Assembly (NCBI RefSeq): GCF_002007645.1
Contig: NZ_CP019791.1
Location: 3,402,593 to 3,466,592, forward strand
Direction of reading: 5' to 3'
Length of the DNA: 64,000 nucleotides
Origin: Anaerohalosphaera lusitana
GTDB lineage: Bacteria; Planctomycetota; Phycisphaerae; Sedimentisphaerales; Anaerohalosphaeraceae
Shown here: positions 1-64,000 of the stretch, piece after piece
Position numbering within the stretch: position 1 is the first letter of the stretch
Layout of the letters: each line of letters begins with the position of its first letter
Translations under genes and position numbers: made by a program
Notes under the pieces: model-generated
Told to the model about the DNA's origin: nothing
Database searches by the model: none
The model's input: the letters and a program-made list of their open reading frames with translations, nothing else

Positions 1-1
1 T

Positions 2-670
2 GTCGACCTGCTCCAGCTTACGGGCGCATCCGGCGACCTAGCTTATGACATTCCTGAAATAGGTCACATCGCATTCGCATGGGGTGCCGCGCTTGGCGAC
101 CTTACATTCTGCCGCCGCACTGACTTTCGCGAGGACTTCATGCCCTACCAGGGCCGTCAGAAAGCCATACGCACCTGCCTGAGAACCATGAGCGTCTGCG
201 CAACCGTAATACTACTCGCGATAGGGGCACACTTCCATCTCAAGCTCAAAACCGCCGAATACCAGGCCGACGGCATACAAGCAAAACTCATCGAACAGTA
301 CAAAGGCGCAATGCACGGCAAACCACCAGCCGGCAAAATACCTATCGTCTCCAAGCTCAAATCCGAACGGAATAAGCTCAAAAACCAGAAGTCGGGCCTC
401 GCTCTTGGCGACGAAAATTCGATGCCCGCAAAACTCACATTCATCCTCTCGGCACTAAACGATGAAAACCTCAAGAATGCGGATCTTACTATTGATCAGA
501 TCAGCATAAACGAAAACAATATGACCATCCGCGGCAACACGCCCTCGAAGATACACACCCTCAAACTATATACAGCCATAGATGAAAATGAAAATCTGAA
601 GCGTGTGACGGACCGCTCATCACGAAGCGGCAACCGAGATGTATTCACCGTCACACTCGAACGCCAATAA
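2..670 (+). CDS. GspL-like type II secretion / pilus assembly protein (5' truncated by window)
   Basis: The frame is open from the left edge through the ATG at 140, so that ATG is internal and the gene begins outside the window. The visible part has an FRxDFxPYQGR-type segment just before a single membrane helix (about residues 60-77 of the visible part), then a roughly 130-residue periplasmic part with a small alpha/beta domain at its end. A short '(F/L)RxGxF' segment before the helix followed by a ferredoxin-like periplasmic domain is the plan of GspL, and of fused PilM-PilN proteins. GspL links the cytoplasmic ATPase to the inner-membrane platform. The next gene, 15 bp on, is GspM/PilO-like, which supports the call. 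The actin-like N-terminal domain is mostly missing, so the GspL/PilM choice is inference. Confidence 0.62.
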   Translation, partial: VDLLQLTGASGDLAYDIPEIGHIAFAWGAALGDLTFCRRTDFREDFMPYQGRQKAIRTCLRTMSVCATVILLAIGAHFHLKLKTAEYQADGIQAKLIEQYKGAMHGKPPAGKIPIVSKLKSERNKLKNQKSGLALGDENSMPAKLTFILSALNDENLKNADLTIDQISINENNMTIRGNTPSKIHTLKLYTAIDENENLKRVTDRSSRSGNRDVFTVTLERQ

Positions 671-685
671 ACCGGACATAGACAA

Positions 686-1198
686 ATGAACGAATTCTAC
701 AAGAAAAAAGACTTTTACTTCATACTCGTACCCTCCCTGGCACTGATATGGGTTCTGACGACTATCGCCCTAAAGCTGCCCGCGGCCCAGAACGAGCTCG
801 ATCGCACCGCGGACCAGTGGCAAGATGCCAAGCCCCTCGTCACAGAGATTCTCACCCATGATCCGGGCAGGCTCGAATATGCCGCAGCACAGAGCCAGGA
901 CGGCGACTTCGATTTCGCTAAAACGATCGCCCGCCTTGCCCCGCTCAACGGCATCTCACCCTCGGCATACGACCTTCGAAGCGGCCCACCTATCACCCGA
1001 GGCGGCAACAGAACCAAAACAGCTACCCTCTCCATCGAGGACCCTGTCTCGATCGTCACACTCACCGAGTTCATGTCCACCCTGCTGTCGCAATGGCCCG
1101 ACCTGCAGTGCGATTCGGCAAAGATCGTAAAGCAAAGCGACGGCCCCGACAGATGGAAAGCCGACTTCAGACTGACCTACAACTACGGCTCCTCTTGA
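686..1198 (+). CDS. GspM/PilO-like inner-membrane assembly protein
   Basis: A 170-residue protein with a short cytoplasmic start (MNEFYKKKDF), one membrane helix at about residues 12-30, a helical linker and a small C-terminal alpha/beta domain ending in 'FRLTYNYGSS'. This is the plan of GspM and PilO, bitopic proteins that pair with GspL or PilN in the inner-membrane platform. It follows the GspL-like gene by 15 bp and is probably co-transcribed and last in its operon, since about 500 bp without genes follow. Sequence in this family is poorly conserved, so the call rests on size, topology and neighbour. Confidence 0.6.
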   Translation: MNEFYKKKDFYFILVPSLALIWVLTTIALKLPAAQNELDRTADQWQDAKPLVTEILTHDPGRLEYAAAQSQDGDFDFAKTIARLAPLNGISPSAYDLRSGPPITRGGNRTKTATLSIEDPVSIVTLTEFMSTLLSQWPDLQCDSAKIVKQSDGPDRWKADFRLTYNYGSS

Positions 1199-1717
1199 AA
1201 CACCTCCCTGGCGTCCAAAACAAAAAAACCGACCAGAAACACATCCTGACCTGCTCACCCGGACTCATATAACGCTGGCCACATTATCCAATGATAGTAT
1301 CATGCCCAATCCGTAGCATCAAAAGATCTCAAAACGCTGAAAACCAGCAAAGCCTTGGAATCTGCCCCCGTTTTTCAGCCTGCCGACACAACATATAGTG
1401 GCCTCATCCTAAGCCCTAAGTAATACTGCTGAACCATCCTGCAGCGACCTGTGCATCCACCCTCTTGACCCTATTATGCCCAATTTAACGTCCTATAACT
1501 ACAAATAGTGATCGTTTCAATTTTTTGAAACTTCGCCTGGGATTTTTAAAGTTTTGCGAAGGCCAATGACGATATCAGTACTGTAATTCGCGTTGAAGCC
1601 TCGAAAGGAATCCGAGGAAAACTCAACATATAGTGGCTGACTCGCATGTCGGCCGCTGGGTGAGGGGCAAAAGAATGGATTTTTTGCCGCAAAAACCCGT
1701 GCTTTTATAGGTGAAAT
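1199..1717. other. Intergenic stretch with a 14-bp direct repeat
   Basis: No convincing gene on either strand. The 14-mer CAACATATAGTGGC occurs twice, at 1389-1402 and 1624-1637. The downstream FlgM-like gene has an AGGTGA ribosome-binding site, so its promoter probably lies here, but I could not pick one hexamer pair with confidence. Confidence 0.4.
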
Positions 1718-1999
1718 ATGAATTCTACAGATTGCGACCGCGTAAAGCGTCTCCGCACTGATCCCCCCTCCGAAAAAAGACTCACGGAAGTCTTTCAGCA
1801 GGAGAGCGAGAGATTTGCGGATGAACTGCACAAAAACCTGAACCACACGCCCCTGGGCAAACTTCTGGGCATGATTGCCGCCCTTCCGGAGGTTCGGCAC
1901 GAAAAGGTTCTGCGTGCCAGGGACCGTATCGAGACAGGCGAGATCGACAAGGACCTCGACGCAGCAATGGACAGAATGCTGGAGGACCTTCTAAGCTGA
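1718..1999 (+). CDS. FlgM-like anti-sigma factor
   Basis: A 93-residue charged protein. The C-terminal half (LPEVRHEKVLRARDRIE, then a short turn and an acidic helix ending MLEDLLS) resembles the sigma-28-binding region of FlgM, where 'R..KV..(I/A)+..I..G.Y..d...iA..ml' is typical. FlgM holds sigma-28 (FliA) inactive until the flagellar hook is finished. No flagellar gene is in view, so it is an orphan here. Start: ATG with AGGTGA five bases upstream. A strong terminator follows, so it is probably a monocistron. A short helical protein of another family cannot be excluded. Confidence 0.55.
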   Translation: MNSTDCDRVKRLRTDPPSEKRLTEVFQQESERFADELHKNLNHTPLGKLLGMIAALPEVRHEKVLRARDRIETGEIDKDLDAAMDRMLEDLLS

Positions 2000-2030
2000 C
2001 AGATCATCTTCAGATTGAACCATTAAAAAG

Positions 2031-2058
2031 GCGGTGGCGCACAACCACCGCTTTTTTT
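2031..2058 (+). terminator. Rho-independent terminator after the FlgM-like gene
   Basis: Perfect 7-bp stem GCGGTGG/CCACCGC with a 7-base loop, followed by seven T. It lies 31 bp past the stop codon. Confidence 0.85.
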
Positions 2059-2114
2059 GTGATTACCAGAAAAACACCCCCCGTATCTGCCGTCAAACCT
2101 ACCGGCAGAAGCTT

Positions 2115-2552
2115 TTACTGACCATCAGGCACATCGTAGTCGTCCGTATCCATGTTGACAGGCCTGTAATCTGGAGACTTGGACTTTTCCACTTCCTCCT
2201 CATAGGCCTTTACGATCGCATCCTGGATCCTTTTACGGCATTCCGCATTGATCGGATGAGCGATGTCAGCATGAAGTTTGAGCCTTCCCTTTGAGTCCTG
2301 CTTGACCCGCTCCTCAGGAAGATGAGCACCGCAGTTGTTGCAGTACTTCGCGCGAAGATGATTCTTACCCCCGCACTGCGGGCAGTGATCACTCATCTTG
2401 CGAGACGGCATAGCTACGAACAAGCCGTTCGTTCCCTCAATGACCTTGATGTCCCTGACTACAAAATCGTTGTCGAGCGTCATTGAGCAAAAACCTTTGA
2501 GCCGATCATCCTTGTTGGCTACTAACTTCACTCTTACTTCGGTGATTTCCAT
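2115..2552 (-). CDS. spoVG: SpoVG family protein with a zinc-ribbon insertion
   Basis: The N-terminus ([11 protein letters not shown], then [24 protein letters not shown] and [10 protein letters not shown]) is the SpoVG signature. SpoVG is a small RNA/DNA-binding regulator, about 95 residues in Firmicutes. Here, right after 'MPSRKM', there is a CxxC-x10-CxxC zinc ribbon (C57, C60, C71, C74), then the usual 'D(I)AHPI(N)...R..I..A(I/V)..AY' C-terminal helix and an acidic tail, 145 residues in all. It starts 21 bp downstream of ispE on the same strand. The ispE-spoVG association is also seen in Bacillus-type genomes. Family call is firm; the role in this organism is unknown. Confidence 0.93.
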
Positions 2553-2573
2553 GGTACATGCCTCGCGAAATTA

Positions 2574-3479
2574 TTACCATCTATTGCTGTACAATAATAG
2601 ACTTTCGCAGCCCATGCGTTCCCTCAGCATCGACTGAAAATCTTCAATCTCATGCTCCTCCACGTCGGTCACCATGCAATACATTGCTGAACCGCTGCCG
2701 CTCAGGCAAACTCGCCCGGGCCCCAGCGACCCGCTCCGACTTTTAAGATCGCTCAAACGCGGATAAAGATCGAAACAACTTGCCGCTAGCATATTCTCAC
2801 AAATACTGCCCAACAAATCAATCCTATTTTCCGCAATGTACTGGCTAATTTCACCATGCAAACGCCTGTATTCGTCCTCGTCATGGTGATAATTCTCGTA
2901 AACCTTTTTAGTAGATACAGTTACATCGGGCAACAACAAAATTGTCTTAAAGAAAAAATTACACCGCTTTTCGTCAATCTTTTCTCCCCTGCCCGTGCAA
3001 TACGCAACAGGACCGCCCATAAAAAACGGCACATCACTGCCGAGCTCGCCGCCTATCCGCATCTGCTGTCCCCTAGACAGGCCAAGATCAAAAAGTCTGT
3101 CGAGCCCCATGACCGCCGCCGCACAGTCACTGCTGGCGCTGCCCAGACCGGTGCCTGCCGGTATATTCTTCCTGAGCGTGAATCGCACACCATATTCCAC
3201 TCCCGCTTCATCAAAAACCCGCCTGCACGCCCGCCAGACCAGATTCTCGGGCCCCTCCGGCGCCCAGTAAGGCCCTTCGCAGAACAGCTCGATCCCGCTT
3301 TCGATCCGCTCTATCAAAAGCTCATCGTACCAGTTCACTTTCGCCATCACCGTCTCGATCTCATGAAAACCGTCCTCCCGCTTGCCCGCTATCAGCAGAC
3401 TCAGATTGATCTTCGCAGGTGCACGGACCACCACCCCTCCCTCTATGTCCTCAAATTGCTCCTTGAATTCCGGACTCAT
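2574..3479 (-). CDS. ispE: 4-diphosphocytidyl-2-C-methyl-D-erythritol kinase
   Basis: GHMP kinase that phosphorylates CDP-ME in the non-mevalonate (MEP) isoprenoid pathway. Visible signatures: 'APAKINLSLLI..KREDGFHEIETVM' at the N-terminus, with the family lysine and the D-G-(F/Y)-H motif; the ATP-binding glycine loop 'PAGTGLGSASSDCAA'; and the C-terminal 'LSGSGSAMYC'. The frame is open to 3698, but those extra 73 codons overlap the neighbouring gene and lack homologous character. The ATG at 3479 gives 302 residues, the normal length (about 280-320). It is followed by spoVG 21 bp downstream. Confidence 0.93.
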   Translation of the reverse strand: MSPEFKEQFEDIEGGVVVRAPAKINLSLLIAGKREDGFHEIETVMAKVNWYDELLIERIESGIELFCEGPYWAPEGPENLVWRACRRVFDEAGVEYGVRFTLRKNIPAGTGLGSASSDCAAAVMGLDRLFDLGLSRGQQMRIGGELGSDVPFFMGGPVAYCTGRGEKIDEKRCNFFFKTILLLPDVTVSTKKVYENYHHDEDEYRRLHGEISQYIAENRIDLLGSICENMLAASCFDLYPRLSDLKSRSGSLGPGRVCLSGSGSAMYCMVTDVEEHEIEDFQSMLRERMGCESLLLYSNRW

Positions 3480-3648
3480 CGATGCTCGCTCACTAAAAAG
3501 TATCGCTAATTCGCATTTCAATTCTACCACATCAACCGATAACACCTGAAAGTCAGTTTGTCTAGCTAATACCCACGAAGATGCTTCAAATAACCTGAAG
3601 GCGAACCCGAATTCAGGACCTTGGGTTCGGCCCGCGAAAAAAGGGGAT

Positions 3649-4695
3649 TTACCGCCGCCTGGACGGACTTTTAGGAGGCTTGCAGCAGGGTTCATCACCG
3701 GTGGTCATACATTCGGCCGCCTGATTTACTGAAGTTTTATTTGTGTAAAACTTCTTATAATTGGATACAGCATATACAAGGAAGAAACTCACCAAAAAGA
3801 AAAAGAGCATCAGAAGTATATTCCCCGGGCTGAACGAAGCGTCCTGATAGATTCTTTTCAGGGGGATGCTCGTGGCTCCGATTACAAGACCAAGCAAGAC
3901 ATAAAGTGTTTTGCATTTATCCTTTCGAAACAGAAAACTTATTATTCTTGTGATGGCAAAAGCTCCGAATAAGGCCCCCAGACCAAAGACAAAAATATAG
4001 TCCATGCTCTTGAAAACATTGTGCAGGCAGTCAATTATGAATTCGTACAGTCCCATGATCAACAAAATGAACGCACCGGAGATGCCCGGCAGAAACATGG
4101 CACTGATCGCGAAAAAGCCGCCTATAAAGACATAAAGATAGTTATCCATCATCTCCTTGGGAACGATAAAACCCAATACGATGCCGATGACAAAACCCAA
4201 AAGCCCAAACGCTACATTTTTCAACTTGTGATTTTGGATGTTCCTGTAGATGATTCTTGAGGATGCCAGGATCAGCCCCACGAAAAAGATCAGCGTGTAG
4301 GAGAAATGAACTTCCAGCAGGTACTTGATCAGCCGGGAACCGAGCAAAATGGCTGTTGCAATCCCGGAAAGCAGAACCAGCAGAAAACCCAGATCGAGTT
4401 TTTGAATGTTTTCGCGAAGGTTGCGTCTGGTTTCAGTGCCCGAATCAGTTATGGCTCGAAATACACTGCGGAAAAGAGCCGGAGAAAATGCCTTAACCGA
4501 GTTGATGAGTCTTTCATATATCCCGGTGATGAATGCAATGGTTCCTCCGGAAATACCGGGGATCAGGTCGCAGATGCCCATGAGTACGCCCTTTAAAAAC
4601 AACAGCACCTTGTCTTGAATGTATGTCTGACTTTTCCCATTTAAACGGTTAGAAGACACAGTTGACTCCTTCAGGCATCCATATATATAGTTCAC
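3649..4695 (-). CDS. DUF368 family polyprenyl-phosphate transporter (PopT-like)
   Basis: A 348-residue polytopic membrane protein. The DUF368 hallmark 'GVLMGICDLIPGISGGTIAFITGIYE' is near residues 35-60 and is repeated in a second half as 'ISAMFLPGISGAFILLIMGLYE', which shows the internal duplication of the family. DUF368 proteins (PopT) have been reported to return undecaprenyl phosphate across the membrane for cell-wall and glycan synthesis. I count about 8-9 hydrophobic segments. The start is uncertain: the first 35 residues are polar and a later start near residue 39 is possible. Codon use is less C/G-skewed than in neighbouring genes. Confidence 0.85.
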   Translation of the reverse strand: MNYIYGCLKESTVSSNRLNGKSQTYIQDKVLLFLKGVLMGICDLIPGISGGTIAFITGIYERLINSVKAFSPALFRSVFRAITDSGTETRRNLRENIQKLDLGFLLVLLSGIATAILLGSRLIKYLLEVHFSYTLIFFVGLILASSRIIYRNIQNHKLKNVAFGLLGFVIGIVLGFIVPKEMMDNYLYVFIGGFFAISAMFLPGISGAFILLIMGLYEFIIDCLHNVFKSMDYIFVFGLGALFGAFAITRIISFLFRKDKCKTLYVLLGLVIGATSIPLKRIYQDASFSPGNILLMLFFFLVSFFLVYAVSNYKKFYTNKTSVNQAAECMTTGDEPCCKPPKSPSRRR

Positions 4696-5007
4696 TGCAG
4701 TTTAGTCGACATAAGCCAACTTCATGGCCAATTTCTCGAAATTTCGGAAGTACGCGGTTTCCCCCCCCTGCCATACTGCTTACAATTTCACGTTTAGATA
4801 CAACCCGGCCTCTCTGGTGTTGGTAAAACAGGTTTTTCAGTAATTCTTCTCATCAACTGAAATCGGCATTGTGGTTTCAAATCTAAACTCCGAACGCAAA
4901 AACTATTGTAAACAGCATCTTTAAGCCATATACTATCAAAATGTCATTTTTTTGCACGGATTTACTTGGAAGATCCGGGTTTGTAGTTCTTAGAATGGTG
5001 CATTAAT
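4696..5007. other. Divergent intergenic region
   Basis: 312 bp between divergently transcribed genes, AT-richer than its surroundings. It must hold both promoters, but I see no conserved operator, riboswitch or RNA gene. Confidence 0.4.
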
Positions 5008-5568
5008 ATGGATTTACGGCAAAAAAAATTACTGCTGAAAATAGCAAAAAATAGTGTGGAATCTGCCGTAACAGGTTCGTCCAATGAGCCACCGAAAGTC
5101 GATGATCCCGACCTGCTTCAGCAATGCGGCTGCTTCGTCACCCTGAAAAACGGCAATCAGCTCCGCGGCTGCATAGGCCAGTTTACGTCCGATAAGCCGC
5201 TCGCAGACCTCGTCGACGAAATGGGCGTTTCAGCCTCACGTCGCGACCCGCGATTCCTCACAAACCCCATTACACCTGAAGAATTGCCCGAGCTGAATAT
5301 CGAAATATCCGTACTTTCTCCACTGGAAAAAACGGGTAACCCCTTATCGCTCGAGATCGGCACGCACGGAATATACATCATCAGCGGCCTCTCTTCAGGT
5401 TGCCTGCTGCCCCAGGTCGCCGTCGAAACCGGCTGGTCAAAAGAAGAATTTCTTTCCTACTGCTGCCAATACAAGGCTGGCCTCGCACCAGACGCCTGGC
5501 AGGACCCGGCAACCGATGTATACCTGTTCACCGCTGAGGCATTCGACGAAGACTGGCAAATCATTTGA
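5008..5568 (+). CDS. AMMECR1 domain protein (AmmeMemoRadiSam system protein A)
   Basis: 186 residues. The invariant AMMECR1 motif 'LRGCIG' is at about residues 52-57, within 'FVTLKNGNQLRGCIGQF'. Further matches are 'AASRRDPRF', here as 'SASRRDPRF', 'L(N)IEISVLSPLE', 'GIYI' and 'LLPQVAVETGW'. The family is often found with MEMO-like and radical SAM proteins. None of those partners lies next to it here. Biochemical role is unproven. It is monocistronic between divergent and spaced genes. Confidence 0.93.
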   Translation: MDLRQKKLLLKIAKNSVESAVTGSSNEPPKVDDPDLLQQCGCFVTLKNGNQLRGCIGQFTSDKPLADLVDEMGVSASRRDPRFLTNPITPEELPELNIEISVLSPLEKTGNPLSLEIGTHGIYIISGLSSGCLLPQVAVETGWSKEEFLSYCCQYKAGLAPDAWQDPATDVYLFTAEAFDEDWQII

Positions 5569-5688
5569 CCTGTGGCCGCTAATTATGTATCCTTTAATTG
5601 TTGCTGAAATACAAGGAGCGACTTGTCGGGAGAACATTAGCGGGGGAATGTTCGATGTGTTGATTGCTTTTTCGCTCACGGGAGAAAG

Positions 5689-6735
5689 ATGAAGACTAAA
5701 TTTGTAACCTTCGCTGTTTTAGCGCTCGCTATCCTTGCAATGTCCGGTTGCTCAAGCCAGACCGGACCTCGCCATTCCACCTCACAGCCGATGACAACTC
5801 CGGCCGGCATGATCGAATATCTCGATTGCGTACCGGCCCTGCAAAACGCCCAGGTGTGGCAAAACTCCTACAGCGACGGACTGATCCTCAATACCGAACA
5901 TTACAAAGTTTACACAACCCTGCTCGACCCCCTGATGCTCAGACAGGTCCCCGCCTTTCTCGAATCCGCCCACCGCGAATACCAGAAACAGACCCCCGCA
6001 ACACTGGAGACCCACTCCCCCTTCGTAATATATCTCTTCAAAGATCGCGAACAGTGGGAAAATTTCACAAAGGAATTTACCGGCAAGCAGTCCGACCTCT
6101 ACCTCAAGATACAACGCGGTGCATACTATCTCAACGGCGCATGCGTCGCATACAACATCGGCAGAAGCAGAACTTTCTCCGTGCTCGGGCATGAAGGCTG
6201 GCACCAGTTCAACAGCCGTCATTTCACCTACCGTCTGCCCTCATGGCTGGACGAAGGACTCGCAACACTCTTCGAAGAAAGCAGCTACATCAATAACAGA
6301 TTCGTCTTCAGGCCGAACCAGAATCTCGGCAGGCTCGGATCCCTTCGAAAAACACTCATAGACGAAAACGCGATACCCCTCAAAACGCTGCTCGCATTGA
6401 ACCCCGGCGAAGTCGTCCACTACCAGGACAGCGAAGACGTAATGGCCTTCTACGCACAGGCATACGCTCTGGTAAGGTTCCTGCGTGAAGATAATTACGG
6501 CCAGCGGTACGCACAGTTCCAGAACCTGCTCAGCGATGCCATCGAGGGCACCTGGCCCCTCTCGCAGGATGAGCAGAAGATCGCTTCGAACCGCAATATC
6601 CCATTCACCACCAGTTGGAACCGCTACGTCTCGCCCAAGCTTTTCAACCAGTACATAGAAGGCGAAATAGGATTGCTCCAGAAAGACTACAGCCGATTCT
6701 GCCGCAAGATCGTTTACAACATCAGACTGAAATAA
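5689..6735 (+). CDS. Secreted zinc-metallopeptidase-like lipoprotein (gluzincin, DUF1570-like)
   Basis: Lipoprotein signal peptide with lipobox LAMSGC (Cys at residue 21). An HExxH zinc motif, 'GHEGWHQF' (H168, E169, H172), is followed by 'LPSWLDEGLATLFEE', whose E189 fits the third zinc ligand of a gluzincin with the usual spacing of about 17-20 residues. This is the arrangement of DUF1570 / peptidase MA-like proteins. Expected location is the periplasm, anchored to a membrane. The maf gene starts one base after its stop, so the two are probably co-transcribed. The substrate is unknown. Confidence 0.82.
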   Translation: MKTKFVTFAVLALAILAMSGCSSQTGPRHSTSQPMTTPAGMIEYLDCVPALQNAQVWQNSYSDGLILNTEHYKVYTTLLDPLMLRQVPAFLESAHREYQKQTPATLETHSPFVIYLFKDREQWENFTKEFTGKQSDLYLKIQRGAYYLNGACVAYNIGRSRTFSVLGHEGWHQFNSRHFTYRLPSWLDEGLATLFEESSYINNRFVFRPNQNLGRLGSLRKTLIDENAIPLKTLLALNPGEVVHYQDSEDVMAFYAQAYALVRFLREDNYGQRYAQFQNLLSDAIEGTWPLSQDEQKIASNRNIPFTTSWNRYVSPKLFNQYIEGEIGLLQKDYSRFCRKIVYNIRLK

Positions 6736-6736
6736 C

Positions 6737-7321
6737 ATGAACAAAAGTTCCGACTTCATCCTCGCCTCGGCCTCCCCGCGACGAAAGAAACTGCTCCGCG
6801 AAGCCGGCTACAGCTTCGACATCATCCCATCCCAGGTTGACGAATCCGCATTCCCAACCGAGGGCATCGCCTCCGACGAACACACCATGCTCCTCGCCGC
6901 CGCAAAGGCCAGAAATGTCGCAAACACCCACCCCGACCGTCTCGTACTCGGCGCAGACACCATCGTCGATCTCAACGGACAAATAATCGGCAAACCCCGC
7001 GACGCCGCCCACGCCGAACAGATAACCCGAGACCTCTTCAGCGAACCTCATAAAGTCATTACCGGCCTGGCCCTCGTCAGGCTCAGCGACAATCTGGAGA
7101 TCATCCGCCACGCTGTCACCACAGTCTACCCGCGCAAACTCACAGAACAGCAGATCGCCGACCATATCGCCGCCGGCGACTGGCAAGGCAAAGCAGGCGC
7201 ATACGGCATACAGGAAACCGGTGATGAATTCGTCGAGCGCATAGAAGGCTCATTCACAAACGTTATCGGCCTGCCGCTCGAACTCGTAAAAGAATTGCTC
7301 GACCCCCTGCTGTCAGAATAA
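6737..7321 (+). CDS. maf: Maf-like nucleoside triphosphate pyrophosphatase
   Basis: 194 residues with the Maf signatures: 'LASASPRRKKLLREAGYSFDIIPSQVDE' at the N-terminus, 'LGADTIVDLNGQIIGKPRDAAHA' in the centre, and 'GKAGAYGIQ..G..FVERIEGSFTNVIGLPLELV' at the C-terminus. Maf proteins hydrolyse non-canonical or pyrimidine nucleoside triphosphates (house-cleaning), and over-expression affects septation in some bacteria. Full length. The start lies one base past the stop of the preceding lipoprotein gene, so translational coupling is likely. Confidence 0.95.
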   Translation: MNKSSDFILASASPRRKKLLREAGYSFDIIPSQVDESAFPTEGIASDEHTMLLAAAKARNVANTHPDRLVLGADTIVDLNGQIIGKPRDAAHAEQITRDLFSEPHKVITGLALVRLSDNLEIIRHAVTTVYPRKLTEQQIADHIAAGDWQGKAGAYGIQETGDEFVERIEGSFTNVIGLPLELVKELLDPLLSE

Positions 7322-7369
7322 TGCCCCTCTGAACTGCCTCCGAAGCACCATTTTGCACCCAACTGCACC

Positions 7370-10300
7370 CTACTGCTCGTCTGTATCTACAGCACTTCCG
7401 ACCGTCCCAACTTCGATCACTCCAAGCTCCGTCAGACCGCTGTAAAACTCCACACTGCCCGCATTGACCCATTCTCCCCCGTCCTCGCGACAATAAAGAT
7501 CATACAGCCCCTCGGGCACCCCGCGAACAGAGAACTCACCCTCGCTGCCCGTAACACCGATCCACCGCACATCAGCCAGCCCCTCAACGCCGTCGCTGGT
7601 CACCATCAGTTCCACACCGCTCGCTGGTTCGCCGTCAACGACCAGTCTTCCAACCTTAGCTGACTCATCACTGCCCATGTCCACACGAACCGAAACGCCG
7701 CTGACTGCCGGAACGCCCCTGCAGATCACGCCCGCACCGTCCCCATCCTCCTGCACAACATAAACCCACTCAGCAGGCAGGCCGTCAGCCGAATAATAGC
7801 CCTCCTCATCAGCCAATACGGTCCCAACCCTTACAGCCCGGCCGTCATCAAAAGTATAAAATACCAGCTCTGCATTTACATCAGGCCTGCCGTCCTCAGT
7901 AAAGACAAACCCGTCGATGTTCGCCCAGGGTTCGACCACAACCTCTATCCCCACCCTGTCATCACCCGCACGCACCTCGATCTCACCGACAACCTTGTCC
8001 GCATAGAACTCATGCACCACCTTTATGGTTTCCATCCCCACCGGCAGATCTTCAAGTACAAAAACGCCGTTCTCATCCGTCAGAACATGCCCCGCATCGC
8101 TGAAAAAGCTCTCGCTTGCTTCCCGCCAGCTCTCGCCAGCCTTGCTTAGAGGGATCACTTTTGCCCCCGCTACGGGCCTTCCTTCAGTATCAACAACCCT
8201 GCCGATCAGATCGCCGCCTCGCTGCAGCTCAACCAGCACACCCGAACTCGCCTCCGTGTCGATCGGCTCACTCAACGTCGGAGCCCAGCCCTCAGCATCG
8301 ACTTCTACCCTGTAAACACCGTCATCAGCCTCAACGTCAAATCGACCGTCCCGACTCTGGAAGTGATACCAGCCGCCCGGATGCGGCCGCCTCTCACCCT
8401 CACCATCTATAACTCTGTGCAGTCTGACCTGGAACCTCGGAATGATCTCTCCTGTATCACCTGCCAGCACTACACCTTTTATATGCGCTTTCTCACGTGC
8501 CTCCAGCCTCACATTAAGCTTTTCCCCGCCGCTCTGAACACCTTCCATAACCTTGGTCTCGATATATCGGCCGCTGAAAACAAGTCGATAATAGCCGCTC
8601 TCAAGCCCGTCTATTTCAAATTCCCTCGTAACATCGGACCTGAGCATCACATTCTTCGTACTGCCCTGGGCCGAAGTCACGCTGATATATACAAACCCCG
8701 GATCGAGCCCTTCATCAAATGATAAAACACCGCTTATCGAACTCATCACCTCGGGCGATTTTTGGCCTATGTCCAACATGACAGGCTTCTTGCCTTCCAG
8801 CGGCAGCCTCATCTGTTCCAGCGGATAAGCATACTCGAGCCCCTCACTGTCAAACTTGGCCCAGAAACTGTATTCGCCCGGCACAATGTTCTCCAGCACA
8901 AACGCACCGAACTCGTCCACACGACCACTCTCATACTCCCTCGAACCGCCCTGCCATCCTTTCGGCCTGGCGATAATATTCGCTCCCTCGGCCGGAACTC
9001 CGTCCGAGTAGTGAGCATAGCCCTTAACTGCCATACCCTTCTGAAGGACAAACTCGACCTGGCTGTCAACATTGACATCTTCCAGCCTCACCACCCGCTC
9101 AGCCGGGGCATAGTCGTCATGCCACACCGAAACCATGTAAGGCACCTGAGATGCCTTCACGGCCCCAACTACCGCGATCCCATCATCATCACTTCTGCCC
9201 CTTGCATAATTCTCGTCATCATTACCCCCGCCGAACCAGCTCAGCCTGACCTTGGCCTTTCTCACAGGCATTCCCGCTTCATCAAAAACGCGAACAACGG
9301 CCTTGCAGCCACGCTCCAGCCTCATATCTTTCACCAACGCAACCCCATCCCGCAACGCGACCAGCGGCGCGTTCCACCAACGTCCAAGCCCCAAATAGTC
9401 AGGAGATTCAACACCTACGACATAATTGCCGCTCTCTTCGATACCAGAGAAACGGTAAAATCCCTGTTCGTCCGTAACAGCCTTGTAAAAACTCGGACCG
9501 TAAAGTTTGACTGTAACCCCACCTACCGGCTCACCCGTAACCGCATCTCTGACAGTACCGCTCAGATAGGGCCCTCGCACCACACCCACATTGGCATCAA
9601 CCGAACGGAAACTGTCTTCTCTGTTCTCAGCATCAGATGTGTCAGCCTTCGCGACAGCAGCAACTTCGCCCGCTGCCTTCGTCTCTGTCTGATCCTCCAT
9701 ACGCGTTGCTATCCGATCCGCGGCCCTGTCAAACGGATTTATACCTTCGCCCTCCCAGCCCTCGGCAAACTCGCGAAGTATCTGCATTTCCTCATCCCCG
9801 CCCAGATCCGAAAGATATGTCGCCGCCAGCAGCCTGCTCTCCTGCTGACCCTCGTAAAGCATCGAAGTCAATCCCTCGACGTCCTTGTTGGCATAATAAA
9901 CGTCCAGCAGATCGAATTCCTGCTCCAGCGCCCACTCATCCGACGAATCTCGAACCTCCTCAACTGGCTCCGCAACAGCGATTTCGTTTTGCACATCTCT
10001 CTCTAAAATTTCATCCTGTCCCTGCTCAACGGCAATGGGCTCATCGCTCCCGCCTTCATCCTTCATCACTGCAAAGCCAATTAACACGCCTACCACGATC
10101 ACAGCGGCCGCACTCCACACAGCGGCCCTTCGCAGCACGTAACGCACAGAAAATCCATTTGAATTACCCACGGCCTCCTGCGACCTGACCTCATCCATCA
10201 CGCGAGCCATCCGCTGCCCCATATCTGCCTGGGTGGACGCAGCAAACTCTCTTAGAAGCTCATCTTCTTCACGCAAGGCCCGCTCATACTCACGGCAGTC

Positions 10301-10408
10301 CGAACATATCTCGATATGCTCCCGCACCTCACCCACCTGATCGGCACCAGCAAAACCGCCGACCATCTCTGCGATCATATCCCGGATGTGCTCGCATCGT
10401 TTCATCAT
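7370..10408 (-). CDS. Membrane anti-sigma factor with a large repeat-rich extracytoplasmic region
   Basis: 1012 residues. The first 40 residues carry the zinc anti-sigma (ZAS) motif H31-x3-C35-x2-C38 ('EHIEICSDC'). One membrane helix is at about 96-114. The remaining roughly 890 residues are a string of Ig-like / carboxypeptidase-regulatory-type modules with recurring 'G.V.D..G.PV.GA.V.......G...TDE.G.F.(L/F)..(I/L)..G.Y' pattern, for example near 285-345. The first codon overlaps the end of the ECF sigma gene by 4 bp (ATGA), so the pair is translationally coupled. Inference: the outer repeats sense a surface or cell-wall signal and the ZAS domain holds the sigma factor. A family-level match to one known anti-sigma was not recognised. 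Confidence 0.85.
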   Translation of the reverse strand: MMKRCEHIRDMIAEMVGGFAGADQVGEVREHIEICSDCREYERALREEDELLREFAASTQADMGQRMARVMDEVRSQEAVGNSNGFSVRYVLRRAAVWSAAAVIVVGVLIGFAVMKDEGGSDEPIAVEQGQDEILERDVQNEIAVAEPVEEVRDSSDEWALEQEFDLLDVYYANKDVEGLTSMLYEGQQESRLLAATYLSDLGGDEEMQILREFAEGWEGEGINPFDRAADRIATRMEDQTETKAAGEVAAVAKADTSDAENREDSFRSVDANVGVVRGPYLSGTVRDAVTGEPVGGVTVKLYGPSFYKAVTDEQGFYRFSGIEESGNYVVGVESPDYLGLGRWWNAPLVALRDGVALVKDMRLERGCKAVVRVFDEAGMPVRKAKVRLSWFGGGNDDENYARGRSDDDGIAVVGAVKASQVPYMVSVWHDDYAPAERVVRLEDVNVDSQVEFVLQKGMAVKGYAHYSDGVPAEGANIIARPKGWQGGSREYESGRVDEFGAFVLENIVPGEYSFWAKFDSEGLEYAYPLEQMRLPLEGKKPVMLDIGQKSPEVMSSISGVLSFDEGLDPGFVYISVTSAQGSTKNVMLRSDVTREFEIDGLESGYYRLVFSGRYIETKVMEGVQSGGEKLNVRLEAREKAHIKGVVLAGDTGEIIPRFQVRLHRVIDGEGERRPHPGGWYHFQSRDGRFDVEADDGVYRVEVDAEGWAPTLSEPIDTEASSGVLVELQRGGDLIGRVVDTEGRPVAGAKVIPLSKAGESWREASESFFSDAGHVLTDENGVFVLEDLPVGMETIKVVHEFYADKVVGEIEVRAGDDRVGIEVVVEPWANIDGFVFTEDGRPDVNAELVFYTFDDGRAVRVGTVLADEEGYYSADGLPAEWVYVVQEDGDGAGVICRGVPAVSGVSVRVDMGSDESAKVGRLVVDGEPASGVELMVTSDGVEGLADVRWIGVTGSEGEFSVRGVPEGLYDLYCREDGGEWVNAGSVEFYSGLTELGVIEVGTVGSAVDTDEQ

Positions 10409-10944
10409 ACGCTTTCCCCCTCTTGCGTGAGTATCGCATGCAGCTCCTGCCTCGCATGCCTCAACCTGCGATAAACCCCCGAATCTGATATCCCCAACTC
10501 TTTTGCGATATGCTTGGGACTCTTGTTCTCAAAATAATAAAGCATCAGAGGAAGCCGGTTCTCCTGGGGCAGCATCTTGATCGCCCCTTCCAGATCGACA
10601 GCGTTTTTCTCACTGTCCGCCCCGGATTTCTTGAGTCCTTCCGCCTGTTCAGCCACGATCTCACGCCCACGCGTCCGCCGCCTGAAAAAGTCGATACACA
10701 GATTCCGCGCAACCCGAACCACCCAACTGCCGAACTGCCCACCATCCTCCAGACTCTCGATTCGTGTAAACGCCTTTACCATTGCATCCTGTGCTATATC
10801 CTCTGCATCATGGACATCCCCGGTCAGCCCCATACAGACCGAAAACACCCTCTTATAGTGCCTTTCCACAAGCTGCCCGTACGCATCCCTGTCGCCTTGC
10901 TTACATGCAAGGACCAGTTTTTCGTCCTTCCTTGTTGTCAACAC
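10405..10944 (-). CDS. ECF-type RNA polymerase sigma factor
   Basis: 179 residues with both ECF regions. Region 2 is visible as 'YGQLVERHYKRVFSVCMGLTGDVHDAEDIAQDAMVKAFTRIESLED' and region 4 as 'LPQENRLPLMLYYFENKSPKHIAKELGISDSGVYRRLRHARQEL'. It is the first gene of a two-gene operon with the anti-sigma (4-bp overlap). Such pairs usually autoregulate. I could not identify a matching -35/-10 motif upstream with confidence. Confidence 0.95.
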   Translation of the reverse strand: MLTTRKDEKLVLACKQGDRDAYGQLVERHYKRVFSVCMGLTGDVHDAEDIAQDAMVKAFTRIESLEDGGQFGSWVVRVARNLCIDFFRRRTRGREIVAEQAEGLKKSGADSEKNAVDLEGAIKMLPQENRLPLMLYYFENKSPKHIAKELGISDSGVYRRLRHARQELHAILTQEGESV

Positions 10945-11280
10945 GGGCTCCTTGATCGACTTCTAAAATACAGACGTACAACTCGTCTAAGATATGCAAA
11001 AAAAACGAAAAAATCCACCCCTTACTTCAGAGCTATACCTAACGAACTAATATCTGAACCTTTTAATCCTCTTTCATCCCCATTTACAGCCGTTCCCGCG
11101 TATAAATAGTAATGTGCGACGAAAACGACAAAATACAAATAATCAGGACAAAAACTGCATTGCCAAAGTTTTTTCAGCAACTAACATATAAGTATAAGAC
11201 TCACAAAGGCTTGCCCATAAAGATAGGAAACGCTAAAAACCAAAAATACAACTAATTCTGTTATCTTGGGAGACACAAAA
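10945..11280. other. Divergent intergenic region
   Basis: About 335 bp, AT-rich, between the ECF sigma gene (leftward) and the YSC84 lipoprotein gene (rightward). No gene or RNA recognised. A GGGAGA ribosome-binding site at 11268-11273 serves the downstream ATG at 11281. Confidence 0.4.
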
Positions 11281-11844
11281 ATGAGGACATTTACAAAACA
11301 TCTTGTGCTGCTGGTAGTTTCCTCAATGGCGATCTGTATTACAGGATGCGCCACAGCACCAAAGTCAGCCGAATCCAAAGACGTACTCCAGGCCCAGGCG
11401 CAGGAAGCCATCGCCGCATTCAAACAGAAATCCCCGGGAATACAGAGATTTCTCGACGAATCTGCCGGCTACGCGGTCCTGCCCAAGGTCGTAAAAGGAG
11501 GCTTCTGGCTCGGCGGCGCATACGGCAAGGGAATCGTTTACGAAGGCGGATCCCGCATCGGCTACTGCGACATGACACAGGCTACCCTCGGATTCACCTT
11601 CGGCGGCGAATACTTCCGCGAAATTATCTTCTTCAGGGACTCAAGCGACCTGCAGAAGTTTAAGACCGGCGAATTCACCTTCTCCGCCCAGGCCACAGCT
11701 ATCGCAGCGACTTCAGGAGCCGCATCAAAGGCTGACTACAAGGATGGATACGCAGTATTCGTTCTGGCTGACAAGGGCCTGATGGTCGACGCATCCATAG
11801 GCGGTCAGAAATTCGACTACCTCTCCGAGTGGCAGGCCCAGTAA
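11281..11844 (+). CDS. YSC84/SYLF-domain lipoprotein
   Basis: The ATG at 11281, preceded at good distance by GGGAGA, is preferred over the in-frame TTG at 11266. Lipobox ITGC follows the signal peptide. The SYLF (Ysc84) domain is visible as 'FLDESAGYAVLPKVVKGGFWLGGAYGKGIVYEGG', 'GYCDMTQATLGFTFGGEYF(R)EIIFF' and the C-terminal 'AVFVLADKGLMVDASIGGQKF'. SYLF domains bind phosphoinositides or lipids in eukaryotes; the bacterial lipoproteins have no settled role. Monocistronic with a terminator behind it. Confidence 0.9.
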   Translation: MRTFTKHLVLLVVSSMAICITGCATAPKSAESKDVLQAQAQEAIAAFKQKSPGIQRFLDESAGYAVLPKVVKGGFWLGGAYGKGIVYEGGSRIGYCDMTQATLGFTFGGEYFREIIFFRDSSDLQKFKTGEFTFSAQATAIAATSGAASKADYKDGYAVFVLADKGLMVDASIGGQKFDYLSEWQAQ

Positions 11845-11866
11845 CCAATAACCATCAGATAAACTG

Positions 11867-11904
11867 AAAGCGTGCGTATCCTCAAAATAGATACGCGCGC
11901 TTTT
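11867..11904 (+). terminator. Terminator after the YSC84 lipoprotein gene
   Basis: Long inverted repeat, AAAGCGTGCGTATC paired with GATACGCGCGCTTT around a short A-rich loop, ending in TTTT. The nearly symmetric A/T flanks suggest it may also work for the leftward mscS transcript. Confidence 0.75.
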
Positions 11905-11971
11905 GGCCATTCATTATCTGGCTCAAAAGCTCGGCTCAGACGCTGAACTTTTGCAGGAAGGCATTCTGTTT

Positions 11972-13270
11972 TTACTCGGCCTTGCGCACAATAAACTCCG
12001 AATTCAGATCCGCCCCGCTCGGCTCCTGGAACAGACGCAGCTCAAACTCACCGACAACCGCCAGCAGATGGTCGAAAATGTCCGACTGCACTCCCTCATA
12101 GTGCACCCATCGCTTATCCTTGCAGAAGGCGTATATCTGCACCGGAAGCCCGTGCGGCGTGGGCTCAAGCTGCCTTACCATCATAGTCATTTCCTGATTG
12201 ACCATAGGATGATTCTTCAGATATTCTGAAGCGTAGGCCCGAAACACCCCGATATTCGTCATCCGTCGGCCGTTTACCAGCACCGAATTGTCGATCTGGT
12301 GCTCAGCATTGTATTTTTCGATCTCCTCCTGCCGCCTTTCGATGTAGCCCCCCAGATAATCGAATTTTTTGAATCGCTCCCGCATCTCCGGCGTGCAGAA
12401 CTTCACCGTCGTCATGTCGATATAAATACATCTCTTCATCCGCCTGCCGCCCGACTCGCTCATACCCCGCCAGTTCCTGAACGAATCACTGATAAGCGAA
12501 TAAGCGGGCACAGTAACGATCGTCTTGTCCCAGTTCTGCACCTTCACCGTTGTAAGCGTAATATCAACCACATCACCGTCTGCACCATACCTGCTCACCT
12601 CGATCCAGTCACCGATACGCACCAGGTCGTTCGCCGTCAACTGTATACCCGCAACAAATCCCAGTATCGCATCCCTGAATACCAGGATAATTACCGCCGT
12701 CATCGCACCCATGCCGGCAAATATCTTGGCCGGATTGTTAGACAGCAGAATCGCGAGCACAAACACAGCCGCCAGAGAATACATCAAAACCTTAACGATC
12801 TGAATGAACCCCTTGATCGGCACACGCCGCGAAACCTCGAACTCCTTGTATATCGCCAGCCCCGCACTCAAAAAAGCGTCAAACGCGAACGCCCCCGCAA
12901 GCACCAGATACACCTGCGCTCCGTTCCTCAAAACCGTACAAAGCGTACTTCCTTCACCGAAGAGCCCGCACGCCGTCGCGTGAATTACAATGCCCGGCAC
13001 AAGATGCGCCAACCGATCAAAAAACTTGTGATTCACCAGCGCATCATCCCACTTCGCCGCACTGCGTTTGACTACTTTCTCCACACCCTTGAAAAAGATT
13101 TTTTTAGCTATAAAATGCGCAATGACAGCCAGGACAAACAGCCCTACAAGCACTGCCCCCGCACTTATGACATCAGCATGCGGAACAGCGGACTCTTCAC
13201 CGAAAATAAGGTTCTTGACCCTGACTACAAAAGCAGTGCCTGACTCCCCTGAACTTAGCGCATCGATCAT
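11972..13270 (-). CDS. MscS-family mechanosensitive channel (YbdG-like)
   Basis: 432 residues. Four to five hydrophobic segments in the first half end in the pore helix region 'AGMGAMTAVIILVFRDAILGFVAGIQLTANDLVRIGDWIEV', the MscS core motif. It is followed by the beta domain 'GDVVDITLTTVKVQNWDKTIVTVPAYSLISDSFRNWRGM', with 'FRNWRGMSESGGRRMKR' characteristic of YbdG/MscM-type members. These channels release solutes on osmotic downshock. The long insertion between beta domain and C-terminus fits the YbdG subfamily. Monocistronic. Confidence 0.92.
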   Translation of the reverse strand: MIDALSSGESGTAFVVRVKNLIFGEESAVPHADVISAGAVLVGLFVLAVIAHFIAKKIFFKGVEKVVKRSAAKWDDALVNHKFFDRLAHLVPGIVIHATACGLFGEGSTLCTVLRNGAQVYLVLAGAFAFDAFLSAGLAIYKEFEVSRRVPIKGFIQIVKVLMYSLAAVFVLAILLSNNPAKIFAGMGAMTAVIILVFRDAILGFVAGIQLTANDLVRIGDWIEVSRYGADGDVVDITLTTVKVQNWDKTIVTVPAYSLISDSFRNWRGMSESGGRRMKRCIYIDMTTVKFCTPEMRERFKKFDYLGGYIERRQEEIEKYNAEHQIDNSVLVNGRRMTNIGVFRAYASEYLKNHPMVNQEMTMMVRQLEPTPHGLPVQIYAFCKDKRWVHYEGVQSDIFDHLLAVVGEFELRLFQEPSGADLNSEFIVRKAE

Positions 13271-13498
13271 CTCGCAAACTCCTTAACAATTATCCGGAAA
13301 CTAAACATAATAGCCTGCTTCACAACCTGCGTCAAATATTTACGACTGGTCATATTACGTTTCCTAAACCTCTTCTTGCAATTCTTCATCAAATCAGCTA
13401 CAAATGCGAACCATTCTTACCGAAACAGTAATAATTCGTAAAAGAAGCCGCGGGAAACCTCCCCGGCCCTTACAGCGTTAAAGAAAGGATTAAAAAAA

Positions 13499-14563
13499 AT
13501 GAACAAGACTTCTGAAAAGTTCCTCCAGCAGCTCCTCGAGGCCCCCTCTCCGTCCGGCTTTGAACAACCCGCTGCAAAAGTATTCCGTGACTACGTCAAA
13601 AAGGACGTCGACCAGCTCATCACAGATGCCCACGGAAACACCATAACCGTACTCAACCCCAAGGCTAAATTCAAATTCATGCTCGCCGGCCACATCGATG
13701 AGATCGGCCTGATGGTCACTCACATCGACAAGGATGGCTATATCTACACCGCACAGGTTGGCGGTATGGACCCGGCCCTCCTCATCGGTCAGCGCGTAAA
13801 GATTCTCACCGAAAAAGGCAATGTCTTCGGCGTCATAGGACGAAAAGCCATCCACCACATGACCCCCGACGAACGCGGCAAAGGCGTTAAAATGGACAAC
13901 ATTTGGGTCGACATCGGCGCAGACTCCAAAGAAGACGCACAAAAACGCGTCGAGATCGGCGATCCCATGGTAATCGACGTACCTTACCGCCGCATGACCG
14001 ACGACAAGATCGTCTCCCGCGCAATGGACGACAAAGCAGGCGCATTCATCGTCGCGGAAGTCATGCGCAGACTCGCCAAAAAGAAAAAGGACCTGAAGAT
14101 CTCCGTCATCGGCGTCGCGACCGTACAGGAAGAGCTCGGCCTCCGCGGCGCGATAACCTCCTCCTACTCCGTCAACCCCGACGCAGGCATCGCCATCGAC
14201 GTAGGCTTCGCATCCGACCATCCCGACACCGACAAGAAAAAGCTCGGCGATCTAAAACTCGGCGAAGGCCCCAACCTCCACCGCGGCGCAAACATCAACC
14301 CCGTCCTCGAAAAGGCCCTGCTCAAAACCGCCAAAAAGCACAAGATCCCCTACCAGATCACAGCAGAGGCTCGTGCAACAGGCACCGACGCTAACGCAAT
14401 CCAGCTTTGTCGCGGCGGCGCAGCAGCAACCCTGATCAGCATCCCAAACCGCTATATGCACACACCCGTCGAAATGATCTCCATCTCCGACATGGACAAC
14501 ATCATCAAGCTGATCGTCGCCTATATCACCGAACACCCCGCAAACCGCGACTACAGAATATAG
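13499..14563 (+). CDS. M42 family metallo-aminopeptidase
   Basis: 354 residues, normal for the M42 family (TET/FrvX/YsdC-type glutamyl or general aminopeptidases). Metal and catalytic motifs: 'LAGHIDEIGLMV' (H65, D67), 'RAMDDKAGAF', 'VATVQEELGLRGA', 'AIDVGFASD' and the C-terminal 'NRYMHTPVEMIS', whose His is a metal ligand. These form cytoplasmic dodecamers that degrade peptides. Monocistronic and followed by a terminator. Confidence 0.95.
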   Translation: MNKTSEKFLQQLLEAPSPSGFEQPAAKVFRDYVKKDVDQLITDAHGNTITVLNPKAKFKFMLAGHIDEIGLMVTHIDKDGYIYTAQVGGMDPALLIGQRVKILTEKGNVFGVIGRKAIHHMTPDERGKGVKMDNIWVDIGADSKEDAQKRVEIGDPMVIDVPYRRMTDDKIVSRAMDDKAGAFIVAEVMRRLAKKKKDLKISVIGVATVQEELGLRGAITSSYSVNPDAGIAIDVGFASDHPDTDKKKLGDLKLGEGPNLHRGANINPVLEKALLKTAKKHKIPYQITAEARATGTDANAIQLCRGGAAATLISIPNRYMHTPVEMISISDMDNIIKLIVAYITEHPANRDYRI

Positions 14564-14586
14564 CCCCAAACAACAGCAGCAAACTC

Positions 14587-14618
14587 AAAAGGTGTCGGCC
14601 GCAAACCGGCACCTTTTT
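14587..14618 (+). terminator. Terminator after the M42 peptidase gene
   Basis: Stem GGTGTCGG/CCGGCACC (one G-T pair) with a 7-base loop and a run of T after it, 27 bp past the stop. Confidence 0.8.
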
Positions 14619-14673
14619 CTTGCGCACAGAATCACATGCATTAAATGGATAAGTAATCTCAGCCGTATAATTC

Positions 14674-14760
14674 CAAAGTCCGCCGAGAATGGACCCCGAT
14701 AAAGTTCCTTGGAGGCGAAGCTGTTAAATTCTGCGGCGGCTCAGTACGAATAGCCCGAAC
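14674..14760 (+). repeat. Dispersed intergenic repeat, copy A
   Basis: Begins AAGTCCGCCGAGAATGGACC and contains GCTGTTAAATTCTGC about 30 bases later. Related copies are at 25361-25449 and 47888-47966, all in the same orientation, with a possible short copy at 38445-38487. It lies between two convergent genes. No coding potential is evident. Confidence 0.65.
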
Positions 14761-14797
14761 AATCGAGGAACACAAATCTGCTGAAAACACTCCCGAC

Positions 14798-15895
14798 TCA
14801 CCCCTGTAGATACCGCCCCAGCACATCGCGCACCATCGCAAACACCCTCTCCGCCCCCAGCTCCCGCATGCACTCCCCCGCCTCGCATTCAGTCAGCTCC
14901 TCGCCGTACTGACAAGGCTGACAACCCTCACCCGCCGTTATCACCACGTTCTTACCCCGCCCGCCGTTCTTCACAACGCACGTCGGCCCGAATATCGCAA
15001 CCGCCCGCGCCCCCACCGCATCCGCCATATGCATCGGCCCGCAGTCGTTACCAACCACCCCCGCAGAATGCTTCAAAACCCACGCCGACTCAGCCAGACT
15101 CAGCTTCCCGCGTAGATCGACCACCATCTCATCCTCAAAAACTCGCTCGTCTACCTCATCATCCTCCGTCCCAACCACACAAACCCTGCACCCCTGCCAT
15201 TCCTTCCGCACCACCCCGATCAGCTCCGCATAATTCGGCCACCTCTTCCACCGCCACCTGTCATCCGTCTTCCCGCCAGGCAGCACGCAAAGCCAGGGCT
15301 CCGCCAACTCATCCGCAACCGCAGGCTTTCTCACATTCACATACGACCATGGCGCGGGCCCGCGATACCCCAGCCGCCTGGCAAGATCGACATTGTAATC
15401 CCGCTCGTTCCGCAGGAACCACTTACCAAGCGCAGGCCGCGAAACAAAAACCTCACCCCGTTCAAAACCATCCCCCACCTCATTCTCCGGAAATCCGTGC
15501 CAGCCCCAGAAAGGCACGAAAGTATAATCGAACCGCCTGCCCGCCAGCTCCGCCCGATCACTGCAAACCTCATCCACGATGCACCACTCACCGAACATAT
15601 CCTCATAAGGCGTCAATATCGTCAGCCTGCACTTCGGCCACCGGATACGCAGCGCCTGCACCAACGGCGTCGCTTCGATAACGTTACCTATCCCTCCCGC
15701 ACACATGACCACCAGAACCGCGGGCCTTTCCTCCAGCACCTCCCTCTCTCGCAGTTCACGCCTGCAAACGGACCTGTAAACCCACCGCTTCAAAAACTCG
15801 CCGGCCGAAAGAAACCGGTCCGCACCCCACCTCGCGGCCCCATATAGCCTCACAGATTTCAACAGCTTTGATATCTTCATATCGCCGGTCGGCAC
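14798..15895 (-). CDS. Glycosyltransferase family 9 (heptosyltransferase-like)
   Basis: 365 residues. GT9 features: 'VVMCAGGIGNVIEATPLVQALRIRWPKCRLTILTP' (N-terminal nucleotide-sugar fold start), and in the C-terminal half 'VLPGGKTDDRWRWKRWPNYAELI' and 'GNDCGPMHMADAVGARAVAIFGPT', the donor-binding region. The family adds ADP-heptose or related sugars to lipid-linked glycans. It begins 7 bp after the DAHP synthase gene, so they share an operon. Start: MPTGDMKI; the internal ATG at residue 6 (15880) is an alternative. The C-terminus has a cluster of four cysteines (CQPCQYG...CEAGEC) like that seen in some heptosyltransferases. Confidence 0.88.
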   Translation of the reverse strand: MPTGDMKISKLLKSVRLYGAARWGADRFLSAGEFLKRWVYRSVCRRELREREVLEERPAVLVVMCAGGIGNVIEATPLVQALRIRWPKCRLTILTPYEDMFGEWCIVDEVCSDRAELAGRRFDYTFVPFWGWHGFPENEVGDGFERGEVFVSRPALGKWFLRNERDYNVDLARRLGYRGPAPWSYVNVRKPAVADELAEPWLCVLPGGKTDDRWRWKRWPNYAELIGVVRKEWQGCRVCVVGTEDDEVDERVFEDEMVVDLRGKLSLAESAWVLKHSAGVVGNDCGPMHMADAVGARAVAIFGPTCVVKNGGRGKNVVITAGEGCQPCQYGEELTECEAGECMRELGAERVFAMVRDVLGRYLQG

Positions 15896-15902
15896 CTGTC
15901 AA

Positions 15903-16922
15903 TTAAAGATCACGGTCTATCGCCTGCGCAACCCGCTTGAGCCTCTTCATAAGCTTATCCAGTGACGCAGGCGTTATCGACTGGGCCCCGTCCGAAGTAG
16001 CGTGCTCAGGATCCGGATGACATTCGATTATCAGCCCGTCCGCCCCAGCCGCTACCGCCGCTGTACTCATCGAAGGCACAAGGTGCGCGTGCCCCGTCCC
16101 GTGCGAAGGATCCACGATAACAGGCAGATGCGTCTTATCGTTCAATTCCGCAACCGCCGTCAAAGGCAACGTGTTCCGCACATACTCCTCGAACGTCCTT
16201 ATACCGCGCTCGCAAAGAATCACCTTCCCATTACCCGCGCTGATAATATACTCCGCTGCAAGCAGAAACTCATCCAGCCGAGCACTCATACCACGCTTTA
16301 ACAGCACCGGCTTGTCCACCTTGCCCAGCGCCTCCAGCAGCGGATAATGCTGCATGTTCCTCGCCCCGACCTGCAGAACGTCCGCATATTTCGCGACCAC
16401 CTCAACCTGCTCAAGTCCGATAACCTCCGTCACCACTGCAAGCCCTGTCTCCTCGCGAGCCTCAGCCAGCAGCTTGAGACCTTCCTCGCCCATCCCCTGG
16501 AAACTGTAAGGACTGGTCCGCGGCTTGAACGCTCCCCCTCGAAGGCCGATACACCCTGCCTTCTTCACGGCCCGAGCCGATGCCATCAACTGCTCGCGAC
16601 TCTCAACCGCACAAGGACCCGCGATGATCCCAACCTTGTTCGAACCCAGCGGAAAACGCTCAGGACCGATCTCGATGATCGATTTCTCTCTTTTAACCTC
16701 AAGTGAAGCCATTTTATAGGGCGCCAATATAGGAACAACTTTTTCTACCATGGGCGCATTCTCGATCGCACCCTTATCAACCGACCGCTTATCGCCAAGA
16801 CACGCAATAACCGTCCTGTCAGTACCGTAAATAACATGGTCCTTCAATCCATAATCATTAACCACGTCGACCACATGCTGTATCTGCTCCTTCGTCGCCC
16901 CGGGCTTCATTACTACGATCAT
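15903..16922 (-). CDS. aroF: 3-deoxy-7-phosphoheptulonate (DAHP) synthase, type I-beta
   Basis: 339 residues. First enzyme of the shikimate pathway, condensing PEP and erythrose 4-phosphate. N-terminal ferredoxin-like regulatory domain (about 1-70: '[21 protein letters not shown]') then the TIM barrel with '[15 protein letters not shown]', '[18 protein letters not shown]', '[14 protein letters not shown]', 'LLKRGMSA', '[10 protein letters not shown]' and '[12 protein letters not shown]'. These are the signatures of the AroA-beta/KDO8PS-like class. The fused shikimate kinase-chorismate synthase gene of the same pathway is about 16 kb away. Confidence 0.95.
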
Positions 16923-17083
16923 TAAACTTGCTCCTGGCTCAAATATTTATTTCAGGGTTCTTATGAAATCATTCAGACCTGTTATTATAACGGCATTTCC
17001 CGCAACTTACTACAGGAATTACGATTTGACTCTTCCGAACTCGTATTCTAGAATCAAATACCGACCATTATTCGTAAAGGAAA

Positions 17084-17797
17084 ATGACAAATATGCTTAT
17101 TACAGCACTATCCGACATCCACGGCTCACTTGAAGCCCTAAATTCGAGCAAAAGTCTGCTCAGCGACCTGGCCTCATCCGACCTCGTCCTCATCGCTGGC
17201 GACATCACCAATTTCCAGGGCAAAACCCAGACCGCCGAGGTAATCACAGCCATCCGCCGCCACAATCCCAACATCTTCGCCGTCCCCGGCAACTGCGATA
17301 CCGCCGCCGTAGACGAATACCTCCGTGAACAGAACATAAACCTGCACTGCCAGACCAGAAAACACGCCGACTTCACCCTCACCGGCGTCGGAGCCCACGT
17401 ACCCTGCTCCCGCAATGACCAGGCCTGCAGCCTTGAAGAAAAACTGCAGGTCTGCCTCGATCACATCGCAGAAATGTCACATGCAGAAAATAATCTCATT
17501 TTCGTCGCCCACTACCCCGCCAGACACACCGCCGTCGACTCCATCGGAGACAACCACCACGGCGGAAGCTGGAACATCCGCGACTTCATCGAACAGGCCC
17601 AACCCCTCCTCGCCCTCTCGGGCCATATCCACGACGCACCCGGCACCGACCACATCGGCAGAACAACCCTCGTCAACCCCGGCTCACTCCGCGACGGATC
17701 ATACGCTCAGATTAGAATTGAACACGAACGCGTCAGGGTCCATATAGGGTGCATCAAAAAAAGGTGGCGCGAACATTTTGGATATGGTATAACTTAG
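17084..17797 (+). CDS. YfcE-like metallophosphoesterase, C-terminus rewritten by an IS insertion
   Basis: 237 residues. Calcineurin-like phosphoesterase motifs: 'ALSDIHGSLEAL' (D-x-H), 'LIAGDITNF' (GD), 'VPGNCDT' (GNxD), 'VAHYPARH' and 'LSGHIHDAPGTDHIGRTTLVNPGSL' (GHxH and NPGS). The ISKra4-like element begins at 17747 inside the gene. Joining the sequence across the 9-bp target duplication shows that the original protein ended ...RVRVHIKQV (224 residues). The insertion replaced KQV by a 16-residue tail (GCIKKRWREHFGYGIT) encoded by the element's end. All catalytic motifs are upstream, so the enzyme is probably still active. Confidence 0.9.
   Translation: MTNMLITALSDIHGSLEALNSSKSLLSDLASSDLVLIAGDITNFQGKTQTAEVITAIRRHNPNIFAVPGNCDTAAVDEYLREQNINLHCQTRKHADFTLTGVGAHVPCSRNDQACSLEEKLQVCLDHIAEMSHAENNLIFVAHYPARHTAVDSIGDNHHGGSWNIRDFIEQAQPLLALSGHIHDAPGTDHIGRTTLVNPGSLRDGSYAQIRIEHERVRVHIGCIKKRWREHFGYGIT
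17738..17746. repeat. Target-site duplication (left) of the ISKra4-like element
   Basis: GTCCATATA directly abuts the left inverted repeat. The same nine bases abut the right end at 19109-19117. Confidence 0.9.
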
Positions 17798-17824
17798 AGA
17801 AAAGGTTATTTTTCGAGGTATATC

Positions 17825-18064
17825 ATGTCACAGCAGGATTGGATTGAAGAAGCGGTTGCCGAATTTCGCAAGGGTTGCCAGGAGCTCCACGACGAGCTCG
17901 ATTCCGCGGCTAATGGGACGTTGCTGGATGTCAGCGATGATCAGATCGTCAGAACGCTTGAGCCTTTACTCAAGGATGTGCAGCGAAAGGCTATCCAGAC
18001 GGCATTGGAAAAATCCCAGACTGATTCGGACTACCGGCGTTGCGGCAAGTGTAAAAAAAAATGA
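17825..18064 (+). CDS. ISKra4-like transposase, upstream frame (ORF A)
   Basis: 79 residues: an acidic helical N-terminus and a C-terminal 'CGKCKKK', half of a CxxC zinc-binding pair. It ends in a run of nine A (18052-18060) and overlaps the downstream frame, which lies at -1 relative to it. The next frame starts with 'MRHKGSKSYEFITKRGNISLTGTYYHCSCG', which supplies the partner CxC. A -1 ribosomal frameshift on the A run would therefore rebuild a complete zinc-binding N-terminus. That is inference from frame and motif. Confidence 0.7.
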   Translation: MSQQDWIEEAVAEFRKGCQELHDELDSAANGTLLDVSDDQIVRTLEPLLKDVQRKAIQTALEKSQTDSDYRRCGKCKKK

Positions 18065-19092
18065 GACACAAGGGCAGCAAATCCTACGAGTTCATCACCA
18101 AGCGTGGCAATATAAGTCTTACCGGCACTTATTATCATTGCAGTTGCGGCAGCAGCAAGCCGATCAGCAATCTTGTCAGCAGCGGCCGCAAATACAGCCG
18201 GATCGCCAACGAGCTGGTATTGCGTCATACGGCAAGTGGCCCTTATAAAGAGGTTAGCCGATTTTTGCGTCAAGACTTCAGTATTCATATATCTCACGAA
18301 TCGCTGAGAAGGCGGATATTGGCGGTTTCAGGCTCTATCAGACAAAACCGTGATTGCAGCAGCGACGACCGGAAGTGGGACGAAATTGCCGGCAGTAAGC
18401 TGTATGGCTATGCCGACGGAGTGTTGATAAACGTACGTCGTGAAGGGTGGAAGGAAGTCAAACTTCTGCGTTACGAGGATGACGCCTGTAGTAAGGTCAG
18501 CCATCGTGCTGTGCTCGGTCCGATCAAGCAGTTCGGCTCTCTTGCCCGTCGTGAGGCGATTCGGATTGGAGCATCGAAAGCCAAAGACATGACGTTTTTA
18601 ATGGACGGTGCGGAAGGTTTTCACAGGCATATAAAAAGCAATCTTCCTAATGCAAAACAAGTAGTTGATTACTGGCACTGCTGTCAGCACATTGGCGAGT
18701 GTGCCAGTTTGCTTTACGGTGAAAATTCGAAGAGGAGCAATCGCTGGCGAAGCAAATACTGTCATGTACTTCGAGATAAGGGGCCCAAAAAACTGATCAG
18801 GAGCTTGCGAATCAGCAAAAGCCGGGTTGCGAGCAGCGAAGACGCCGAGGCCTTGTCGAAGCTGATCAACTTCCTGTCTCGGCGGATTGAGCGGATCGAC
18901 TATCCGAAATTGCTGGCTATGGGGCTTCGCGTGGACAGCGGACCGATAGAAAGTTCATGCAAAACCGTTGTGCAGGCCCGCCTGAAGAGCTCAGGGATGC
19001 GGTGGAGCCGACAAGGAGCATCCGCTATGCTGGAAGTCAGAACCGCACTGCACAGCGATTTATGGGAATATGCTATAAAAGACTGTGCCTAA
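18061..19092 (+). CDS. ISKra4-like transposase, main catalytic frame (ORF B)
   Basis: 343 residues with a DDE-type core: 'KLYGYADGVLINVRREGWKEVK' (first Asp region), 'DMTFLMDGAEGFHRHIKSNLPNAKQVVDYWHCCQHIGE' (second Asp and the D-(Y/F)-(W/Y)-H segment typical of ISKra4 and related families), and 'GLRVDSGPIESSCKTVVQARLKSSGMRW', where the E of 'GPIES' fits the catalytic Glu. It may be made as a fusion with ORF A by -1 frameshifting. Confidence 0.85.
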   Translation: MRHKGSKSYEFITKRGNISLTGTYYHCSCGSSKPISNLVSSGRKYSRIANELVLRHTASGPYKEVSRFLRQDFSIHISHESLRRRILAVSGSIRQNRDCSSDDRKWDEIAGSKLYGYADGVLINVRREGWKEVKLLRYEDDACSKVSHRAVLGPIKQFGSLARREAIRIGASKAKDMTFLMDGAEGFHRHIKSNLPNAKQVVDYWHCCQHIGECASLLYGENSKRSNRWRSKYCHVLRDKGPKKLIRSLRISKSRVASSEDAEALSKLINFLSRRIERIDYPKLLAMGLRVDSGPIESSCKTVVQARLKSSGMRWSRQGASAMLEVRTALHSDLWEYAIKDCA

Positions 19093-19108
19093 ATATTGTG
19101 ATGCACCC

Positions 19109-19117
19109 GTCCATATA
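19109..19117. repeat. Target-site duplication (right) of the ISKra4-like element
   Basis: Second copy of GTCCATATA. Beyond it the ancestral end of the phosphoesterase gene is still readable (AAG CAA GTC TGA). Confidence 0.9.
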
Positions 19118-19200
19118 AAGCAAGTCTGAAAACTCTGGACGAGCACCCGAAGATTGATTAGAATCCTCTCCCAAGATCACAAACGACACATGGAGACAAT

Positions 19201-19935
19201 ATGACTATACAGAGAATTGCGATACTAACCCTGGCACTCGCACTTATTACAACCGCAGGCTGTGACAAACAGGATGAACCACAGACAAAAGCGGTAACCG
19301 GCGCAACCACCGCCTACACAAACCCGGACATGCCCCGCGAGACAGACACGTACGAGGTCCTCGGCTACCTCAAGGGAATCAAAGGCTACGTCGTAAAATA
19401 CAATGACGACCTCTACCGCGGCGGCGAAATACTCGCCCGCGCAGGCATCGAAAAACTCCAGAGCTACGGCGTCAAGACGATCATCACCATAACCCCCTCA
19501 GAAGTCGAGCAAAGACTCGCAAAGGACCTCGGTATAAACCTTATCGAAATGCCCTTCGAAAATGGCGCGATCCCCGCAGAAACATTCACCCGATACATTG
19601 AAACCATAACCTCGGACAAAGGCCCCTATTACATCCACTGCCATGGAGGAAACCATCGTGCAGGCGCCCTCTGCGCCGCATACAGGGTCCATAAACAGGA
19701 CTGGTCATGGCAAAAAGCCGCGATCGAATTCGGCCAGCTAGGCGGCAGCCTCCAGAAGGACCACGCAATGATCCAGTCGATCAAACAAACCCCGGCCCTC
19801 GCCGAAGACAAGCCCTCTCAGCCTCAAGAACCCGTCGACCGGCAGGAAAAAGAATCACTTGGCGACGATAAAGTCAGTAACGGGCTCCGGGTAGAAGACC
19901 CCGGCAAGCAGCATTCTGCCGTATGCGCGCCATAG
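19201..19935 (+). CDS. Lipoprotein with a protein-tyrosine-phosphatase-like domain
   Basis: 244 residues. Signal peptide with lipobox TTAGC. The central domain carries the Cx5R phosphatase loop 'HCHGGNHRAG' (C147, R153), preceded by 'VKTIITITPSEVEQRLAKDLGINLIEMPF' as in dual-specificity-type phosphatases. So it is probably an exported phosphatase of unknown substrate. The last 40 residues are polar and low in complexity. Their final 27 codons lie antisense to the 3' end of the M14 peptidase gene (overlap 19855-19935). GGAGA lies just before the ATG. Confidence 0.8.
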   Translation: MTIQRIAILTLALALITTAGCDKQDEPQTKAVTGATTAYTNPDMPRETDTYEVLGYLKGIKGYVVKYNDDLYRGGEILARAGIEKLQSYGVKTIITITPSEVEQRLAKDLGINLIEMPFENGAIPAETFTRYIETITSDKGPYYIHCHGGNHRAGALCAAYRVHKQDWSWQKAAIEFGQLGGSLQKDHAMIQSIKQTPALAEDKPSQPQEPVDRQEKESLGDDKVSNGLRVEDPGKQHSAVCAP

Positions 19936-20658
19936 CTCATCCGCACTCTTCTGCGAATCTTCCTCACGAAGCTCAACAGTCACCGTCGGAATACTCAGCC
20001 GCTCACCCGCATACGCACCAAGCGAGCCGGGCCTAGACCCCAGCTTGTTCAAAGGCAGATCACAGCACCGCGCCATAGCATACGCAACGTCCCCCGCCGG
20101 TCCATCATAATCCACACACTCCAAAGGCTGATGCAGCGTAATGATCCGCTCAGGCCGATATGACCTGATAATATCCCTGATCACACGTGACTCGGGCTCA
20201 CTGAGCCCTCTCGGACCGTTCACCTCATTGTTGACACGATTCTCCGCCTCGAAATTCCTGTTTAGATCCACCCCGTTCGCATTGTATCTCTGCCCAAGCG
20301 CATACCCGTCCGGATTCGCCATCGGCATCACAACCACCCGCAGTCGCGCCAGTTTCTGAGGATTCTTGTTCAGATGATCGATCATCTTTCTCACCAGCGG
20401 CGTGCCCGCGAACTCGTCACCGTGGATCGTCGCCATCACCAGAACCGTCCGCTCGCCATTCCCCATGGACAGACACTCGATCGGCCGGCCCTGAACCGAC
20501 TTACCGGGAACTGACCATGAAAACTCAGGCTTGGAAACTCTTTCCTGACCCCACGTATCACAGCCGGCTATCCCAGCCGCCATAAAAGCAAACAGACAAA
20601 CCGTCAAAATCCCGCTCGCATACCGACCCAGCAAACCTGCCCAAAAATTCTTAACCAT
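19855..20658 (-). CDS. M14-family zinc carboxypeptidase lipoprotein (MpaA-like)
   Basis: 267 residues. Signal sequence with lipobox AGIAGC. M14 motifs: 'IHGDEFAGTPLV' (HxxE zinc ligands), 'NPDGYALGQRYNANGVDLNRNF' (substrate-binding Arg and Asn-Arg), 'ERIITLHQPLECVDYDG' (zinc His), and 'PTVTVELRE' (catalytic Glu). This resembles murein-peptide amidases that cut the gamma-D-Glu-Dap bond, so a role in peptidoglycan turnover is likely. It overlaps the PTP-like gene tail to tail by 81 bp. Confidence 0.88.
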   Translation of the reverse strand: MVKNFWAGLLGRYASGILTVCLFAFMAAGIAGCDTWGQERVSKPEFSWSVPGKSVQGRPIECLSMGNGERTVLVMATIHGDEFAGTPLVRKMIDHLNKNPQKLARLRVVVMPMANPDGYALGQRYNANGVDLNRNFEAENRVNNEVNGPRGLSEPESRVIRDIIRSYRPERIITLHQPLECVDYDGPAGDVAYAMARCCDLPLNKLGSRPGSLGAYAGERLSIPTVTVELREEDSQKSADELWRAYGRMLLAGVFYPEPVTDFIVAK

Positions 20659-20688
20659 ATCACATCCTTGTAAATTCTGGTCCTGCCC

Positions 20689-21483
20689 TCAGCTCACAAG
20701 CCTCGTCCGCAGCCGCTTCACCGCCAGCAGCCCGAACACCACGCTGAATACCACGATGTACAGTATATCCCATAACAGCCCCAAATGGAAACTGTTTGTG
20801 CAAATCGCCCTCACAAGATTCACCGAATGCGTCAATGGCACCAACTGCGAAAAAGGCTGAATATAATCGGGCAGATTCGTCACCGGAAAAACAACGCCCG
20901 AAAAGAAAAACATCGGCGATATAAAGCCCGTAAAATAAAAATTAAAATGATTGATCGTCCGCACGAACGACGCAATAAACAGCGACATCGTCGAGAACAT
21001 AAACGCCGTCACAAATCCCATCACCGGCGCCAGCAGACTCGCCGGCAAAGGCACCACCCCGAATACCGAAAGCACACAAAGCACCGCGAACGAAAAGAAC
21101 AGCCCCTTCGTCCCCGCCCAAAGCATCTCACCCACTATCAGATTGTTCGTCGTTATCGGCGCAGCCAGCATCCCGTCATAAACCTTATCAAACTCCAGCC
21201 TTATGAATGTCCCGAAACTGCACTCATACGCCGCCGTAAACATCGCCGTCGTCACCAGCAGCCCCGTCCCCAGAAACTCTATGTACGGCAGACCCTGCAC
21301 GTTTTCATCAACATATCTGCCCAGCCCCAGCCCGATTCCCGCCAGAAAGATCATCGGCTCCAGAAAAGGCGGAAATCCGTTGCTCACGATATGCCGCGTA
21401 TACGTACGCATGTGCCGATACCAAACACTGTAAAGCCGCTTATACAACGGCGGATATTCTCTTGTCCTATTGCTGTGCGCCAA
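20689..21483 (-). CDS. ABC-2 type transporter permease
   Basis: The frame opens at 21558, but the likely start is the TTG at 21483 (protein LAHSNRTREYPPLYKRLYSVW...), which has GGGGAG eight bases upstream and overlaps the ATPase stop by 17 bp. That gives about 264 residues with six membrane segments and the NodJ/DrrB-like pattern 'ISPMFFFSGVVFPVTNLPDYIQPFSQLVPLTHSVNLVRA' near the C-terminus. It forms an exporter with the ATPase encoded just upstream. The substrate is not predictable; such pairs export polysaccharides, drugs or lipids. Confidence 0.88.
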   Translation of the reverse strand: MAHSNRTREYPPLYKRLYSVWYRHMRTYTRHIVSNGFPPFLEPMIFLAGIGLGLGRYVDENVQGLPYIEFLGTGLLVTTAMFTAAYECSFGTFIRLEFDKVYDGMLAAPITTNNLIVGEMLWAGTKGLFFSFAVLCVLSVFGVVPLPASLLAPVMGFVTAFMFSTMSLFIASFVRTINHFNFYFTGFISPMFFFSGVVFPVTNLPDYIQPFSQLVPLTHSVNLVRAICTNSFHLGLLWDILYIVVFSVVFGLLAVKRLRTRLVS

Positions 21484-22396
21484 GTGTGCTCCCCGTCGCC
21501 TTGAGAAAAACGTCTTCCAGATTCGCTTCCCGCATATAGTAATGCCCGCCGATCTCATCCGCGACCGTCTTGAGCAGATCCATATCCTCGCTGAACAGCC
21601 GCGTCACATCGCCCGCAACCTCCACTCTCACCCGATCCAGCACCTCCTTGCCCAGCAGATCCCCCACCGGCGGATGCTCGAACAGCTCCAACACATACCG
21701 CTCCACATTGTCCCGCAGCAGACTCCGCGGCACACCCTCCATCACCTTCACCCCCCTGTGCATTATCAGCAGCCGATCGCAAAGCTGAAACGCCTCCTCC
21801 ATATAATGCGTCGTCAGCAGCACCGTCGTCCCCTGCTTCTTCAACTGCCGTATCTTGTCCCATATCACGTGCCGCACCTGCGGATCAAGCCCCGTCGTAG
21901 GCTCATCCAGTATCAAAAGCCTCGGCCTGTTCAAAAGCGCCCTCGCGATCACCAGCCGCCTCTTCATCCCGCCCGAAAGCTCGCGTATCCTCGCTTTCGA
22001 CCTCGCCGTCAGCTCCATAAACTCCAGCAGCTCAGCGATCCGCTCTTTCGCCTTATCCTCCGGCATATCGTAAAATTTCGAATACACCAGCAGATTCTGC
22101 CGTATGTTCAGCTCCTCGTCAAGATTGTCCTCCTGAGGCACAACCCCCGACAGATACTTGATCTGCAGCTCCTCCTTCGGCGGCTCATACCCAAAGATCT
22201 TCAGCTCCCCCACCCCGTTCTTATCCCCCACACTCTTGCCGTACACCATCTTCATCATGGTCGTCTTACCCGCACCGTTCGGCCCCAGAAGCCCGAAGCA
22301 CTTCGCCTCTTCAACCTCGAACGACAGATCGCTCACCGCCCGAACGGCCCCGTAACTCTTATTCACATCCCTGGCAACTATAACCTTATCGCCCAT
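21467..22396 (-). CDS. ABC transporter ATP-binding protein
   Basis: 309 residues from the ATG at 22396 (GAGGGA ribosome-binding site); upstream in-frame ATGs give a non-homologous extension. Walker A 'GLLGPNGAGKTTMMKM', Q-loop 'GVVPQEDNLD', signature 'ELSGGMKRRLVIARAL', Walker B 'LLILDEPTTGLD' and H-loop 'LLTTHYMEEA' are all intact. It belongs to the DrrA/NodI-type class of ABC-2 exporters and is coupled to the permease that follows. Confidence 0.95.
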   Translation of the reverse strand: MGDKVIVARDVNKSYGAVRAVSDLSFEVEEAKCFGLLGPNGAGKTTMMKMVYGKSVGDKNGVGELKIFGYEPPKEELQIKYLSGVVPQEDNLDEELNIRQNLLVYSKFYDMPEDKAKERIAELLEFMELTARSKARIRELSGGMKRRLVIARALLNRPRLLILDEPTTGLDPQVRHVIWDKIRQLKKQGTTVLLTTHYMEEAFQLCDRLLIMHRGVKVMEGVPRSLLRDNVERYVLELFEHPPVGDLLGKEVLDRVRVEVAGDVTRLFSEDMDLLKTVADEIGGHYYMREANLEDVFLKATGSTLGAQQ

Positions 22397-22521
22397 TGAT
22401 CCCTCAAAACAAAAAAACAGACGACGACAAACCGCCGCGCCCGAAAACCTCATACCGCCCCAATCATTATCAAACATCCGCAAGCTCGGTCTAAACCGGC
22501 CCGTATATAAGGTTCGGCCCC

Positions 22522-23019
22522 CTAATCAAGCTTCGCCCGCAGATCCTTCAAGAGTCCGACAAGCACCCTCGGCGAAATATCCGCCAGCTCCGCCTCCGTC
22601 TGATCCGTCCGCATCATACTCGCGGTTATCTGCTTCGCCTGCTCGCTCCACTTGCGTATCTCGCCAAGCCGCTCCGACGCCTTGTTCAGCTCTCCGCCGG
22701 CCATCTCACGCAGATACAGTATAATGTTGCGCAGCAGTTCCCGCTGATTATACCCTTCCTCAGCCTCACCGCTCTCCTCACCCATGCTCGTCTCACCGAG
22801 TATCCCCTGCTGTATCGCGAACGCCTTGCGATCCAGCTCCCGCTGCCTGCGCTCTTCCTCCTCTTCGATCGGCTCCAGCTTCAGTTCCTCACCCGCATCA
22901 TCACCCGCCGGCACATAACACTGATGACTGCAGAACGGGCACTTACCCTTCTTGCCGCCTGCATTGTCGGGAGCCTTGACCTTCTTGCCGCAACTCTCGC
23001 ATTCAAAACCAATAGTCAT
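22522..23019 (-). CDS. Zinc-ribbon protein of unknown function
   Basis: 165 residues. The first 40 residues are a zinc ribbon, 'FECESCGKKVKAPDNAGGKKGKCPFC', with two CxxC knuckles. It strongly resembles the C-terminal ribbon of the rhomboid protein at 56815-57813. A glutamate-rich, predicted helical region follows. No catalytic motif seen. Spacing to neighbours (126 bp upstream of the ABC genes, 77 bp from queF) allows co-transcription but does not prove it. Confidence 0.75.
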   Translation of the reverse strand: MTIGFECESCGKKVKAPDNAGGKKGKCPFCSHQCYVPAGDDAGEELKLEPIEEEEERRQRELDRKAFAIQQGILGETSMGEESGEAEEGYNQRELLRNIILYLREMAGGELNKASERLGEIRKWSEQAKQITASMMRTDQTEAELADISPRVLVGLLKDLRAKLD

Positions 23020-23095
23020 TAGCCGCTCCTTTCAAACTCATTCACCGACAACCGTTCTCCTCCGCCTGCAGTCATTCGCAGTTACAAAATCTGCA

Positions 23096-23458
23096 CTACT
23101 TCTTGCCCATCTCCGCAGATGTCTCCGCCACCACATCCGTCGTGATCCCGCCCCTGGGCGTAAAACTCGCCGTGATCTTCATCCACCTCGGCTCACACCC
23201 AGCCGCAAGATCGTCCAGTATCTCGTTCGTCAGCCTCTCGTAAAATATACCCTTATCCCGGTAGCTCTGCATATAATACTTCAGCGCCTTCAGCTCCAAA
23301 CACTTCGCCTCGGGTATATACTCTATCGTTATCGTACCAAAATCCGGATGACCCGTCTTCGGACACACGCTCGTAAACTCCGGACAGCGTATCGTTATCG
23401 TGTAATCGCGTTCCGGACGCGGATTATCAAAGAATTCCAAAACCGGCTTATCTGACAT
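23096..23458 (-). CDS. queF: NADPH-dependent 7-cyano-7-deazaguanine (preQ0) reductase
   Basis: 120 residues, the short unimodular QueF form. Active-site Cys is in '[14 protein letters not shown]' (C32, with D39), and the QueF motif is '[15 protein letters not shown]'. The enzyme reduces preQ0 to preQ1 in queuosine synthesis. It is divergent from queC with only about 100 bp between the starts, so the two genes share a promoter region. No preQ1 riboswitch pattern was recognised there. Confidence 0.95.
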
Positions 23459-23562
23459 AAAATTTGCCCCTGCAAAAAAAAATGATTATACTAAGAGCCT
23501 GTTATTTAATCGCCCTAACATCTAATAATACTGTATCACACGGAATTTGCAAGGGATACCGA

Positions 23563-24264
23563 ATGTCTTCATCCACAAAAAAAGCTGTCGTCCTCCTCAG
23601 CGGCGGCCTCGACTCCGCAACCACCCTCGGCATAGCCCGAAACGAGGGTTTTGACTGCTATGCAATGACCTTCCGCTACGGCCAAAGACATAACGTCGAA
23701 GTGGAATGCGCCCGCCGCGTCGCAGCCTCGCTCGGCGTCGCCGAACACCGCATCATAGACATCGACCTCAAACAGTTCGGCCGCTCCGCCCTCACCGACG
23801 ACACCCTCGCAGTACCCAAGGACCGCGAAGACATCGACGACACCTCCGACATCCCCATCAGCTATGTCCCCGCCCGCAACACCATCTTCCTCAGCTACGC
23901 CCTCGCATGGGCCGAGGTCCTCGACGCATTCGACATCTTCATAGGCGTAAACGCAACAGACTACAGCGGATACCCAGACTGCCGCCCTGAATTCATCGAC
24001 GCATACGAAAAAATGGCCAACCTCGCCACCGCCGCAGCCGTCACCGGCACCCAAAAATACTCCATCCACACCCCAATAATCAAACTCTCCAAAGCCGACA
24101 TAATCAAAACCGGCACCTCCATCGGCGTCGACTACTCACTCACCCACTCCTGCTACGACCCCGACCCCGACAACAAACCCTGCGCCCGATGCGACTCCTG
24201 CAAACTGCGTCTCCGAGGCTTCCAGCAAGCAAACCTGACCGACCCAGTCCAATACGCCGACTAA
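23563..24264 (+). CDS. queC: 7-cyano-7-deazaguanine (preQ0) synthase
   Basis: Start taken at the ATG of [15 protein letters not shown] (AAGGGA upstream); the longer frame from 23464 adds 33 residues with no family character. 233 residues. PP-loop '[10 protein letters not shown]' and the C-terminal zinc-binding cysteines '[20 protein letters not shown]' identify QueC. It makes preQ0 from 7-carboxy-7-deazaguanine, the product of queE at 25529-26209. A SIR2-like gene on the other strand separates the two. Confidence 0.95.
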
Positions 24265-24277
24265 CTCTTTCATGGAA

Positions 24278-25234
24278 TTACTGAAGAACTACATGATCAT
24301 GCAAAAGCTGGTATACTGTTTTATTCTTGAAACGATCATCCAGTCTTGGCAATAACTTGTGAAAATGCTCATGCCCAACATGCTTGTCTTGATTTGCAAG
24401 GCCTAGAGAGGTCCCCCAAATTGTCAGATTTCTCTTTCCTTCTTTCGATCGCCGATCTTTTAGGTTTTTTAATCCAAGTCTTGTAAGGTTTTCAGGGTGA
24501 AATCCAAAACCAAGAATAATCGCCATTTCCGCTTCAATTAAAAGCGCCCTCGCTCTTTCAAATTCCCCATCTTCATCAGAAGCCTCATGTATGATTTTTA
24601 TGTGCTTGGCTGCTTCGTTGATGTGCTTTTGCTCTGCCTCAGAGTCAAACGGCACAACGCCTCCTCTATTCTGCCAAGGCAAATAACCTAGCTGGCCATG
24701 TACGTGAACAACCTCAATAGACCTTGCTTTCTCAGCAACTTCGTCACCACTCCTGCCGCAATTGTCATTCTTAAGAGCAGTATGGAGGAAATGCTCAAAC
24801 GACCTGTCGTAATTGAACGTTACCACAGATAATTGATTTTGATCAAACTCATCAAAGGGAGCATCCAAAGCGTTGTAGAGCTTATGGTACCAACTTTGCT
24901 GCACGGTCTTCAGATAAGATAAATTGATTTTATCAAAAAGAGCGGTTGTTTTTTCATACCCCAGAAGCCTTTTAGCTATGGCCCATTTCCCGATTTCAAG
25001 ATAATCTTCATGGCCACTTCTACCCAGCCAAGCATCAATTGATGATTGCCCAGACCTGGCGAATCGCTTGTAGAATTCTATAACCAAACCTTCGGGAAAA
25101 CTATGCCTGATAAAAGGCTCTCGGTCGTTATTTAAGTCATTTAAAATCTCTGCCTTTAGTCGCCCACCACTGGGAAATCCATAAGGCATGCTCGCACCGG
25201 CCCCAAGAACCAAAACAGTATTACGCTTGATCAT
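24278..25234 (-). CDS. SIR2-like domain protein (possible defence NADase)
   Basis: 318 residues from the ATG at 25234 (GGGGAG upstream). N-terminal nucleotide-binding loop 'VLVLGAGASMPYGFPSG', then 'VVTFNYDRSFEHFL' (F140-N141-Y142-D143) and 'VVHVHGQLGYLPW' (H177/H179), and a late 'AEMAIILGFGFHPEN'. This is the arrangement of the SIR2-like (SIR2_2 type) domain found in Thoeris, DSR and stand-alone anti-phage NADases. No partner domain or partner gene is present. It is AT-richer than flanking genes and sits between queC and queE on the opposite strand, so it was probably acquired. Defence activity is inference. Confidence 0.8.
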   Translation of the reverse strand: MIKRNTVLVLGAGASMPYGFPSGGRLKAEILNDLNNDREPFIRHSFPEGLVIEFYKRFARSGQSSIDAWLGRSGHEDYLEIGKWAIAKRLLGYEKTTALFDKINLSYLKTVQQSWYHKLYNALDAPFDEFDQNQLSVVTFNYDRSFEHFLHTALKNDNCGRSGDEVAEKARSIEVVHVHGQLGYLPWQNRGGVVPFDSEAEQKHINEAAKHIKIIHEASDEDGEFERARALLIEAEMAIILGFGFHPENLTRLGLKNLKDRRSKEGKRNLTIWGTSLGLANQDKHVGHEHFHKLLPRLDDRFKNKTVYQLLHDHVVLQ

Positions 25235-25360
25235 TTCTATTGCTCCCCTTTTTTTCAGTATCAACAACATTGACCAATTATCCTGAAAACGCAGCCGCAT
25301 TCAAAGAAATTTCGCCACAAAGGTTCTATTTTACTGCAAAACCAGCGGCAGAAAGTAACA

Positions 25361-25449
25361 GTCAACCGAGAATGGGCTATCCAAAAAGCTCGTCAGAGGT
25401 TGTGCTGTTAGTTCCTGCCGCGGCCCAGTTCTCAAACGAATGTAAGAAC
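25361..25449 (+). repeat. Dispersed intergenic repeat, copy B
   Basis: Contains CCGAGAATGG, then CCAAAAAGC, GCTGTTAGTTCCTGC and GCGGCC in the same order as copies A and C. It lies in the 294-bp gap (25235-25528) between the SIR2-like gene and queE, which holds no other recognised feature. Confidence 0.6.
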
Positions 25450-25528
25450 ACCAATCCACCCAGACCAAACACCACAAAAACCCACCAACCCTCTTGCAAT
25501 CCGCACCCTTTCCTGCCATACTACCGCG

Positions 25529-26209
25529 ATGATTATCAACGAAATATTCTACTGTCTCCAGGGCGAAGGCAAACTCGCCGGCACCCCCAGCGCACTGATA
25601 CGCCTGGCCGGCTGCCCCCTGCGCTGCCGATGGTGCGATACCAAATACGCCTGCCCGACAACAGCGGGCCAGCCGCGCACCCCCGAGCAAATACTCACTG
25701 AAATATCCGAATACCCAACCCGCCATGCCATAGTCACCGGCGGCGAACCACTCGCCCAGCAAGACACACCTCACCTCCTTCAGGCCCTCGAACACGCCGG
25801 CATGCACGTCACCATCGAAACCTGCGGCATCCACTACCACGAAAACATCCCCTGCGACCTCATGAGCATCAGCCCCAAGCTCTCCAACTCCACCCCCGAT
25901 GACCCAGAACTCGCCTCCCCGCACGACGCTGCACGCCTGTGCCCAGAAATACTCCAGAAACTGATCGACAACTACGACTACCAGCTAAAATTCGTCGTCG
26001 ACACCCCCGCAGACCTCGACGAGATCGCCGAACTGCTAGATTCTCTCAACAACGTCAACCCCTACAAAGTTTTCTTCATGCCCCAGGCCTCCACCCGCGA
26101 CGAATACCTGCAAAAATCGCAGCTTGTTGCCCAGATATGCGAAAAAACCGGCTTCAAAATGTCCCAGCGGCTCCACATCCTCCTCTACGACGGCCAAAAA
26201 GGCCGCTAG
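25529..26209 (+). CDS. queE: 7-carboxy-7-deazaguanine synthase (radical SAM)
   Basis: 226 residues. N-terminal 'IFYCLQGEGKLAGTPSALIRLAGCPLRCRWCDTKYA' holds the radical-SAM CxxxCxxC cluster motif and the QueE-specific 'QGEG'. 'VTGGEPL', 'VTIETCGIHY' and 'MSISPKLSNS' follow. The enzyme ring-contracts 6-carboxytetrahydropterin in queuosine/7-deazaguanine synthesis. queC and queF lie 1.3-2 kb upstream; queD is not in view. Confidence 0.95.
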   Translation: MIINEIFYCLQGEGKLAGTPSALIRLAGCPLRCRWCDTKYACPTTAGQPRTPEQILTEISEYPTRHAIVTGGEPLAQQDTPHLLQALEHAGMHVTIETCGIHYHENIPCDLMSISPKLSNSTPDDPELASPHDAARLCPEILQKLIDNYDYQLKFVVDTPADLDEIAELLDSLNNVNPYKVFFMPQASTRDEYLQKSQLVAQICEKTGFKMSQRLHILLYDGQKGR

Positions 26210-26332
26210 AAATCAAACTGGACACAACAACCGCCTTTACTTTCACCCACCATTTCAGTATGATATAGCCCGGTTGCATGGAGGCGGCCTTCACGTAAAA
26301 CAAGGGTGATGAAATCTAGTAGGGAGGATGAA

Positions 26333-26707
26333 ATGCGCACCACGGCATACCTGTGTTGCTGCCTTGCCTTCGTCTTATCAACAGCAGCATCGAAAACCGT
26401 AGGCATACTAAACCGCACCACCAATGCGCCGATCGTAACCTCCTACCAGCAATGCTGCGATCTCGGCCCCGATACGCGCATCTGGCCCGAACTCCGCGAA
26501 ACCCGCAAAACAAGCACTTTCCCCATTATAACCACCGATACCGCCATCTTGACACGCCGCAATATAACCGAAAACTCCTCCGCGATTCTCCATATCTCCA
26601 CAAGCGACACGGAGATTCTGCCCCTCGACCTGCCCCAGAATACATCCACGGACACCACCGCAACCACCTCGTTCAGCCCCGATTTCGTCCTGGACCTTCA
26701 ATACTGA
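26333..26707 (+). CDS. Small exported protein of unknown function
   Basis: 124 residues from the ATG at 26333, which has AGGGAGG six bases upstream. The N-terminus (MRTTAYLCCCLAFVLSTAAS) is a signal peptide. The rest is Thr/Ser-rich with several short beta-like segments. No family recognised. The good ribosome-binding site and signal sequence argue that it is real. Confidence 0.55.
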   Translation: MRTTAYLCCCLAFVLSTAASKTVGILNRTTNAPIVTSYQQCCDLGPDTRIWPELRETRKTSTFPIITTDTAILTRRNITENSSAILHISTSDTEILPLDLPQNTSTDTTATTSFSPDFVLDLQY

Positions 26708-26788
26708 CTGCCCACACAAAAACCTTCCCATATTCCGCCAGTTTTTACTTGCGGACAGCTAGCTTTTGCGTAAAATGCACGGTCTCTT

Positions 26789-26874
26789 GCCCAGGTGGCG
26801 GAATAGGCAGACGCGTCAGGTTGAGGGCCTGATGGGGTTAATACCTCGTGCTGGTTCGACTCCAGTCCTGGGCA
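26789..26874 (+). tRNA. tRNA-Leu (anticodon GAG)
   Basis: 86 nt cloverleaf. Acceptor stem GCCCAGG/CCTGGGC with discriminator A. The anticodon stem-loop TCAGG-TTGAGGG-CCTGA puts GAG at 26823-26825. A long variable arm (class II) is present, and the T arm contains GGTTCGACTCC. The 3' CCA is not encoded. A terminator follows at once. Confidence 0.96.
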
Positions 26875-26883
26875 TATCAATCC

Positions 26884-26920
26884 AAAAAAACCCCGCTAAG
26901 CATATCGCTCGCGGGGTTTT
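26884..26920 (+). terminator. Terminator after tRNA-Leu
   Basis: AACCCCGC/GCGGGGTT stem with a 13-base loop and T run. The A run on the left makes it possibly bidirectional, serving the leftward purKE operon as well. Confidence 0.8.
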
Positions 26921-27008
26921 CTTATGCGCCTAAAACTGGTCCATCACCAAACATCAGCCAACGGAAGCAACATGCAAATACGCTGATCCCCGAATCCCCC
27001 AACCAAAT

Positions 27009-27521
27009 TTAACCAGCCTGATTACCCATCTTCGACTCAAGCCTGCTCACCTTCTCCATCACCGACTCCTTCAACTGCTTCTTATACTCCAGCATCTTCT
27101 CACGCAGCCCGGCATCGCCGATACTCAGCATCTGCACCGCAAGCAGCCCCGCATTCTTCGCCCCATCCAGCGCAACCGTCGCCACCGGAACCCCGCCCGG
27201 CATCTGCAGAATCGAAAGCACCGAATCCCACCCGTCGATCGAATTCGACGACTTGATCGGCACACCTATCACCGGCAGAGGCGAGATCGCCGCCACCATC
27301 CCCGGCAAATGAGCCGCACCCCCCGCACCGGCAATGATCACCTCGATACCCCTCTCATGTGCCCCCCGGGCAAATTCGAACAATCTGTCCGGCGTGCGGT
27401 GTGCCGACACAACCGTCAATTCACACGGCACCTCAAAGTCACGAAATATCTCGTGCGCCTTCTGCATTACAGGAAGGTCCGAATCCGAACCCATGATGAT
27501 CGCTGCTTTTGGTTTTGTCAT
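27009..27521 (-). CDS. purE: N5-carboxyaminoimidazole ribonucleotide mutase
   Basis: 170 residues. PurE motifs 'IIMGSDSDLPVMQKA', 'VVSAHRTPDRLFEFA', 'IIAGAGGAAHLPGMVAA' and 'VIGVPIKSSNSIDGWDSVLSILQMPGGVPVAT'. It converts N5-CAIR to CAIR in purine synthesis. The start overlaps the end of purK by 4 bp, so the two are translationally coupled. Confidence 0.97.
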   Translation of the reverse strand: MTKPKAAIIMGSDSDLPVMQKAHEIFRDFEVPCELTVVSAHRTPDRLFEFARGAHERGIEVIIAGAGGAAHLPGMVAAISPLPVIGVPIKSSNSIDGWDSVLSILQMPGGVPVATVALDGAKNAGLLAVQMLSIGDAGLREKMLEYKKQLKESVMEKVSRLESKMGNQAG

Positions 27522-28669
27522 GATTTCACCTTCAATAAATCCCTCACTCTCACCGCGTGTTTTTTCGCTTCGTCCGTAGTAGGCGACACTATCGTCACGT
27601 GACCCATCTTCCGAAAAGGCCGCGTCTCCTTCTTGCCGTAAATATGCACCTTCACCCCCGGGATCGCCATACTCTCCGTCAGGCCCTCATATCTTACCGG
27701 CCCCTCATGCTCCCTATCTCCCAGCAGATTCATCATAACCGCCGGCCGCTTGAGATCCGTACTCCCAAGCGGGAAATTGAAGATCGCCCGCAGATGCTGC
27801 TCATACTGTGATGTTATCGCACTCTCTATCGTATGGTGCCCCGAATTGTGCGGCCGCGGAGCCGCCTCGTTCACCCACAACTCTCCGTCGGTATCCAGAA
27901 ACAGTTCAACCGCCAACACCCCCTGGATCCCGGATTTCTCGGTAACCTGCCGCGCCAGCTCTATCGCCCGATCCTGAACGTCCGCATCTATCTCAGCAGG
28001 ACTCACAAGCAGCTCGACAAGATTCGCCTCGGGATTGAAAACCATTTCCACCGCAGAAAAACACGCCATCTCACCCCTGCCGTTACGCGTGACGATTACA
28101 GCCAGCTCCTTGTCGATATCCACTGCACGCTCGACGACACAAGGAACGTCAAGCAATTTACCCAGATCACCTTCACCGCGAACCACTACTACGCCCTTGC
28201 CGTCATAGCCAGCCTTCCGGGCCTTCTGCACAAATGGAAACTGCACCCCCTCACCGATGCTCTTGATTACCTGCTCCCGCCCATCGCAAAGCACAAATGC
28301 CGGGCTCGGGATCCCGTGCTCCAGATAAAACTGCTTTTGAACCCCCTTGTCCTGGATCATCGCCAGCACCTCAGGATCAGGATAAATGCGTTTGCCCTCT
28401 TGCTTTAGCTTGCGCAACGCCTCGACGTTCACGTTCTCGATCTCAAACGTGACCATATCGACCTGCTGGCCGAACTCATACACCTTCTCGAAATCCCTGT
28501 AGTCCCCCTCAACAAAACGAGTGCAAACCGTCGACGCCGGACAATGGTCATCCGAGTCAAGGATATAAGTCTTAACGTCCCACCTGCTCGCCGCCAGCGC
28601 CAGCATTTTACCCAACTGACCGCCCGCGATTATACCCAGCTTAAAATCTGATGTTACAAGCTGTTCCAT
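27518..28669 (-). CDS. purK: 5-(carboxyamino)imidazole ribonucleotide synthase
   Basis: 383 residues, ATP-grasp fold. 'LGIIAGGQLGKMLALAASRWD' is the N-terminal PurK signature; 'VTFEIENVN', 'VQKARKAGYDGKGVVVV' and 'WVNEAAPRPHNSGHHTIESA' are ATP-grasp and PurK-specific motifs. It makes N5-CAIR from AIR, bicarbonate and ATP, the substrate of purE just downstream. Confidence 0.97.
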   Translation of the reverse strand: MEQLVTSDFKLGIIAGGQLGKMLALAASRWDVKTYILDSDDHCPASTVCTRFVEGDYRDFEKVYEFGQQVDMVTFEIENVNVEALRKLKQEGKRIYPDPEVLAMIQDKGVQKQFYLEHGIPSPAFVLCDGREQVIKSIGEGVQFPFVQKARKAGYDGKGVVVVRGEGDLGKLLDVPCVVERAVDIDKELAVIVTRNGRGEMACFSAVEMVFNPEANLVELLVSPAEIDADVQDRAIELARQVTEKSGIQGVLAVELFLDTDGELWVNEAAPRPHNSGHHTIESAITSQYEQHLRAIFNFPLGSTDLKRPAVMMNLLGDREHEGPVRYEGLTESMAIPGVKVHIYGKKETRPFRKMGHVTIVSPTTDEAKKHAVRVRDLLKVKS

Positions 28670-28688
28670 AAAGCCTCAGCCTTCAAAA

Positions 28689-28712
28689 TAGGCGTTCAGA
28701 TCAAGAACGCTT
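28689..28712 (-). terminator. Possible weak terminator between the MFS gene and purK
   Basis: On the minus strand GCGTTC/GAACGC forms a 6-bp stem followed by CTATTTTG. It would separate the MFS carrier gene from purKE, but the T run is imperfect. Confidence 0.4.
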
Positions 28713-28737
28713 TTAGTTCATCAAAATAGGACCTGCC

Positions 28738-29964
28738 TCACCCAGTCTTCATATCCTCGCCCGGCTCGAGATCCGTTTCCTTGACTTCCCCGCTCTCAAC
28801 AACAAGCTGCTTGCCGGGCCTGAGCCACAACCCGATCACACCCGTCGCAGCTACCACTATCACAGCACTGAGCACTACCGCACCCGAATAGCTCTGCGTC
28901 ACGTCGTATATCCTGCCCCCAACTCCCGGCGCAACCAGCCCAGCCAGACCATACCCCAGAAAGCATATCGGATACAGCTTCGCGAACAGCTCCGTGCCGT
29001 ACTCGTTCACAACCGTAGCAGCATAGACCACGAAACACGCACCGAATCCGAACCCGATCAGACACGCAACAGCCACGAACGCGTTCGCACCCATCGGCAC
29101 CAGCAGCGCCGCCAGCACAATCGCCATAAACGACAGCGACAGCACGATCGTCCGATACCCGAACCGGTCATGTATCTGCCCCCAGGTGATACGGCCTATC
29201 GCGTTACCGACCGAATACAGCGAAACCGCGAAAACCGCCTGCTGAGCAGTCAAACCCCGCCACAGACCGATCGACTTGAGATTACCGACCACCAGCAGAC
29301 CCGCAAATGTACCAGCGAACATACCGAGCGAAATAAGCCCAAAGTTCCGCGAGAACACGAACCGCTTGATGCCCTCCCCATCCTCACCGCCGGCCTTCTT
29401 CTCGCCGTCAGGCTCGGCCAGCAGCATCGCCGCCGCAAACACCAGACCGCCAAGAACGAGCCCGATCAGCCTGAATATCGTCAGCACGTCATATCCATTG
29501 TCAAGCATCGCCTGGCCGCCCGACGCGAACGCGATCGCGCCCCCGCCGAAACCCGCAACAGCGATCCCCGTCACTAGCCCCTTGTTATTCGGAAACCATT
29601 TCATCCCCACAGACAGCGGACAAACATAGCCGAACCCGATACCAGCACCAGCCACAACACCAAGACTCAACAGCAGAACGATAAAATTACCGCCCGAAAA
29701 AGAAGCCGCAAAGTAACCCGCCAGAAACAGCAATCCGCCGATCCCGGCCGTCAACTTCGGCCCCTTCTTCTGCAGCACTCGTCCCGCCTGCGTCATCGCC
29801 ACCGTAAACACGGCAATGATCAAGCCAAATATTAGCCCGCACTGCCCGTTATCCAGCCCGTAGTTCTCCACCAACGCAGGCGTAAACGTACTCCACGCAT
29901 ACACCCCGCCCAGCACGATCTGTATAACGATTCCCGCAGCCAGTACAACCCAGCGATTCTTCAT
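28738..29964 (-). CDS. MFS transporter, oxalate/formate antiporter (OFA) family
   Basis: The ATG at 29964 (MKNRWVVLAAG) is preferred; the frame opens 8 codons earlier. 408 residues with 12 hydrophobic segments. OFA-type features are the N-terminal 'IVLGGVYAWSTFTPAL', 'GIGFGYVCPLSVGMKWFPNNKGLVTGIAVAGFGGGA' and 'GNAIGRITWGQIHDRFGYRT'. Members exchange small mono/dicarboxylates. The substrate is not predictable from sequence. No oxalate or formate enzyme lies nearby. Confidence 0.88.
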   Translation of the reverse strand: MKNRWVVLAAGIVIQIVLGGVYAWSTFTPALVENYGLDNGQCGLIFGLIIAVFTVAMTQAGRVLQKKGPKLTAGIGGLLFLAGYFAASFSGGNFIVLLLSLGVVAGAGIGFGYVCPLSVGMKWFPNNKGLVTGIAVAGFGGGAIAFASGGQAMLDNGYDVLTIFRLIGLVLGGLVFAAAMLLAEPDGEKKAGGEDGEGIKRFVFSRNFGLISLGMFAGTFAGLLVVGNLKSIGLWRGLTAQQAVFAVSLYSVGNAIGRITWGQIHDRFGYRTIVLSLSFMAIVLAALLVPMGANAFVAVACLIGFGFGACFVVYAATVVNEYGTELFAKLYPICFLGYGLAGLVAPGVGGRIYDVTQSYSGAVVLSAVIVVAATGVIGLWLRPGKQLVVESGEVKETDLEPGEDMKTG

Positions 29965-30014
29965 AGGTCCAATCCCCTTTAGGCCCAAAAAGATTTCATA
30001 ATTCTACCCTACCG

Positions 30015-31907
30015 CTACCGCGGCGCGGTGTCATCAAAATCGAGGATGCTCTTGTAATCACCAACACTGCCGCCGTCCAGACAGCACTCGATGATCTCAT
30101 TACCAAGCTTGTCAAGATCTTTACAAAGGAAACCGCTGACCTGCTCATGGAAGAACTTGCGAAGCATCTCTGCACCGACATCATAAGCTTCTTTGCCGAC
30201 CTCTGGCTGCTGATCGACCTGAAGCAGACACCTCGCGATGTTCCTTCCTTCGATACGCATGCTGTCCAGCGAATAACCCAAAAGACTGCATCGCGAAGGC
30301 GTGAGCTGATCCGAATGGAACCTCGCATGGCCGCGACGCGCCAGATAATCCCGCGCCAGCCACTCAGGCATAAAGCCGGTCTTCCACGAACCGATATGCT
30401 GATTAGGCATCAAAATGTACTTCGTCTTCGGCGAGTCAACGATCTGCCTCAAAAGCAGATTCGCCTGATCGACCTTCCGACCCGTAGCGAACGGCCAATA
30501 GCTGCCCACACCCTCACTGCTCATACCGCCAGTATCAACGATACTCGGATTCGCATGTCCACGCGGGGCAACCAGACGCCACAGCCACGCCAACGCTGGC
30601 GGCAGAATATGCAGCAATCCGATAATACCATACGTCGGATTCTCAGCCGTACATGGAGGCATCCGTACACCGAAGCTGCGAATGTCCACCGACATCTTGC
30701 CTTCCACAACGTCCGGCACGATCTTACGCGGTATTACCACACGCGGATTCGGACAAGGCACGCCAGGCTCATCCTCGATATGTTCCCATATCAGCGCCGT
30801 TCCACCCGGCGCCATATCAACATTCAAAAACAGCAGCGGCTCAGACGGCGCAACCGTCAGACTCTCCAGATCATGATCCGTACCGTACTCCGTAATATGA
30901 TCCACACGCACGAACCACGCATCCTCAGCGTCCATCAGCCACAGCTTGCCGTCACCCTCCTGGTAGTCAGGATGACAAAGCCCCATATCGTCACAAAGCG
31001 GATGCAGATCACACGTCCTCGCGATCTCGATAAACTGCTTCTCACCCGTCGCGATATTCTTACCGATCATGATCCGCCCATCTGGCAGTCGATGCGGCTG
31101 CTGAAGCAGCTCACTCTTACCGCCCCCGCTCGCACCCTCGTGCATAAACGTCACCAGGTTGTCATAAGGCGTCATCACCTGAACAGCCGAACAGTGAGCT
31201 GTCACCCAGCCCTGCTCGCTTCCCTGCCGGATCAGCGCACCGTAAACACCCTTCTTAGCACTCGGACCCGGATACAGATTATAAGAGAATATCTCGTGCT
31301 CCTCGATGCGGTTGTGAACAACCACCTGCTTGCCGTCAAAATCCGTATGCCTGAATGGCGGAGCGACATAAATAACAGTGCTCGGCTTGAACTCACGTCC
31401 CAGTTTCTCAACGTCCACCAGCCCCTGCAGCAAAGCAAGACCAAACGCGAAAAACGCCGCATTCGCAGGACAAACCGCGATCGCATCACCGCCGATACCA
31501 GGCTGACCCATCTCGAACGCAAACACAGCGATCTCCTGCTCACTGAGCCAGTCGAACGTCCGCTGACGCATACCCTCAAACGGAACACCAAAACGATCCT
31601 GGTACAGTTCCTTCTCGGTTTCCAGGTCATCGGCGATCAGCATACAGTTCGGATCGCGCCTTCTCATATAAGGCTCCGGATAGTTCGCCGAAATACCATT
31701 CTTCACGCGAACCACATGCGCCTCGTTAACCGTACTCCCGTCCGGCAACTCATACTCAACGTCCCACTCTTTATTGTCATAACTGCCGCAGCACAGCTCA
31801 ACCAACTGCTCCGGTTTCGTCGCGAAGTGCACCTTCGGCGCCTCATCCACGATCTTCTGAATATGTTCCGGCAGCGTAATACCGTTCCAAGTCGTCTTAC
31901 TACTCAT
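30015..31907 (-). CDS. DUF4914 family protein (PEP carboxykinase-like P-loop)
   Basis: 630 residues. It carries a glycine-rich loop 'HEGASGGGKSELLQQ' (about residues 257-271) and downstream acidic motifs ('LWLMDAEDAWFVRVDHITEYG') that recall the kinase-1 and kinase-2 motifs of the ATP-type PEP carboxykinase fold. I recognise it as DUF4914, a family of unproven function with representatives in anaerobes. The strong GGAGAAAG ribosome-binding site supports the start. The catalysed reaction is unknown. Confidence 0.8.
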   Translation of the reverse strand: MSSKTTWNGITLPEHIQKIVDEAPKVHFATKPEQLVELCCGSYDNKEWDVEYELPDGSTVNEAHVVRVKNGISANYPEPYMRRRDPNCMLIADDLETEKELYQDRFGVPFEGMRQRTFDWLSEQEIAVFAFEMGQPGIGGDAIAVCPANAAFFAFGLALLQGLVDVEKLGREFKPSTVIYVAPPFRHTDFDGKQVVVHNRIEEHEIFSYNLYPGPSAKKGVYGALIRQGSEQGWVTAHCSAVQVMTPYDNLVTFMHEGASGGGKSELLQQPHRLPDGRIMIGKNIATGEKQFIEIARTCDLHPLCDDMGLCHPDYQEGDGKLWLMDAEDAWFVRVDHITEYGTDHDLESLTVAPSEPLLFLNVDMAPGGTALIWEHIEDEPGVPCPNPRVVIPRKIVPDVVEGKMSVDIRSFGVRMPPCTAENPTYGIIGLLHILPPALAWLWRLVAPRGHANPSIVDTGGMSSEGVGSYWPFATGRKVDQANLLLRQIVDSPKTKYILMPNQHIGSWKTGFMPEWLARDYLARRGHARFHSDQLTPSRCSLLGYSLDSMRIEGRNIARCLLQVDQQPEVGKEAYDVGAEMLRKFFHEQVSGFLCKDLDKLGNEIIECCLDGGSVGDYKSILDFDDTAPR

Positions 31908-32069
31908 AATTATCTTTCTCCAATAAACTTCTCTGCGAATCTATCTTAAAATGCGGAGTACAGCACCAAAGCCGTCACCTCAACGCAAATCAACTAAACC
32001 TGCAATCCAACCAACATCGCGACCGATTATCACGCCGCGAACTATCACGCCCCTCCCGCACGAAAAATG

Positions 32070-32110
32070 TCATTGCGAGGAGCCGAAGGCGACGCCGCAA
32101 TCTCAAGGCC
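32070..32110 (+). repeat. Dispersed TCATTGCGAGGAGC element
   Basis: TCATTGCGAGGAGCCGAAGG, then GCAATCTCAAGGCC. The same element is tandemly arrayed at 35281-35535. Similar intergenic 'CATTGCGAGGAGCGAAGCGACG..GCAATCTC' repeats are known from many anaerobes. Confidence 0.8.
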
Positions 32111-32271
32111 CGCGATTCTTAATGGCCCGCCCTTACTGTAATCCGCCCCAGGCGGCCCCACCATAAAACAGCCGTCGCAAAGCGACTCCCTTTTCTTCTA
32201 TTATCCGCCAGTCGCATAAAACTAGGGACAGTCACCTGTTTCATGCCCGCACACTGCCAAATCAGCGCCCC

Positions 32272-32306
32272 CCCGTCATCCGCCGCAGGCGGACCCAGAG
32301 AACGCC
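32272..32306 (+). repeat. GTCAT-hairpin-CCAGAGAA element, variant 1
   Basis: GTCAT followed by the inverted repeat TCCGCC/GGCGGA, then CCCAGAGAACG. It shares its outer parts with the element at 32391-32425 but has a different stem. Confidence 0.55.
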
Positions 32307-32390
32307 ACGCCAGCCGCACCAACCAGCCGACAAAAAACAGGCCGCACACAAACGCATGCACACAAAAAAACGCGAGCAGCGCCTAAGGTT

Positions 32391-32425
32391 GTCATCCCGG
32401 ACCCCGATCCGGGATCCAGAGAATG
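32391..32425 (+). repeat. GTCAT-hairpin-CCAGAGAA element, variant 2
   Basis: GTCAT followed by the stem TCCCGGA/TCCGGGA, then TCCAGAGAATGC. Elements of this 'CCCGGA..TCCGGGATCCAGAG' type are widespread mobile-looking intergenic hairpins. Confidence 0.6.
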
Positions 32426-32578
32426 CTGCGAGCACACATGCACGCTCCCAACAGCATCCCGCAAACGCGCCCAACAAAACAAACATGGCGCAAAAAAGCG
32501 AGCGACGACTCAGTCGCGAGTACCCACGCCTCGCCAGCCGCATCAACACCAAATTTCCCAAAGAGCATCCTTCTTATA

Positions 32579-34189
32579 TCACTCCGACCAACCGGGCCGT
32601 ATCCTCTCCTGTATCTCCCACGCATCCAGCAGCACCAGAGCCATCATCGACTCCATCACCACCAGCACACGCGGCACAATACAAGGATCGTGTCGCCCCT
32701 TTATCTCGATCGTCCTGTCCCGCCCAGCCGTATCGCACGTCCTCTGCTCCAGCGAAACCGAAGGCGTAGGCTTAACCGCCATCCGCGCAACAACCGGCTC
32801 ACCATTACTGATACCGCCGAATATCCCACCCGCGTTATTACTCTCGAACGACATACCGCTCATCGCATCGTTGTTCTCACTGCCCAGCATCGCAGCACTG
32901 CCGAATCCGCTCCCGAATTCCAGCCCTTTCACGCTGCCCAGCGAAAACATCGCCTGCGCGATCCTCGCATCCAGCTTCGCAAATACCGGATCACCTAATC
33001 CTGCCGGCAGCCCGTCAACCTGCACCTGAACCACACCGCCGACACTGTCCCCAGCCGACCGCGCGTCCAGTATCTCTTTTTCCATCTGCTCCGCCGCCTT
33101 CGCATCCGGACACCGCAGCAGATTCGCCTCAGCATCCTCCCACGAAAACCGCTCAGCCTTCACCTTCCCCACCGCCAGCGTACACGTCCTTATCGTCACG
33201 CCCCGCTCAGCCAGCAGCTTCTTCGCAACAGCACCGCCAGCCACCCGGCAAGCCGTCTCTCTTCCCGACGACCGCCCCCCGCCCCGATGATCCCGCAACC
33301 CGTACTTTCGCCAGAACGTAAAGTCCGCATGCCCCGGCCGAAATACATCCTTCAGGTCATCATAATGACCGCTCTTCTGGTCCTTATTCTTTATCAGCAT
33401 CCCGATAGCACACCCCGTCGTACGCCCTTCAAAAACGCCCGACACGATCTGCACCCGGTCATCTTCCTTCCGCTGCGTCGCCATCTTCGTCCGCCCCGGC
33501 CGCCTGCGGTCAAGTTCCTTCTGTATATCTTCCTCACTGATCTCCACGCCCGGCCGAACACCGTCCAGCACAGCACCGATCATCGGCCCGTGACTCTCAC
33601 CGAACGTCGTCAGCTTTATCACCTCGCCGAACGTATTCGCCGCCCCGCTCCGGCTCCCAAGCTCTGCCTCGATCTCCACGACCGCAGCATCCGCAACCTC
33701 CTCCGGCGTCCGCTCGTCAACCTCAACCACGCAATCCGCCCGGCAAAGCAGCACATCACGTATCTTCTCGACGCGCTCGGCAAAACACTTCGCCGGATCC
33801 TCGCACCCATCCAGATAGGCCGGAATCTTTCCGCCGCCCATAACTCGGCCCCACAGCACATCTGCCGAACCGTCCAGATAAAGCCACAACGCCCCGCCCC
33901 GCAGCACACGCCGCGACTTCGGATTCATCAGCGACCCGCCGCCAAGCGAAACAACACACCAGTCCTCCTCGCCCAGCTTCTCGACCGCCTCAGCCTCCAG
34001 CCTGCGAAACTCTGCCTCACCGACCTTCCGGCATATCTCCGCACAACTGCACTCAAATCCCGTCCACTCCCTGAATAGCTCACTGATCTTCTCGTCCGCC
34101 TCAACACAGCGCAGCCCAAGCCTCTCGGCAAGCAGCTTGCTCACCGTAGACTTACCTGACGCTTTAGCTCCGGCAACAACTATTTTCAT
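32579..34189 (-). CDS. Fused shikimate kinase - chorismate synthase
   Basis: 536 residues. Residues 1 to about 180 are shikimate kinase: P-loop 'VVAGAKASGKSTVSKLLAERL', 'CVEADEKISELF' (the AroK/L D-x-D region is here E-x-D), and 'VVSLGGGSLMNPKSR'. From about 185 the chain is a full chorismate synthase: 'NTFGEVIKLTTFGESHGPMIGAVLDG', 'RRPGRTKMATQRKEDDRVQIVSGVFEGRTTG', 'FRPGHADFTFWRKYGLRDHRGGGRSSGRETA', 'MSGMSFESNNAGGIFGGISNGEPV' and 'GRHDPCIVPR'. So it carries steps 5 and 7 of the shikimate pathway; the EPSP synthase step between them is elsewhere. There is no stop or frameshift between the parts, so this is a true single-gene fusion. Confidence 0.93.
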   Translation of the reverse strand: MKIVVAGAKASGKSTVSKLLAERLGLRCVEADEKISELFREWTGFECSCAEICRKVGEAEFRRLEAEAVEKLGEEDWCVVSLGGGSLMNPKSRRVLRGGALWLYLDGSADVLWGRVMGGGKIPAYLDGCEDPAKCFAERVEKIRDVLLCRADCVVEVDERTPEEVADAAVVEIEAELGSRSGAANTFGEVIKLTTFGESHGPMIGAVLDGVRPGVEISEEDIQKELDRRRPGRTKMATQRKEDDRVQIVSGVFEGRTTGCAIGMLIKNKDQKSGHYDDLKDVFRPGHADFTFWRKYGLRDHRGGGRSSGRETACRVAGGAVAKKLLAERGVTIRTCTLAVGKVKAERFSWEDAEANLLRCPDAKAAEQMEKEILDARSAGDSVGGVVQVQVDGLPAGLGDPVFAKLDARIAQAMFSLGSVKGLEFGSGFGSAAMLGSENNDAMSGMSFESNNAGGIFGGISNGEPVVARMAVKPTPSVSLEQRTCDTAGRDRTIEIKGRHDPCIVPRVLVVMESMMALVLLDAWEIQERIRPGWSE

Positions 34190-34221
34190 CAGTAACCAAA
34201 ACCTTTCAATTCACTCCGCAA

Positions 34222-34264
34222 AAAAGGGGTCCCTTCCACTCTCATTATGAAAGAGACCCCTTTT
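34222..34264. terminator. Bidirectional-looking terminator hairpin
   Basis: AAAAGGGGTC paired with GACCCCTTTT, perfect 10-bp arms around a 23-base loop, upstream of the fused aro gene. Confidence 0.65.
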
Positions 34265-34648
34265 CAGCGTCCGATCTGTGTAACTGTCAAACCTCAGTAT
34301 CGCTTATTCGGCCTCAAAAACCGCCGCAAAAGGTCTGTATCTCCATCCAGGCTGCACCTGCACCGCAACCATCCTTAAATAAATCACCAGAAAATACACT
34401 AACCCCGCCCGACTGTCAAGCTATGTTTCTAAAATTACCCGGCCAATCGAAACCAAATGGCACCTACATCCGATCAGAACTGCAGCTTTCGCGGTTAATA
34501 TTCTACTGTTTCCGCTCAATTGTTCAACGCAAACCGCATAAATCGCAACGATTACGCTAACCAAAACCAACCCACCGCAGATCCAATCCAAAACAATTGG
34601 CCCATGCCAGCAACCCAATCATCGTGCCCACCAGGTACCGCAGCGCGC
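34265..34648. other. Gene-free interval upstream of the aro fusion
   Basis: About 380 bp. The only open frame of note (34421-34618, minus, one hydrophobic stretch) has no clear ribosome-binding site, so I do not call it. The promoter of the aro fusion may lie here. Confidence 0.4.
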
Positions 34649-34690
34649 AAAAAACAAGCCCGACCATCGCCAGCCGGACTTGTTGTTTTT
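34649..34690 (-). terminator. Terminator of rplU
   Basis: Read on the minus strand: AACAAGTCCGG, a loop, TCGGGCTTGTT and then TTTT, located about 60 bp past the rplU stop. Confidence 0.75.
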
Positions 34691-34748
34691 ATCGATTCAG
34701 TATATATCACCAAACCCGCGTGCCCGCAAGTCCGGCAATTGCAGACAC

Positions 34749-35078
34749 TTACGCCTCGATCGCGTCGATCGTCACCTGCATATACTTCTGCCTGTGGCCG
34801 ATTCGCGTTCGGCTGTGCTTCCTGCGGCGAAGATGCGTAGGATACAGCTTAGGACCTTTAACCACTGCGTCCTTAGCGGTCGTCTCAAAACTCGCGACAA
34901 CCTTCGCGCCGTCAAGATAAGGCGTACCGACCTTGACCTGCTCGCCGTCACTGACAAACAGAACCTTGTCGATCTCTACACTTTTCGCGTCCGCATCGGC
35001 CTCAGTGAGCTCGATGTTTATCACGTCACCCTGGGCTACCTTAAACTGCTTGCCGCCCTGTTCAATTATAGCGTACAT
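34749..35078 (-). CDS. rplU: 50S ribosomal protein bL21
   Basis: Start set at the ATG of 'MYAIIEQGGKQFKV', the universal bL21 N-terminus; the frame opens 27 codons earlier without homologous character. 109 residues with 'VGTPYLDGAKVVASFE' and the C-terminal 'RRRKHSRTRIGHRQKYMQVTI', the basic rRNA-binding signature. Usually rplU is followed by rpmA (bL27). Here a terminator follows instead and no rpmA is in view. Confidence 0.95.
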   Translation of the reverse strand: MYAIIEQGGKQFKVAQGDVINIELTEADADAKSVEIDKVLFVSDGEQVKVGTPYLDGAKVVASFETTAKDAVVKGPKLYPTHLRRRKHSRTRIGHRQKYMQVTIDAIEA

Positions 35079-35280
35079 ATAAACTTCTCCTTTTTCTGGT
35101 TCTTCGCTCAAAACAGAATAGTCGGGCATTCTAGCATTTTCAACCAACTTGTAAAGCAAATTATCGCAATACTCGCATTTTTTCCAACCAGTTATTGCAA
35201 ATCCACCCCGCTCATGCCAAAATATGCCCTTTTAATAGCCGACCCAAAAAGACAACTTGAGGCAATTCAGCCCCGCTGCG

Positions 35281-35535
35281 TCATTGCGAGGAGCCGAAGG
35301 CGACGAGCCAATCTCAAGGCCGACGAGACCAGCAACACTGACGCGAAGTAACGCTGTAAAAAACTCTTAACGCCCTCTGTCATTGCGAGGAGCGAAGCAA
35401 CGTGGCAATCTCAAGGCCGACGAGCCCGGCAGCACTGAAGCGATGTAAGGCTGTAAAAAATTCTTAACGCCCTCTGTCATTGCGAGGAGCGAAGCGACGT
35501 GGCAATCTCAAGGCCAGCGAGACCAGCAGCACTGA
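35281..35535 (+). repeat. Tandem array of the TCATTGCGAGGAGC element, about 98-bp period
   Basis: Units start at 35281, 35380 and 35477 (the third is truncated). Each has TCATTGCGAGGAGC(C)GAAG, GCAATCTCAAGGCC, a GCAGCACTGA-like block and a TGTAAAAAACTCTTAACGCC-like tail. The array ends about 45 bp before the aminotransferase start and so lies in its leader or promoter region. Confidence 0.9.
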
Positions 35536-35579
35536 AATTGTAAAGCAGTTTGATAAATTATGTAAACCGAGGCAACGAT

Positions 35580-36431
35580 ATGGAAATCGCAGTCATCAAC
35601 GACAAACAGATCCCCCTCACCCAGCTCGACCCCGCATACCTCGACCGCGGCACATACTTCGGCGACGGAGTCTACGAAGTCGTGCGCAGCTATGACGGCC
35701 GAATCTTCGCCCTCGACGACCACCTCGCCCGCTTCGCCCGCAGCATGCGCGAGATCCAGATCACCGGCCTCGACCTCGACCACGTCCGCAAAACCATCCG
35801 GTCCGCCTTCGCCCAGGCCGAAATTCCCAACGCCCGCATCTATTTCCACGTAACCCGAGGCTCCGAGCGCCGCGAACACGCCCCCTCCCCCGACCTCGCA
35901 CCCAATTTCTTCCTCACCGTCACCGAAATAGGCGACTGCTCCGCTCGAAAAGCCGCCGGCGTAAAGGTCGCCACCTACCCCGACATCCGCTGGAAACGCT
36001 GCGACATAAAATCACTCAACCTCCTGCCCAACGTCATGGCCCGCATGGAAGCAAAGAAAAAAGGCTGCGACGAAGCAATCCTCGTCGACGAAAAAGGCGA
36101 CATCACCGAAGGTGCAGGCAGCGCGTTCTTCATGATCGACGCCTCAAACCGTCACCTCATCACCCGCCCGCTAGGCCGTGAGATCCTCCCATCCATCACC
36201 CGCCGCATCGTCGAACAGATCGCCCCCGCCGCAGGCCTCACCGTCATCGAACGCACCATAACCCCCCGCCAGGCCAAAAAAGCCGACGAACTCTTCCTCG
36301 CCGTCACCACCACCGACATCACAGGCATAACCCACTTCGACGAACACCCCATCGCAAACGCAACCCCCGGCCCATACACAAAAGCCCTCGCCGCCGAATT
36401 CCAGAAACTGGTAAAAACCCAAACCAGCTAA
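35580..36431 (+). CDS. dat: D-amino acid transaminase (class IV aminotransferase)
   Basis: 283 residues from the ATG at 35580 (GAGGCAACG ribosome-binding region); the open frame begins 10 codons earlier. PLP fold-type IV: 'LDRGTYFGDGVYEVVRSYDGRIFALDDHLARF', the Schiff-base lysine in 'RCDIKSLNLLPNVMAR', 'DEAILVDEKGDITEGAGSAFF' and 'LAVTTTDITGI'. The SLNLLPN motif favours D-alanine aminotransferase over branched-chain or ADC lyase relatives. The role is supply of D-glutamate or D-alanine for the cell wall. Confidence 0.88.
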   Translation: MEIAVINDKQIPLTQLDPAYLDRGTYFGDGVYEVVRSYDGRIFALDDHLARFARSMREIQITGLDLDHVRKTIRSAFAQAEIPNARIYFHVTRGSERREHAPSPDLAPNFFLTVTEIGDCSARKAAGVKVATYPDIRWKRCDIKSLNLLPNVMARMEAKKKGCDEAILVDEKGDITEGAGSAFFMIDASNRHLITRPLGREILPSITRRIVEQIAPAAGLTVIERTITPRQAKKADELFLAVTTTDITGITHFDEHPIANATPGPYTKALAAEFQKLVKTQTS

Positions 36432-36434
36432 AAG

Positions 36435-37316
36435 CTACATCAACAGCAAACTAACCGCCATCACCGCCATACCCCCGATCAGCCCCAGCAGACTGTCGTG
36501 CCCCTTGCCGTACGCCCGGCTCGTCGGCAGCAGCTCATCCAGGCTGATATACACCATCACACCCGCAACACCGCCGAACAGCACACCCATCACCTGAGGC
36601 GGGAACACACCGCCTTCCCCCACGATCAGCCGCATCGCAACATAAGCCATCCCCGCCCCCACAGGCTCGGCCAGCCCGCTCAAAAACGAATACACAAACG
36701 CCTTCCGCCGACTCCCAACCGCGTAATATATCGGCACCGAAACACTGATCCCCTCCGGTATGTTGTGCAGCGCGATAGCCACCGCGATCGCAAGCCCCAC
36801 GCTCGGATCCTCCAGCGCCGCCAGAAACGTCGCCAGCCCCTCCGGAAAATTATGTATCGCTATCGCAAGCGCCGTAAACATCCCCATCCGCATCAGCTTC
36901 GAATGATCCACCCGATGATCGTGCGCCCCCGCCACCTCCGGTACATGATCAAAATCCGGCATCGGTGCATTCTCATCATGCAGAGGTTCCTGCTCCTCCG
37001 CCGTATGAACCTCATGCGGATTTTCCGCCGACGGCACAAGATTGTCTATCACCCCGATAAACAGTATCCCCCCGAAAAACGACATCACATTCACCCACTG
37101 CCCCCACCTCTCACCATAAACCGCAACCAGCGAATCGGCCCCCTTGAAAAATATCTCCACGAACGAAACGTACAGCATCACCCCCGCTGAAAATCCAGTC
37201 GCCACCGACAGAAACCGGTAATTCGTCCGCCCCGCAAAAAAAGCGATCACACTCCCGATCCCCGTCGCAAGCCCCGCGAACAACGTCAAACCGAATGCCA
37301 TCCAAACACTGCCCAT
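36435..37316 (-). CDS. zupT: ZIP-family divalent metal transporter (ZupT-like)
   Basis: 293 residues, 8 membrane segments. The two metal-site motifs are '[15 protein letters not shown]' and '[15 protein letters not shown]'. A histidine/acid-rich loop (about residues 105-140: '[15 protein letters not shown]', 'HDHRVDHSK') lies between segments 3 and 4. It imports zinc and other divalent ions. Convergent with dat, 3 bp apart. Confidence 0.93.
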
Positions 37317-37616
37317 CTACGCTGCACCTCCAGTTCAGAAAAATTACGATCATTGGACTAACACAATACTACCCGCCAAAACCGCAATGAGCAAGAAACT
37401 CCTGCCCTTTACCTCCATTAAGGCCCTGCCCTCACGAGTGCCTGAAAGACCTCGCAGGCTCCGCCTGATCAATTGAAACCCACATGAAAACACCAAATTC
37501 CACAAAAACCTGTATTGTTTTATTGTTTATTTCCCTGCTTTCCATTATCTTCTGGTTTATGCGGAGCTTTTACCGCGACCTGCGGTTCAAACTTTTTTTA
37601 TGGTAGCCTAAAGCCC
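37317..37616. other. Divergent intergenic region
   Basis: 300 bp between the ZIP transporter gene and the kinase gene. No RNA or repeat recognised. The 34 codons of open frame before the kinase ATG at 37617 are not supported as coding. Confidence 0.4.
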
Positions 37617-38444
37617 ATGAAAGCTGAAGCATTCTCAAACAACTTCTATGCAGCGGGTCTCAACGGCCTGCCTGAGCGTATCACCGTCAAAGGAAAAGAC
37701 TTTCAGCTTTGGCAGGTTTTGAAGAACGACTTTTTCGCGGTCACGGGAATATACCTTATCGATCCCCAGCAAGCAAACAGCGCACCCCCAAAAGTCGTTC
37801 TGAAAATGGCCCGTTGCAGAAGCTTTTTCGGCCTCCCTCTCAAATGGCTCGGCAAATTAATGTGCCGCCACGAAATGCGTATGCTTGCACTGGTAAAAGA
37901 GATACCAAACGTTCCCCAAATTTACAGCCCATACGGCAAATATGGCTTCGTCTACAACTACATCCCCGGCAACACCCTCGACGACCGTCCCTGCCTGGAT
38001 CCGGCTTTCTTCGATGAACTCCGCGATCTGCTGAAAAAAATACACCAGCGGAACATCGCTTACATCGACATGAACAAACGCGGAAACATCATCGTCGGTG
38101 AGGACGGCAAGCCCCGCCTCATCGATTTCCAGATCAGCCGTCACATCAAAACGTCCCCGATTCTGCCCGCCCTCTCGCACTACATCCGCAAACATCTCCA
38201 GCACGCGGACATCTATCACCTATGCAAACACAAAAGAAAATTCCAGCCGCATCTGCTCACCTCCGACGAACTCGCGACATACAAAAATCGTCCCGGCTGG
38301 ATAAAAGCACACCGCCTTATAGCCAATCCCTACAGAACCATCCGCCGATCGATCCTTCGATTCTTACACAAAAAGTGCTTCCTTATCCCAGACAAAAACG
38401 CCAACCCAACCCCCGAAACAGATCCCGACAGATACCTCAAATGA
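37617..38444 (+). CDS. Small protein-kinase-fold protein (RIO/Kdo-kinase-like)
   Basis: 275 residues from the ATG at 37617. Kinase-fold marks: 'KVVLKMAR' (VAIK-like lysine), 'YIDMNKRGNIIVGEDGKPRLIDFQIS', which combines a catalytic D-x(4)-N loop and a DF(G)-like 'IDF', and 'VYNYIPGNTL' in the hinge. The order resembles RIO or WaaP/InaA lipopolysaccharide kinases. The substrate, protein or lipid A core sugar, cannot be decided. The C-terminus is basic. Confidence 0.75.
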   Translation: MKAEAFSNNFYAAGLNGLPERITVKGKDFQLWQVLKNDFFAVTGIYLIDPQQANSAPPKVVLKMARCRSFFGLPLKWLGKLMCRHEMRMLALVKEIPNVPQIYSPYGKYGFVYNYIPGNTLDDRPCLDPAFFDELRDLLKKIHQRNIAYIDMNKRGNIIVGEDGKPRLIDFQISRHIKTSPILPALSHYIRKHLQHADIYHLCKHKRKFQPHLLTSDELATYKNRPGWIKAHRLIANPYRTIRRSILRFLHKKCFLIPDKNANPTPETDPDRYLK

Positions 38445-38487
38445 AAGTTCGTCGGAGACCAGGCTGTCAAATTTCTGCGACTGGCCA
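38445..38487 (+). repeat. Possible short copy (D) of the dispersed intergenic repeat
   Basis: AAGTTCGTCGGAGACC then GGCTGTCAAATTTCTGC and CTGGCC, matching the two ends of copies A and C with the middle missing. Weak; it could be chance. Confidence 0.3.
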
Positions 38488-38550
38488 ACTGGCTGATCTT
38501 GCATTATCCATGTAACAGCATAACAATCGTCCAGTCTGACTCAAACAGCC

Positions 38551-40812
38551 CTACTGTCCCAGCCAGTACCCTGCAAATATCGCAAAGTCACTGTAATCCA
38601 CAACGCCGTCAAGTGTCATATCCGCCTCCGGTCCCGCCGTAAGCCACTGATCCGCAACAACCGCGAAATCATCAGCATCCACATCCCCGTCCGGCTCAAA
38701 GTCACCGGGCACCACCACGCCGACACTCACTTCCGCACTCGCCATCTCATAAGGCACGATACCCGGCACCGCCGCACCGCTGCCGTCCAGCCCGTGATTG
38801 TGATACCACAGATCCCAGATCGTATCACCCCACGCCCGCAGCTTCGCAAAGAACGGATCCGTCTGAATAACATAAGCGTCCCCCGTACCCGAAGGCGACG
38901 GACTGCTCAGCGTATCCGAACCGTTGATCTCATCCCGCAGGAACTCGACATATTCTCGCGACGTCCCCTGATAATAAACCGAAACCTCCACCTTATCCGC
39001 CCACTTAGCAATATGCATATCGACCTGATCATATCCGCCCGCATATTCCTTCGCGGTGAAATAACCCTCATCCACAACCCCGTGCCATACAGGCCGACTC
39101 AGCCTCTCACCCGCCGCACTTATATCAAAACCCTTCGGCGGAATACGATTGTCCTTGTACCGCCCCGTCGCAAGCACGAAATGGAACGTCTCATCCTCAC
39201 CCGTCAGATCGCTAGAAGGATGCACCTCATACACCAGCACATCTGAATACGCTTCCCCTTCACCAAGCGCAGGACTGCTGTTCGATTTTGCCAACCCCTT
39301 CAGCGTACCGACTGAATAGTCGTAAGGATTCACTTCATACAAAAGCTCCTCACCGCGATACGCCCTGATATTCACGAACATCCGCCTGCCTTCCGGAAAT
39401 CCGCTGATCAGCTTGTGCCCCGTATTGTTCTGCACCCGGAACCCCAGCGCACCGCTGACCGGATCATACGAAACTCCCTTGATCGTCGCCGCCAGTCCCA
39501 ACTGATCCAGTGCCCGATCGGACCCCGCCTTGAGCTTCGCCCCGTTGTTCACCGGACTCTCACCCGCCGACAGATCCAGCGTCAGCACATCCGGCCCCTT
39601 GCCCAGTATCTCCGCATTCCGCGCATCATACACCGGCCCCGACTCGTCCAGACTCGCCAGTATATACGAAATCCACGAATTGCCGCCCGTAAGATCATGC
39701 ACAGGCATCCCCGAATTCGGATGCTCCGTACTCTCGCTGGGCCTCAAGGGCACACCGTTCTTGTCACAGCCGTACCCGATCCCGTCCCGCATATGGCAGT
39801 CCTGGCACTTGCCCGCAAAACCAACCCCCGCCGTCAACTGAGCAAACTCCGCATTCGTCGCAGCCCCGCCGCGCCCGTACGCCGAAAGCATAAACTCCGA
39901 GAACGTCCGCTCCACATGAAAATAACTGCTCGCCGAATACTGCTCCGATATCTCATGCGCTCCGCCCGACTGATCGGCCAAACCTGACAACCCCAGATTC
40001 GCCAAAGCAGGATTCGACACATCATGACACGTCGCACACATATACTTAGACTTATGATACCTGCTGTAAAGCATCGAATGCTTCGCACCCGCGTCCGCAA
40101 AACTCGCCCGCTTCTCACCGCCCGCACTCACGAAGAACTGACCGCTCGCATTCTCCGCATACGTCGGATAGATCGGCTGATTGAACTTGTCATAAAACGC
40201 ATCCCCCGAAAGCGTCGTAACCCCGCTCGCCTCCAACGCATCCGCCTGATACGTCTCCAGCGCCATCGTCTGCGAAAGCGTCCCACTCCCCGGCCCGGTG
40301 TTCCCCGCCTCGTCCCAGTATCCGATCCAGTCCGAACCCTCACGCAGCCCCGCAAAAGTCGTCTCGAAAAACGGATCGTACATCGTATGACAGAAATCAC
40401 AGTGTATCCCGTTAAAATCCGTCCCCGCCATCATCGACGCGTTCACCGGATCACTCCTGCCCTCGACCCAGCCCTCCGGAAAATGACAACGCATGCAAAG
40501 ATCCCCAGCATTCGGATTCCCCAGCGCCCAGATCGAATCCTGCATCGCAACCGTAAAGCACGCATAAAATATCGGATCCCGCGCCGACTGCGCCATCATC
40601 GAACCCGACCAGTTAAACCCCGGCTCAACCGCCGGATCGTAATCAGCATGACAGTTAAGACACCGCCCAGGCCCCTCCAGATCAACCCCATCACCCGGCT
40701 GCGTACCAGGCATCCGCACCAGCGGATCGTCCTTCACAGCCAGCGGTGTCCACGCCGCAATCGCAAAAAGAGAAAACGCAAAAATCGCCGCAATAAAGAA
40801 ATGCCTTCTCAT
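38551..40812 (-). CDS. Exported pentaheme cytochrome c with dockerin-like C-terminus
   Basis: 753 residues from the ATG at 40812 (GGAGAGGG upstream). Signal peptide 'MRRHFFIAAIFAFSLFAIAA'. Five CxxCH heme sites: CLNCH, CMRCH, CDFCH, CATCH and CQDCH, all in the first half. The second half is beta-rich. The C-terminus has two dockerin-like segments, 'GDFEPDGDVDADDFAVVADQWL' and 'DMTLDGVVDYSDFAIFAGYWL'. It is probably a periplasmic or surface electron carrier; no redox partner lies adjacent. Heme count is seen directly, function is inferred. Confidence 0.88.
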   Translation of the reverse strand: MRRHFFIAAIFAFSLFAIAAWTPLAVKDDPLVRMPGTQPGDGVDLEGPGRCLNCHADYDPAVEPGFNWSGSMMAQSARDPIFYACFTVAMQDSIWALGNPNAGDLCMRCHFPEGWVEGRSDPVNASMMAGTDFNGIHCDFCHTMYDPFFETTFAGLREGSDWIGYWDEAGNTGPGSGTLSQTMALETYQADALEASGVTTLSGDAFYDKFNQPIYPTYAENASGQFFVSAGGEKRASFADAGAKHSMLYSRYHKSKYMCATCHDVSNPALANLGLSGLADQSGGAHEISEQYSASSYFHVERTFSEFMLSAYGRGGAATNAEFAQLTAGVGFAGKCQDCHMRDGIGYGCDKNGVPLRPSESTEHPNSGMPVHDLTGGNSWISYILASLDESGPVYDARNAEILGKGPDVLTLDLSAGESPVNNGAKLKAGSDRALDQLGLAATIKGVSYDPVSGALGFRVQNNTGHKLISGFPEGRRMFVNIRAYRGEELLYEVNPYDYSVGTLKGLAKSNSSPALGEGEAYSDVLVYEVHPSSDLTGEDETFHFVLATGRYKDNRIPPKGFDISAAGERLSRPVWHGVVDEGYFTAKEYAGGYDQVDMHIAKWADKVEVSVYYQGTSREYVEFLRDEINGSDTLSSPSPSGTGDAYVIQTDPFFAKLRAWGDTIWDLWYHNHGLDGSGAAVPGIVPYEMASAEVSVGVVVPGDFEPDGDVDADDFAVVADQWLTAGPEADMTLDGVVDYSDFAIFAGYWLGQ

Positions 40813-41005
40813 CAACCCTCTCCTTTCGCAAAAACGGCATCTATACCGCCCCCAACCACACAGCAACCCGCAAAAACTGCCCTCAACCCGGCATCGCCGC
40901 ATCGGTATTTCTCCCCATTATAGCAGACGCACACCTCCCCCACAACTAAATTTCTCAGTTACCACCTCGATTTAGCCGGCACTGCAAAAACCCGCACTGC
41001 ATCCC

Positions 41006-42457
41006 TCAATCCCAGAAACTTCCCTCCTGCTTAAGCTGCTTCTCGAACGCCTCCAGCTCCCCCAGCATCTCCTTCACCAGCTCAGGCCTCTCCGCCGCTC
41101 GGTCGATCCTCTCACCAAGATCCTCCTCCACATTGAACAGCAGCGGCTTCTCACGCGACGCACTGAACCCGTAATTGTTCCCCGTCTGCGACCCGATCCG
41201 AATATGCAGCTTCCAAGCCCCCTTCCGTATCGCCGACGGCTTGTTGTCCCAATAGTTATAATAAAACGTGAACGGCCCCTCCTCCCACGCATACTCCCCA
41301 GGCATCAGCAGCCCACGTATATCCCGCCCGTCGATCGTCCTATCCTCAGGCACCTCAACCCCCGCCATCGCGAACACCGTAGGCAGCACATCCAGCGTAC
41401 TCGCAGGCTCCTGCACGATCCGGTTCCCCGGTATCTTCCCCGGCCAGCAGAATATCCCCGGCACACGATGCCCGCCTTCCCACGTCGAACCCTTCCCGTC
41501 CCGGAACGGATACGCATACCCAACATGCATCCGCGCCTCGCCGTACCTCGGATGATCCTTCGTATCCCGAAACTTCACCCATGGCCCATTATCCGACGCA
41601 AACACAACCAGCGTATTCTCACTCACCCCCGCTTTCTCCAGCATCTCACGTATCCGCCCCACGCCATCATCGATCTCCATCATCACATCGCCCAGCAGCC
41701 CCCGCCGCGACTTCCCCTTGAACTCATCGCTCGCATGTATACCCAAATGCGGCATATTATACGCCACATACGCAAAGAAAGGCCTGCTCGAATTCTTCTC
41801 GATAAACCGCAACGCCCCCTCCGTCGTCCGCTTCGTCAGCGAATCACAAACCTCCGTATTCGAAGGCAGATTCCGCGCAAGCGTCCGATACCCCTTCACC
41901 GGATCTTCCCCACTCGCATCCGACTCCATCAGCTTGGCGTTCCCATAATCATGCGAAACATTTGTACCCATCCACTCATCGAACCCATGCGCCAAAGGCA
42001 GCGCATCACGCGTCATGCCGTTCCGCCCGTTCGGATTCCCCAGATGCCACTTCCCAAAGATCCCCGTAGTATACCCCTTGCTCTTCAACCCGTCCGCCAG
42101 CGTCACCTCCTTCGGATGAATATGCATCTTCGAACCCGGCCCAACTACCCATCGACCAAGCCCGCTCCGCCCGGGATACCGCCCAGTCAACAGCGAAAAC
42201 CGCGACGCGGAACACGCCGGCGACGTCACGTAAAACTGCGAAAAGCTCACCCCCTCCTGCACCATCCGCCGTATATTCGGCGTCTTGATCGTCGGATTGC
42301 CGTTGTGCTCATAATCCCCGTACCCGCTGTCGTCCAGATAGATCATCACCACGTTCGGCCCAGCCGCCTTCCGCTCCGCACCAAACGAAACACCCCGCAA
42401 AGCACCAACCCCCAACGCCGCAGCACCGCTAACCTTCAAAAAAGCCCGTCTATCCAT
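41006..42457 (-). CDS. Exported arylsulfatase-type sulfatase
   Basis: 483 residues from the ATG at 42457. Twin-arginine-like signal 'MDRRAFLKVSGAAALG'. Sulfatase signature 'SPACSASRFSLLTGRYPGRSG', in which C82 (CxAxR) would become formylglycine, plus 'VVMIYLDDSGYGDYE' (metal Asp pair) and 'VVFASDNGPWVKF'. Phycisphaerae commonly use sulfatases on sulfated algal polysaccharides. No glycan-degradation partner lies adjacent. It needs a formylglycine-generating or anaerobic (AnSME) maturase elsewhere. Confidence 0.93.
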   Translation of the reverse strand: MDRRAFLKVSGAAALGVGALRGVSFGAERKAAGPNVVMIYLDDSGYGDYEHNGNPTIKTPNIRRMVQEGVSFSQFYVTSPACSASRFSLLTGRYPGRSGLGRWVVGPGSKMHIHPKEVTLADGLKSKGYTTGIFGKWHLGNPNGRNGMTRDALPLAHGFDEWMGTNVSHDYGNAKLMESDASGEDPVKGYRTLARNLPSNTEVCDSLTKRTTEGALRFIEKNSSRPFFAYVAYNMPHLGIHASDEFKGKSRRGLLGDVMMEIDDGVGRIREMLEKAGVSENTLVVFASDNGPWVKFRDTKDHPRYGEARMHVGYAYPFRDGKGSTWEGGHRVPGIFCWPGKIPGNRIVQEPASTLDVLPTVFAMAGVEVPEDRTIDGRDIRGLLMPGEYAWEEGPFTFYYNYWDNKPSAIRKGAWKLHIRIGSQTGNNYGFSASREKPLLFNVEEDLGERIDRAAERPELVKEMLGELEAFEKQLKQEGSFWD

Positions 42458-42679
42458 AACAACTCCACACAACCAAAACAAAATCAAAAATCAGAATCAA
42501 AAACACCACACCCATCAGTATACTCAACAACCCCCAATTCCACAAGCAAACATCCCCCAAACTTCGCCCCCCAATACGCACAGGCACAAAGCATTAGTTC
42601 ATTGACCACCGCCCCACCCGTCATCACCCTGCCAAAAGCAACACACCCAACAAACACACAAAAGGCAGAAAGTGTTATA

Positions 42680-43831
42680 CGCATTGTGAAATTTTTTCGC
42701 GCGCCACGGTTTTAGACTTGCGCCATCGCTAATGATGTGTCATAATTCCTAAAAAATGAAAGGAAATATGGCATGCACATCAGTGAGATCAAGTACGGTG
42801 ACCTGCAAAAGTTAAAAGAAAAAGCTCGGATTGAAACCAATGCAAAGCAGCGAGATCGATATCGGGTGGTAGCCCTGGCATTGGAGGGATGGCAAACAAA
42901 AGCGATCATGACAAAACTTGATCGCAGCAAAAACTTCGTTCAGCGATGGTGTTATTTCTACCGTGATGGCGGCATTGAGGCTATCGCACCAAAACGTCAA
43001 AGCGGCAGGCCTACAAAACTGCCACGCAAAAAAGAGCCTGAGTTGATCAAGCGAATTCAAGATGGACCAACCGATTCAGACGGTGGTGTATGTGTGCTAC
43101 GCGGCAGAGACATAAGACGGATTCTTGAAAGAGAATTTGGCGTAAAATATTCGCTCTTCGGCGTCTATGATCTAATGCATAGATTGGGGCTTTCATGTCT
43201 AAAACCAAGGCCTAAGCACCGAAAGAACGATCCGGAAAAAATGCAGCAGTGGTTGGAGCAAGCCCCCTTTTTGTCCAAAAAGTCCGAACAGAAAACCCCG
43301 AAAAGAAAATTGAGATCTGGTTCCAGGACGAAGTGCGAATAGGCCAGCAAGGAACACTGACCAATGTTTGGGCTCCAAAAGGATCCAGGCCTACAGCAGT
43401 AAAGCAGACCGAGTATGATTGGGTATATATTTTTGGAGCTGTCAATCCTGTCAATGGCAAATCGTCGGCTGTGATTACTCCGACTGTTAACACTGATTAT
43501 ATGAATCACCACCTGAGATTTATAAGCGAGGAGGCAGGCAAAGATGTACATGTGGTTCTGGTTCTTGATCAGGCTGGTTGGCATATCGCTAAACAGTTGG
43601 TTGTGCCGAAGAATATCAGCCTGCTTCACCTGCCTGCATACAGTCCGGAATTGAATCCGATAGAACGTCTTTGGGCCTATATGAAGAGTCACTACTTGAG
43701 CAACCGCATTTACAAAAATTATGAGGAAATATTCAACGCAGGAACAGTTGCATGGAACAATATAACCTCAGAAATGTTCTGCTCAATATGCAATACTGAA
43801 TGGATTAAGCATGAGAATTAATCACAATGCG
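42680..43831 (+). mobile_element. IS630-family-like element, 1152 bp
   Basis: Inverted ends CGCATTGTGA / TCACAATGCG, each bordered by TA (42678-42679 and 43832-43833), fit the TA target of IS630/Tc1-mariner elements. It carries a frameshifted transposase and ends 153 bp before the type V effector gene. Confidence 0.85.
42773..43821 (+). CDS. IS630-family transposase in two frames
   Basis: Frame 1 (42773-43342) has the N-terminal helix-turn-helix part, 'RYRVVALALEGWQTKAIMTKLDRSKNFVQRWCYFYRDGG', and the linker. Frame 2 (open 43249-43821) has the DDE part: 'EIWFQDEVRIGQQG' (D), 'VVLVLDQAGWH' (D) and 'LPAYSPELNPIERLWAYMK' (E). The second frame is at -1. The switch must fall in about 43261-43280, where CCCCCTTTTT and AAAAAG occur, both plausible slippery sites. 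Either programmed frameshifting, as in several IS630 members, or an inactivating indel; the otherwise intact motifs favour the former. Confidence 0.8.
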
Positions 43832-43910
43832 TATTAGTCCATCAACCGCATTGCATTCGCACAGCAAAACTGACACGGTCAATGAAGTGATACTTTTCGC
43901 CGTCCTGCAC

Positions 43911-43938
43911 TTGACAACCGGATACAAAATACTAAAAT
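43911..43938 (+). promoter_or_regulatory. Candidate promoter of the type V effector gene
   Basis: TTGACA (43911-43916) and TAAAAT (43933-43938) with a 16-bp spacer, 47 bp before the start codon. AGGAGG at 43971-43976 is an excellent ribosome-binding site eight bases before the ATG. Confidence 0.65.
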
Positions 43939-43984
43939 AAAACAGTTTCCACAAAATCGCAAACGTCCACAGGAGGACAAATAA

Positions 43985-46228
43985 ATGGCAACCAAATCGT
44001 ACCGTGCCCGGATCCTCACCGACTCCCGCCTCGCCGCCGCACTCGATCGCACCCACGTCGTCTTTGTAGAATCGCTCAAGCAGATGATCAATACATACCT
44101 CCGCATGCAGAACGGCAAATTCGGCCCCGACCATAAGAAGCTCGCCCAGATAATGCTCTCCCGCTCCAACACTTTTGCCCACGGCGTTATGGACCAGATA
44201 ACCCGCGACCAACCCACCTCGACACTGGACGAAGAATGGACCGACCTCGCCCGTCGCATACACAAAACCACGGGCCCTCTCTTCCTCCAGGCCGAACGCT
44301 TCGCAACCGTCAAGAACCGCGCTATACACACAAAATCTCGCGGCAAGGTCATCCCTTCTCCAGAAACACTCGCCGTACCAGCCAAATTCTGGCACCAGGT
44401 CTGCGACAGCGCCTCCGCCTACATCCGCTCAAACCGAGAACTCATGCAGCAGTGGCGGAAGGACCGCGCAGCCTGGCTCAAAGACAAAAACGAATGGCAG
44501 CAAAAGCACCCCGAATTCATGCAGTTCTATAACGGCCCATATCAAAACTTCCTCAAGCTATGCGATGACGACCGCATCACCTCCCAGCTCGCCGCCGAAC
44601 AGCAGCCTACCGCCTCCAAAAACAACCGCCCCCGTAAGACCGGCAAACGCTTCGCCCGCTGGCACCTCTGGTACAAATGGCTCAGCGAAAACCCCGAAAT
44701 AATAGAATGGCGAAACAAGGCCTCCGCCTCAGACTTCAAAACCGTCACCGACGACGTTCGCAAACAGATAATCACCAAATACCCCCAGCAGAACAAATAC
44801 ATTACCCGCCTGCTCGACTGGCTCGAAGACAACAACCCCGAACTCAAAACCCTCGAAAACCTACGCCGAACATACGTCAAAAAATTCGACTCCTTCAAAA
44901 GACCCCCGACCCTCACGCTCCCCTCGCCGTACAGACACCCCTACTGGTTCACCATGGAACTCGACCAGTTCTACAAAAAAGCAGACTTCGAAAATGGAAC
45001 CATCCAACTCCTGCTCATAGACGAGGACGACGACGGCAACTGGTTCTTCAACTGGATGCCCGCCAGCCTCAAGCCCGACCCCCGACTCGTCCCCTCATGG
45101 CGCGCCGAAACATTCGAAACCGAAGGCCGCTTTCCGCCATATCTCGGCGGAAAGATCGGCAAAAAGCTCTCACGCCCCGCACCGACCGACGCCGAACGAA
45201 AAGCAGGCATCGCCGGCGCAAAGCTCATGATCAAGAACAACCGCAGCGAACTGCTCTTCACGGTCTTCGAACAGGATTGCCCGCCGCGTGTCAAATGGGC
45301 AAAAACCAAAAACCGAAAATGCCCCGCCGACAACGCCTTCTCCTCCGACGGCAAAACACGCAAACCCCTGCGCATACTTTCAATCGACCTCGGCATCCGT
45401 CACATCGGCGCATTCGCTCTCACACAGGGCACACGAAACGACTCCGCATGGCAAACCGAATCACTCAAAAAAGGCATCATAAACAGCCCCTCAATACCCC
45501 CGCTCCGTCAGGTCCGCCGCCACGACTACGACCTCAAACGAAAACGCCGCCGCCACGGAAAACCCGTAAAGGGCCAGCGATCGAACGCAAACCTTCAGGC
45601 CCACAGAACCAACATGGCACAGGACCGCTTCAAGAAAGGCGCATCCGCCATCGTCTCACTCGCCCGCGAACACTCCGCCGACCTCATCCTGTTCGAAAAT
45701 CTCCATAGCCTCAAATTCTCCGCATTTGACGAACGCTGGATGAACCGCCAGCTCCGCGACATGAACCGACGACACATCGTCGAACTCGTCAGCGAACAGG
45801 CCCCCGAATTCGGCATCACCGTCAAGGACGACATTAATCCCTGGATGACAAGCCGCATATGCTCCAACTGCAACCTCCCCGGCTTCCGCTTCTCCATGAA
45901 AAAGAAAAACCCCTACCGCGAAAAACTCCCTCGCGAAAAATGCACCGACTTCGGCTACCCCGTCTGGGAACCCGGCGGCCACCTCTTCCGATGCCCCCAC
46001 TGCGATCATCGCGTAAACGCCGACATAAACGCAGCCGCAAATCTCGCCAACAAATTCTTCGGCCTCGGCTACTGGAACAACGGCCTCAAATACGACGCCG
46101 AAACCAAAACTTTCACCGTCCACACAGACAAAAAAACACCGCCCCTCATCTTCAAGCCTCGACCCCAATTCGACCTCTGGGCGGACTCGGTAAAAACTCG
46201 CAAACAGCTCGGCCCCGATCCATTCTGA
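43985..46228 (+). CDS. Compact type V (Cas12b/Cas12g-like) CRISPR effector nuclease
   Basis: 747 residues, directly upstream of a CRISPR array. RuvC catalytic set intact: D468 in 'LRILSIDLGIRHIGAFAL', E571 in 'LILFENLHSLKF' and D680 in 'RVNADINAAANLANKFF'. A C4 zinc ribbon (C626/C629, 'ICSNC'; C670/C673, 'CPHC') lies between RuvC-II and RuvC-III. The N-terminus 'MATKSYRARI' and the 'FTHEV'-like 'FAHGVMD' recall Cas12b, and 'PTLTLPSPYRHPYWFTMEL' followed by 'PYLGGKIGKKL' parallels the pre-RuvC part of Cas12b. The size and the zinc ribbon recall Cas12g; Cas12b is typically about 1,100-1,300 residues. A lysine/arginine-rich segment (about 516-535) lies between RuvC-I and -II. Subtype is from memory of family sequences, not a search. 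No cas1/cas2/cas4 nearby. Codon use matches the neighbours, so it is not a very recent arrival. Confidence 0.88.
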   Translation: MATKSYRARILTDSRLAAALDRTHVVFVESLKQMINTYLRMQNGKFGPDHKKLAQIMLSRSNTFAHGVMDQITRDQPTSTLDEEWTDLARRIHKTTGPLFLQAERFATVKNRAIHTKSRGKVIPSPETLAVPAKFWHQVCDSASAYIRSNRELMQQWRKDRAAWLKDKNEWQQKHPEFMQFYNGPYQNFLKLCDDDRITSQLAAEQQPTASKNNRPRKTGKRFARWHLWYKWLSENPEIIEWRNKASASDFKTVTDDVRKQIITKYPQQNKYITRLLDWLEDNNPELKTLENLRRTYVKKFDSFKRPPTLTLPSPYRHPYWFTMELDQFYKKADFENGTIQLLLIDEDDDGNWFFNWMPASLKPDPRLVPSWRAETFETEGRFPPYLGGKIGKKLSRPAPTDAERKAGIAGAKLMIKNNRSELLFTVFEQDCPPRVKWAKTKNRKCPADNAFSSDGKTRKPLRILSIDLGIRHIGAFALTQGTRNDSAWQTESLKKGIINSPSIPPLRQVRRHDYDLKRKRRRHGKPVKGQRSNANLQAHRTNMAQDRFKKGASAIVSLAREHSADLILFENLHSLKFSAFDERWMNRQLRDMNRRHIVELVSEQAPEFGITVKDDINPWMTSRICSNCNLPGFRFSMKKKNPYREKLPREKCTDFGYPVWEPGGHLFRCPHCDHRVNADINAAANLANKFFGLGYWNNGLKYDAETKTFTVHTDKKTPPLIFKPRPQFDLWADSVKTRKQLGPDPF

Positions 46229-46235
46229 TTTTCAC

Positions 46236-46263
46236 TTGCGATCGAACCCGAATTATATATAAT
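46236..46263 (+). promoter_or_regulatory. Candidate promoter for the effector-array intergenic RNA
   Basis: TTGCGA (46236-46241) and TATAAT (46258-46263) with a 16-bp spacer, beginning 8 bp after the effector stop codon. It points toward the CRISPR array. Confidence 0.6.
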
Positions 46264-46269
46264 AATATA

Positions 46270-46530
46270 CGCCTATCAGCCAACATGCTCGCTTTGCGAA
46301 GGCTGACGGCCCGCTCTCATTTGGCATTGCCGGGAGCCGGAGTTTTCGGAAGAGAGTGTCGACGACTGCTGATCTCCGCATCCGCGTCCTGTTCGCCAGG
46401 CCGGGTCGGGTGTACGGATCATGCTGGCAGCAGTCTACGCCGAGAACATTCGCTTTTTTATATGTGCATAAGTTGCCGCGAACTCCAGGCGCGCACGAAT
46501 TCCCCGGCAGGTTCGCGGAATGTGCCTAAT
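46270..46530 (+). ncRNA. Candidate tracrRNA region (structured, with short anti-repeat matches)
   Basis: Non-coding DNA between effector and array. The first part (about 46310-46370) folds into a long stem closed by CGCTCTC/GAGAGTG. CATTCGC at 46447-46453, directly before six T (46454-46459), is complementary to GCGAATG of the CRISPR repeat. A second match, TTCGCGG-AA-TGTGC at 46512-46525, can pair with GCACA...CCGCGAA of the repeat (12 pairs with a small internal loop). Cas12b and Cas12g need a tracrRNA, so one is expected here. Which match is the real anti-repeat, and the RNA ends, are undecided. Confidence 0.5.
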
Positions 46531-46666
46531 TCCGCAGCATAAAGGGACTTACAGAAATTATATCCTATGTATTCACACGCTTATTGCTTAAAAACACAAT
46601 GTCCCGCCGGGGTTCGCGATATGCGCCGCCCAAACCACTGAAAACAAACAACTTGCAAACACAGCC

Positions 46667-47550
46667 GGCGCAACCCGCACACAACCGCGAATGGACACCA
46701 GTCTCCAAATTAAGATATTAGTGTCTGTTACGGCGCAACCCGCACACAACCGCGAATGGACACACTCAATCAACTTCATAAACTTCTTCTGACTCTCAGG
46801 CGCAACCCGCACACAACCGCGAATGGACACAACTCCCGGGCATACTCGACATCCGAACCCCCAAGGCGCAACCCGCACACAACCGCGAATGGACACACAA
46901 ACTGTTTCGCTACCCTCACCGCCCCCCTCATGGCGCAACCCGCACACAACCGCGAATGGACACGGTACTTGATCCATGACAACCTCACCAAATTAGAGGC
47001 GCAACCCGCACACAACCGCGAATGGACACTATCAAAGGCGCGAATCTCTCGTTATTGTCTTCGGCGCAACCCGCACATAACCGCGAATGGACACCTATGT
47101 GATTTTTCGCGATCTCTCGCGTTATTCGGCGCAACCCGCACACAACCGCGAATGGACACAAGTTGATGTTAGCAGTACGCACACACCGAGCACGGCGCAA
47201 CCCGCACACAACCGCGAATGGACACGCCAGCTTATGACAGCGAGGCGAAAAAGTCTGAGGCGCAACCCGCACACAACCGCGAATGGACACGTTTTGTGCT
47301 CGTGCCATAAACCTAGTATACCTGGCGCAACCCGCACACAACCGCGAATGGACACCTGTTGCGCACAGTGTACTTAGAATCACGGTGAGGCGCAACCCGC
47401 ACACAACCGCGAATGGACACCTGAACAACATGGTATCTAAATGGTATCTAATAGGCGCAACCCGCACACAACCGCGAATGGACACCTGAACAACATGGTA
47501 TCTAAATGGTATCTAATAGGCGCAACCCGCACACAACCGCGAACAAACCC
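46667..47550 (+). CRISPR. CRISPR array, 14 repeats of 32 bp, 13 spacers of 33-35 bp
   Basis: The repeat starts GGCGCAACCCGCACAC and ends CGCGAATGGACAC. Repeat starts: 46667, 46732, 46799, 46865, 46932, 46998, 47063, 47128, 47194, 47259, 47324, 47389, 47454, 47519. Repeat 7 has one C-to-T change. The last repeat keeps the first 25 bases but its end is GAACAAACCC instead of GAATGGACAC, which marks the distal end and puts the leader on the effector side. The ...GGACAC 3' end resembles the ...GGCAC end of Cas12b repeats, consistent with + strand transcription. Spacers 12 and 13 are identical. All 'proteins' predicted across it, on either strand, are translations of the repeats. Confidence 0.98.
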
Positions 47551-47693
47551 ATGTGCCGCTCGAGGCCACGGAGGCCAATCTACGTACGCAACACGCCCAC
47601 ACTGACGAAACTTAACCAACTCGCCTCCCACTATACCAAAAACCCAGCAAACAAAAGACAAAGCCTATGGACCCGCAAATTGCTTAAGTGTGT

Positions 47694-47713
47694 TGATAAT
47701 GATTATCTTTATC
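47694..47713. promoter_or_regulatory. Fur-box-like palindrome 1
   Basis: TGATAATGATTATCTTTATC, 17 of 19 positions match the Fur consensus GATAATGATAATCATTATC. Confidence 0.5.
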
Positions 47714-47887
47714 TGTCAAGGCGAGGAAACCCATCACGGTTTAACAACACAAACCCCCATGGTTGAAATCCACCGACACACACCAAAATGTCAAACCGAA
47801 AATATCCCATCACAAAACCCGAAAACCGGACCAATCCTCTACTCCCACCTCCAATTCCCGAACCCACCAACCGCATAACATTTAAAT

Positions 47888-47966
47888 GAAAAGTCCGCCG
47901 AGAATGGACCTACCAAAAAGCACGCCTAATGCGCGGCTGTTATATTCTGCCCCGGCCTAACGGACG
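47888..47966 (+). repeat. Dispersed intergenic repeat, copy C
   Basis: Starts AAAAGTCCGCCGAGAATGG, contains CCAAAAAGCACG as in copy B and GCTGTTATATTCTGC as in copy A. Confidence 0.65.
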
Positions 47967-48195
47967 CACGACCAACACCACACCACCTACGAACGACCAA
48001 CCACCCGGCCAACCCACGCCGTCACCAAAAAACAAATCGTCACACTCTGCGCGCACTCCAGGCAATCGCCACAACCAACTTCCGGAATACCACCGAACAA
48101 AAGAGCCCCACCCGGTAAGCAGACCCTTCCCTGCAAAATCAGATACCCATCAGAGAGAACAAACCGCCTATAAACGTGCGAGCAAAAAAGCGTAT

Positions 48196-48215
48196 TGATA
48201 ATAGTTATCATTATC
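48196..48215. promoter_or_regulatory. Fur-box-like palindrome 2
   Basis: TGATAATAGTTATCATTATC, 16 of 19 positions match the Fur consensus. Confidence 0.45.
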
Positions 48216-48431
48216 TCCACCACAAGAAATGCCCCTCCCCCCCTTTCTCGACAAGCCATTGTTGAACTCCACCCACACAGCCAACTGCCAAAGAGCCAAA
48301 TAGCCAAAACCGCACACAGCCGCCCCCCCAAGCACCACCCAAACACCAAAACTAAAAACTAAAAAAGAAAACAATACACATCGACTCCACAACACTTCAT
48401 GCCAAAAAATCCCAAACCCCAATCCCGTGTC

Positions 48432-48451
48432 GATCATGATTATCATTATTA
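48432..48451. promoter_or_regulatory. Fur-box-like palindrome 3
   Basis: GATCATGATTATCATTATTA, 16 of 19 positions match the Fur consensus. Confidence 0.42.
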
Positions 48452-48556
48452 ACAAAACAGTCCTCCAGCCCTTTCTTCGTGCTCCTTCGTGCCCTTCGTG
48501 GTGAAAACTGTCTTCAAAGAATCTCCCACTTGACAGGTAGGAAATAGCCTGTCAGC

Positions 48557-48630
48557 TTTTACCCACTTTTACCCCATTTTCACCCCACCTATATACCACT
48601 TTTGCTCGTTTTTACCCTACTTTTGCCCCC
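48557..48630 (+). repeat. Degenerate short tandem repeats (TTTTACCCC type)
   Basis: Imperfect copies such as TTTTACCCAC, TTTTACCCCA, TTTTCACCCCA, TTTTTACCCTAC and TTTTGCCCCC follow one another at roughly 10-12 base spacing, with one longer interruption. Confidence 0.55.
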
Positions 48631-49103
48631 TCAAAAAAGCCCAAAATCAGCCCATTTCAGCCAATGTCCTATTTACCAGGTGTCCACTCTCAGCACCTTT
48701 ACCCATATCCGAAGGAAGAAAACACCCCTTCCCAAAAGCAAAATACCCACGATTTCCCAGCCGACCCCCATTTCAGCCCAACCCACTGGGCAATATCCCC
48801 CACTAGCACGTAAACTCCTCAAACACGCCACCCAACCGCTCAGATTACCCTTAAAAACATCCAAGCCGACCGCCACTGTCTACATATTTGCATCGCAAAA
48901 TCCGCTCAAAACTACCGATTTGAACGCCCCAAACAGCGAAAACACCGCTCTCAGCCGTAAAAACCACCAAACCACGACACAAAACATCCCTACCACCCAT
49001 CACTCTGATATCCACCACATACGCCCGATTACCACATCTACCAACCCCAAATAGCCTAACCCCAACCCAGTTTAAACTACATCCAACATAAAACACAAGT
49101 ACG

Positions 49104-49130
49104 TTGTGATAATGATTATCATTATCACAA
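49104..49130. promoter_or_regulatory. Fur-box-like palindrome 4 (perfect 13-bp arms)
   Basis: TTGTGATAATGAT, a single central T, then its exact reverse complement. 18 of 19 core positions match the Fur consensus. It lies just downstream of dprA, so no obvious target gene follows it. Confidence 0.6.
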
Positions 49131-49176
49131 CCAGCCTCGCCATTGCCTCAAAAACAGCTAAGATTACACGCCCACA

Positions 49177-50379
49177 TCATTTCTTCACGAAAACATTCCC
49201 CGGCAACTGTTTCACTAAACCCTTTAACCGCAAGGAGATAAGTGCACTGTTCACCTCCCCCGCACCCCGTCCGCACGCCCGTATGACCTCCTCAACATGC
49301 ACCGGCTCACCGTCAAAACTGCCCAGAACCGCCTTCTCGCCGTCGCTGAGATTCAGTCTCGCTGCATCAAAGAGCGGCGTCTCCACCTTGCCCTTAGTCT
49401 TTGTCTCACAAGCACTTACATGACCTTTCAGCCCCTCGCCCACATACCCAAGCGTCTCCATCACATCCTCCACGCTGTCCACCAGACGCGCACCTTCCTT
49501 TATCAACCCGTTTGATCCTTTACTTCTCGGTGAATCGATCCTGCCGGGCACCGCCATCACCTCCCGATTGTTCGTAAGTGCTTGTTTGGCAGTGATTAAC
49601 GCGCCGCTCCGTGCCGCCGCCTCGATCACGATCACCCCCATAACAAGCCCTGCAATTATCCGGTTTCGGGCCGGAAAATTCTGCGACAAAGGCTCAAATC
49701 CCAAAGGCAGCTCACTGATAACCGCCCCGTTTCCCCCGCCCGGACCATTAGCATCACCAACGTAAGTCTTTTTATTGCCGTCACTTGCGCGCCCGCATAT
49801 CAGCTCGAACAGCTTCCTGTTCTCCGGCGGAAATACGTTGCCCAGCCCGCAGCCCTGCACCGCGATAGTCCGTCCACCTGCCGCCAGCGCACCGCGATGC
49901 GCTGCCGTATCGATCCCGCGAGCCAGACCGCTGACGATCGTAAATCCTGATGAGGCAAGCACATGCGCAAATCTCTCCGCCTGCTCCTTTCCGTAAATAC
50001 TGCACCCTCGCGACCCTACTATCGCCACCGCCAGGCTGTCCGACCTGGCAAATTCCCCCTTCACATACAGTACCGGCGGCGGATCATAAGTCTCCTTCAG
50101 CGCCATTGGATACCGCGCATCATCTATCGTAATGACTGTCACGCCCAGCTTATCGGCAAGCTCTAACTCCTTGCCTGCATTGAAGTTATCAATACTGCCC
50201 CTGATTGCATTCGCCGTCTTGGGCCCCACTCCCTCTACCTTCGTGAGCTGATGAACCGACGCCCCGAGCACATCCTCAACCGTCCCAAAATGCTTCCTGA
50301 GCCTGATAAACGTCTTAGGCCCAACCCCGTCCGCCCTCACCAGCCGAAGCCAGTTCTCCACTCCCTCAGAATGATTCAT
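49177..50379 (-). CDS. dprA: DNA processing protein DprA/Smf
   Basis: 400 residues. N-terminal helix-hairpin-helix pair ('GVGPKTFIRLRKHFGT' and 'VEGVGPKTANAIRGS'), then the DprA Rossmann-like core 'VAIVGSRGCSIYGKEQAERFA', 'IVSGLARGIDTAAHRGAL', 'FPARNRIIAGLVMGVIVIEAAARSGALITAKQAL', and a C-terminal winged-helix-like region ending 'LKGLVKQLPGNVFVKK'. DprA loads RecA on incoming single-stranded DNA in natural transformation. Compared with the usual core there is an insertion of about 20 residues ('GRASDGNKKTYVGDANGPGGGNG'). Confidence 0.95.
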   Translation of the reverse strand: MNHSEGVENWLRLVRADGVGPKTFIRLRKHFGTVEDVLGASVHQLTKVEGVGPKTANAIRGSIDNFNAGKELELADKLGVTVITIDDARYPMALKETYDPPPVLYVKGEFARSDSLAVAIVGSRGCSIYGKEQAERFAHVLASSGFTIVSGLARGIDTAAHRGALAAGGRTIAVQGCGLGNVFPPENRKLFELICGRASDGNKKTYVGDANGPGGGNGAVISELPLGFEPLSQNFPARNRIIAGLVMGVIVIEAAARSGALITAKQALTNNREVMAVPGRIDSPRSKGSNGLIKEGARLVDSVEDVMETLGYVGEGLKGHVSACETKTKGKVETPLFDAARLNLSDGEKAVLGSFDGEPVHVEEVIRACGRGAGEVNSALISLRLKGLVKQLPGNVFVKK

Positions 50380-50473
50380 TATAAATTCCTTTTTTTAACT
50401 GAGCTAAACCACGGACTTTATAATTGCAAGTCTAAGCAATTCTATATTTCTTAAAGCATCTTCGTTTTTAATA

Positions 50474-53182
50474 TTACTGCATCAGCCAGCTCTGGGCAAA
50501 AACAGCTAAGTCCTTAAAGTTTACTTTGCAGTCACCTGTTAGATCTTCAGGCAAATACCTGCAGGTTTGCGCTCTGCCGTTGACATACAGAGAAAGTATA
50601 GCTTCGGGGGACAACTCGTCATTATAGATGCTGACACCGTCAATTAAGCCCATGAAGCTTCGATCATTCCAATGTCCTATGGTCAACTCTTTATCGGAAA
50701 CAGTATCTATCGAGCACGGAACTACGATCCGTGGTTCGTCGGGACGACCATCAACGTAGAATTTACAGTCAGTGACATTTGGGTTTTCCATCTCGGGAAG
50801 AACGACAGTAACATGGTGCCAATTACCATCGTTCAATAATGCAGAACCGATTTTCCTGCCTCCCTTAACAGATAGCCTCAGTGCACCGTCCTCATGGACG
50901 CTGATTAGCCATGTTCCTCCCTCTTGAAGCGAACCGCCCCAGCCCAGAATTGCTTTCCAAGTAGTTTCAGTTTTGATCCAGGCTGTTACGGTTCTGGCCT
51001 GAGTACCAGTAATTCCGTAGTAACCCGGAACTGTTACAACTTGTTCATTGTGATCAAACTGCAGGGCGTATCCGTCTCTGGATGGAGTCCAGGAGTTTTC
51101 AAGGTTCGCCAGATGAGCATCTAGACCACCTGCCGAACCCACATCCTCAGCAACAGATCCACTACCTGTATTAAAATGCCACTCATGTAACGGTTGCCAT
51201 AAAGATCTACCATCAGCCATCCACCTACCTGAGAAATCGGTCAAATCGCTGAAGTCTGTTTTCTCGTCATCATTAAAGTCGCCGGGGATGGCTCCTACGG
51301 CTTCATAAGCCCCCATGTCTACAATGGCACCCGAGCCCTGGCCACTATCAGGAGCTGACGAAAGGTATGAAAGTCTCGGCTTTCCGTTAAGGTCAATGGA
51401 TATTTTTTCAGTGACATTGCCATCGCCATCAACGTCAAACTGGTCAGCAGGTACTTTTAAATTTGAAGCCGCATCTATACAGGGACTCGTCAAAGTCAAC
51501 TTCAATTCATCGTCAGGCATTGGATGAGTGAGACGAAAATCATAGTCCTGCAACTCGCCATCCTCATAATAACCGGTATCAACAAAAAGAGGATCAGCGA
51601 GAATATTATTGTCGCGCCAATCGATTAGTTTATCTACAACATCTATGCCATCCTTACCATTTTGGATGTCAGAGAAAGCAATCAGCAGGTAAACAGGATA
51701 GTAATCATCTGCCGCCGAAATTTGGCTGCCCAGTGTGCCATCCGATAAATTTCGATTTCCCCAAAAAATTGAATTGAGGACCTTCACATCAGCCCAGTAT
51801 TCAAGGTGCAAACCACCAGCAGATTGCATGGCTCTATTATAAGCGAAAGTGCAATTTACAATCTTAAACTTCTTTTCATGGGTGAAGTATGCACCTCCCC
51901 CCTTTGGTGCATAATTATCCGCAATAAGACAATTGAAAAGTGAGGCGCTGCCGTTATTGTACACTGATATCCCACCACCAGGTTTGGATGAGGAGTTGCT
52001 GACTATCGCGGTATTTTGCACAAAAATTACAGGCCTGATGGAAGTTCCTGACGTACTGATTCCGCCGGCATTGCCTTTTACCAGGGAATTTAGTATTACA
52101 ACCTCATTGGTGCTACTAATACGAATGCCAGTAAAAGAGTTATTTATAAATTGACAGTTATCGAATCTTAAGGGCTCCGTATACCCGCCGTCGGAATAGA
52201 CTCCATCCTGTGAATTAAGTGTAAATTTACATCTTGCAGCTTCCAGAGAACAGGTGTCTATAAACATACCCCATTGATTGTTGTCTTTGAGCAAACAATC
52301 TGTCATCTTTAATTTTGCCTTGTAAGCCCGGATTCCAGAAGTCCCGTTACCTGCGATAGTGCAATTTTCAATAATAGTTTGCGGTTCAAAAATAGTATCG
52401 TTATTGATGGCAATGGTTCCTATAGTATTTGGAAAATCAGCATTAGAAGTCAGAATGCAGTTTTTAATGACAGGGGCAGCGTTCTCAATATATATGGCGG
52501 AACCAGGGTAGCCGCCTTTTCTACCAACACTGCCAGCCGGTGCTTTGCCGTTGATTATTTTAAGGCCATAAATTTCCTGCTTTATAAATTTGTACCCTTT
52601 GAAAGTAAAGCCTCGGTGGGGATACTGCCCGGTGCCTTGGCAGTCTATTATTGTTTGTTCGGGGCCGTGGGAGGATTTTACGGTTATGGGTTTTCCTTTG
52701 AAGTCTATGTCTCGGTTGCCTGTGCCGGTGTATGTGCCGGGGGCGATCAGGACGGTGTCGTTTGGGTTGGCGGCGTCTATTGCGGCCTGGATGGTCGGGT
52801 AGTCGGCTGGGACGCGGAGGGGGATCGTTACGGTAAGGGTGAGGTCGATGTTCTGCTGGTCGGAGGCGGTGGTTATGGCTGCTGTGGTGGTGTATGCGTC
52901 TGCGGGGAGGCCGGTGTGGGCGATCCGGAGGGTTATGTCTGAGGATGAGTCGGCGGGTGTTGTGCCGGTCGCGGGTTCGATGCGGAGCCAGGGGCAGTCG
53001 TATTCGATCTGCCAGTCGAGGGGTGTGTCGGCGGGGTTTGTGAGGGTTATTGTGTGCGTCTGGATGTCCGAGTCGCCGGCGGCTGCGCGGATCTGGAGGT
53101 CGGTTTTCGAGAGGTCGAATGCAGATGCGGTTGCAGTGAATACGGCGGTCAGCAGAAGTGTGGATGCGATGAGATATTTCAT
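50474..53182 (-). CDS. Large secreted beta-helix / LamG protein with dockerin-like tail
   Basis: 902 residues from the ATG at 53182 (GGAAGGG upstream). Signal peptide 'MKYLIASTLLLTAVFTATASA'. An immunoglobulin-like BACON-type module ('DWQIEYDCPWLRIEPATGTTP') precedes a right-handed parallel beta-helix starting at 'VPADYPTIQAAIDAANPNDTVLIAPGTY', with repeated 'C.I..N...(G)' coils. An internal 'PGDFNDDEKTDFSDLTDFSGRW' segment, a LamG/concanavalin-like domain and a final dockerin-like 'LTGDCKVNFKDLAVFAQSWLMQ' follow. Probably polysaccharide-binding or -degrading at the surface. Codon use changes within the gene near 52.57 kb. Confidence 0.85.
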   Translation of the reverse strand: MKYLIASTLLLTAVFTATASAFDLSKTDLQIRAAAGDSDIQTHTITLTNPADTPLDWQIEYDCPWLRIEPATGTTPADSSSDITLRIAHTGLPADAYTTTAAITTASDQQNIDLTLTVTIPLRVPADYPTIQAAIDAANPNDTVLIAPGTYTGTGNRDIDFKGKPITVKSSHGPEQTIIDCQGTGQYPHRGFTFKGYKFIKQEIYGLKIINGKAPAGSVGRKGGYPGSAIYIENAAPVIKNCILTSNADFPNTIGTIAINNDTIFEPQTIIENCTIAGNGTSGIRAYKAKLKMTDCLLKDNNQWGMFIDTCSLEAARCKFTLNSQDGVYSDGGYTEPLRFDNCQFINNSFTGIRISSTNEVVILNSLVKGNAGGISTSGTSIRPVIFVQNTAIVSNSSSKPGGGISVYNNGSASLFNCLIADNYAPKGGGAYFTHEKKFKIVNCTFAYNRAMQSAGGLHLEYWADVKVLNSIFWGNRNLSDGTLGSQISAADDYYPVYLLIAFSDIQNGKDGIDVVDKLIDWRDNNILADPLFVDTGYYEDGELQDYDFRLTHPMPDDELKLTLTSPCIDAASNLKVPADQFDVDGDGNVTEKISIDLNGKPRLSYLSSAPDSGQGSGAIVDMGAYEAVGAIPGDFNDDEKTDFSDLTDFSGRWMADGRSLWQPLHEWHFNTGSGSVAEDVGSAGGLDAHLANLENSWTPSRDGYALQFDHNEQVVTVPGYYGITGTQARTVTAWIKTETTWKAILGWGGSLQEGGTWLISVHEDGALRLSVKGGRKIGSALLNDGNWHHVTVVLPEMENPNVTDCKFYVDGRPDEPRIVVPCSIDTVSDKELTIGHWNDRSFMGLIDGVSIYNDELSPEAILSLYVNGRAQTCRYLPEDLTGDCKVNFKDLAVFAQSWLMQ

Positions 53183-53579
53183 TTTACCCTTCCTCGTGAA
53201 TAGGCGGTTTCGGTTCAACTGGCCGTAATGATACCTATGACGACAGTTTGAGTCAAGATAAATTGTGGACAAAGTGCTGTGGAATCGGCAAATACTTTGC
53301 GGCAGGTGAGTTTTGCGGGATATCTTTTTATTTTTTCATGTTTTTGCGCAAAAGAGCGGCAGTGGTTGCGCGTAAGAATGTGCACAGGCAGTTCGAAACG
53401 GCAAGTCACATTTTTGTAACTGGTCCGTGGAAATTACGGAATGGAGAAGGAACCCGTTTGCCGAGTGATGAGTCGGCGGCAGTAGCGGAAGAGTGTGAAA
53501 AACAATGGAACAGACGTCGGGTGTCCGGCGGAACAGTGATAGAGTAAGTTGTTTTTCAGTTAAGGCAAGGAGAGTAGCG
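53183..53579. other. Divergent intergenic region between two secreted-protein genes
   Basis: 397 bp, no gene. It contains TTGTGGACAA (around 53263-53272), one mismatch from a DnaA box on one strand, but no cluster of such boxes. Confidence 0.35.
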
Positions 53580-55733
53580 ATGAAGAAATCTTTTGTGATC
53601 CTGATGTTGTTTTGCGCGGTGAGTTTTTCTGCGCATGCGGGCGTGGTCGCGTATGATTCGTTCGACGGCGCTGACGGAACGGACGTAGACGGCAGTACGG
53701 GCGGCGTCGGCTGGTCGGCCGGCTGGACGGATGAGGCTGGGAACGCAACGCAGTTCGTGTTCAGCAGCCCGGGCAATACGTTCGGCGCGCTGGAAGTAGG
53801 CGGGCTGAAGGCGCTGTACCTTGGTAACGGAACAGGCGGTATTACAAGGTATACACGTCCCTTGACCAGTGCTGTGACGATCGACGGTACAAATCCGGAG
53901 ATTTGGTTTTCTGCGCTCGTGGAGATCGGGCCGGATGATGGTCAGCTCGGTAGAGGTATTGGTGTTGAATTGAGGAATGCAGGAAGCCAGGTTCTATTTT
54001 TAGGCAAATGGCTCAACAAGCAGCTTGGGATATGTTCGAGCTCGAACGATGATTACATCAATGTATTGAGTCGTTCAACGGATGTATGGTTCATGGTTGC
54101 ACAGTTGGCGTATGACGGCACTGATACTGTGGCGACTCTATATGTAGCGAACGGTGACGAAGAAGGTTTCGCGATCGATGATCTGAGCACGTATGCGGCT
54201 TCAGGGTCGATCACGATCAGCGGTCCGATAACGATAGATGGCGCAGCACTGCACGGTTATCACGGGGGCACGACTACGAACAGCGTGGATGAGCTCAAGA
54301 TCGCGGATTCTTTCGGCGATATTATTTCCAGTGCGACCGCGGGTTCGCCGAGTCCGTCGGCTGGTGAGACACTGGTTGCGACTGATGTGATTCTTAGCTG
54401 GAGCGGTCCATCGAAATATGCCGCGAGCAGTTATGATGTTTACTTCGGTACGGACCCGAATACGCAGAGTGCGACTTATGACATGACGCTGATCGGGGAC
54501 GGTATTACGAACACGAGTATCGATCCTACGCCTACGGGTGAGCTTGCCAACGAGACGACGTATTACTGGCAGGTTGATGCTTATGACGGCACGACGCTTT
54601 ATGAGGGCAGCTTGTGGTCGTTTACGACGGTTCCGCCTACGGTATTGATCACGGACCAGCCTGAAGGTACGACGGTTGCGGCAGGGGAGAGTGTTACGCT
54701 AAGTGTTGTCGCAGAGAATGCAGAGAGCTATGCCTGGTACGTGACGGACGCGGCAGGTAACGAGACGTTGGTGACGGACGCTGCGGGGCAGGTTAGCGGC
54801 GCTACTACGGCGAGTTTGACTTTGACGGATGTTCAGCAGTCGGACGAGGGTCTGTACAAGTGCGTTGCGTCGAATACTGTGCCGAGCAGTGAGGCGTCCG
54901 CCGAGGCGCTGGTCATGACTGCACGTCTGGTCAGTGAATGGTCGTTCGAGAGCAGTCTTGCTGATTCGGTAGGCGGCTGGGACGGTGTTGTAGTCGATCC
55001 TAACACGGCGAATTCCGACGTTGCTGACGTAGCTTACGGCAGTGGTCTCGGCGGCGGTCAGGGTCTGGTGCTGAACGCTAATTCGGGCACGGCAGGTTAT
55101 GATGACGCTTTCGTTGAGATCGCAGGGTCGGAGAAGTGGTTCAATTTCTATCCGAACGGCATAACGGTTTCCGCATGGGTCAAGGCAGCGGCAGACGGCA
55201 ATTACCAGAATATCATGTCGAAGTACGATTCGCCCGCATATCGCGGCTGGGTCATGAACATGTCAGGCGGCGGTGCGAGCATCTTTGCGGCTCGCTCGAT
55301 AGGTCCTGCTTTTGGTCCTTCCGTCGGTGATGATACATGGCATCTTGTGGTTGGTCAGTATGATCCTGTTGCCGGTGAGCAGAGAATCTACGTTGACGGT
55401 GTGCTGGAAGGATCGAGCAGCGGTACGCCGCAGCCTGAGCTTCCGCTGGTACCGGTTCATATAGGCGCTGAAGCTTTTGATGCGGCTACCGGAGAGGTTA
55501 ACATACCTTTCAAGGGTACGATCGACGAAGTGAAGATATTCAGCTCCGTTGTCGATCCGGTCACAGTTGCGTATATGTATACGGACGTTACCGGCGAGAC
55601 GATCTGCTATGACGGTCAGGGTCTGGAGTATGACTTTAATGGTGACTGCGTTGTGGATCTGGCGGACTTTGCGGAGTTTGCGGGTACGTGGCTGAACTGC
55701 AGGCAGATACCAGAGTGCATTGACAGGCCATAG
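53580..55733 (+). CDS. Secreted Ig-like / LamG protein with dockerin-like tail
   Basis: 717 residues from the ATG at 53580, which has AAGGAGAG upstream; the frame opens 25 codons earlier. Signal peptide 'MKKSFVILMLFCAVSFSAHAG'. Regions in order: an N-terminal concanavalin-like beta domain ('YDSFDGADGTDVDGSTGGVGWSAGW'); a fibronectin-like part ending 'TYYWQVDAYDG'; an Ig-like part ('YAWYVTDAAGNETLVTDA..SLTLTDVQQSDEGLYKCVASN'); a LamG domain ('KWFNFYPNGITVSAWVKA', 'WHLVVGQYD', 'IYVDGVLEGSS'); and a tail 'YDFNGDCVVDLADFAEFAGTWLNC'. Likely a surface carbohydrate-binding protein. Confidence 0.85.
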   Translation: MKKSFVILMLFCAVSFSAHAGVVAYDSFDGADGTDVDGSTGGVGWSAGWTDEAGNATQFVFSSPGNTFGALEVGGLKALYLGNGTGGITRYTRPLTSAVTIDGTNPEIWFSALVEIGPDDGQLGRGIGVELRNAGSQVLFLGKWLNKQLGICSSSNDDYINVLSRSTDVWFMVAQLAYDGTDTVATLYVANGDEEGFAIDDLSTYAASGSITISGPITIDGAALHGYHGGTTTNSVDELKIADSFGDIISSATAGSPSPSAGETLVATDVILSWSGPSKYAASSYDVYFGTDPNTQSATYDMTLIGDGITNTSIDPTPTGELANETTYYWQVDAYDGTTLYEGSLWSFTTVPPTVLITDQPEGTTVAAGESVTLSVVAENAESYAWYVTDAAGNETLVTDAAGQVSGATTASLTLTDVQQSDEGLYKCVASNTVPSSEASAEALVMTARLVSEWSFESSLADSVGGWDGVVVDPNTANSDVADVAYGSGLGGGQGLVLNANSGTAGYDDAFVEIAGSEKWFNFYPNGITVSAWVKAAADGNYQNIMSKYDSPAYRGWVMNMSGGGASIFAARSIGPAFGPSVGDDTWHLVVGQYDPVAGEQRIYVDGVLEGSSSGTPQPELPLVPVHIGAEAFDAATGEVNIPFKGTIDEVKIFSSVVDPVTVAYMYTDVTGETICYDGQGLEYDFNGDCVVDLADFAEFAGTWLNCRQIPECIDRP

Positions 55734-55772
55734 TGCAGGAAGCATTGAAATAGCATAAGGTGGATGATTTGC

Positions 55773-55806
55773 GGCCCCGGTCGGTATATACTGGCTGGGG
55801 CCTTTT
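55773..55806 (+). terminator. Terminator after the LamG protein gene
   Basis: GGCCCC/GGGGCC stem with an 18-base internal part that can extend it, followed by TTTTG, 40 bp past the stop. Confidence 0.75.
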
Positions 55807-55858
55807 GTTTGCGCGGTTCTTTTGGGGGCGATATGAAGACATGGACATAATTATTTAA

Positions 55859-56608
55859 GGTTCAAGGGAAGATAACTTGGATTAAATTGGGTTCTTTCTG
55901 AGTATTTTTAACAGTAACTTGTACAGGTCATCGTGTCGATGGTTAAATCTAAATTCACATTCTTTCAGGTGCAGAGCAAAGGTACCTTTGCTGATTCCTC
56001 GAAACTTGTTGAGCCGACCTTTGGCAATCGCCCAGAAGTTCTCAATTCCGTTAATGTGATTGTGACCTTCAGCAAATTCGTTCTCTCCATGTTTGACGCG
56101 ATAGTGCTTCTTGTAGCCAAAGTCAACCAGGCCGTCATAGGTTTTGAAACCATCGGTGTACACGATCGAATCCTTATCAACCTTTTGCTTTATAATGGGC
56201 ATCAGCGTGCTTTTAGAGCAGTTTCTGACCACCTGCGTGTAGACCTTACCGCCGCGTTTTATCAGGCCGAAGACAATGTGCTTGCCCTTAGCACCACGGC
56301 CTCGAACGCCACGCACCCTTCGGGCTCCGAAATAGCTTTCGTCGATCTCAATCTCGCCGACGTCAAACGGACTTTGCTGCTGACAGTATTCGGCGATCCG
56401 TATTCGAATTTTGTAAAGAATCGTGTTGATGGTCTTTCTCGAAAGACCAGTCAGCTCAGCAATTTTGGTGGCCTCGATATCCAGGGCGAACAGCTTTACG
56501 ATCTGCCGGAATTTGGCCTCCGAAATTTTTGAACGCTTTTTGTACTTGTTAATCATTGTGGGATAATAACTTAACGCCATCTATAGTCAAGTTATCTTCC
56601 CTTGAACC
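55859..56608 (-). mobile_element. IS1595-family element, 750 bp
   Basis: Perfect 21-bp inverted ends starting GGTTCAAGGGAAGATAAC, with an 8-bp target duplication TTATTTAA at 55851-55858 and 56609-56616. Contains one transposase gene. Confidence 0.93.
55882..56580 (-). CDS. IS1595-family transposase
   Basis: 232 residues. 'AELTGLSRKTINTILYKIRIRIAEYC' is the helix-turn-helix. The ISXO2-like DDE core is seen as 'EIEIDESYFGARRVRGVRGRGAKGKHIVFGLIKRGGKVY', 'SIVYTDGFKTYDGL', 'HYRVKHGENEFAEGHNHINGIENFWAIAKGRLNKFRGI' (with the H-N-I-E segment) and the C-terminal 'HLKECEFRFNHR'. Intact, so the element may be active. No zinc-binding N-terminus, so it belongs to a short subgroup. Confidence 0.93.
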   Translation of the reverse strand: MALSYYPTMINKYKKRSKISEAKFRQIVKLFALDIEATKIAELTGLSRKTINTILYKIRIRIAEYCQQQSPFDVGEIEIDESYFGARRVRGVRGRGAKGKHIVFGLIKRGGKVYTQVVRNCSKSTLMPIIKQKVDKDSIVYTDGFKTYDGLVDFGYKKHYRVKHGENEFAEGHNHINGIENFWAIAKGRLNKFRGISKGTFALHLKECEFRFNHRHDDLYKLLLKILRKNPI

Positions 56609-56814
56609 TTATTTAAAAACAATCCGGAAATCATTTTACATCAGGTTTATTGCGGGTAAACTTGGTTGCTTATAATGCCTGGAAGTCGGCTATTCGGAGT
56701 TTTTTAGATTTTTTCAGTTACGCGGGGGGATTTGGGCCGTCCATAGAGGTGAAGGCCGGGGTTCTGGAGTGGGGCCCGGTTATTTTTTGGACGGATATTG
56801 AGAGGGCTGAACAG

Positions 56815-57813
56815 ATGCTTATACCGCTAGAGGTTGATGTGCCTGAAGAAAGATGGCCGGTGGTTAACTGGTTCATTATCGGGGCGTGCGTTGTCATATT
56901 CGGTTTTGAGATGCTGTGTTTTGCCGCGGATGATTTTTCGCTGTTTGAGCCGTTCGTGCTGGATGGATTCGGGCTGACAGGAATGTTCGGGCACATGTGG
57001 CTGCACGGGGGGATCATGCATCTGATCGGAAACATGGTCTTTCTTTGGATATTCGGGAACGCGGTATGCGCGAAGCTGGGGAACATCCGGTTTCTGCTGT
57101 TTTATCTGGCTGTTGGGCTCATATCGGGTTCTGCTCATGTGATCTTCGGCGGGGAGAGGGCGATCGGTGCGAGCGGCGCGATAAACGGGGTTGTGGGAAT
57201 ATTTCTGGTGTTTTTCCCTGCGAATGCGATCACGTGCGGTTTTATCTGGTGGCTTATCCCGCCGATCTATACGACTTTCACTCTGAGCAGCTACTGGATG
57301 ATACTTTTCTGGCTGACGTTCGATATATGGGGAGCGTTTTCTGGGATCGAGTCGGGGACCGCGTATTGGGCGCACGTGGGCGGTTTTGCGGGCGGATTTG
57401 GACTGGGCGTTCTGATGCTGAAGATGGGGTGGGTGGAGATGGAGCGGTATGAGGAGTCGCTGCTGAGCATGCTGGGGATGGACCGGAAGATGGTGGCGGT
57501 GAAGGCGAAGGATGCTGGGCTGGAGGCGAAAAAGGTTGAGGACAAGAACTCAGCGTATCAGGAGGCGCGGGAGGCCAGACTCAAACGTGAGAGGGAGCGG
57601 TGGAAGAGGGAGGCCGCGGAGGCTGCGCGGGCAAAGGCTGAACGAGCGGCAGAGCAGGTGCAGAGAGCCAAGGCGGGAGGAGGCGTGATCAAATTCGCTT
57701 GTAAGTGCGGCAGGGTTATACGGGTGAAAGGTGAGCTTGCGGGAAGGAAGGGAAGGTGCCCTGAATGCGGAGGGACGGTGATTGTGCCGGGCGGTCGGCA
57801 GGCTGCGAGGTGA
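56815..57813 (+). CDS. Rhomboid intramembrane serine protease with C-terminal zinc ribbon
   Basis: 333 residues from the ATG at 56815 (GAGAGG upstream); the frame is open from 56650. Rhomboid features: 'PVVNWFIIGACVVIFGFEM', 'HMWLHGGIMHLIGNMVFLWIFGNAV' (H-x3-HxxxN), the catalytic serine in 'GASGAINGVVGIFLVFFP' and the catalytic His in 'YWAHVGGFAGGFGLG'. After the membrane part come a charged coiled coil (about 225-290) and a C4 ribbon 'FACKCGRVIRVKGELAGRKGRCPECGG', very similar to that of the protein at 22522-23019. The IS1595 element ends about 200 bp upstream and may have displaced its promoter. Confidence 0.9.
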   Translation: MLIPLEVDVPEERWPVVNWFIIGACVVIFGFEMLCFAADDFSLFEPFVLDGFGLTGMFGHMWLHGGIMHLIGNMVFLWIFGNAVCAKLGNIRFLLFYLAVGLISGSAHVIFGGERAIGASGAINGVVGIFLVFFPANAITCGFIWWLIPPIYTTFTLSSYWMILFWLTFDIWGAFSGIESGTAYWAHVGGFAGGFGLGVLMLKMGWVEMERYEESLLSMLGMDRKMVAVKAKDAGLEAKKVEDKNSAYQEAREARLKRERERWKREAAEAARAKAERAAEQVQRAKAGGGVIKFACKCGRVIRVKGELAGRKGRCPECGGTVIVPGGRQAAR

Positions 57814-57933
57814 GACCAATTTGAAAAGAAGATTAATTTTACCGGCATGGCGTAATTAATTCTTGACCGTGAAATGGCATGGGGTAAAATACCCAGAAGC
57901 GATTCATGTTAATCAGGTCCAAGGTGAATGATC

Positions 57934-58146
57934 ATGTTAAAGAATTGTGTTTTGGCGGTGTTGGTGCTTGTTGCGGTTTTTATGTCGGGGTGCTGTCCGA
58001 TGTGTGTCGAGAGGGAAGACGGAGATGCGGGCAGTTGTGAGATACGCGGCGAAAGCACAAGCGAGAAGCTCGATAACAGTGGGATACAAATAGATATGAG
58101 TTTCGAGGGATCCAGATCGGAGCTTTCATACTTCCGGGATAAGTAG
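57934..58146 (+). CDS. Small lipoprotein of unknown function
   Basis: 70 residues from the ATG at 57934 (AAGGTG seven bases upstream; the ATG at 57928 is too close to it). Signal peptide with lipobox VFMSGC followed by CPMC. The mature part is acidic with no family seen. A strong terminator follows, so it is transcribed alone. Confidence 0.65.
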   Translation: MLKNCVLAVLVLVAVFMSGCCPMCVEREDGDAGSCEIRGESTSEKLDNSGIQIDMSFEGSRSELSYFRDK

Positions 58147-58153
58147 AAATAGA

Positions 58154-58183
58154 GGAACAGTCGCGGGCTGTTCCTTTTTTTTT
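58154..58183 (+). terminator. Terminator after the small lipoprotein gene
   Basis: GGAACAG/CTGTTCC stem with a short GC loop and nine T, 8 bp past the stop. Confidence 0.9.
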
Positions 58184-58296
58184 GTGCCTTGCGGGGGTTA
58201 TTTTCGGAGGCAGTAAGAAGTTCGTTGCCGGATTTCAATAGGCGAATATAATCAGAGTAAGCGATCGCAGGATTCGGGGCTTTTAATGGAGATGCA

Positions 58297-60537
58297 ATGT
58301 CACTGACCTCCTTGCCGGCAATTGTTATGGCGTCTATTTCGTTCACAGTGGGTGTGCTGCACCTGTTGTTTTATTTCCGGCAGAAGACCAGGACGACCGA
58401 TCTGACATTCGGGATAACGGCGGTACTGGTGGGGGCATATGCGGGGCTTTGCGCAGGGCTTTACAGCAGTGACAGTGTGGCGGAGGGATCGTTGTGGCTG
58501 CATTGGCAACTGATAATTCACAATGCCATTTCTTTTTGCTTTTTCTGGTTCGTAGTAGATTATACGAAACTGGCTGGCAAGCGGACGCTTGCGTTTGTCT
58601 TTGTAGCTTTTGGTATACTGGCTGTTTTTGGAGCTATTAATCCGGGCGGGATGGTTGTCACGAATGAACCGTTAGTTAAAACGGTTAACCTTTGGGGCGA
58701 TGCATCAGTCACGTATTACGAAACCGAACTGGGTGCAATTGGGAATCTGCAGGTAATTGCTATGCAGATCAATTACCTGGTTCTTCTCGGTTTGAGTGTG
58801 GCGTATTCAAAGAAGGTTGGATTTCGAAAAGGTGGATTTCTGGTTGCGGCAATGGGTCTGTTCCTGCTGTCGACGGCCATAGATGCTGGGGTTGTGATGG
58901 GGTTTTATGAATTTGTTTACACCATCGAATACGCCTTTATCGGTGTTGTGATATTCATGGCCTATTCGCTTTCGAGTGAGCTGCGGGAATCGGTCAAAGC
59001 CAAGGAACAACTACAGAAGAGTCAGGAGCGGTTCGATCTGGCGGTGCGCGGCAGCTCGGACGGGTTGTGGGACTGGCGGGAGGTTGACAGGGACGAGGTA
59101 TGGTTTTCGCCGAGGTTTTATGAACTGCTTGGGTATAGGGACAAAGAATTTGCGGGGAGCTTTTCGTGGTTTGAGGAAACGCTTCATCCTGAAGACAGAG
59201 ACGAAACAATACATGCTCATTTTAAGCATTTGTATGAAAGACTGCCGTATGATCAGGAGTATCGACTGAAGACCAAGAGCGGCGATTATAAATGGTTCAG
59301 GGCTCGGGGGCAGGCGGTTTGGAACGACGCAGGAGAGCCGGTGCGGATGGCTGGTTCGATACAGGACATAACTGAACAGAAGACAGCACAGGAGGAACTT
59401 GTCAGGAGTGAGAAGACGCTCAAGACGGTGTTGAATTCGGCGCCGGTGGGTATAGGGATGGCAATGAATCGCCGGATGTTCAATGTGAACAAAAAGCTGC
59501 TCGAGCTTACAGGGTACAGCAGGGACGATTTGGAAGGCTGCAACAGCAGCAAGATGTACGAAAGCGAAACTGAGTTTTTGAAGGTGGGCAACCAGATATA
59601 TTCACAGGCTCAGAGCGGCGGAATCGGAGCTGTGGAAAGCAGGTGGAAGAGGAGAGACGGAACGCTTTTCGATGTGCTTCTGATCGTCAGTCCGATAGAG
59701 GACAGGGATATTTCAAAGGGTGTTGTGTTCATGGTGATGGACATAAGCGAGCGTAAGGAGGCTGAGCGGGAGCGGGAGCGGCTTGTACAGGCGTTGTCGG
59801 ACAAGAACGAGCAACTGGAGGGCATTATCCATGTGAGCAGTCATGATCTGCGTTCACCTCTGGTGAACATCCAGGGTTTCAGTGCCGAGCTTCAGAAGAG
59901 CTGTGAGGAGCTTGCGAAGCTGCTTGAGGATGAGGAGGTGCCTGAGGGGCTCAGGGAAAAGCTGGTTCCAATTCTGACGACCGAGATACCGATGTCGATG
60001 CGGTTTATCAGTTCGAGCGCGGACAAGATGGATTCGCTGATGAAGAGTCTTTTGAAGCTGAGCAGGCTTGGACGGCAGGAACTCAATCCTGTAAAGCTGG
60101 ATATGAACAAACTTTTGGGGGACATATTAGACGGGATGCGTTACCAGATCCAGGAATGTGAAGCAAAGGTGGAAGTCGCTGATCTGCCGGCTTGTGAGGG
60201 GGACAGGACGGCATTGGATCAGGTTTTCAGCAATCTTATCGATAACGCGATTAAGTATCGGGACACGAATAGGCCATTGGAAATACATATAGAGGGCAAG
60301 GAAGAAGGCGGTGACTGCATTTACGCGATAAGAGATAACGGTGTGGGGATACCGCAGGAGCACCAAAAGAGAGTGTTCGAGATATTTCACAGACTTCAGC
60401 CGGACGGGCATGTGAGCGGTGAGGGTATGGGTCTGACGATCGTGAGGCGCATCATCGAAAGACACAATGGGGATATCTGGGTGGAGTCTACAAGGGGTGA
60501 GGGGAGTAGCTTTTTTGTTGAACTGCCGAAAGCGTGA
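58297..60537 (+). CDS. Membrane sensor histidine kinase with two PAS domains
   Basis: 746 residues. N-terminal seven-helix membrane sensor (about 1-225), then PAS 1 ('RFDLAVRGSSDGLWDWREVDRDEVWFSPRFYELLGY', with PAC 'YRLKTKSGDYKWFRARGQAVWNDAGEPVRMAGSIQDITE') and PAS 2 ('TVLNSAPVGIGMAMNRRMFNVNKKLLELTGYS'). A coiled coil leads to the HisKA domain with phospho-acceptor H516 in 'VSSHDLRSPLVNIQGF', and an ATPase domain ('NLIDNAIKY', 'DNGVGIP', 'GEGMGLTIVRRI'). No response regulator lies nearby. Its kinase core closely resembles that of the next gene, so they are paralogues. Confidence 0.93.
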   Translation: MSLTSLPAIVMASISFTVGVLHLLFYFRQKTRTTDLTFGITAVLVGAYAGLCAGLYSSDSVAEGSLWLHWQLIIHNAISFCFFWFVVDYTKLAGKRTLAFVFVAFGILAVFGAINPGGMVVTNEPLVKTVNLWGDASVTYYETELGAIGNLQVIAMQINYLVLLGLSVAYSKKVGFRKGGFLVAAMGLFLLSTAIDAGVVMGFYEFVYTIEYAFIGVVIFMAYSLSSELRESVKAKEQLQKSQERFDLAVRGSSDGLWDWREVDRDEVWFSPRFYELLGYRDKEFAGSFSWFEETLHPEDRDETIHAHFKHLYERLPYDQEYRLKTKSGDYKWFRARGQAVWNDAGEPVRMAGSIQDITEQKTAQEELVRSEKTLKTVLNSAPVGIGMAMNRRMFNVNKKLLELTGYSRDDLEGCNSSKMYESETEFLKVGNQIYSQAQSGGIGAVESRWKRRDGTLFDVLLIVSPIEDRDISKGVVFMVMDISERKEAERERERLVQALSDKNEQLEGIIHVSSHDLRSPLVNIQGFSAELQKSCEELAKLLEDEEVPEGLREKLVPILTTEIPMSMRFISSSADKMDSLMKSLLKLSRLGRQELNPVKLDMNKLLGDILDGMRYQIQECEAKVEVADLPACEGDRTALDQVFSNLIDNAIKYRDTNRPLEIHIEGKEEGGDCIYAIRDNGVGIPQEHQKRVFEIFHRLQPDGHVSGEGMGLTIVRRIIERHNGDIWVESTRGEGSSFFVELPKA

Positions 60538-60672
60538 TGAGTAATGATGGCTGAACCTGGATTTTCGAGTATAGCCTCATCTGTTTTGCAATTTTATCAA
60601 ATGCGATGATTGCGAAAACCCTGAACCATGATATGCTGACTAGAAGCTTAACATACGGTAAATGATCAGCAT

Positions 60673-63573
60673 ATGGGGGCTTGCATGCAGGGCAGATACT
60701 TAAGGGCACCTCTAGCAATTCATTTTGGCGGACAAGCGAATCTTTTTGATTCCGAGCGGCGTCAGACAAAAACCGCTTTAGCTGCAACTAAAGCTGAATT
60801 GTCTTCCTTGCCGGAACGCAAAAATCTTCTACTTGCCGCTCAAAAGCAATTATTAGAGCTCCCCTTAAATCTGATCCGCTTCACTCTGGCAGTTCTTATA
60901 GCTATCGCTTTTTGCGCGGGCATTGGGGGCTGCAGAGAAGAGCAGGAAGACTTCCTTACCAGTGAGGAGCGGGTGTGGCTGGAGGAGCATAAGAATGAGA
61001 TACGAGTGACTTATGCGCCTTACTGGGCACCGATGACCTTTACCGATGAGCCAGGAAATGCGAGCGGTTACTGTGCGGATGTGTTTCGGCTGATCGAGAA
61101 GAAGCTGGGGGTTCAATTTGAGCGGGTGAGAAGTGAGACTTGGCCGGAGGCTTTGAGGAAGGTTCGTGCGGATGAGGCTGATGTGGTCATGGCCCTTGCA
61201 ACGAATTGTCCAAGCAGGGACTATCTGCTGTATACAGAAAGTTACATGGATACTCCGGTACACGTCATCATACGCGAAGAGTATGCGAACTTTTTTGACC
61301 TGAGTGAGATCAAGGACATTAAGGCGGCGGTGGAGGTGGAAAGTGCCGCAGTGGATCTCATCAAAGCGAAGCATCCGGAGCTTGAATTGGAACGTGTTAT
61401 AAATACCGTTGAGGGTATGAAAGGCGTTGCTGAGGGCAGATATGATGCGTTGATAACTGATATCGGGGTGGCGACATATTATATAAGCAAGCTGGGACTG
61501 GACAATCTGCGTTCCGGAGGTGAGGTTGGATTTTCATACAAAACAGGGATCGGCAGTACGATAAGGCTGCCGATGCTTAACAGCATACTCGAAAAAGGGC
61601 TGGACCAAATCAGTCCGCAGGAAATGGATCGATTGCAAAAAAAGTGGCTGGGAGGCGCGAGTGCGGAACGTGAAGGTAGAGCGAGAAGGCGGGGGCTGGT
61701 GCTGTCGTCGGTTTTTGTATTTGCGATAATTGTTTTGGGGGCGATCATAATCCTGTTACGGCGTGCCAAAGCCAGAGGACGAAATGGCGCAGAAAAAGCA
61801 GGCAGAGTGATTAAAATAATCACCGGGCTCATTATTCTGGTCTTGCTCGCATCAGCGGCCCTTCTGGTCTTTTTTCAAATCAGCGAACAAGATATTTCTC
61901 TCACACCGGAGGAGAAGGCGTGGCTGAGGAGGCACGATGGTGAAATAAGGGTTTCGGGGGAACCCTATTGGGCACCAATATCTTTTATCGATGAAGGAGG
62001 GCGCATGCGCGGCATTGGCGCGGATGTTTTGCGAAAGATAGAGAAAGAGTTCAACTTTGAGTTTGTTACGGTTGTCTACGACAGTTGGTCGGAAGTCCTT
62101 GAATCTGCACGTGAGAAGAAAATTGATGTTGTAAATGCTATCAACAGAACGCAGAAAAGATCGGCTTATTTAAATTTCACCGAATGTTATATACGGGTAC
62201 CGACCATAATGATCTGCAGGGAAGGTCTGGTTAGACGCCTTAAGCCTGAGGAGCTGGTCAATTACAGAGTCGGAGTCATGAGGGATTCAGCACTTGCAGG
62301 CTATTTGGAAACTGAATTTGCTGAGATCGATTTCGTTGCAGTGTCAGACAATGTGACGCTTTTGAGTATGGTATCATTCGGAGAACTGGATGTGGGATTG
62401 ATAAACTCCGCGGCGGCATCTTATTACATTAATGAAATGGGGTTGAGCAATCTAGATATAGTTGGCAAAACAGGTTTCGAGTACGAGCTGTCGATCGGGT
62501 GTCGTGCAGATGAACCGATTCTGGTGTCGATAATGGAAAAGGGTCTGCAAAGCATCAGTGATAAAGAGATGGATGCGTTGCTTGACAAGTGGGTGTATGT
62601 GGAACTGAGACCCTGGCACGCGAACAAAGAAATCATTATTGTTGCCAGCATTGCCGCTATCATGATACTTGCGGGGGCGGCGACTGTGCTGTTCTGGAAC
62701 TATAATTTGCGGAGAGTGGTTGAAAGTAAGACAGCGGAGCTGGAGAAGGAACTGGCTGAGCGTAAAAAGGGAGAGAAGGAACGTGAGGAGCTGATGAGAC
62801 GGCTGGAGGCGAAGAACGACGAGATGGAGAGCGTTATATATGTAAGCAGTCACGATCTGCGTTCGCCGATGGTGAATATTGACGGGTTCAGTTCGGAGAT
62901 CGAGCGGTGCTTCGCGGTTATTAAGCAGGTGCTGGAAGACGAGCGGATCCCGGATGATATCAGAGCAAAGATCGACCCGATGCTGGAAGAGGATGTTCCG
63001 GTGGCGATAGGTTTTATAAAAAACAGTACGGCGAAGATGGACGGGCTGATGAAGAGTCTTTTGAAACTTTCGCGGCTGGGGCGGGCGGCGATGGAGATAG
63101 AGCGGCTGGATATGAATGAACTGATAGAGAACATTTTGAAGGGGATGCACTATCAGATATCGAGCAAAGGCGTGAGTGTCGAGGTGGAAGACCTGCCTTG
63201 CTGCTGGGGGGACAGGGCTCAGATCAACCAGGTGTTCACTAATCTGATCGATAATGCGATAAAGTATCTGCCGGATGACCGTGAGGGGATCGTAAAGGTA
63301 ACCGGCTGGGAAGAAGAGCATCGGGGTATCTATTGCGTGGCTGACAATGGGGTGGGGATATCGGAAAGTCAGCAGCAGAAGGTTTTTGAAATTTTCCACC
63401 GCATCGACCCGGATCATCCGGCAAGCGGAGAGGGTATGGGGCTGGCGATAGTGAGGAGGATAGTGGACAAGCACGGTGGGCATATCTGGGTGGAGTCGGA
63501 AGAGGGGCAAGGTTCGCAGTTTTATGTTTCGCTTCCTCATGTGCAAGAGCCCGCGGAGGAGGCGGGCGACTAA
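60673..63573 (+). CDS. Hybrid-sensor histidine kinase with two periplasmic solute-binding domains
   Basis: Up to 966 residues. The start is uncertain: the first 65 residues lack homologous character, and the signal anchor begins near residue 65 ('LNLIRFTLAVLIAIAFCAGIGG'). Two SBP_bac_3-type sensor domains each begin 'L(T)..E..WL..H..EIRV...PYWAP(M/I)(T/S)F.DE', near residues 95 and 410, with a membrane pair between them; a further helix lies at about 655-680. Then a coiled coil, HisKA with H727 in 'VSSHDLRSPMVNIDGF', and an HATPase domain. This is the BvgS/EvgS plan with tandem venus-flytrap sensors but no receiver domain. Probably senses small polar ligands. Confidence 0.9.
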   Translation: MGACMQGRYLRAPLAIHFGGQANLFDSERRQTKTALAATKAELSSLPERKNLLLAAQKQLLELPLNLIRFTLAVLIAIAFCAGIGGCREEQEDFLTSEERVWLEEHKNEIRVTYAPYWAPMTFTDEPGNASGYCADVFRLIEKKLGVQFERVRSETWPEALRKVRADEADVVMALATNCPSRDYLLYTESYMDTPVHVIIREEYANFFDLSEIKDIKAAVEVESAAVDLIKAKHPELELERVINTVEGMKGVAEGRYDALITDIGVATYYISKLGLDNLRSGGEVGFSYKTGIGSTIRLPMLNSILEKGLDQISPQEMDRLQKKWLGGASAEREGRARRRGLVLSSVFVFAIIVLGAIIILLRRAKARGRNGAEKAGRVIKIITGLIILVLLASAALLVFFQISEQDISLTPEEKAWLRRHDGEIRVSGEPYWAPISFIDEGGRMRGIGADVLRKIEKEFNFEFVTVVYDSWSEVLESAREKKIDVVNAINRTQKRSAYLNFTECYIRVPTIMICREGLVRRLKPEELVNYRVGVMRDSALAGYLETEFAEIDFVAVSDNVTLLSMVSFGELDVGLINSAAASYYINEMGLSNLDIVGKTGFEYELSIGCRADEPILVSIMEKGLQSISDKEMDALLDKWVYVELRPWHANKEIIIVASIAAIMILAGAATVLFWNYNLRRVVESKTAELEKELAERKKGEKEREELMRRLEAKNDEMESVIYVSSHDLRSPMVNIDGFSSEIERCFAVIKQVLEDERIPDDIRAKIDPMLEEDVPVAIGFIKNSTAKMDGLMKSLLKLSRLGRAAMEIERLDMNELIENILKGMHYQISSKGVSVEVEDLPCCWGDRAQINQVFTNLIDNAIKYLPDDREGIVKVTGWEEEHRGIYCVADNGVGISESQQQKVFEIFHRIDPDHPASGEGMGLAIVRRIVDKHGGHIWVESEEGQGSQFYVSLPHVQEPAEEAGD

Positions 63574-63936
63574 AAATGGCTGCGCGGTGGTTTTTTTGCG
63601 GTGAAAAGCCATTGATTATTCGCCCGATGCGTGGTATAAGGGCAATCCTGCGTATGCGTAAGGCGATGGGCGGGTAAATCTGTCGCTTTTCGTGAACAGG
63701 CGGGCGATTTTTAACGAATCCGTAATTGAAAGCTTAGAAACAGCCGTAAAGCTGCATTTTCGTATTTTCGGCCTTGTTGGATCCGGAGATATGGAGCAAA
63801 ACAGCTTTGTGAGAGGTGTGATCTCTGCGTAAGTCGGCTGAGGCGGCGGTGTATCGCGGGCGTATTGAGGTGATGTCGTTGCCGGGCCATATATATAAGA
63901 ATATCAGGACATTTTTAAATTAAACTGGAGAAAGTC
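63574..63936. other. Intergenic region
   Basis: 363 bp. I see no gene, RNA or repeat. It contains the promoter region of the pyruvate oxidoreductase gene. Confidence 0.4.
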
Positions 63937-64000
63937 ATGAAACGTAAGATGGTTACAATCGACGGCAATTCGGCTGCGGCGCATGTAGCGCACGCGACGA
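63937..64000 (+). CDS. Pyruvate:ferredoxin (flavodoxin) oxidoreductase, N-terminal start only
   Basis: Cut by the window edge. The 21 visible codons read MKRKMVTIDGNSAAAHVAHAT, which matches the highly conserved N-terminus of the large single-chain PFOR (NifJ type: '..VTIDGN.A.A.VA....'). The enzyme converts pyruvate and CoA to acetyl-CoA with reduced ferredoxin, a mark of anaerobic metabolism. GGAG lies seven bases before the ATG. Confidence 0.85.
   Translation, partial: MKRKMVTIDGNSAAAHVAHAT

Follow-up and report, generated by a model that had tools for sequence, protein, structure and literature searches.

The gene at positions 24278 to 25234 of the window, the whole stretch of 64,000 nucleotides of Anaerohalosphaera lusitana DNA that was analysed, is probably a horizontally acquired one-gene NADase of the abortive-infection type. 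It encodes a SIR2-like single-domain protein of 318 aa, which adds a solitary member with a variant motif to an enzyme class that is already known. Bacterial immunity has major effectors in the SIR2 NADases, and those studied come with a sensor domain or with a partner. A widespread single-domain SIR2 lineage that travels alone raises the question of how the enzyme is kept off and then switched on. What makes the gene interesting is this lone-gene life style together with the shifted histidine, not the queuosine genes around it.

The gene and its insertion between queC and queE

The open reading frame, which is also covered by profile matches and a predicted fold, is intact on the minus strand, and its product begins with MIKRNTVLVLGAGASMPYGFPSGG. 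The gene starts with an ATG at 25234, has an AGGGGAG stretch 8 nt upstream, and is a single copy in its 4.25-Mb genome according to a genome search. A sigma-70-like promoter match is found upstream on the same strand (25277–25304), a match to the consensus only, in a region with 4 such sites compared to a mean of 1.6 in shuffled sequence. The GC content of 0.426 is the lowest among the 36 open reading frames with 200 aa or more that were picked in the window, as compared to 0.587 for queC and 0.580 for queE, and the difference is larger at third codon positions, 0.395 as compared to 0.748 and 0.736. The original prediction described an AT-richer gene on the opposite strand between queC and queE, and this is what we find.

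On the left side, queF (23096–23458, minus strand) and queC (23563–24264, plus strand) precede the gene, and queC converges with it, with 13 bp between the stop codons. On the right side, queE (25529–26209, plus strand) is divergent, with 294 bp between the starts; all three were assigned by both Pfam and NCBIfam. A tRNA gene at 26789–26874 (Rfam RF00005, 50.5 bits) is located just past queE and is a possible nearby integration point.

In the relatives searched, counting the window's own genome, queE was found in 89 of 96 genomes and queC in 82 of 96; these relatives include no second genome from the window's own genus. The two genes are within 6 kb on one contig in 52 of the other genomes, and here the gap between the matches, read by hand from the tables, did not exceed 200 bp in 45 of the 52, with a median of 39 bp for all of them. 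None of the 52 has a SIR2 gene between queC and queE. A profile search of 20 loci gave SIR2 matches in two only (L083 and L084), outside the interval in both. The tight spacing in most relatives and the lack of SIR2 at this spot in all of them imply that the queC-queE pair is ancestral and that the SIR2 gene entered it in this lineage, as was originally proposed. Conservation of the gene at the same spot across relatives had been named beforehand as the observation that would speak against this reading; it was searched for and seen in none of the 52, so the reading stands.

The queC-queE interval is a recurrent insertion place. It holds differing cargo in seven of the 52 relatives (G014, G017, G043, G045, G048, G063 and G079; L083, L085–L090): a MerR/GyrI-like regulator in G014, a PemK/MazF-like toxin and a DUF6941 protein in G043, a protein without Pfam family in G017, and, from a reading of the translations, longer inserts in G045, G048, G063 and G079. 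Cellulose-synthesis-like genes are among the cargo of these seven interrupted intervals.

Family assignment and predicted fold

The protein matches Pfam SIR2_2 (PF13289) with 19.8 bits (E 9e-4), which is below the gathering score of 24.5 bits; some family members exceed this score, for instance those of G002 (30.5 bits) and G012 (24.9 bits). The PADLOC SIR2 model PDLC04087 matches the window protein with E 6e-10 and was matched by all 16 members of the alignment. The nearest PDB sequence is the KomC NADase (E 1.3e-5). NCBIfam has no family for the protein, and the PHROGs search returned a single match, with E 0.11.

An AF2 model was made from the 16 aligned sequences (pLDDT 89.6, pTM 0.90). 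When this predicted model was compared to known structures with VIA-align 2, the best match was PsSIR2, with a Z score of 15.5 and an rmsd of 4.1 over 255 residues, followed by SIR2/HerA (15.3), KomC (14.2), SPARSA (13.7), ThsA (13.5) and DSR2 (12.6); the canonical sirtuins reached at most 12.7 (Sirt5 and CobB, both 12.7). Foldseek listed the same families, with a best E of 5.6e-6, and the viral fold library BFVD gave no match at E≤0.001; a family missing from a fold-search list was not counted as contrary evidence. The window protein is thus predicted by the model to have the SIR2 Rossmann fold. The predicted fold and the motifs also agree with the original suggestion of a SIR2-like protein of the anti-phage NADase type.

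There is one Cys in the window protein, and the zinc pattern CxxC...CxxC was found in 0 of the 107 rows of the family alignment, which implies that the zinc module of the deacylases is absent. According to the part of PMC12700824 available to us, SIR2_2 proteins lack this module, and canonical sirtuins need it for deacetylation. With the Cys4 zinc module missing, the window protein does not match a sirtuin protein deacylase. The 107 family proteins are single-domain, and nearly all are 288–421 aa long; three are shorter fragments.

The conserved histidine

The GAGAS, FNYD and HGQ motifs that were first noticed in the translation could all be located, as GAGAS at residues 11–15, TFNYD at 139–143 and HVHGQ at 177–181. 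The GAGAS NAD-binding loop is encoded at 25190–25204 (minus strand), and G11, A12 and G13 are present in 106 of the 107 family rows. The stretch N141-Y-D-R144 of the TFNYDR motif (24803–24814, minus strand) contains the catalytic Asn by homology, and N141 and D143 are invariant in all 107 rows. The third motif, H177-V-H179-G180 (24695–24706, minus strand), is the one where the family is unusual. His 177 is present in 102 of 107 rows, and at position 179, the canonical catalytic position, 65 rows have Tyr, 39 have His, 1 has Phe and 2 have a gap. At positions 177 and 179, the 80 cellular rows include 42 of the type H..Y and 35 of the type H..H, and the 26 viral rows 21 and 2, respectively. The window protein, with HVHG, has kept both histidines.

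In a global profile alignment of the family and seven SIR2_2 proteins, the canonical catalytic His corresponds to residue 179 and not to residue 177 (probability 97.5, E 2.4e-11); the local profile alignment spans residues 3–34 only, and the register of the HG motif rests on the global run. The seven reference proteins were taken from relatives and all have KLHG, HLHG or YLHG. They are seven of the 11 proteins with a GAG motif that were found; L244, L248, L250 and L260 were left out because they had no clear single HG motif or another motif order, were likely to belong to this family, or were short. Two of the seven (HLHG) also have the earlier His, so a His at position 177 is by itself not unique to the window family. 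Judging from the aligned sequences, what is unusual is that the His at 177 is kept while the canonical position varies. His and Tyr have replaced each other at position 179 at least 16 times on a tree of 103 rows.

The HG motif is considered to be absolutely conserved in SIR2 domains, and NG is presented as a new variant, in the part of the Avs5 study (PMC12931631) available to us. No report of an HxYG variant was found in the titles and abstracts of the SIR2 literature searched. It is conceivable, if rather doubtful as a whole, that the family forms a lineage of its own among the SIR2 immune effectors, with a single gene per system. In such a lineage the catalytic His would have shifted upstream by two residues (H-x-[H/Y]-G compared to x-x-H-G) and the canonical His would now be optional, and the gene may need neither sensor domain nor partner and may move alone between bacterial phyla and phages. 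With Tyr in place of His at the canonical position and a near-invariant His two residues from it, the family offers a natural experiment on how SIR2 enzymes work. Annotation by the HG motif or by the Pfam cut-off would miss or discount many of the family's genes.

Distribution among bacteria, phages and plasmids

The family is patchy and spread over many phyla. Of 97 relatives, 18 have a member (19 of 98 when the window's own genome is counted), and a profile search at E≤1e-25 detected the family in 19 of the 392 others in a sample of the phylum. A scan of GTDB contigs gave 286 stretches with the pattern, 235 of which encode relatives; the best 80 of these 235 are the cellular loci analysed here, and they come from at least 20 phyla. 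The phylum labels change 33 times on a quick tree of 104 rows, as compared to a minimum of 19 and a mean of 44.1 after shuffling; 47 of the 97 inner branches are weak, and the changes show mixing and are not a count of transfers.

In IMG/VR, 26 of 54 stretches encode SIR2 relatives. Several of these viral contigs carry phage genes, such as a tape-measure gene (L213), both terminase subunits (L215), a portal and a major head protein (L219), a virion protein and DnaB (L238), or a portal, a head protease and a terminase (L227). In L214 a DNA helicase was the sole match, and in L224 the gene tested matched nothing. A tblastn search with a single query found no relative in 50,697 phage records, and gave 14 distant matches to Rhizobium and Agrobacterium plasmids.

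Neighbours of the family members

We clustered 976 neighbours from 107 loci, taking at most six genes per side, and saw no recurrent partner gene. No cluster occurs in more than 8 of the 107 loci, and a conserved partner was therefore rejected; the largest cluster, in 8 loci, consists of response regulators, whose distances vary. The upstream gene is on the same strand and at most 60 bp away in 29 of 75 cases, and such genes include the housekeeping genes lpxB, gcvH, kdsB and rsfS (LpxB and GCV_H by Pfam, the others partly from translations). The order hppA-rsfS-SIR2, with names from reading translations, is common to L011 (46–2463) and L016 (1327–3425), which come from genomes of two families, and suggests some stable vertical inheritance.

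Defence-like company does occur, though with no regularity. About 0.4 kb from the SIR2 member in L008 there is a CRISPR-like array of ten repeat units, and the SIR2 member adjoins an NTase/HepT-like pair in L007, a Gp49/HTH pair in L017 and an HTH gene in L003. Three loci, L165 (9079–9582), L202 (8990–10018) and L227 (8961–9434), have a gene of a TIR cluster directly downstream and in the same orientation. The one in L165 is a TIR_2 protein that matches ThsB_TIR, and the three may be Thoeris-like pairs without a SLOG or macro domain.

PADLOC was run at E≤1e-8 on 142 of the 150 nearest neighbours and on 61 of the 101 far genes, and gave 224 models for the former set and 7 for the latter. Of the genes left out, 8 near and 40 far, most were cut by contig ends, were duplicates from near-identical loci, or were dropped for list length. 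Many PADLOC models can match one protein, and models of the type I specificity subunit fill much of the 25 of 224 that were listed. It appears that few proteins are behind the neighbour matches, and we therefore do not claim a defence island; enrichment around the family is weak at best.

Comparison with known SIR2 systems

The named SIR2 systems are all defined by partners, and the window protein has none of these. Its nearest kin by class are the SIR2_2 or 'SIRim' sirtuins (ThsA, DSR1/2, FAM118), which, in the part of PMC12700824 available to us, have the same Rossmann SIR2 fold without the zinc module and share the motifs GAGxS and xxNxD (GAGAS and TFNYD in the window protein). Unlike these, the window family is one domain of about 300 aa without a sensor domain, has H or Y at the HG position, and has an extra near-invariant His three residues before the Gly. 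In Avs5, as far as the accessible part of PMC12931631 goes, NG replaces HG, whereas the window family has YG with a His two residues upstream.

The highest fold scores were those to SIR2-HerA (Nezha/GAO_19; Z 15.5 and 15.3), and the window gene has no HerA-like neighbour. KomC of KomBC is likewise a single-domain SIR2 NADase (Z 14.2 to the model of the window protein), but according to the titles of its structure entries it acts with a HAM-type partner and dITP, and no such neighbour is present at the window gene. The window copy does not match SIR2-HerA, SPARSA or KomBC, as no HerA, pAgo or HAM-type gene adjoins it. Thoeris ThsA has the same SIR2 NADase fold (Z 13.5), but the window protein has no SLOG or macro domain and no adjoining TIR gene; with a single domain of 318 aa, and queC and queE as neighbours, it does not match Thoeris. 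DSR1/DSR2, proteins of about 1000 aa with a long C-terminal sensor domain, do not fit the length of the window protein and of its family.

Possible functions of the gene

The reading that we favour for the window gene, a horizontally acquired abortive-infection NADase, is drawn from several lines of evidence. The best fold matches are to anti-phage SIR2 proteins, the PADLOC SIR2 model matches, and KomC is the nearest sequence in the PDB. There is no zinc pattern, the presence of the family is patchy over at least 20 phyla, and the gene was inserted into a queC-queE pair. Other members are found on phage or prophage contigs, and some have TIR genes, a CRISPR array, or NTase/HepT-like or Gp49/HTH pairs as neighbours. 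From this we infer that the window protein has NADase activity and acts against phages. Infection would activate the enzyme, NAD+ would be destroyed, and the outcome would be abortive; that phage-induced assembly could be the switch of a one-domain enzyme is a guess. The gene would have landed between queC and queE by a chance of insertion. The mechanism literature that we consulted in part (PMC10973363, PMC11559045 and PMC12931631) includes the Nezha SIR2, where N168A or H227A is reported in PMC11559045 to lose immunity. Against the defence reading, the protein has neither sensor domain nor partner gene, unlike the characterised SIR2 systems compared; the majority of direct neighbours are no defence genes, and the order hppA-rsfS-SIR2 is shared by genomes of two families; and neither the tblastn search of the 50,697 phage records nor BFVD at E≤0.001 gave a match.

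The gene could also encode a housekeeping or stress enzyme that consumes NAD, for instance in ADP-ribosyl transfer or NAD signalling, and that has spread horizontally without a role in phage defence. Many neighbours are housekeeping genes, and the close same-strand upstream genes in 29 of 75 cases look as if the family members ride in host operons, like the order retained in two families. Such a function is nevertheless unlikely, with just 18 of the 97 relatives and 19 of the 392 genomes of the phylum sample carrying the gene, with members on phage contigs, and with anti-phage NADases as the top fold matches. The 26 members on viral contigs and the 14 plasmid records with distant members, together with the TIR neighbours and the toxin-antitoxin-like genes beside some members, could also be taken to mean that the protein is the toxin half of a toxin-antitoxin-like module, or part of an inter-element exclusion module of phages and plasmids, that excludes competitors and does not serve the host. 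We find this quite improbable, since no partner recurs beside the gene and no mobile-element genes adjoin the window copy.

A function tied to 7-deazaguanine, which had been raised as a possibility because of the genes around it, did not hold up. In this reading the protein would use or protect the pathway, for queuosine in tRNA or for modified DNA, and would be selected at this spot. Its position between queC and queE is in favour of it, but the spot is common to none of the 52 relatives and the gene is on the strand opposite to queC and queE. Apart from the window, none of the 80 cellular loci has a homologue of queC, queE or queF in its flanks (at most 8 kb, many shorter), and 1 of the 26 viral loci does. 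A TGT search found one TGT-family gene in the genome, and with queF present the pathway looks like ordinary tRNA queuosine. On the absence from the 80 flanks, the single TGT gene and the queC-queE spacing in relatives, we rejected a 7-deazaguanine partnership as the main reading, and regard it as hardly credible. In the abortive-infection reading the place between the queuosine genes is incidental, and queuosine synthesis would play no part.

Three loci do have SIR2 members and 7-deazaguanine genes close to each other, and can be counted in favour of such a link. In G063 and G086 (L083 5965–6954 and L084 4820–5791) the SIR2 members and queC are separated by about 3 and 8 kb, and the gene settings differ; in L084 the SIR2 gene separates gcvH from the gcvP genes. 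This closeness looks more than chance, though the 10-kb limit between SIR2 and queC was set after both relatives had been seen and no probability is given. The third is the phage contig L227 (2677–14780; IMGVR_UViG_3300022666_000306), which carries a DNA methyltransferase, a queuine-transglycosylase-like gene (phrog_887), folE, queE and queD, and where the SIR2 gene and the TIR-cluster gene form a defence-like pair beside the 7-deazaguanine genes. With low confidence, we take all three to be coincidence or effects of defence spots.

The dispersed repeat and the type V system

A copy of a dispersed repeat had been pointed out beside the gene at 25361–25449. The copy is real, but it spans approximately 25345–25432, in the divergent intergenic region between the SIR2-like gene and queE, with hairpin arms at 25345–25361 and 25405–25421, and it is a diverged copy of a repeat of about 80 bp. 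Its best matches in the window are about 70% identical (47889–47957 and 14677–14745), and a genome search with it found one place, at 73%. When the window copy at 47860–47990 was used as the query, at least 40 genomic copies were found (40 of 59 candidates scored). The core is strongly conserved over 33 aligned copies, and the one beside the SIR2-like gene is among the most diverged of them. Rfam has no family for the repeat at gathering score, and nothing links it to movement of the SIR2-like gene.

The type V system that was said to be in the same window is present as well. It was possible to identify a Cas12b-like effector of 747 aa at 43985–46228 (PADLOC Cas12b, 1248.7 bits, full model), and after this gene there is a repeat-spacer array at approximately 46798–47543 with a spacing of about 65 bp.

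What the first reader, a model, noticed from the sequence alone, without database searches (positions are those of the whole stretch)
47551..53580. GC-skew and gene-orientation switch: possible replication origin or inversion edge
Spot counts: 48301-48360 has C 27, G 5; 51301-51360 has C 22, G 13; 52381-52440 has G 14, C 7; 52801-52860 has G 28, C 9; 55081-55140 has G 23, C 10. Left of the switch most of the + strand is C-rich (not all: the DUF368 gene is an exception) and many genes run leftward; right of it nearly all chromosomal genes run rightward. Negative-to-positive skew on the + strand is the usual sign of an origin. The interval includes a gene-free, repeat-bearing stretch. dnaA and a DnaA-box cluster are not seen.
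Basis: partly seen in the sequence, partly recalled or inferred. Interest (0 to 1): 0.65.

Follow-up and report, generated by a model that had tools for sequence, protein, structure and literature searches.

The report
One of many likely replication origins
The abrupt strand-composition switch is real and is one of at least 18 directly seen (about 27 or more in all) on this planctomycete chromosome; each is followed by a gradual decline, and most lie about 2 kb from copies of one oriented repeat, which suggests that this bacterium copies its chromosome from many origins instead of one.

Summary
In detail: all five spot counts are exact, and skew flips abruptly within the interval. The skew is regional, not gene-linked: genes on both strands share it. 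Genome-wide the picture is not one origin with inversions. In 2.39 of 4.25 Mb, fourfold-site skew forms a sawtooth: sharp minus-to-plus jumps (about -0.7 to +0.7) followed by gradual declines over 60-120 kb, like the N-domains of the human genome. I saw 18 up-jumps; nine sampling gaps hide a further net rise. Sharp downward steps are rare. Some jumps sit in conserved gene pairs or intact genes, where inversion edges cannot lie. The gene-free strip in the window (47.5-49.2 kb) holds a noncoding repeat, a 27-bp hairpin plus CTTTTACCC-type iterons. All eleven clear copies in the DNA read lie 1.3-3.2 kb from an up-jump and face it. The hairpin was not found in 197 related genomes. The DnaA-box cluster near dnaA does not sit at a jump. 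Best explanation: many efficient bidirectional origins, window ~50.4-52.4 kb being one, with the repeat as part of the origin apparatus. This is inference from sequence; there are no replication data. Nearest precedent: multi-origin cyanobacteria.

The parts
1..50411 (.). Left arm: C-rich + strand, the end of a domain whose skew grows steadily more negative toward the jump
   Evidence: fourfold-site skew goes from about 0 at 3,320 kb to about -0.78 at 3,440 kb; + and - genes alike
50412..50609 (.). Skew up-jump, best estimate from fourfold and intergenic sites; candidate initiation site, AT-rich 94-bp gap between dprA and the beta-helix gene
   Evidence: change point 3,453,056; interval 3,453,004-3,453,201; 73% A+T
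51909..52429 (.). Skew up-jump as estimated from all bases; with the previous item it marks a transition zone of about 2 kb
50610..64000 (.). Right arm: G-rich + strand, the start of a 122-kb domain that declines to about -0.9 before the next up-jump at 3,577 kb
48517..48736 (+). Noncoding 'A core' repeat; all eleven clear copies in the DNA read lie 1.3-3.2 kb from a skew up-jump and face it
48528..48554 (+). 27-bp hairpin ACTTGACAGGTAGGAAATAGCCTGTCA inside the A core; 11 genomic copies, none in 197 relatives
48555..48650 (+). Iteron-like run of CTTTTACCC-type units spaced about 10-11 bp (G-rich on the other strand)
47755..47961 (+). Noncoding 'B' repeat upstream of A; many full or partial copies, oriented with local skew
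47695..49126 (.). Four Fur-box-like palindromes (47,695; 48,197; 48,432; 49,108)
49177..50379 (-). dprA, next to the jump
   Evidence: PF02481, 6.7e-70
50474..53182 (-). Secreted beta-helix / laminin-G-like gene spanning the transition zone
   Evidence: fourfold skew positive throughout

Best explanation
The switch is the border of a replication domain: a site from which forks leave in both directions in most rounds of replication. The chromosome has many such sites (18 seen, about 27 or more inferred), roughly 60-150 kb apart, with termination spread between neighbours. That would give sharp upward skew jumps at origins and gradual declines between them. Near-complete sign reversal at a jump (about -0.7 to +0.7 at fourfold sites) means that the flanking 10-20 kb is nearly always copied outward from that jump. 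This argues against one origin that wanders over time and against origins that fire rarely. A lineage-specific noncoding element (A core: hairpin plus iterons; often with B and a Fur-type palindrome) lies about 2 kb to one side, always facing the jump, and probably helps specify the origin, for example as initiator-binding iterons or as a transcript that primes replication. Shown: sawtooth, independence of gene strand, element-jump association and orientation. Inferred: that skew reports fork direction here, that the sites are active today, and that the element takes part in initiation.
For: (1) Skew is DNA-level: GC3 skew correlates r=0.75 with opposite-strand neighbours and the gene-strand coefficient is about 0; fourfold skew of + and - genes in the same 10 kb correlates 0.89; genes pointing toward and away from jumps have equal skew at 5-10 kb (0.45 vs 0.44). 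(2) Sawtooth: 12 up vs 3 down events at >=0.35 and 6 vs 0 at >=0.40; asymmetry P about 0.0008; 10-kb bins spread evenly from -0.8 to +0.8 instead of two peaks. (3) Three fully read domains fit a linear decline better than a step on all bases (delta BIC -18, -23, -36). (4) TA skew tracks GC skew, r=0.85. (5) All 11 clear A-core copies in the DNA read lie 1.3-3.2 kb from an up-jump and face it. Copies at 426.7, 714.9, 1090.1, 1346.9, 3790.4 kb and a weak one at 4069.0 kb pointed to jumps not known beforehand; the local skew found afterwards agrees for each. (6) No jump at the DnaA-box cluster beside dnaA. (7) The same pipeline on 200 kb of E. coli around oriC gives weak skew (mostly within +-0.25) and no sawtooth.
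Against: No replication data. Only 56% of the chromosome was read, part of it chosen near suspected jumps. tRNA genes are not co-oriented with the inferred forks (6 of 14), and gene co-orientation is seen only within 10 kb of jumps. Some jumps (570, 1114, 4217 kb) have no detectable A core. For the window's own right-hand domain, linear and step fit about equally on fourfold sites. The element is absent from relatives, and the jump at the conserved prenyl-synthase/miaA pair is not conserved, so comparative support for origin function is missing. No DnaA-box clusters or known initiator sites were found at jumps.
Confidence: 0.68

Rival explanations
1. Single-origin chromosome scrambled by inversions; the window switch is an inversion edge and skew has not yet re-equilibrated.
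For: Local blocks of opposite sign exist, and a global trend (minimum near 0.87-0.90 Mb, maximum near 3.1 Mb) survives. The junction lies by a multi-domain gene and 3 kb from an IS1595-type transposase.
Against: Inversions predict as many sharp down as up edges and flat blocks; observed 12 vs 3 events at >=0.35 and 6 vs 0 at >=0.40, with gradual declines. Bin values are evenly spread, not two-peaked. The 155-kb jump lies at the prenyl-synthase/miaA pair, an adjacency kept in most of the relatives tested, and the 2,148-kb and 891-kb change-point intervals lie largely in intact aspartokinase and FtsW genes. A repeat facing one edge of every inversion is unexplained.
Confidence: 0.1
2. Multiple origins existed or moved in the past (origin hopping) and today only one is active; the skew is a fossil.
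For: The element is repeated and lineage-specific; relatives show other skew polarities at miaA.
Against: If only one of about 30 sites fires per round, a jump should be a small fraction of full amplitude; jumps here are near-complete reversals. Strong skew close to many jumps needs frequent use of each site.
Confidence: 0.1
3. Strand asymmetry comes from transcription: very strong divergent promoters at each jump.
For: 72% of genes within 5 kb of jumps point away; several jumps lie in divergent intergenic gaps.
Against: Skew is equal in genes pointing toward and away, extends 50-60 kb through genes of both orientations, and orientation bias vanishes beyond 10 kb.
Confidence: 0.05
4. Many origins are real, but the A/B element is only a passenger: a Fur-regulated small-RNA family or a single-strand mobile repeat that inserts with fork polarity. 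(This can be true together with the multi-origin reading; it contests only the role of the element.)
For: A Fur-box-like palindrome accompanies several copies, and similar boxes surround an ORF that reads as a Fur-family regulator near 593 kb. B copies far from jumps also follow skew orientation.
Against: A-core copies are tightly confined to about 2 kb from jumps and always face them; fork-directed insertion alone would spread them along the arms.
Confidence: 0.35

Closest known systems
Skew N-domains of the human genome (PMC4729899)
   Same: Sharp upward skew jumps separated by linear-type declines, read there as origins with dispersed termination and verified by Okazaki-fragment sequencing
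   Different: Human domains are 0.5-3 Mb; here about 60-150 kb, on a bacterial chromosome, with an oriented sequence element near the borders
Multi-origin, DnaA-independent replication in cyanobacteria (Synechocystis 6803, Nostoc 7120, dnaA-less species; PMC7198777)
   Same: Bacterial chromosome without a regular one-origin skew
   Different: There the skew is irregular, marker frequency is flat and sites are undefined; here skew is very strong with discrete, repeatable jump sites. Marker frequency is unknown here, and two dnaA genes are present
Archaeal multi-origin chromosomes (Sulfolobus, Haloferax; background in PMC4403523, PMC4595724)
   Same: Several discrete origins per chromosome
   Different: Those have about three origins with Orc1/Cdc6-type initiators (own knowledge for the initiator); here about 27 or more sites with a hairpin/iteron repeat in a bacterium, initiator unknown
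Canonical bacterial oriC
   Same: Minus-to-plus skew switch, AT-rich gap
   Different: No DnaA-box cluster, no dnaA/dnaN/gyrB, and one of many

Membership tests
Canonical oriC | Unique genome-wide minimum of cumulative GC skew | tested here: not met
   Minimum near 0.87-0.90 Mb and many jumps
Canonical oriC | Cluster of DnaA boxes, dnaA or dnaN adjacent | tested here: not met
   No cluster near the window jump; clusters at 4,250.16-4,250.76 kb beside dnaA
Skew N-domain border | Sharp upward jump independent of gene strand | tested here: met
Skew N-domain border | Gradual (linear) decline to the next upward jump | tested here: met
   on all bases; weaker on fourfold sites for the window's own domain
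Skew N-domain border | Fork polarity reversal measured experimentally | not testable with these tools
   needs Okazaki-fragment or marker-frequency sequencing
Inversion edge | Broken gene adjacency at the edge | tested here: inconclusive
   Not testable at this junction (dprA neighbourhood not syntenic); contradicted at the 155-kb jump
Inversion edge | Equal numbers of sharp up and down switches, flat blocks | tested here: not met
Multi-origin DnaA-independent replication (cyanobacteria) | Several initiation sites per chromosome | tested here: inconclusive
   Suggested by skew only
Multi-origin DnaA-independent replication (cyanobacteria) | DnaA absent or dispensable | not testable with these tools
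   Two dnaA genes present; dispensability unknown

The most novel reading that the evidence does not exclude
A free-living bacterium that routinely copies one circular chromosome from about 27 or more discrete, efficient bidirectional origins, each specified by a dedicated, oriented hairpin-iteron element, in a manner otherwise known from eukaryotes and some archaea, while its DnaA-box oriC is not dominant.
Probability: 0.5. Interest if true: 0.96.

Novelty: new variant of a known kind. Interest (0 to 1): 0.87.

Why it matters
One origin per bacterial chromosome is close to a textbook rule; PMC4403523 states that there was no evidence for two functional origins ever being used on one bacterial chromosome, and the cyanobacterial exceptions have no defined sites. 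If these jumps are origins, this planctomycete offers discrete, mapped, sequence-marked origins in a bacterium with N-domain skew. That makes questions about initiator choice, origin spacing, termination and co-ordination directly testable by ordinary sequencing of a culture.

Tried and rejected
Gene-orientation or transcription cause: rejected by strand-independent GC3 and fourfold skew. First idea that the Fur-type palindrome itself marks jumps: two of the four predictions made before fetching failed (593 and 1,857 kb); the noncoding A core turned out to be the better marker. DnaA boxes at jumps: only weak excess of TTWTNCACA (7 vs 3.2 expected) and no perfect boxes. Conserved dprA-jump linkage in relatives: three MAG fragments show a local minus-to-plus change upstream of dprA, but GC3 sign around dprA varies across other relatives (once corrected for strand), so not claimed. 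Conserved jump at prenyl-synthase/miaA: the gene pair is conserved, the jump is not. A polar octamer in a complete relative (G021) gave no clear blocks. Rfam, plasmid and viral searches for the element: nothing.

Full report
WHERE IT IS. The window is bases 3,402,593-3,466,592 of a single 4,250,973-base contig.

OBSERVATION. All five spot counts are exact. Skew is negative to about 51 kb and positive from 52 kb. The gene-strand switch is weak: left of the jump 16 + and 24 - genes, right of it 4 + and 1 -. Left of the jump + genes have GC3 skew -0.52 and - genes -0.44, so the composition belongs to the DNA region, not to gene direction. Over 1,091 sampled genes, GC3 skew correlates 0.75 with neighbours on the opposite strand and the strand coefficient is near zero.

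GENOME-WIDE PATTERN. I read 2.39 Mb of the chromosome in 10-20-kb stretches, first on a regular 50-kb grid and then with added stretches around interesting places. The cumulative minimum lies near 0.87-0.90 Mb, which refutes the window as the single origin. Contiguous stretches show a sawtooth: abrupt rises from strongly negative to strongly positive, then slow decline through zero to strongly negative, then another abrupt rise. Sharp events number 12 up and 3 down at >=0.35, and 6 up and 0 down at >=0.40. The skewness of adjacent-bin differences is positive (P about 0.0008 against sign-flipped blocks). At fourfold-degenerate sites the jumps run from about -0.7 to +0.7, and 10-kb bin values are spread evenly from -0.8 to +0.8 instead of forming two peaks. 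TA skew follows GC skew, r=0.85. Three domains were read from jump to jump (155-225, 829-892 and 3,453-3,577 kb); on all bases each fits a straight decline better than a step (delta BIC -18, -23, -36). On fourfold sites the preference is -14, -8 and only -3 for the window's own domain. Eighteen up-jumps lie in the DNA read and nine unread gaps have a net rise above 0.5, so about 27 or more in all. The same scripts on 200 kb of E. coli around oriC give weak skew, mostly within +-0.25, without a sawtooth.

WHY NOT INVERSIONS. A block flipped by inversion has two sharp edges of opposite sign and a flat interior, so up and down edges must balance; they do not. In addition, the jump near 155 kb lies at the divergent pair prenyl synthase/miaA, an adjacency kept in most of the 29 relatives tested, while the skew jump is not kept. 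Change-point intervals of the jumps at 2,148 and 891 kb lie largely within intact aspartokinase and FtsW genes, where breakpoints are not expected. At the window junction itself synteny is too poor to test.

WHY NOT TRANSCRIPTION. Within 5-10 kb of jumps, genes pointing toward and away from the jump have the same skew (0.45 and 0.44). Orientation bias exists only near jumps (72% away within 5 kb, 63% at 5-10 kb, about half beyond), whereas skew persists for tens of kb.

THE REPEAT. The gene-free strip in the window turned out to be homologous to the intergenic strip beside the strong 892-kb jump. A genome search found a family. The 'A core' (window 48,517-48,736) starts with the hairpin ACTTGACAGGTAGGAAAYAGCCTGTCA, goes on with CTTTTACCC-type units spaced about 10-11 bp, and ends in TATTTACCAGGTGTCCA. 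A second repeat 'B' (window 47,755-47,961) usually lies upstream of A. All eleven A-core copies with E<1e-5 in the contiguous DNA read lie 1.3-3.2 kb from an up-jump and face it: + copies to the left, - copies to the right. About 5% of the DNA read lies that close to a jump; the nominal P of 5e-15 is approximate, since the 717-kb jump was placed after the repeat was seen there. Copies at 426.7, 714.9, 1,090.1, 1,346.9, 3,790.4 kb and a weak one at 4,069.0 kb pointed to jumps not known before; local skew agrees for each, though four of these rest on short loci that do not span the whole jump. Iteron-like units are 4.4 times denser near jumps than elsewhere on the C-rich strand (A copies included). 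The hairpin occurs 11 times in this genome and in none of 197 relatives at up to 3 mismatches; only a common CTTCGTG-repeat portion of the query is shared. No match in plasmids, viral contigs or Rfam.

THE CLASSICAL ORIGIN. Two dnaA genes are present (at 0 and 470 kb). DnaA-box clusters lie at 4,250.16-4,250.76 kb, just upstream of the first. Skew there is positive on both sides and turns negative 5 kb later: no upward jump.

MECHANISM. I infer that forks leave each jump in both directions in most rounds and meet at variable points in between. Jump amplitude matters: if one origin among about thirty fired per round, each jump would be a small step; near-complete reversals need most jumps to be used most of the time. 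The A core is inferred to help initiation, as an iteron array for an unknown initiator or a transcript-primed start; its side, distance and direction are shown, its role is not. The passenger alternative (Fur-regulated RNA or fork-oriented mobile repeat) is kept as a rival, since Fur-type palindromes accompany several copies and B copies follow fork polarity far from jumps.

COMPARISON. The human genome has N-domains explained in the same way and confirmed by Okazaki sequencing (PMC4729899). Some cyanobacteria replicate from multiple undefined origins with irregular skew (PMC7198777). PMC4403523 states that multiple functional origins on one bacterial chromosome had not been shown. Searches of the held papers for a sawtooth skew on a bacterial chromosome, or for planctomycetes with multiple origins of replication, found none; that is absence in one library only.

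LIMITS. 56% of the chromosome was read, sampling was partly targeted, gene calls come from a simple script, relatives could not be profiled, tRNA genes are not co-oriented (6 of 14), and there are no replication data.

Noticed in passing
window 43985-47543: A 747-aa protein with Cas12f1-like/C2c1 RuvC domains beside a CRISPR-type array (12 exact repeats from 46,667, about 65-bp spacing): a compact type V-like locus.
   Followed up: no
L143:16395-19535 (genome 886,395-889,535): A 1,046-aa Cas9-like gene lies directly beside the A-core copy and the 892-kb jump, so two of the jumps neighbour CRISPR effectors.
   Followed up: no
genome 592,715-595,443 (L169): A cluster of Fur-box-like palindromes surrounds an ORF (592,881-593,330) that reads as a Fur-family regulator; the same palindrome recurs singly or in fours beside several skew jumps.
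   Followed up: partly
window 47755-47961 and about 35 other places: Repeat B and 65-100-bp partial copies are spread along the chromosome in one orientation relative to local skew, as expected for fork-oriented insertion or selection.
   Followed up: partly
L001:1195-2514 and L007:1-1407: Two divergent dnaA genes; the one at 470 kb has the canonical GGRDHTTV motif, the one at the contig start has GGKNHATV.
   Followed up: no
window 55882-56556: IS1595-family transposase gene about 3 kb right of the transition zone.
   Followed up: no
window 48472-48507 and 49 of 118 related genomes: A CTTCGTG-repeat sequence (TTCTTCGTGCTCCTTCGTGCCCTTCGTGGTGA) is dispersed throughout the order.
   Followed up: no
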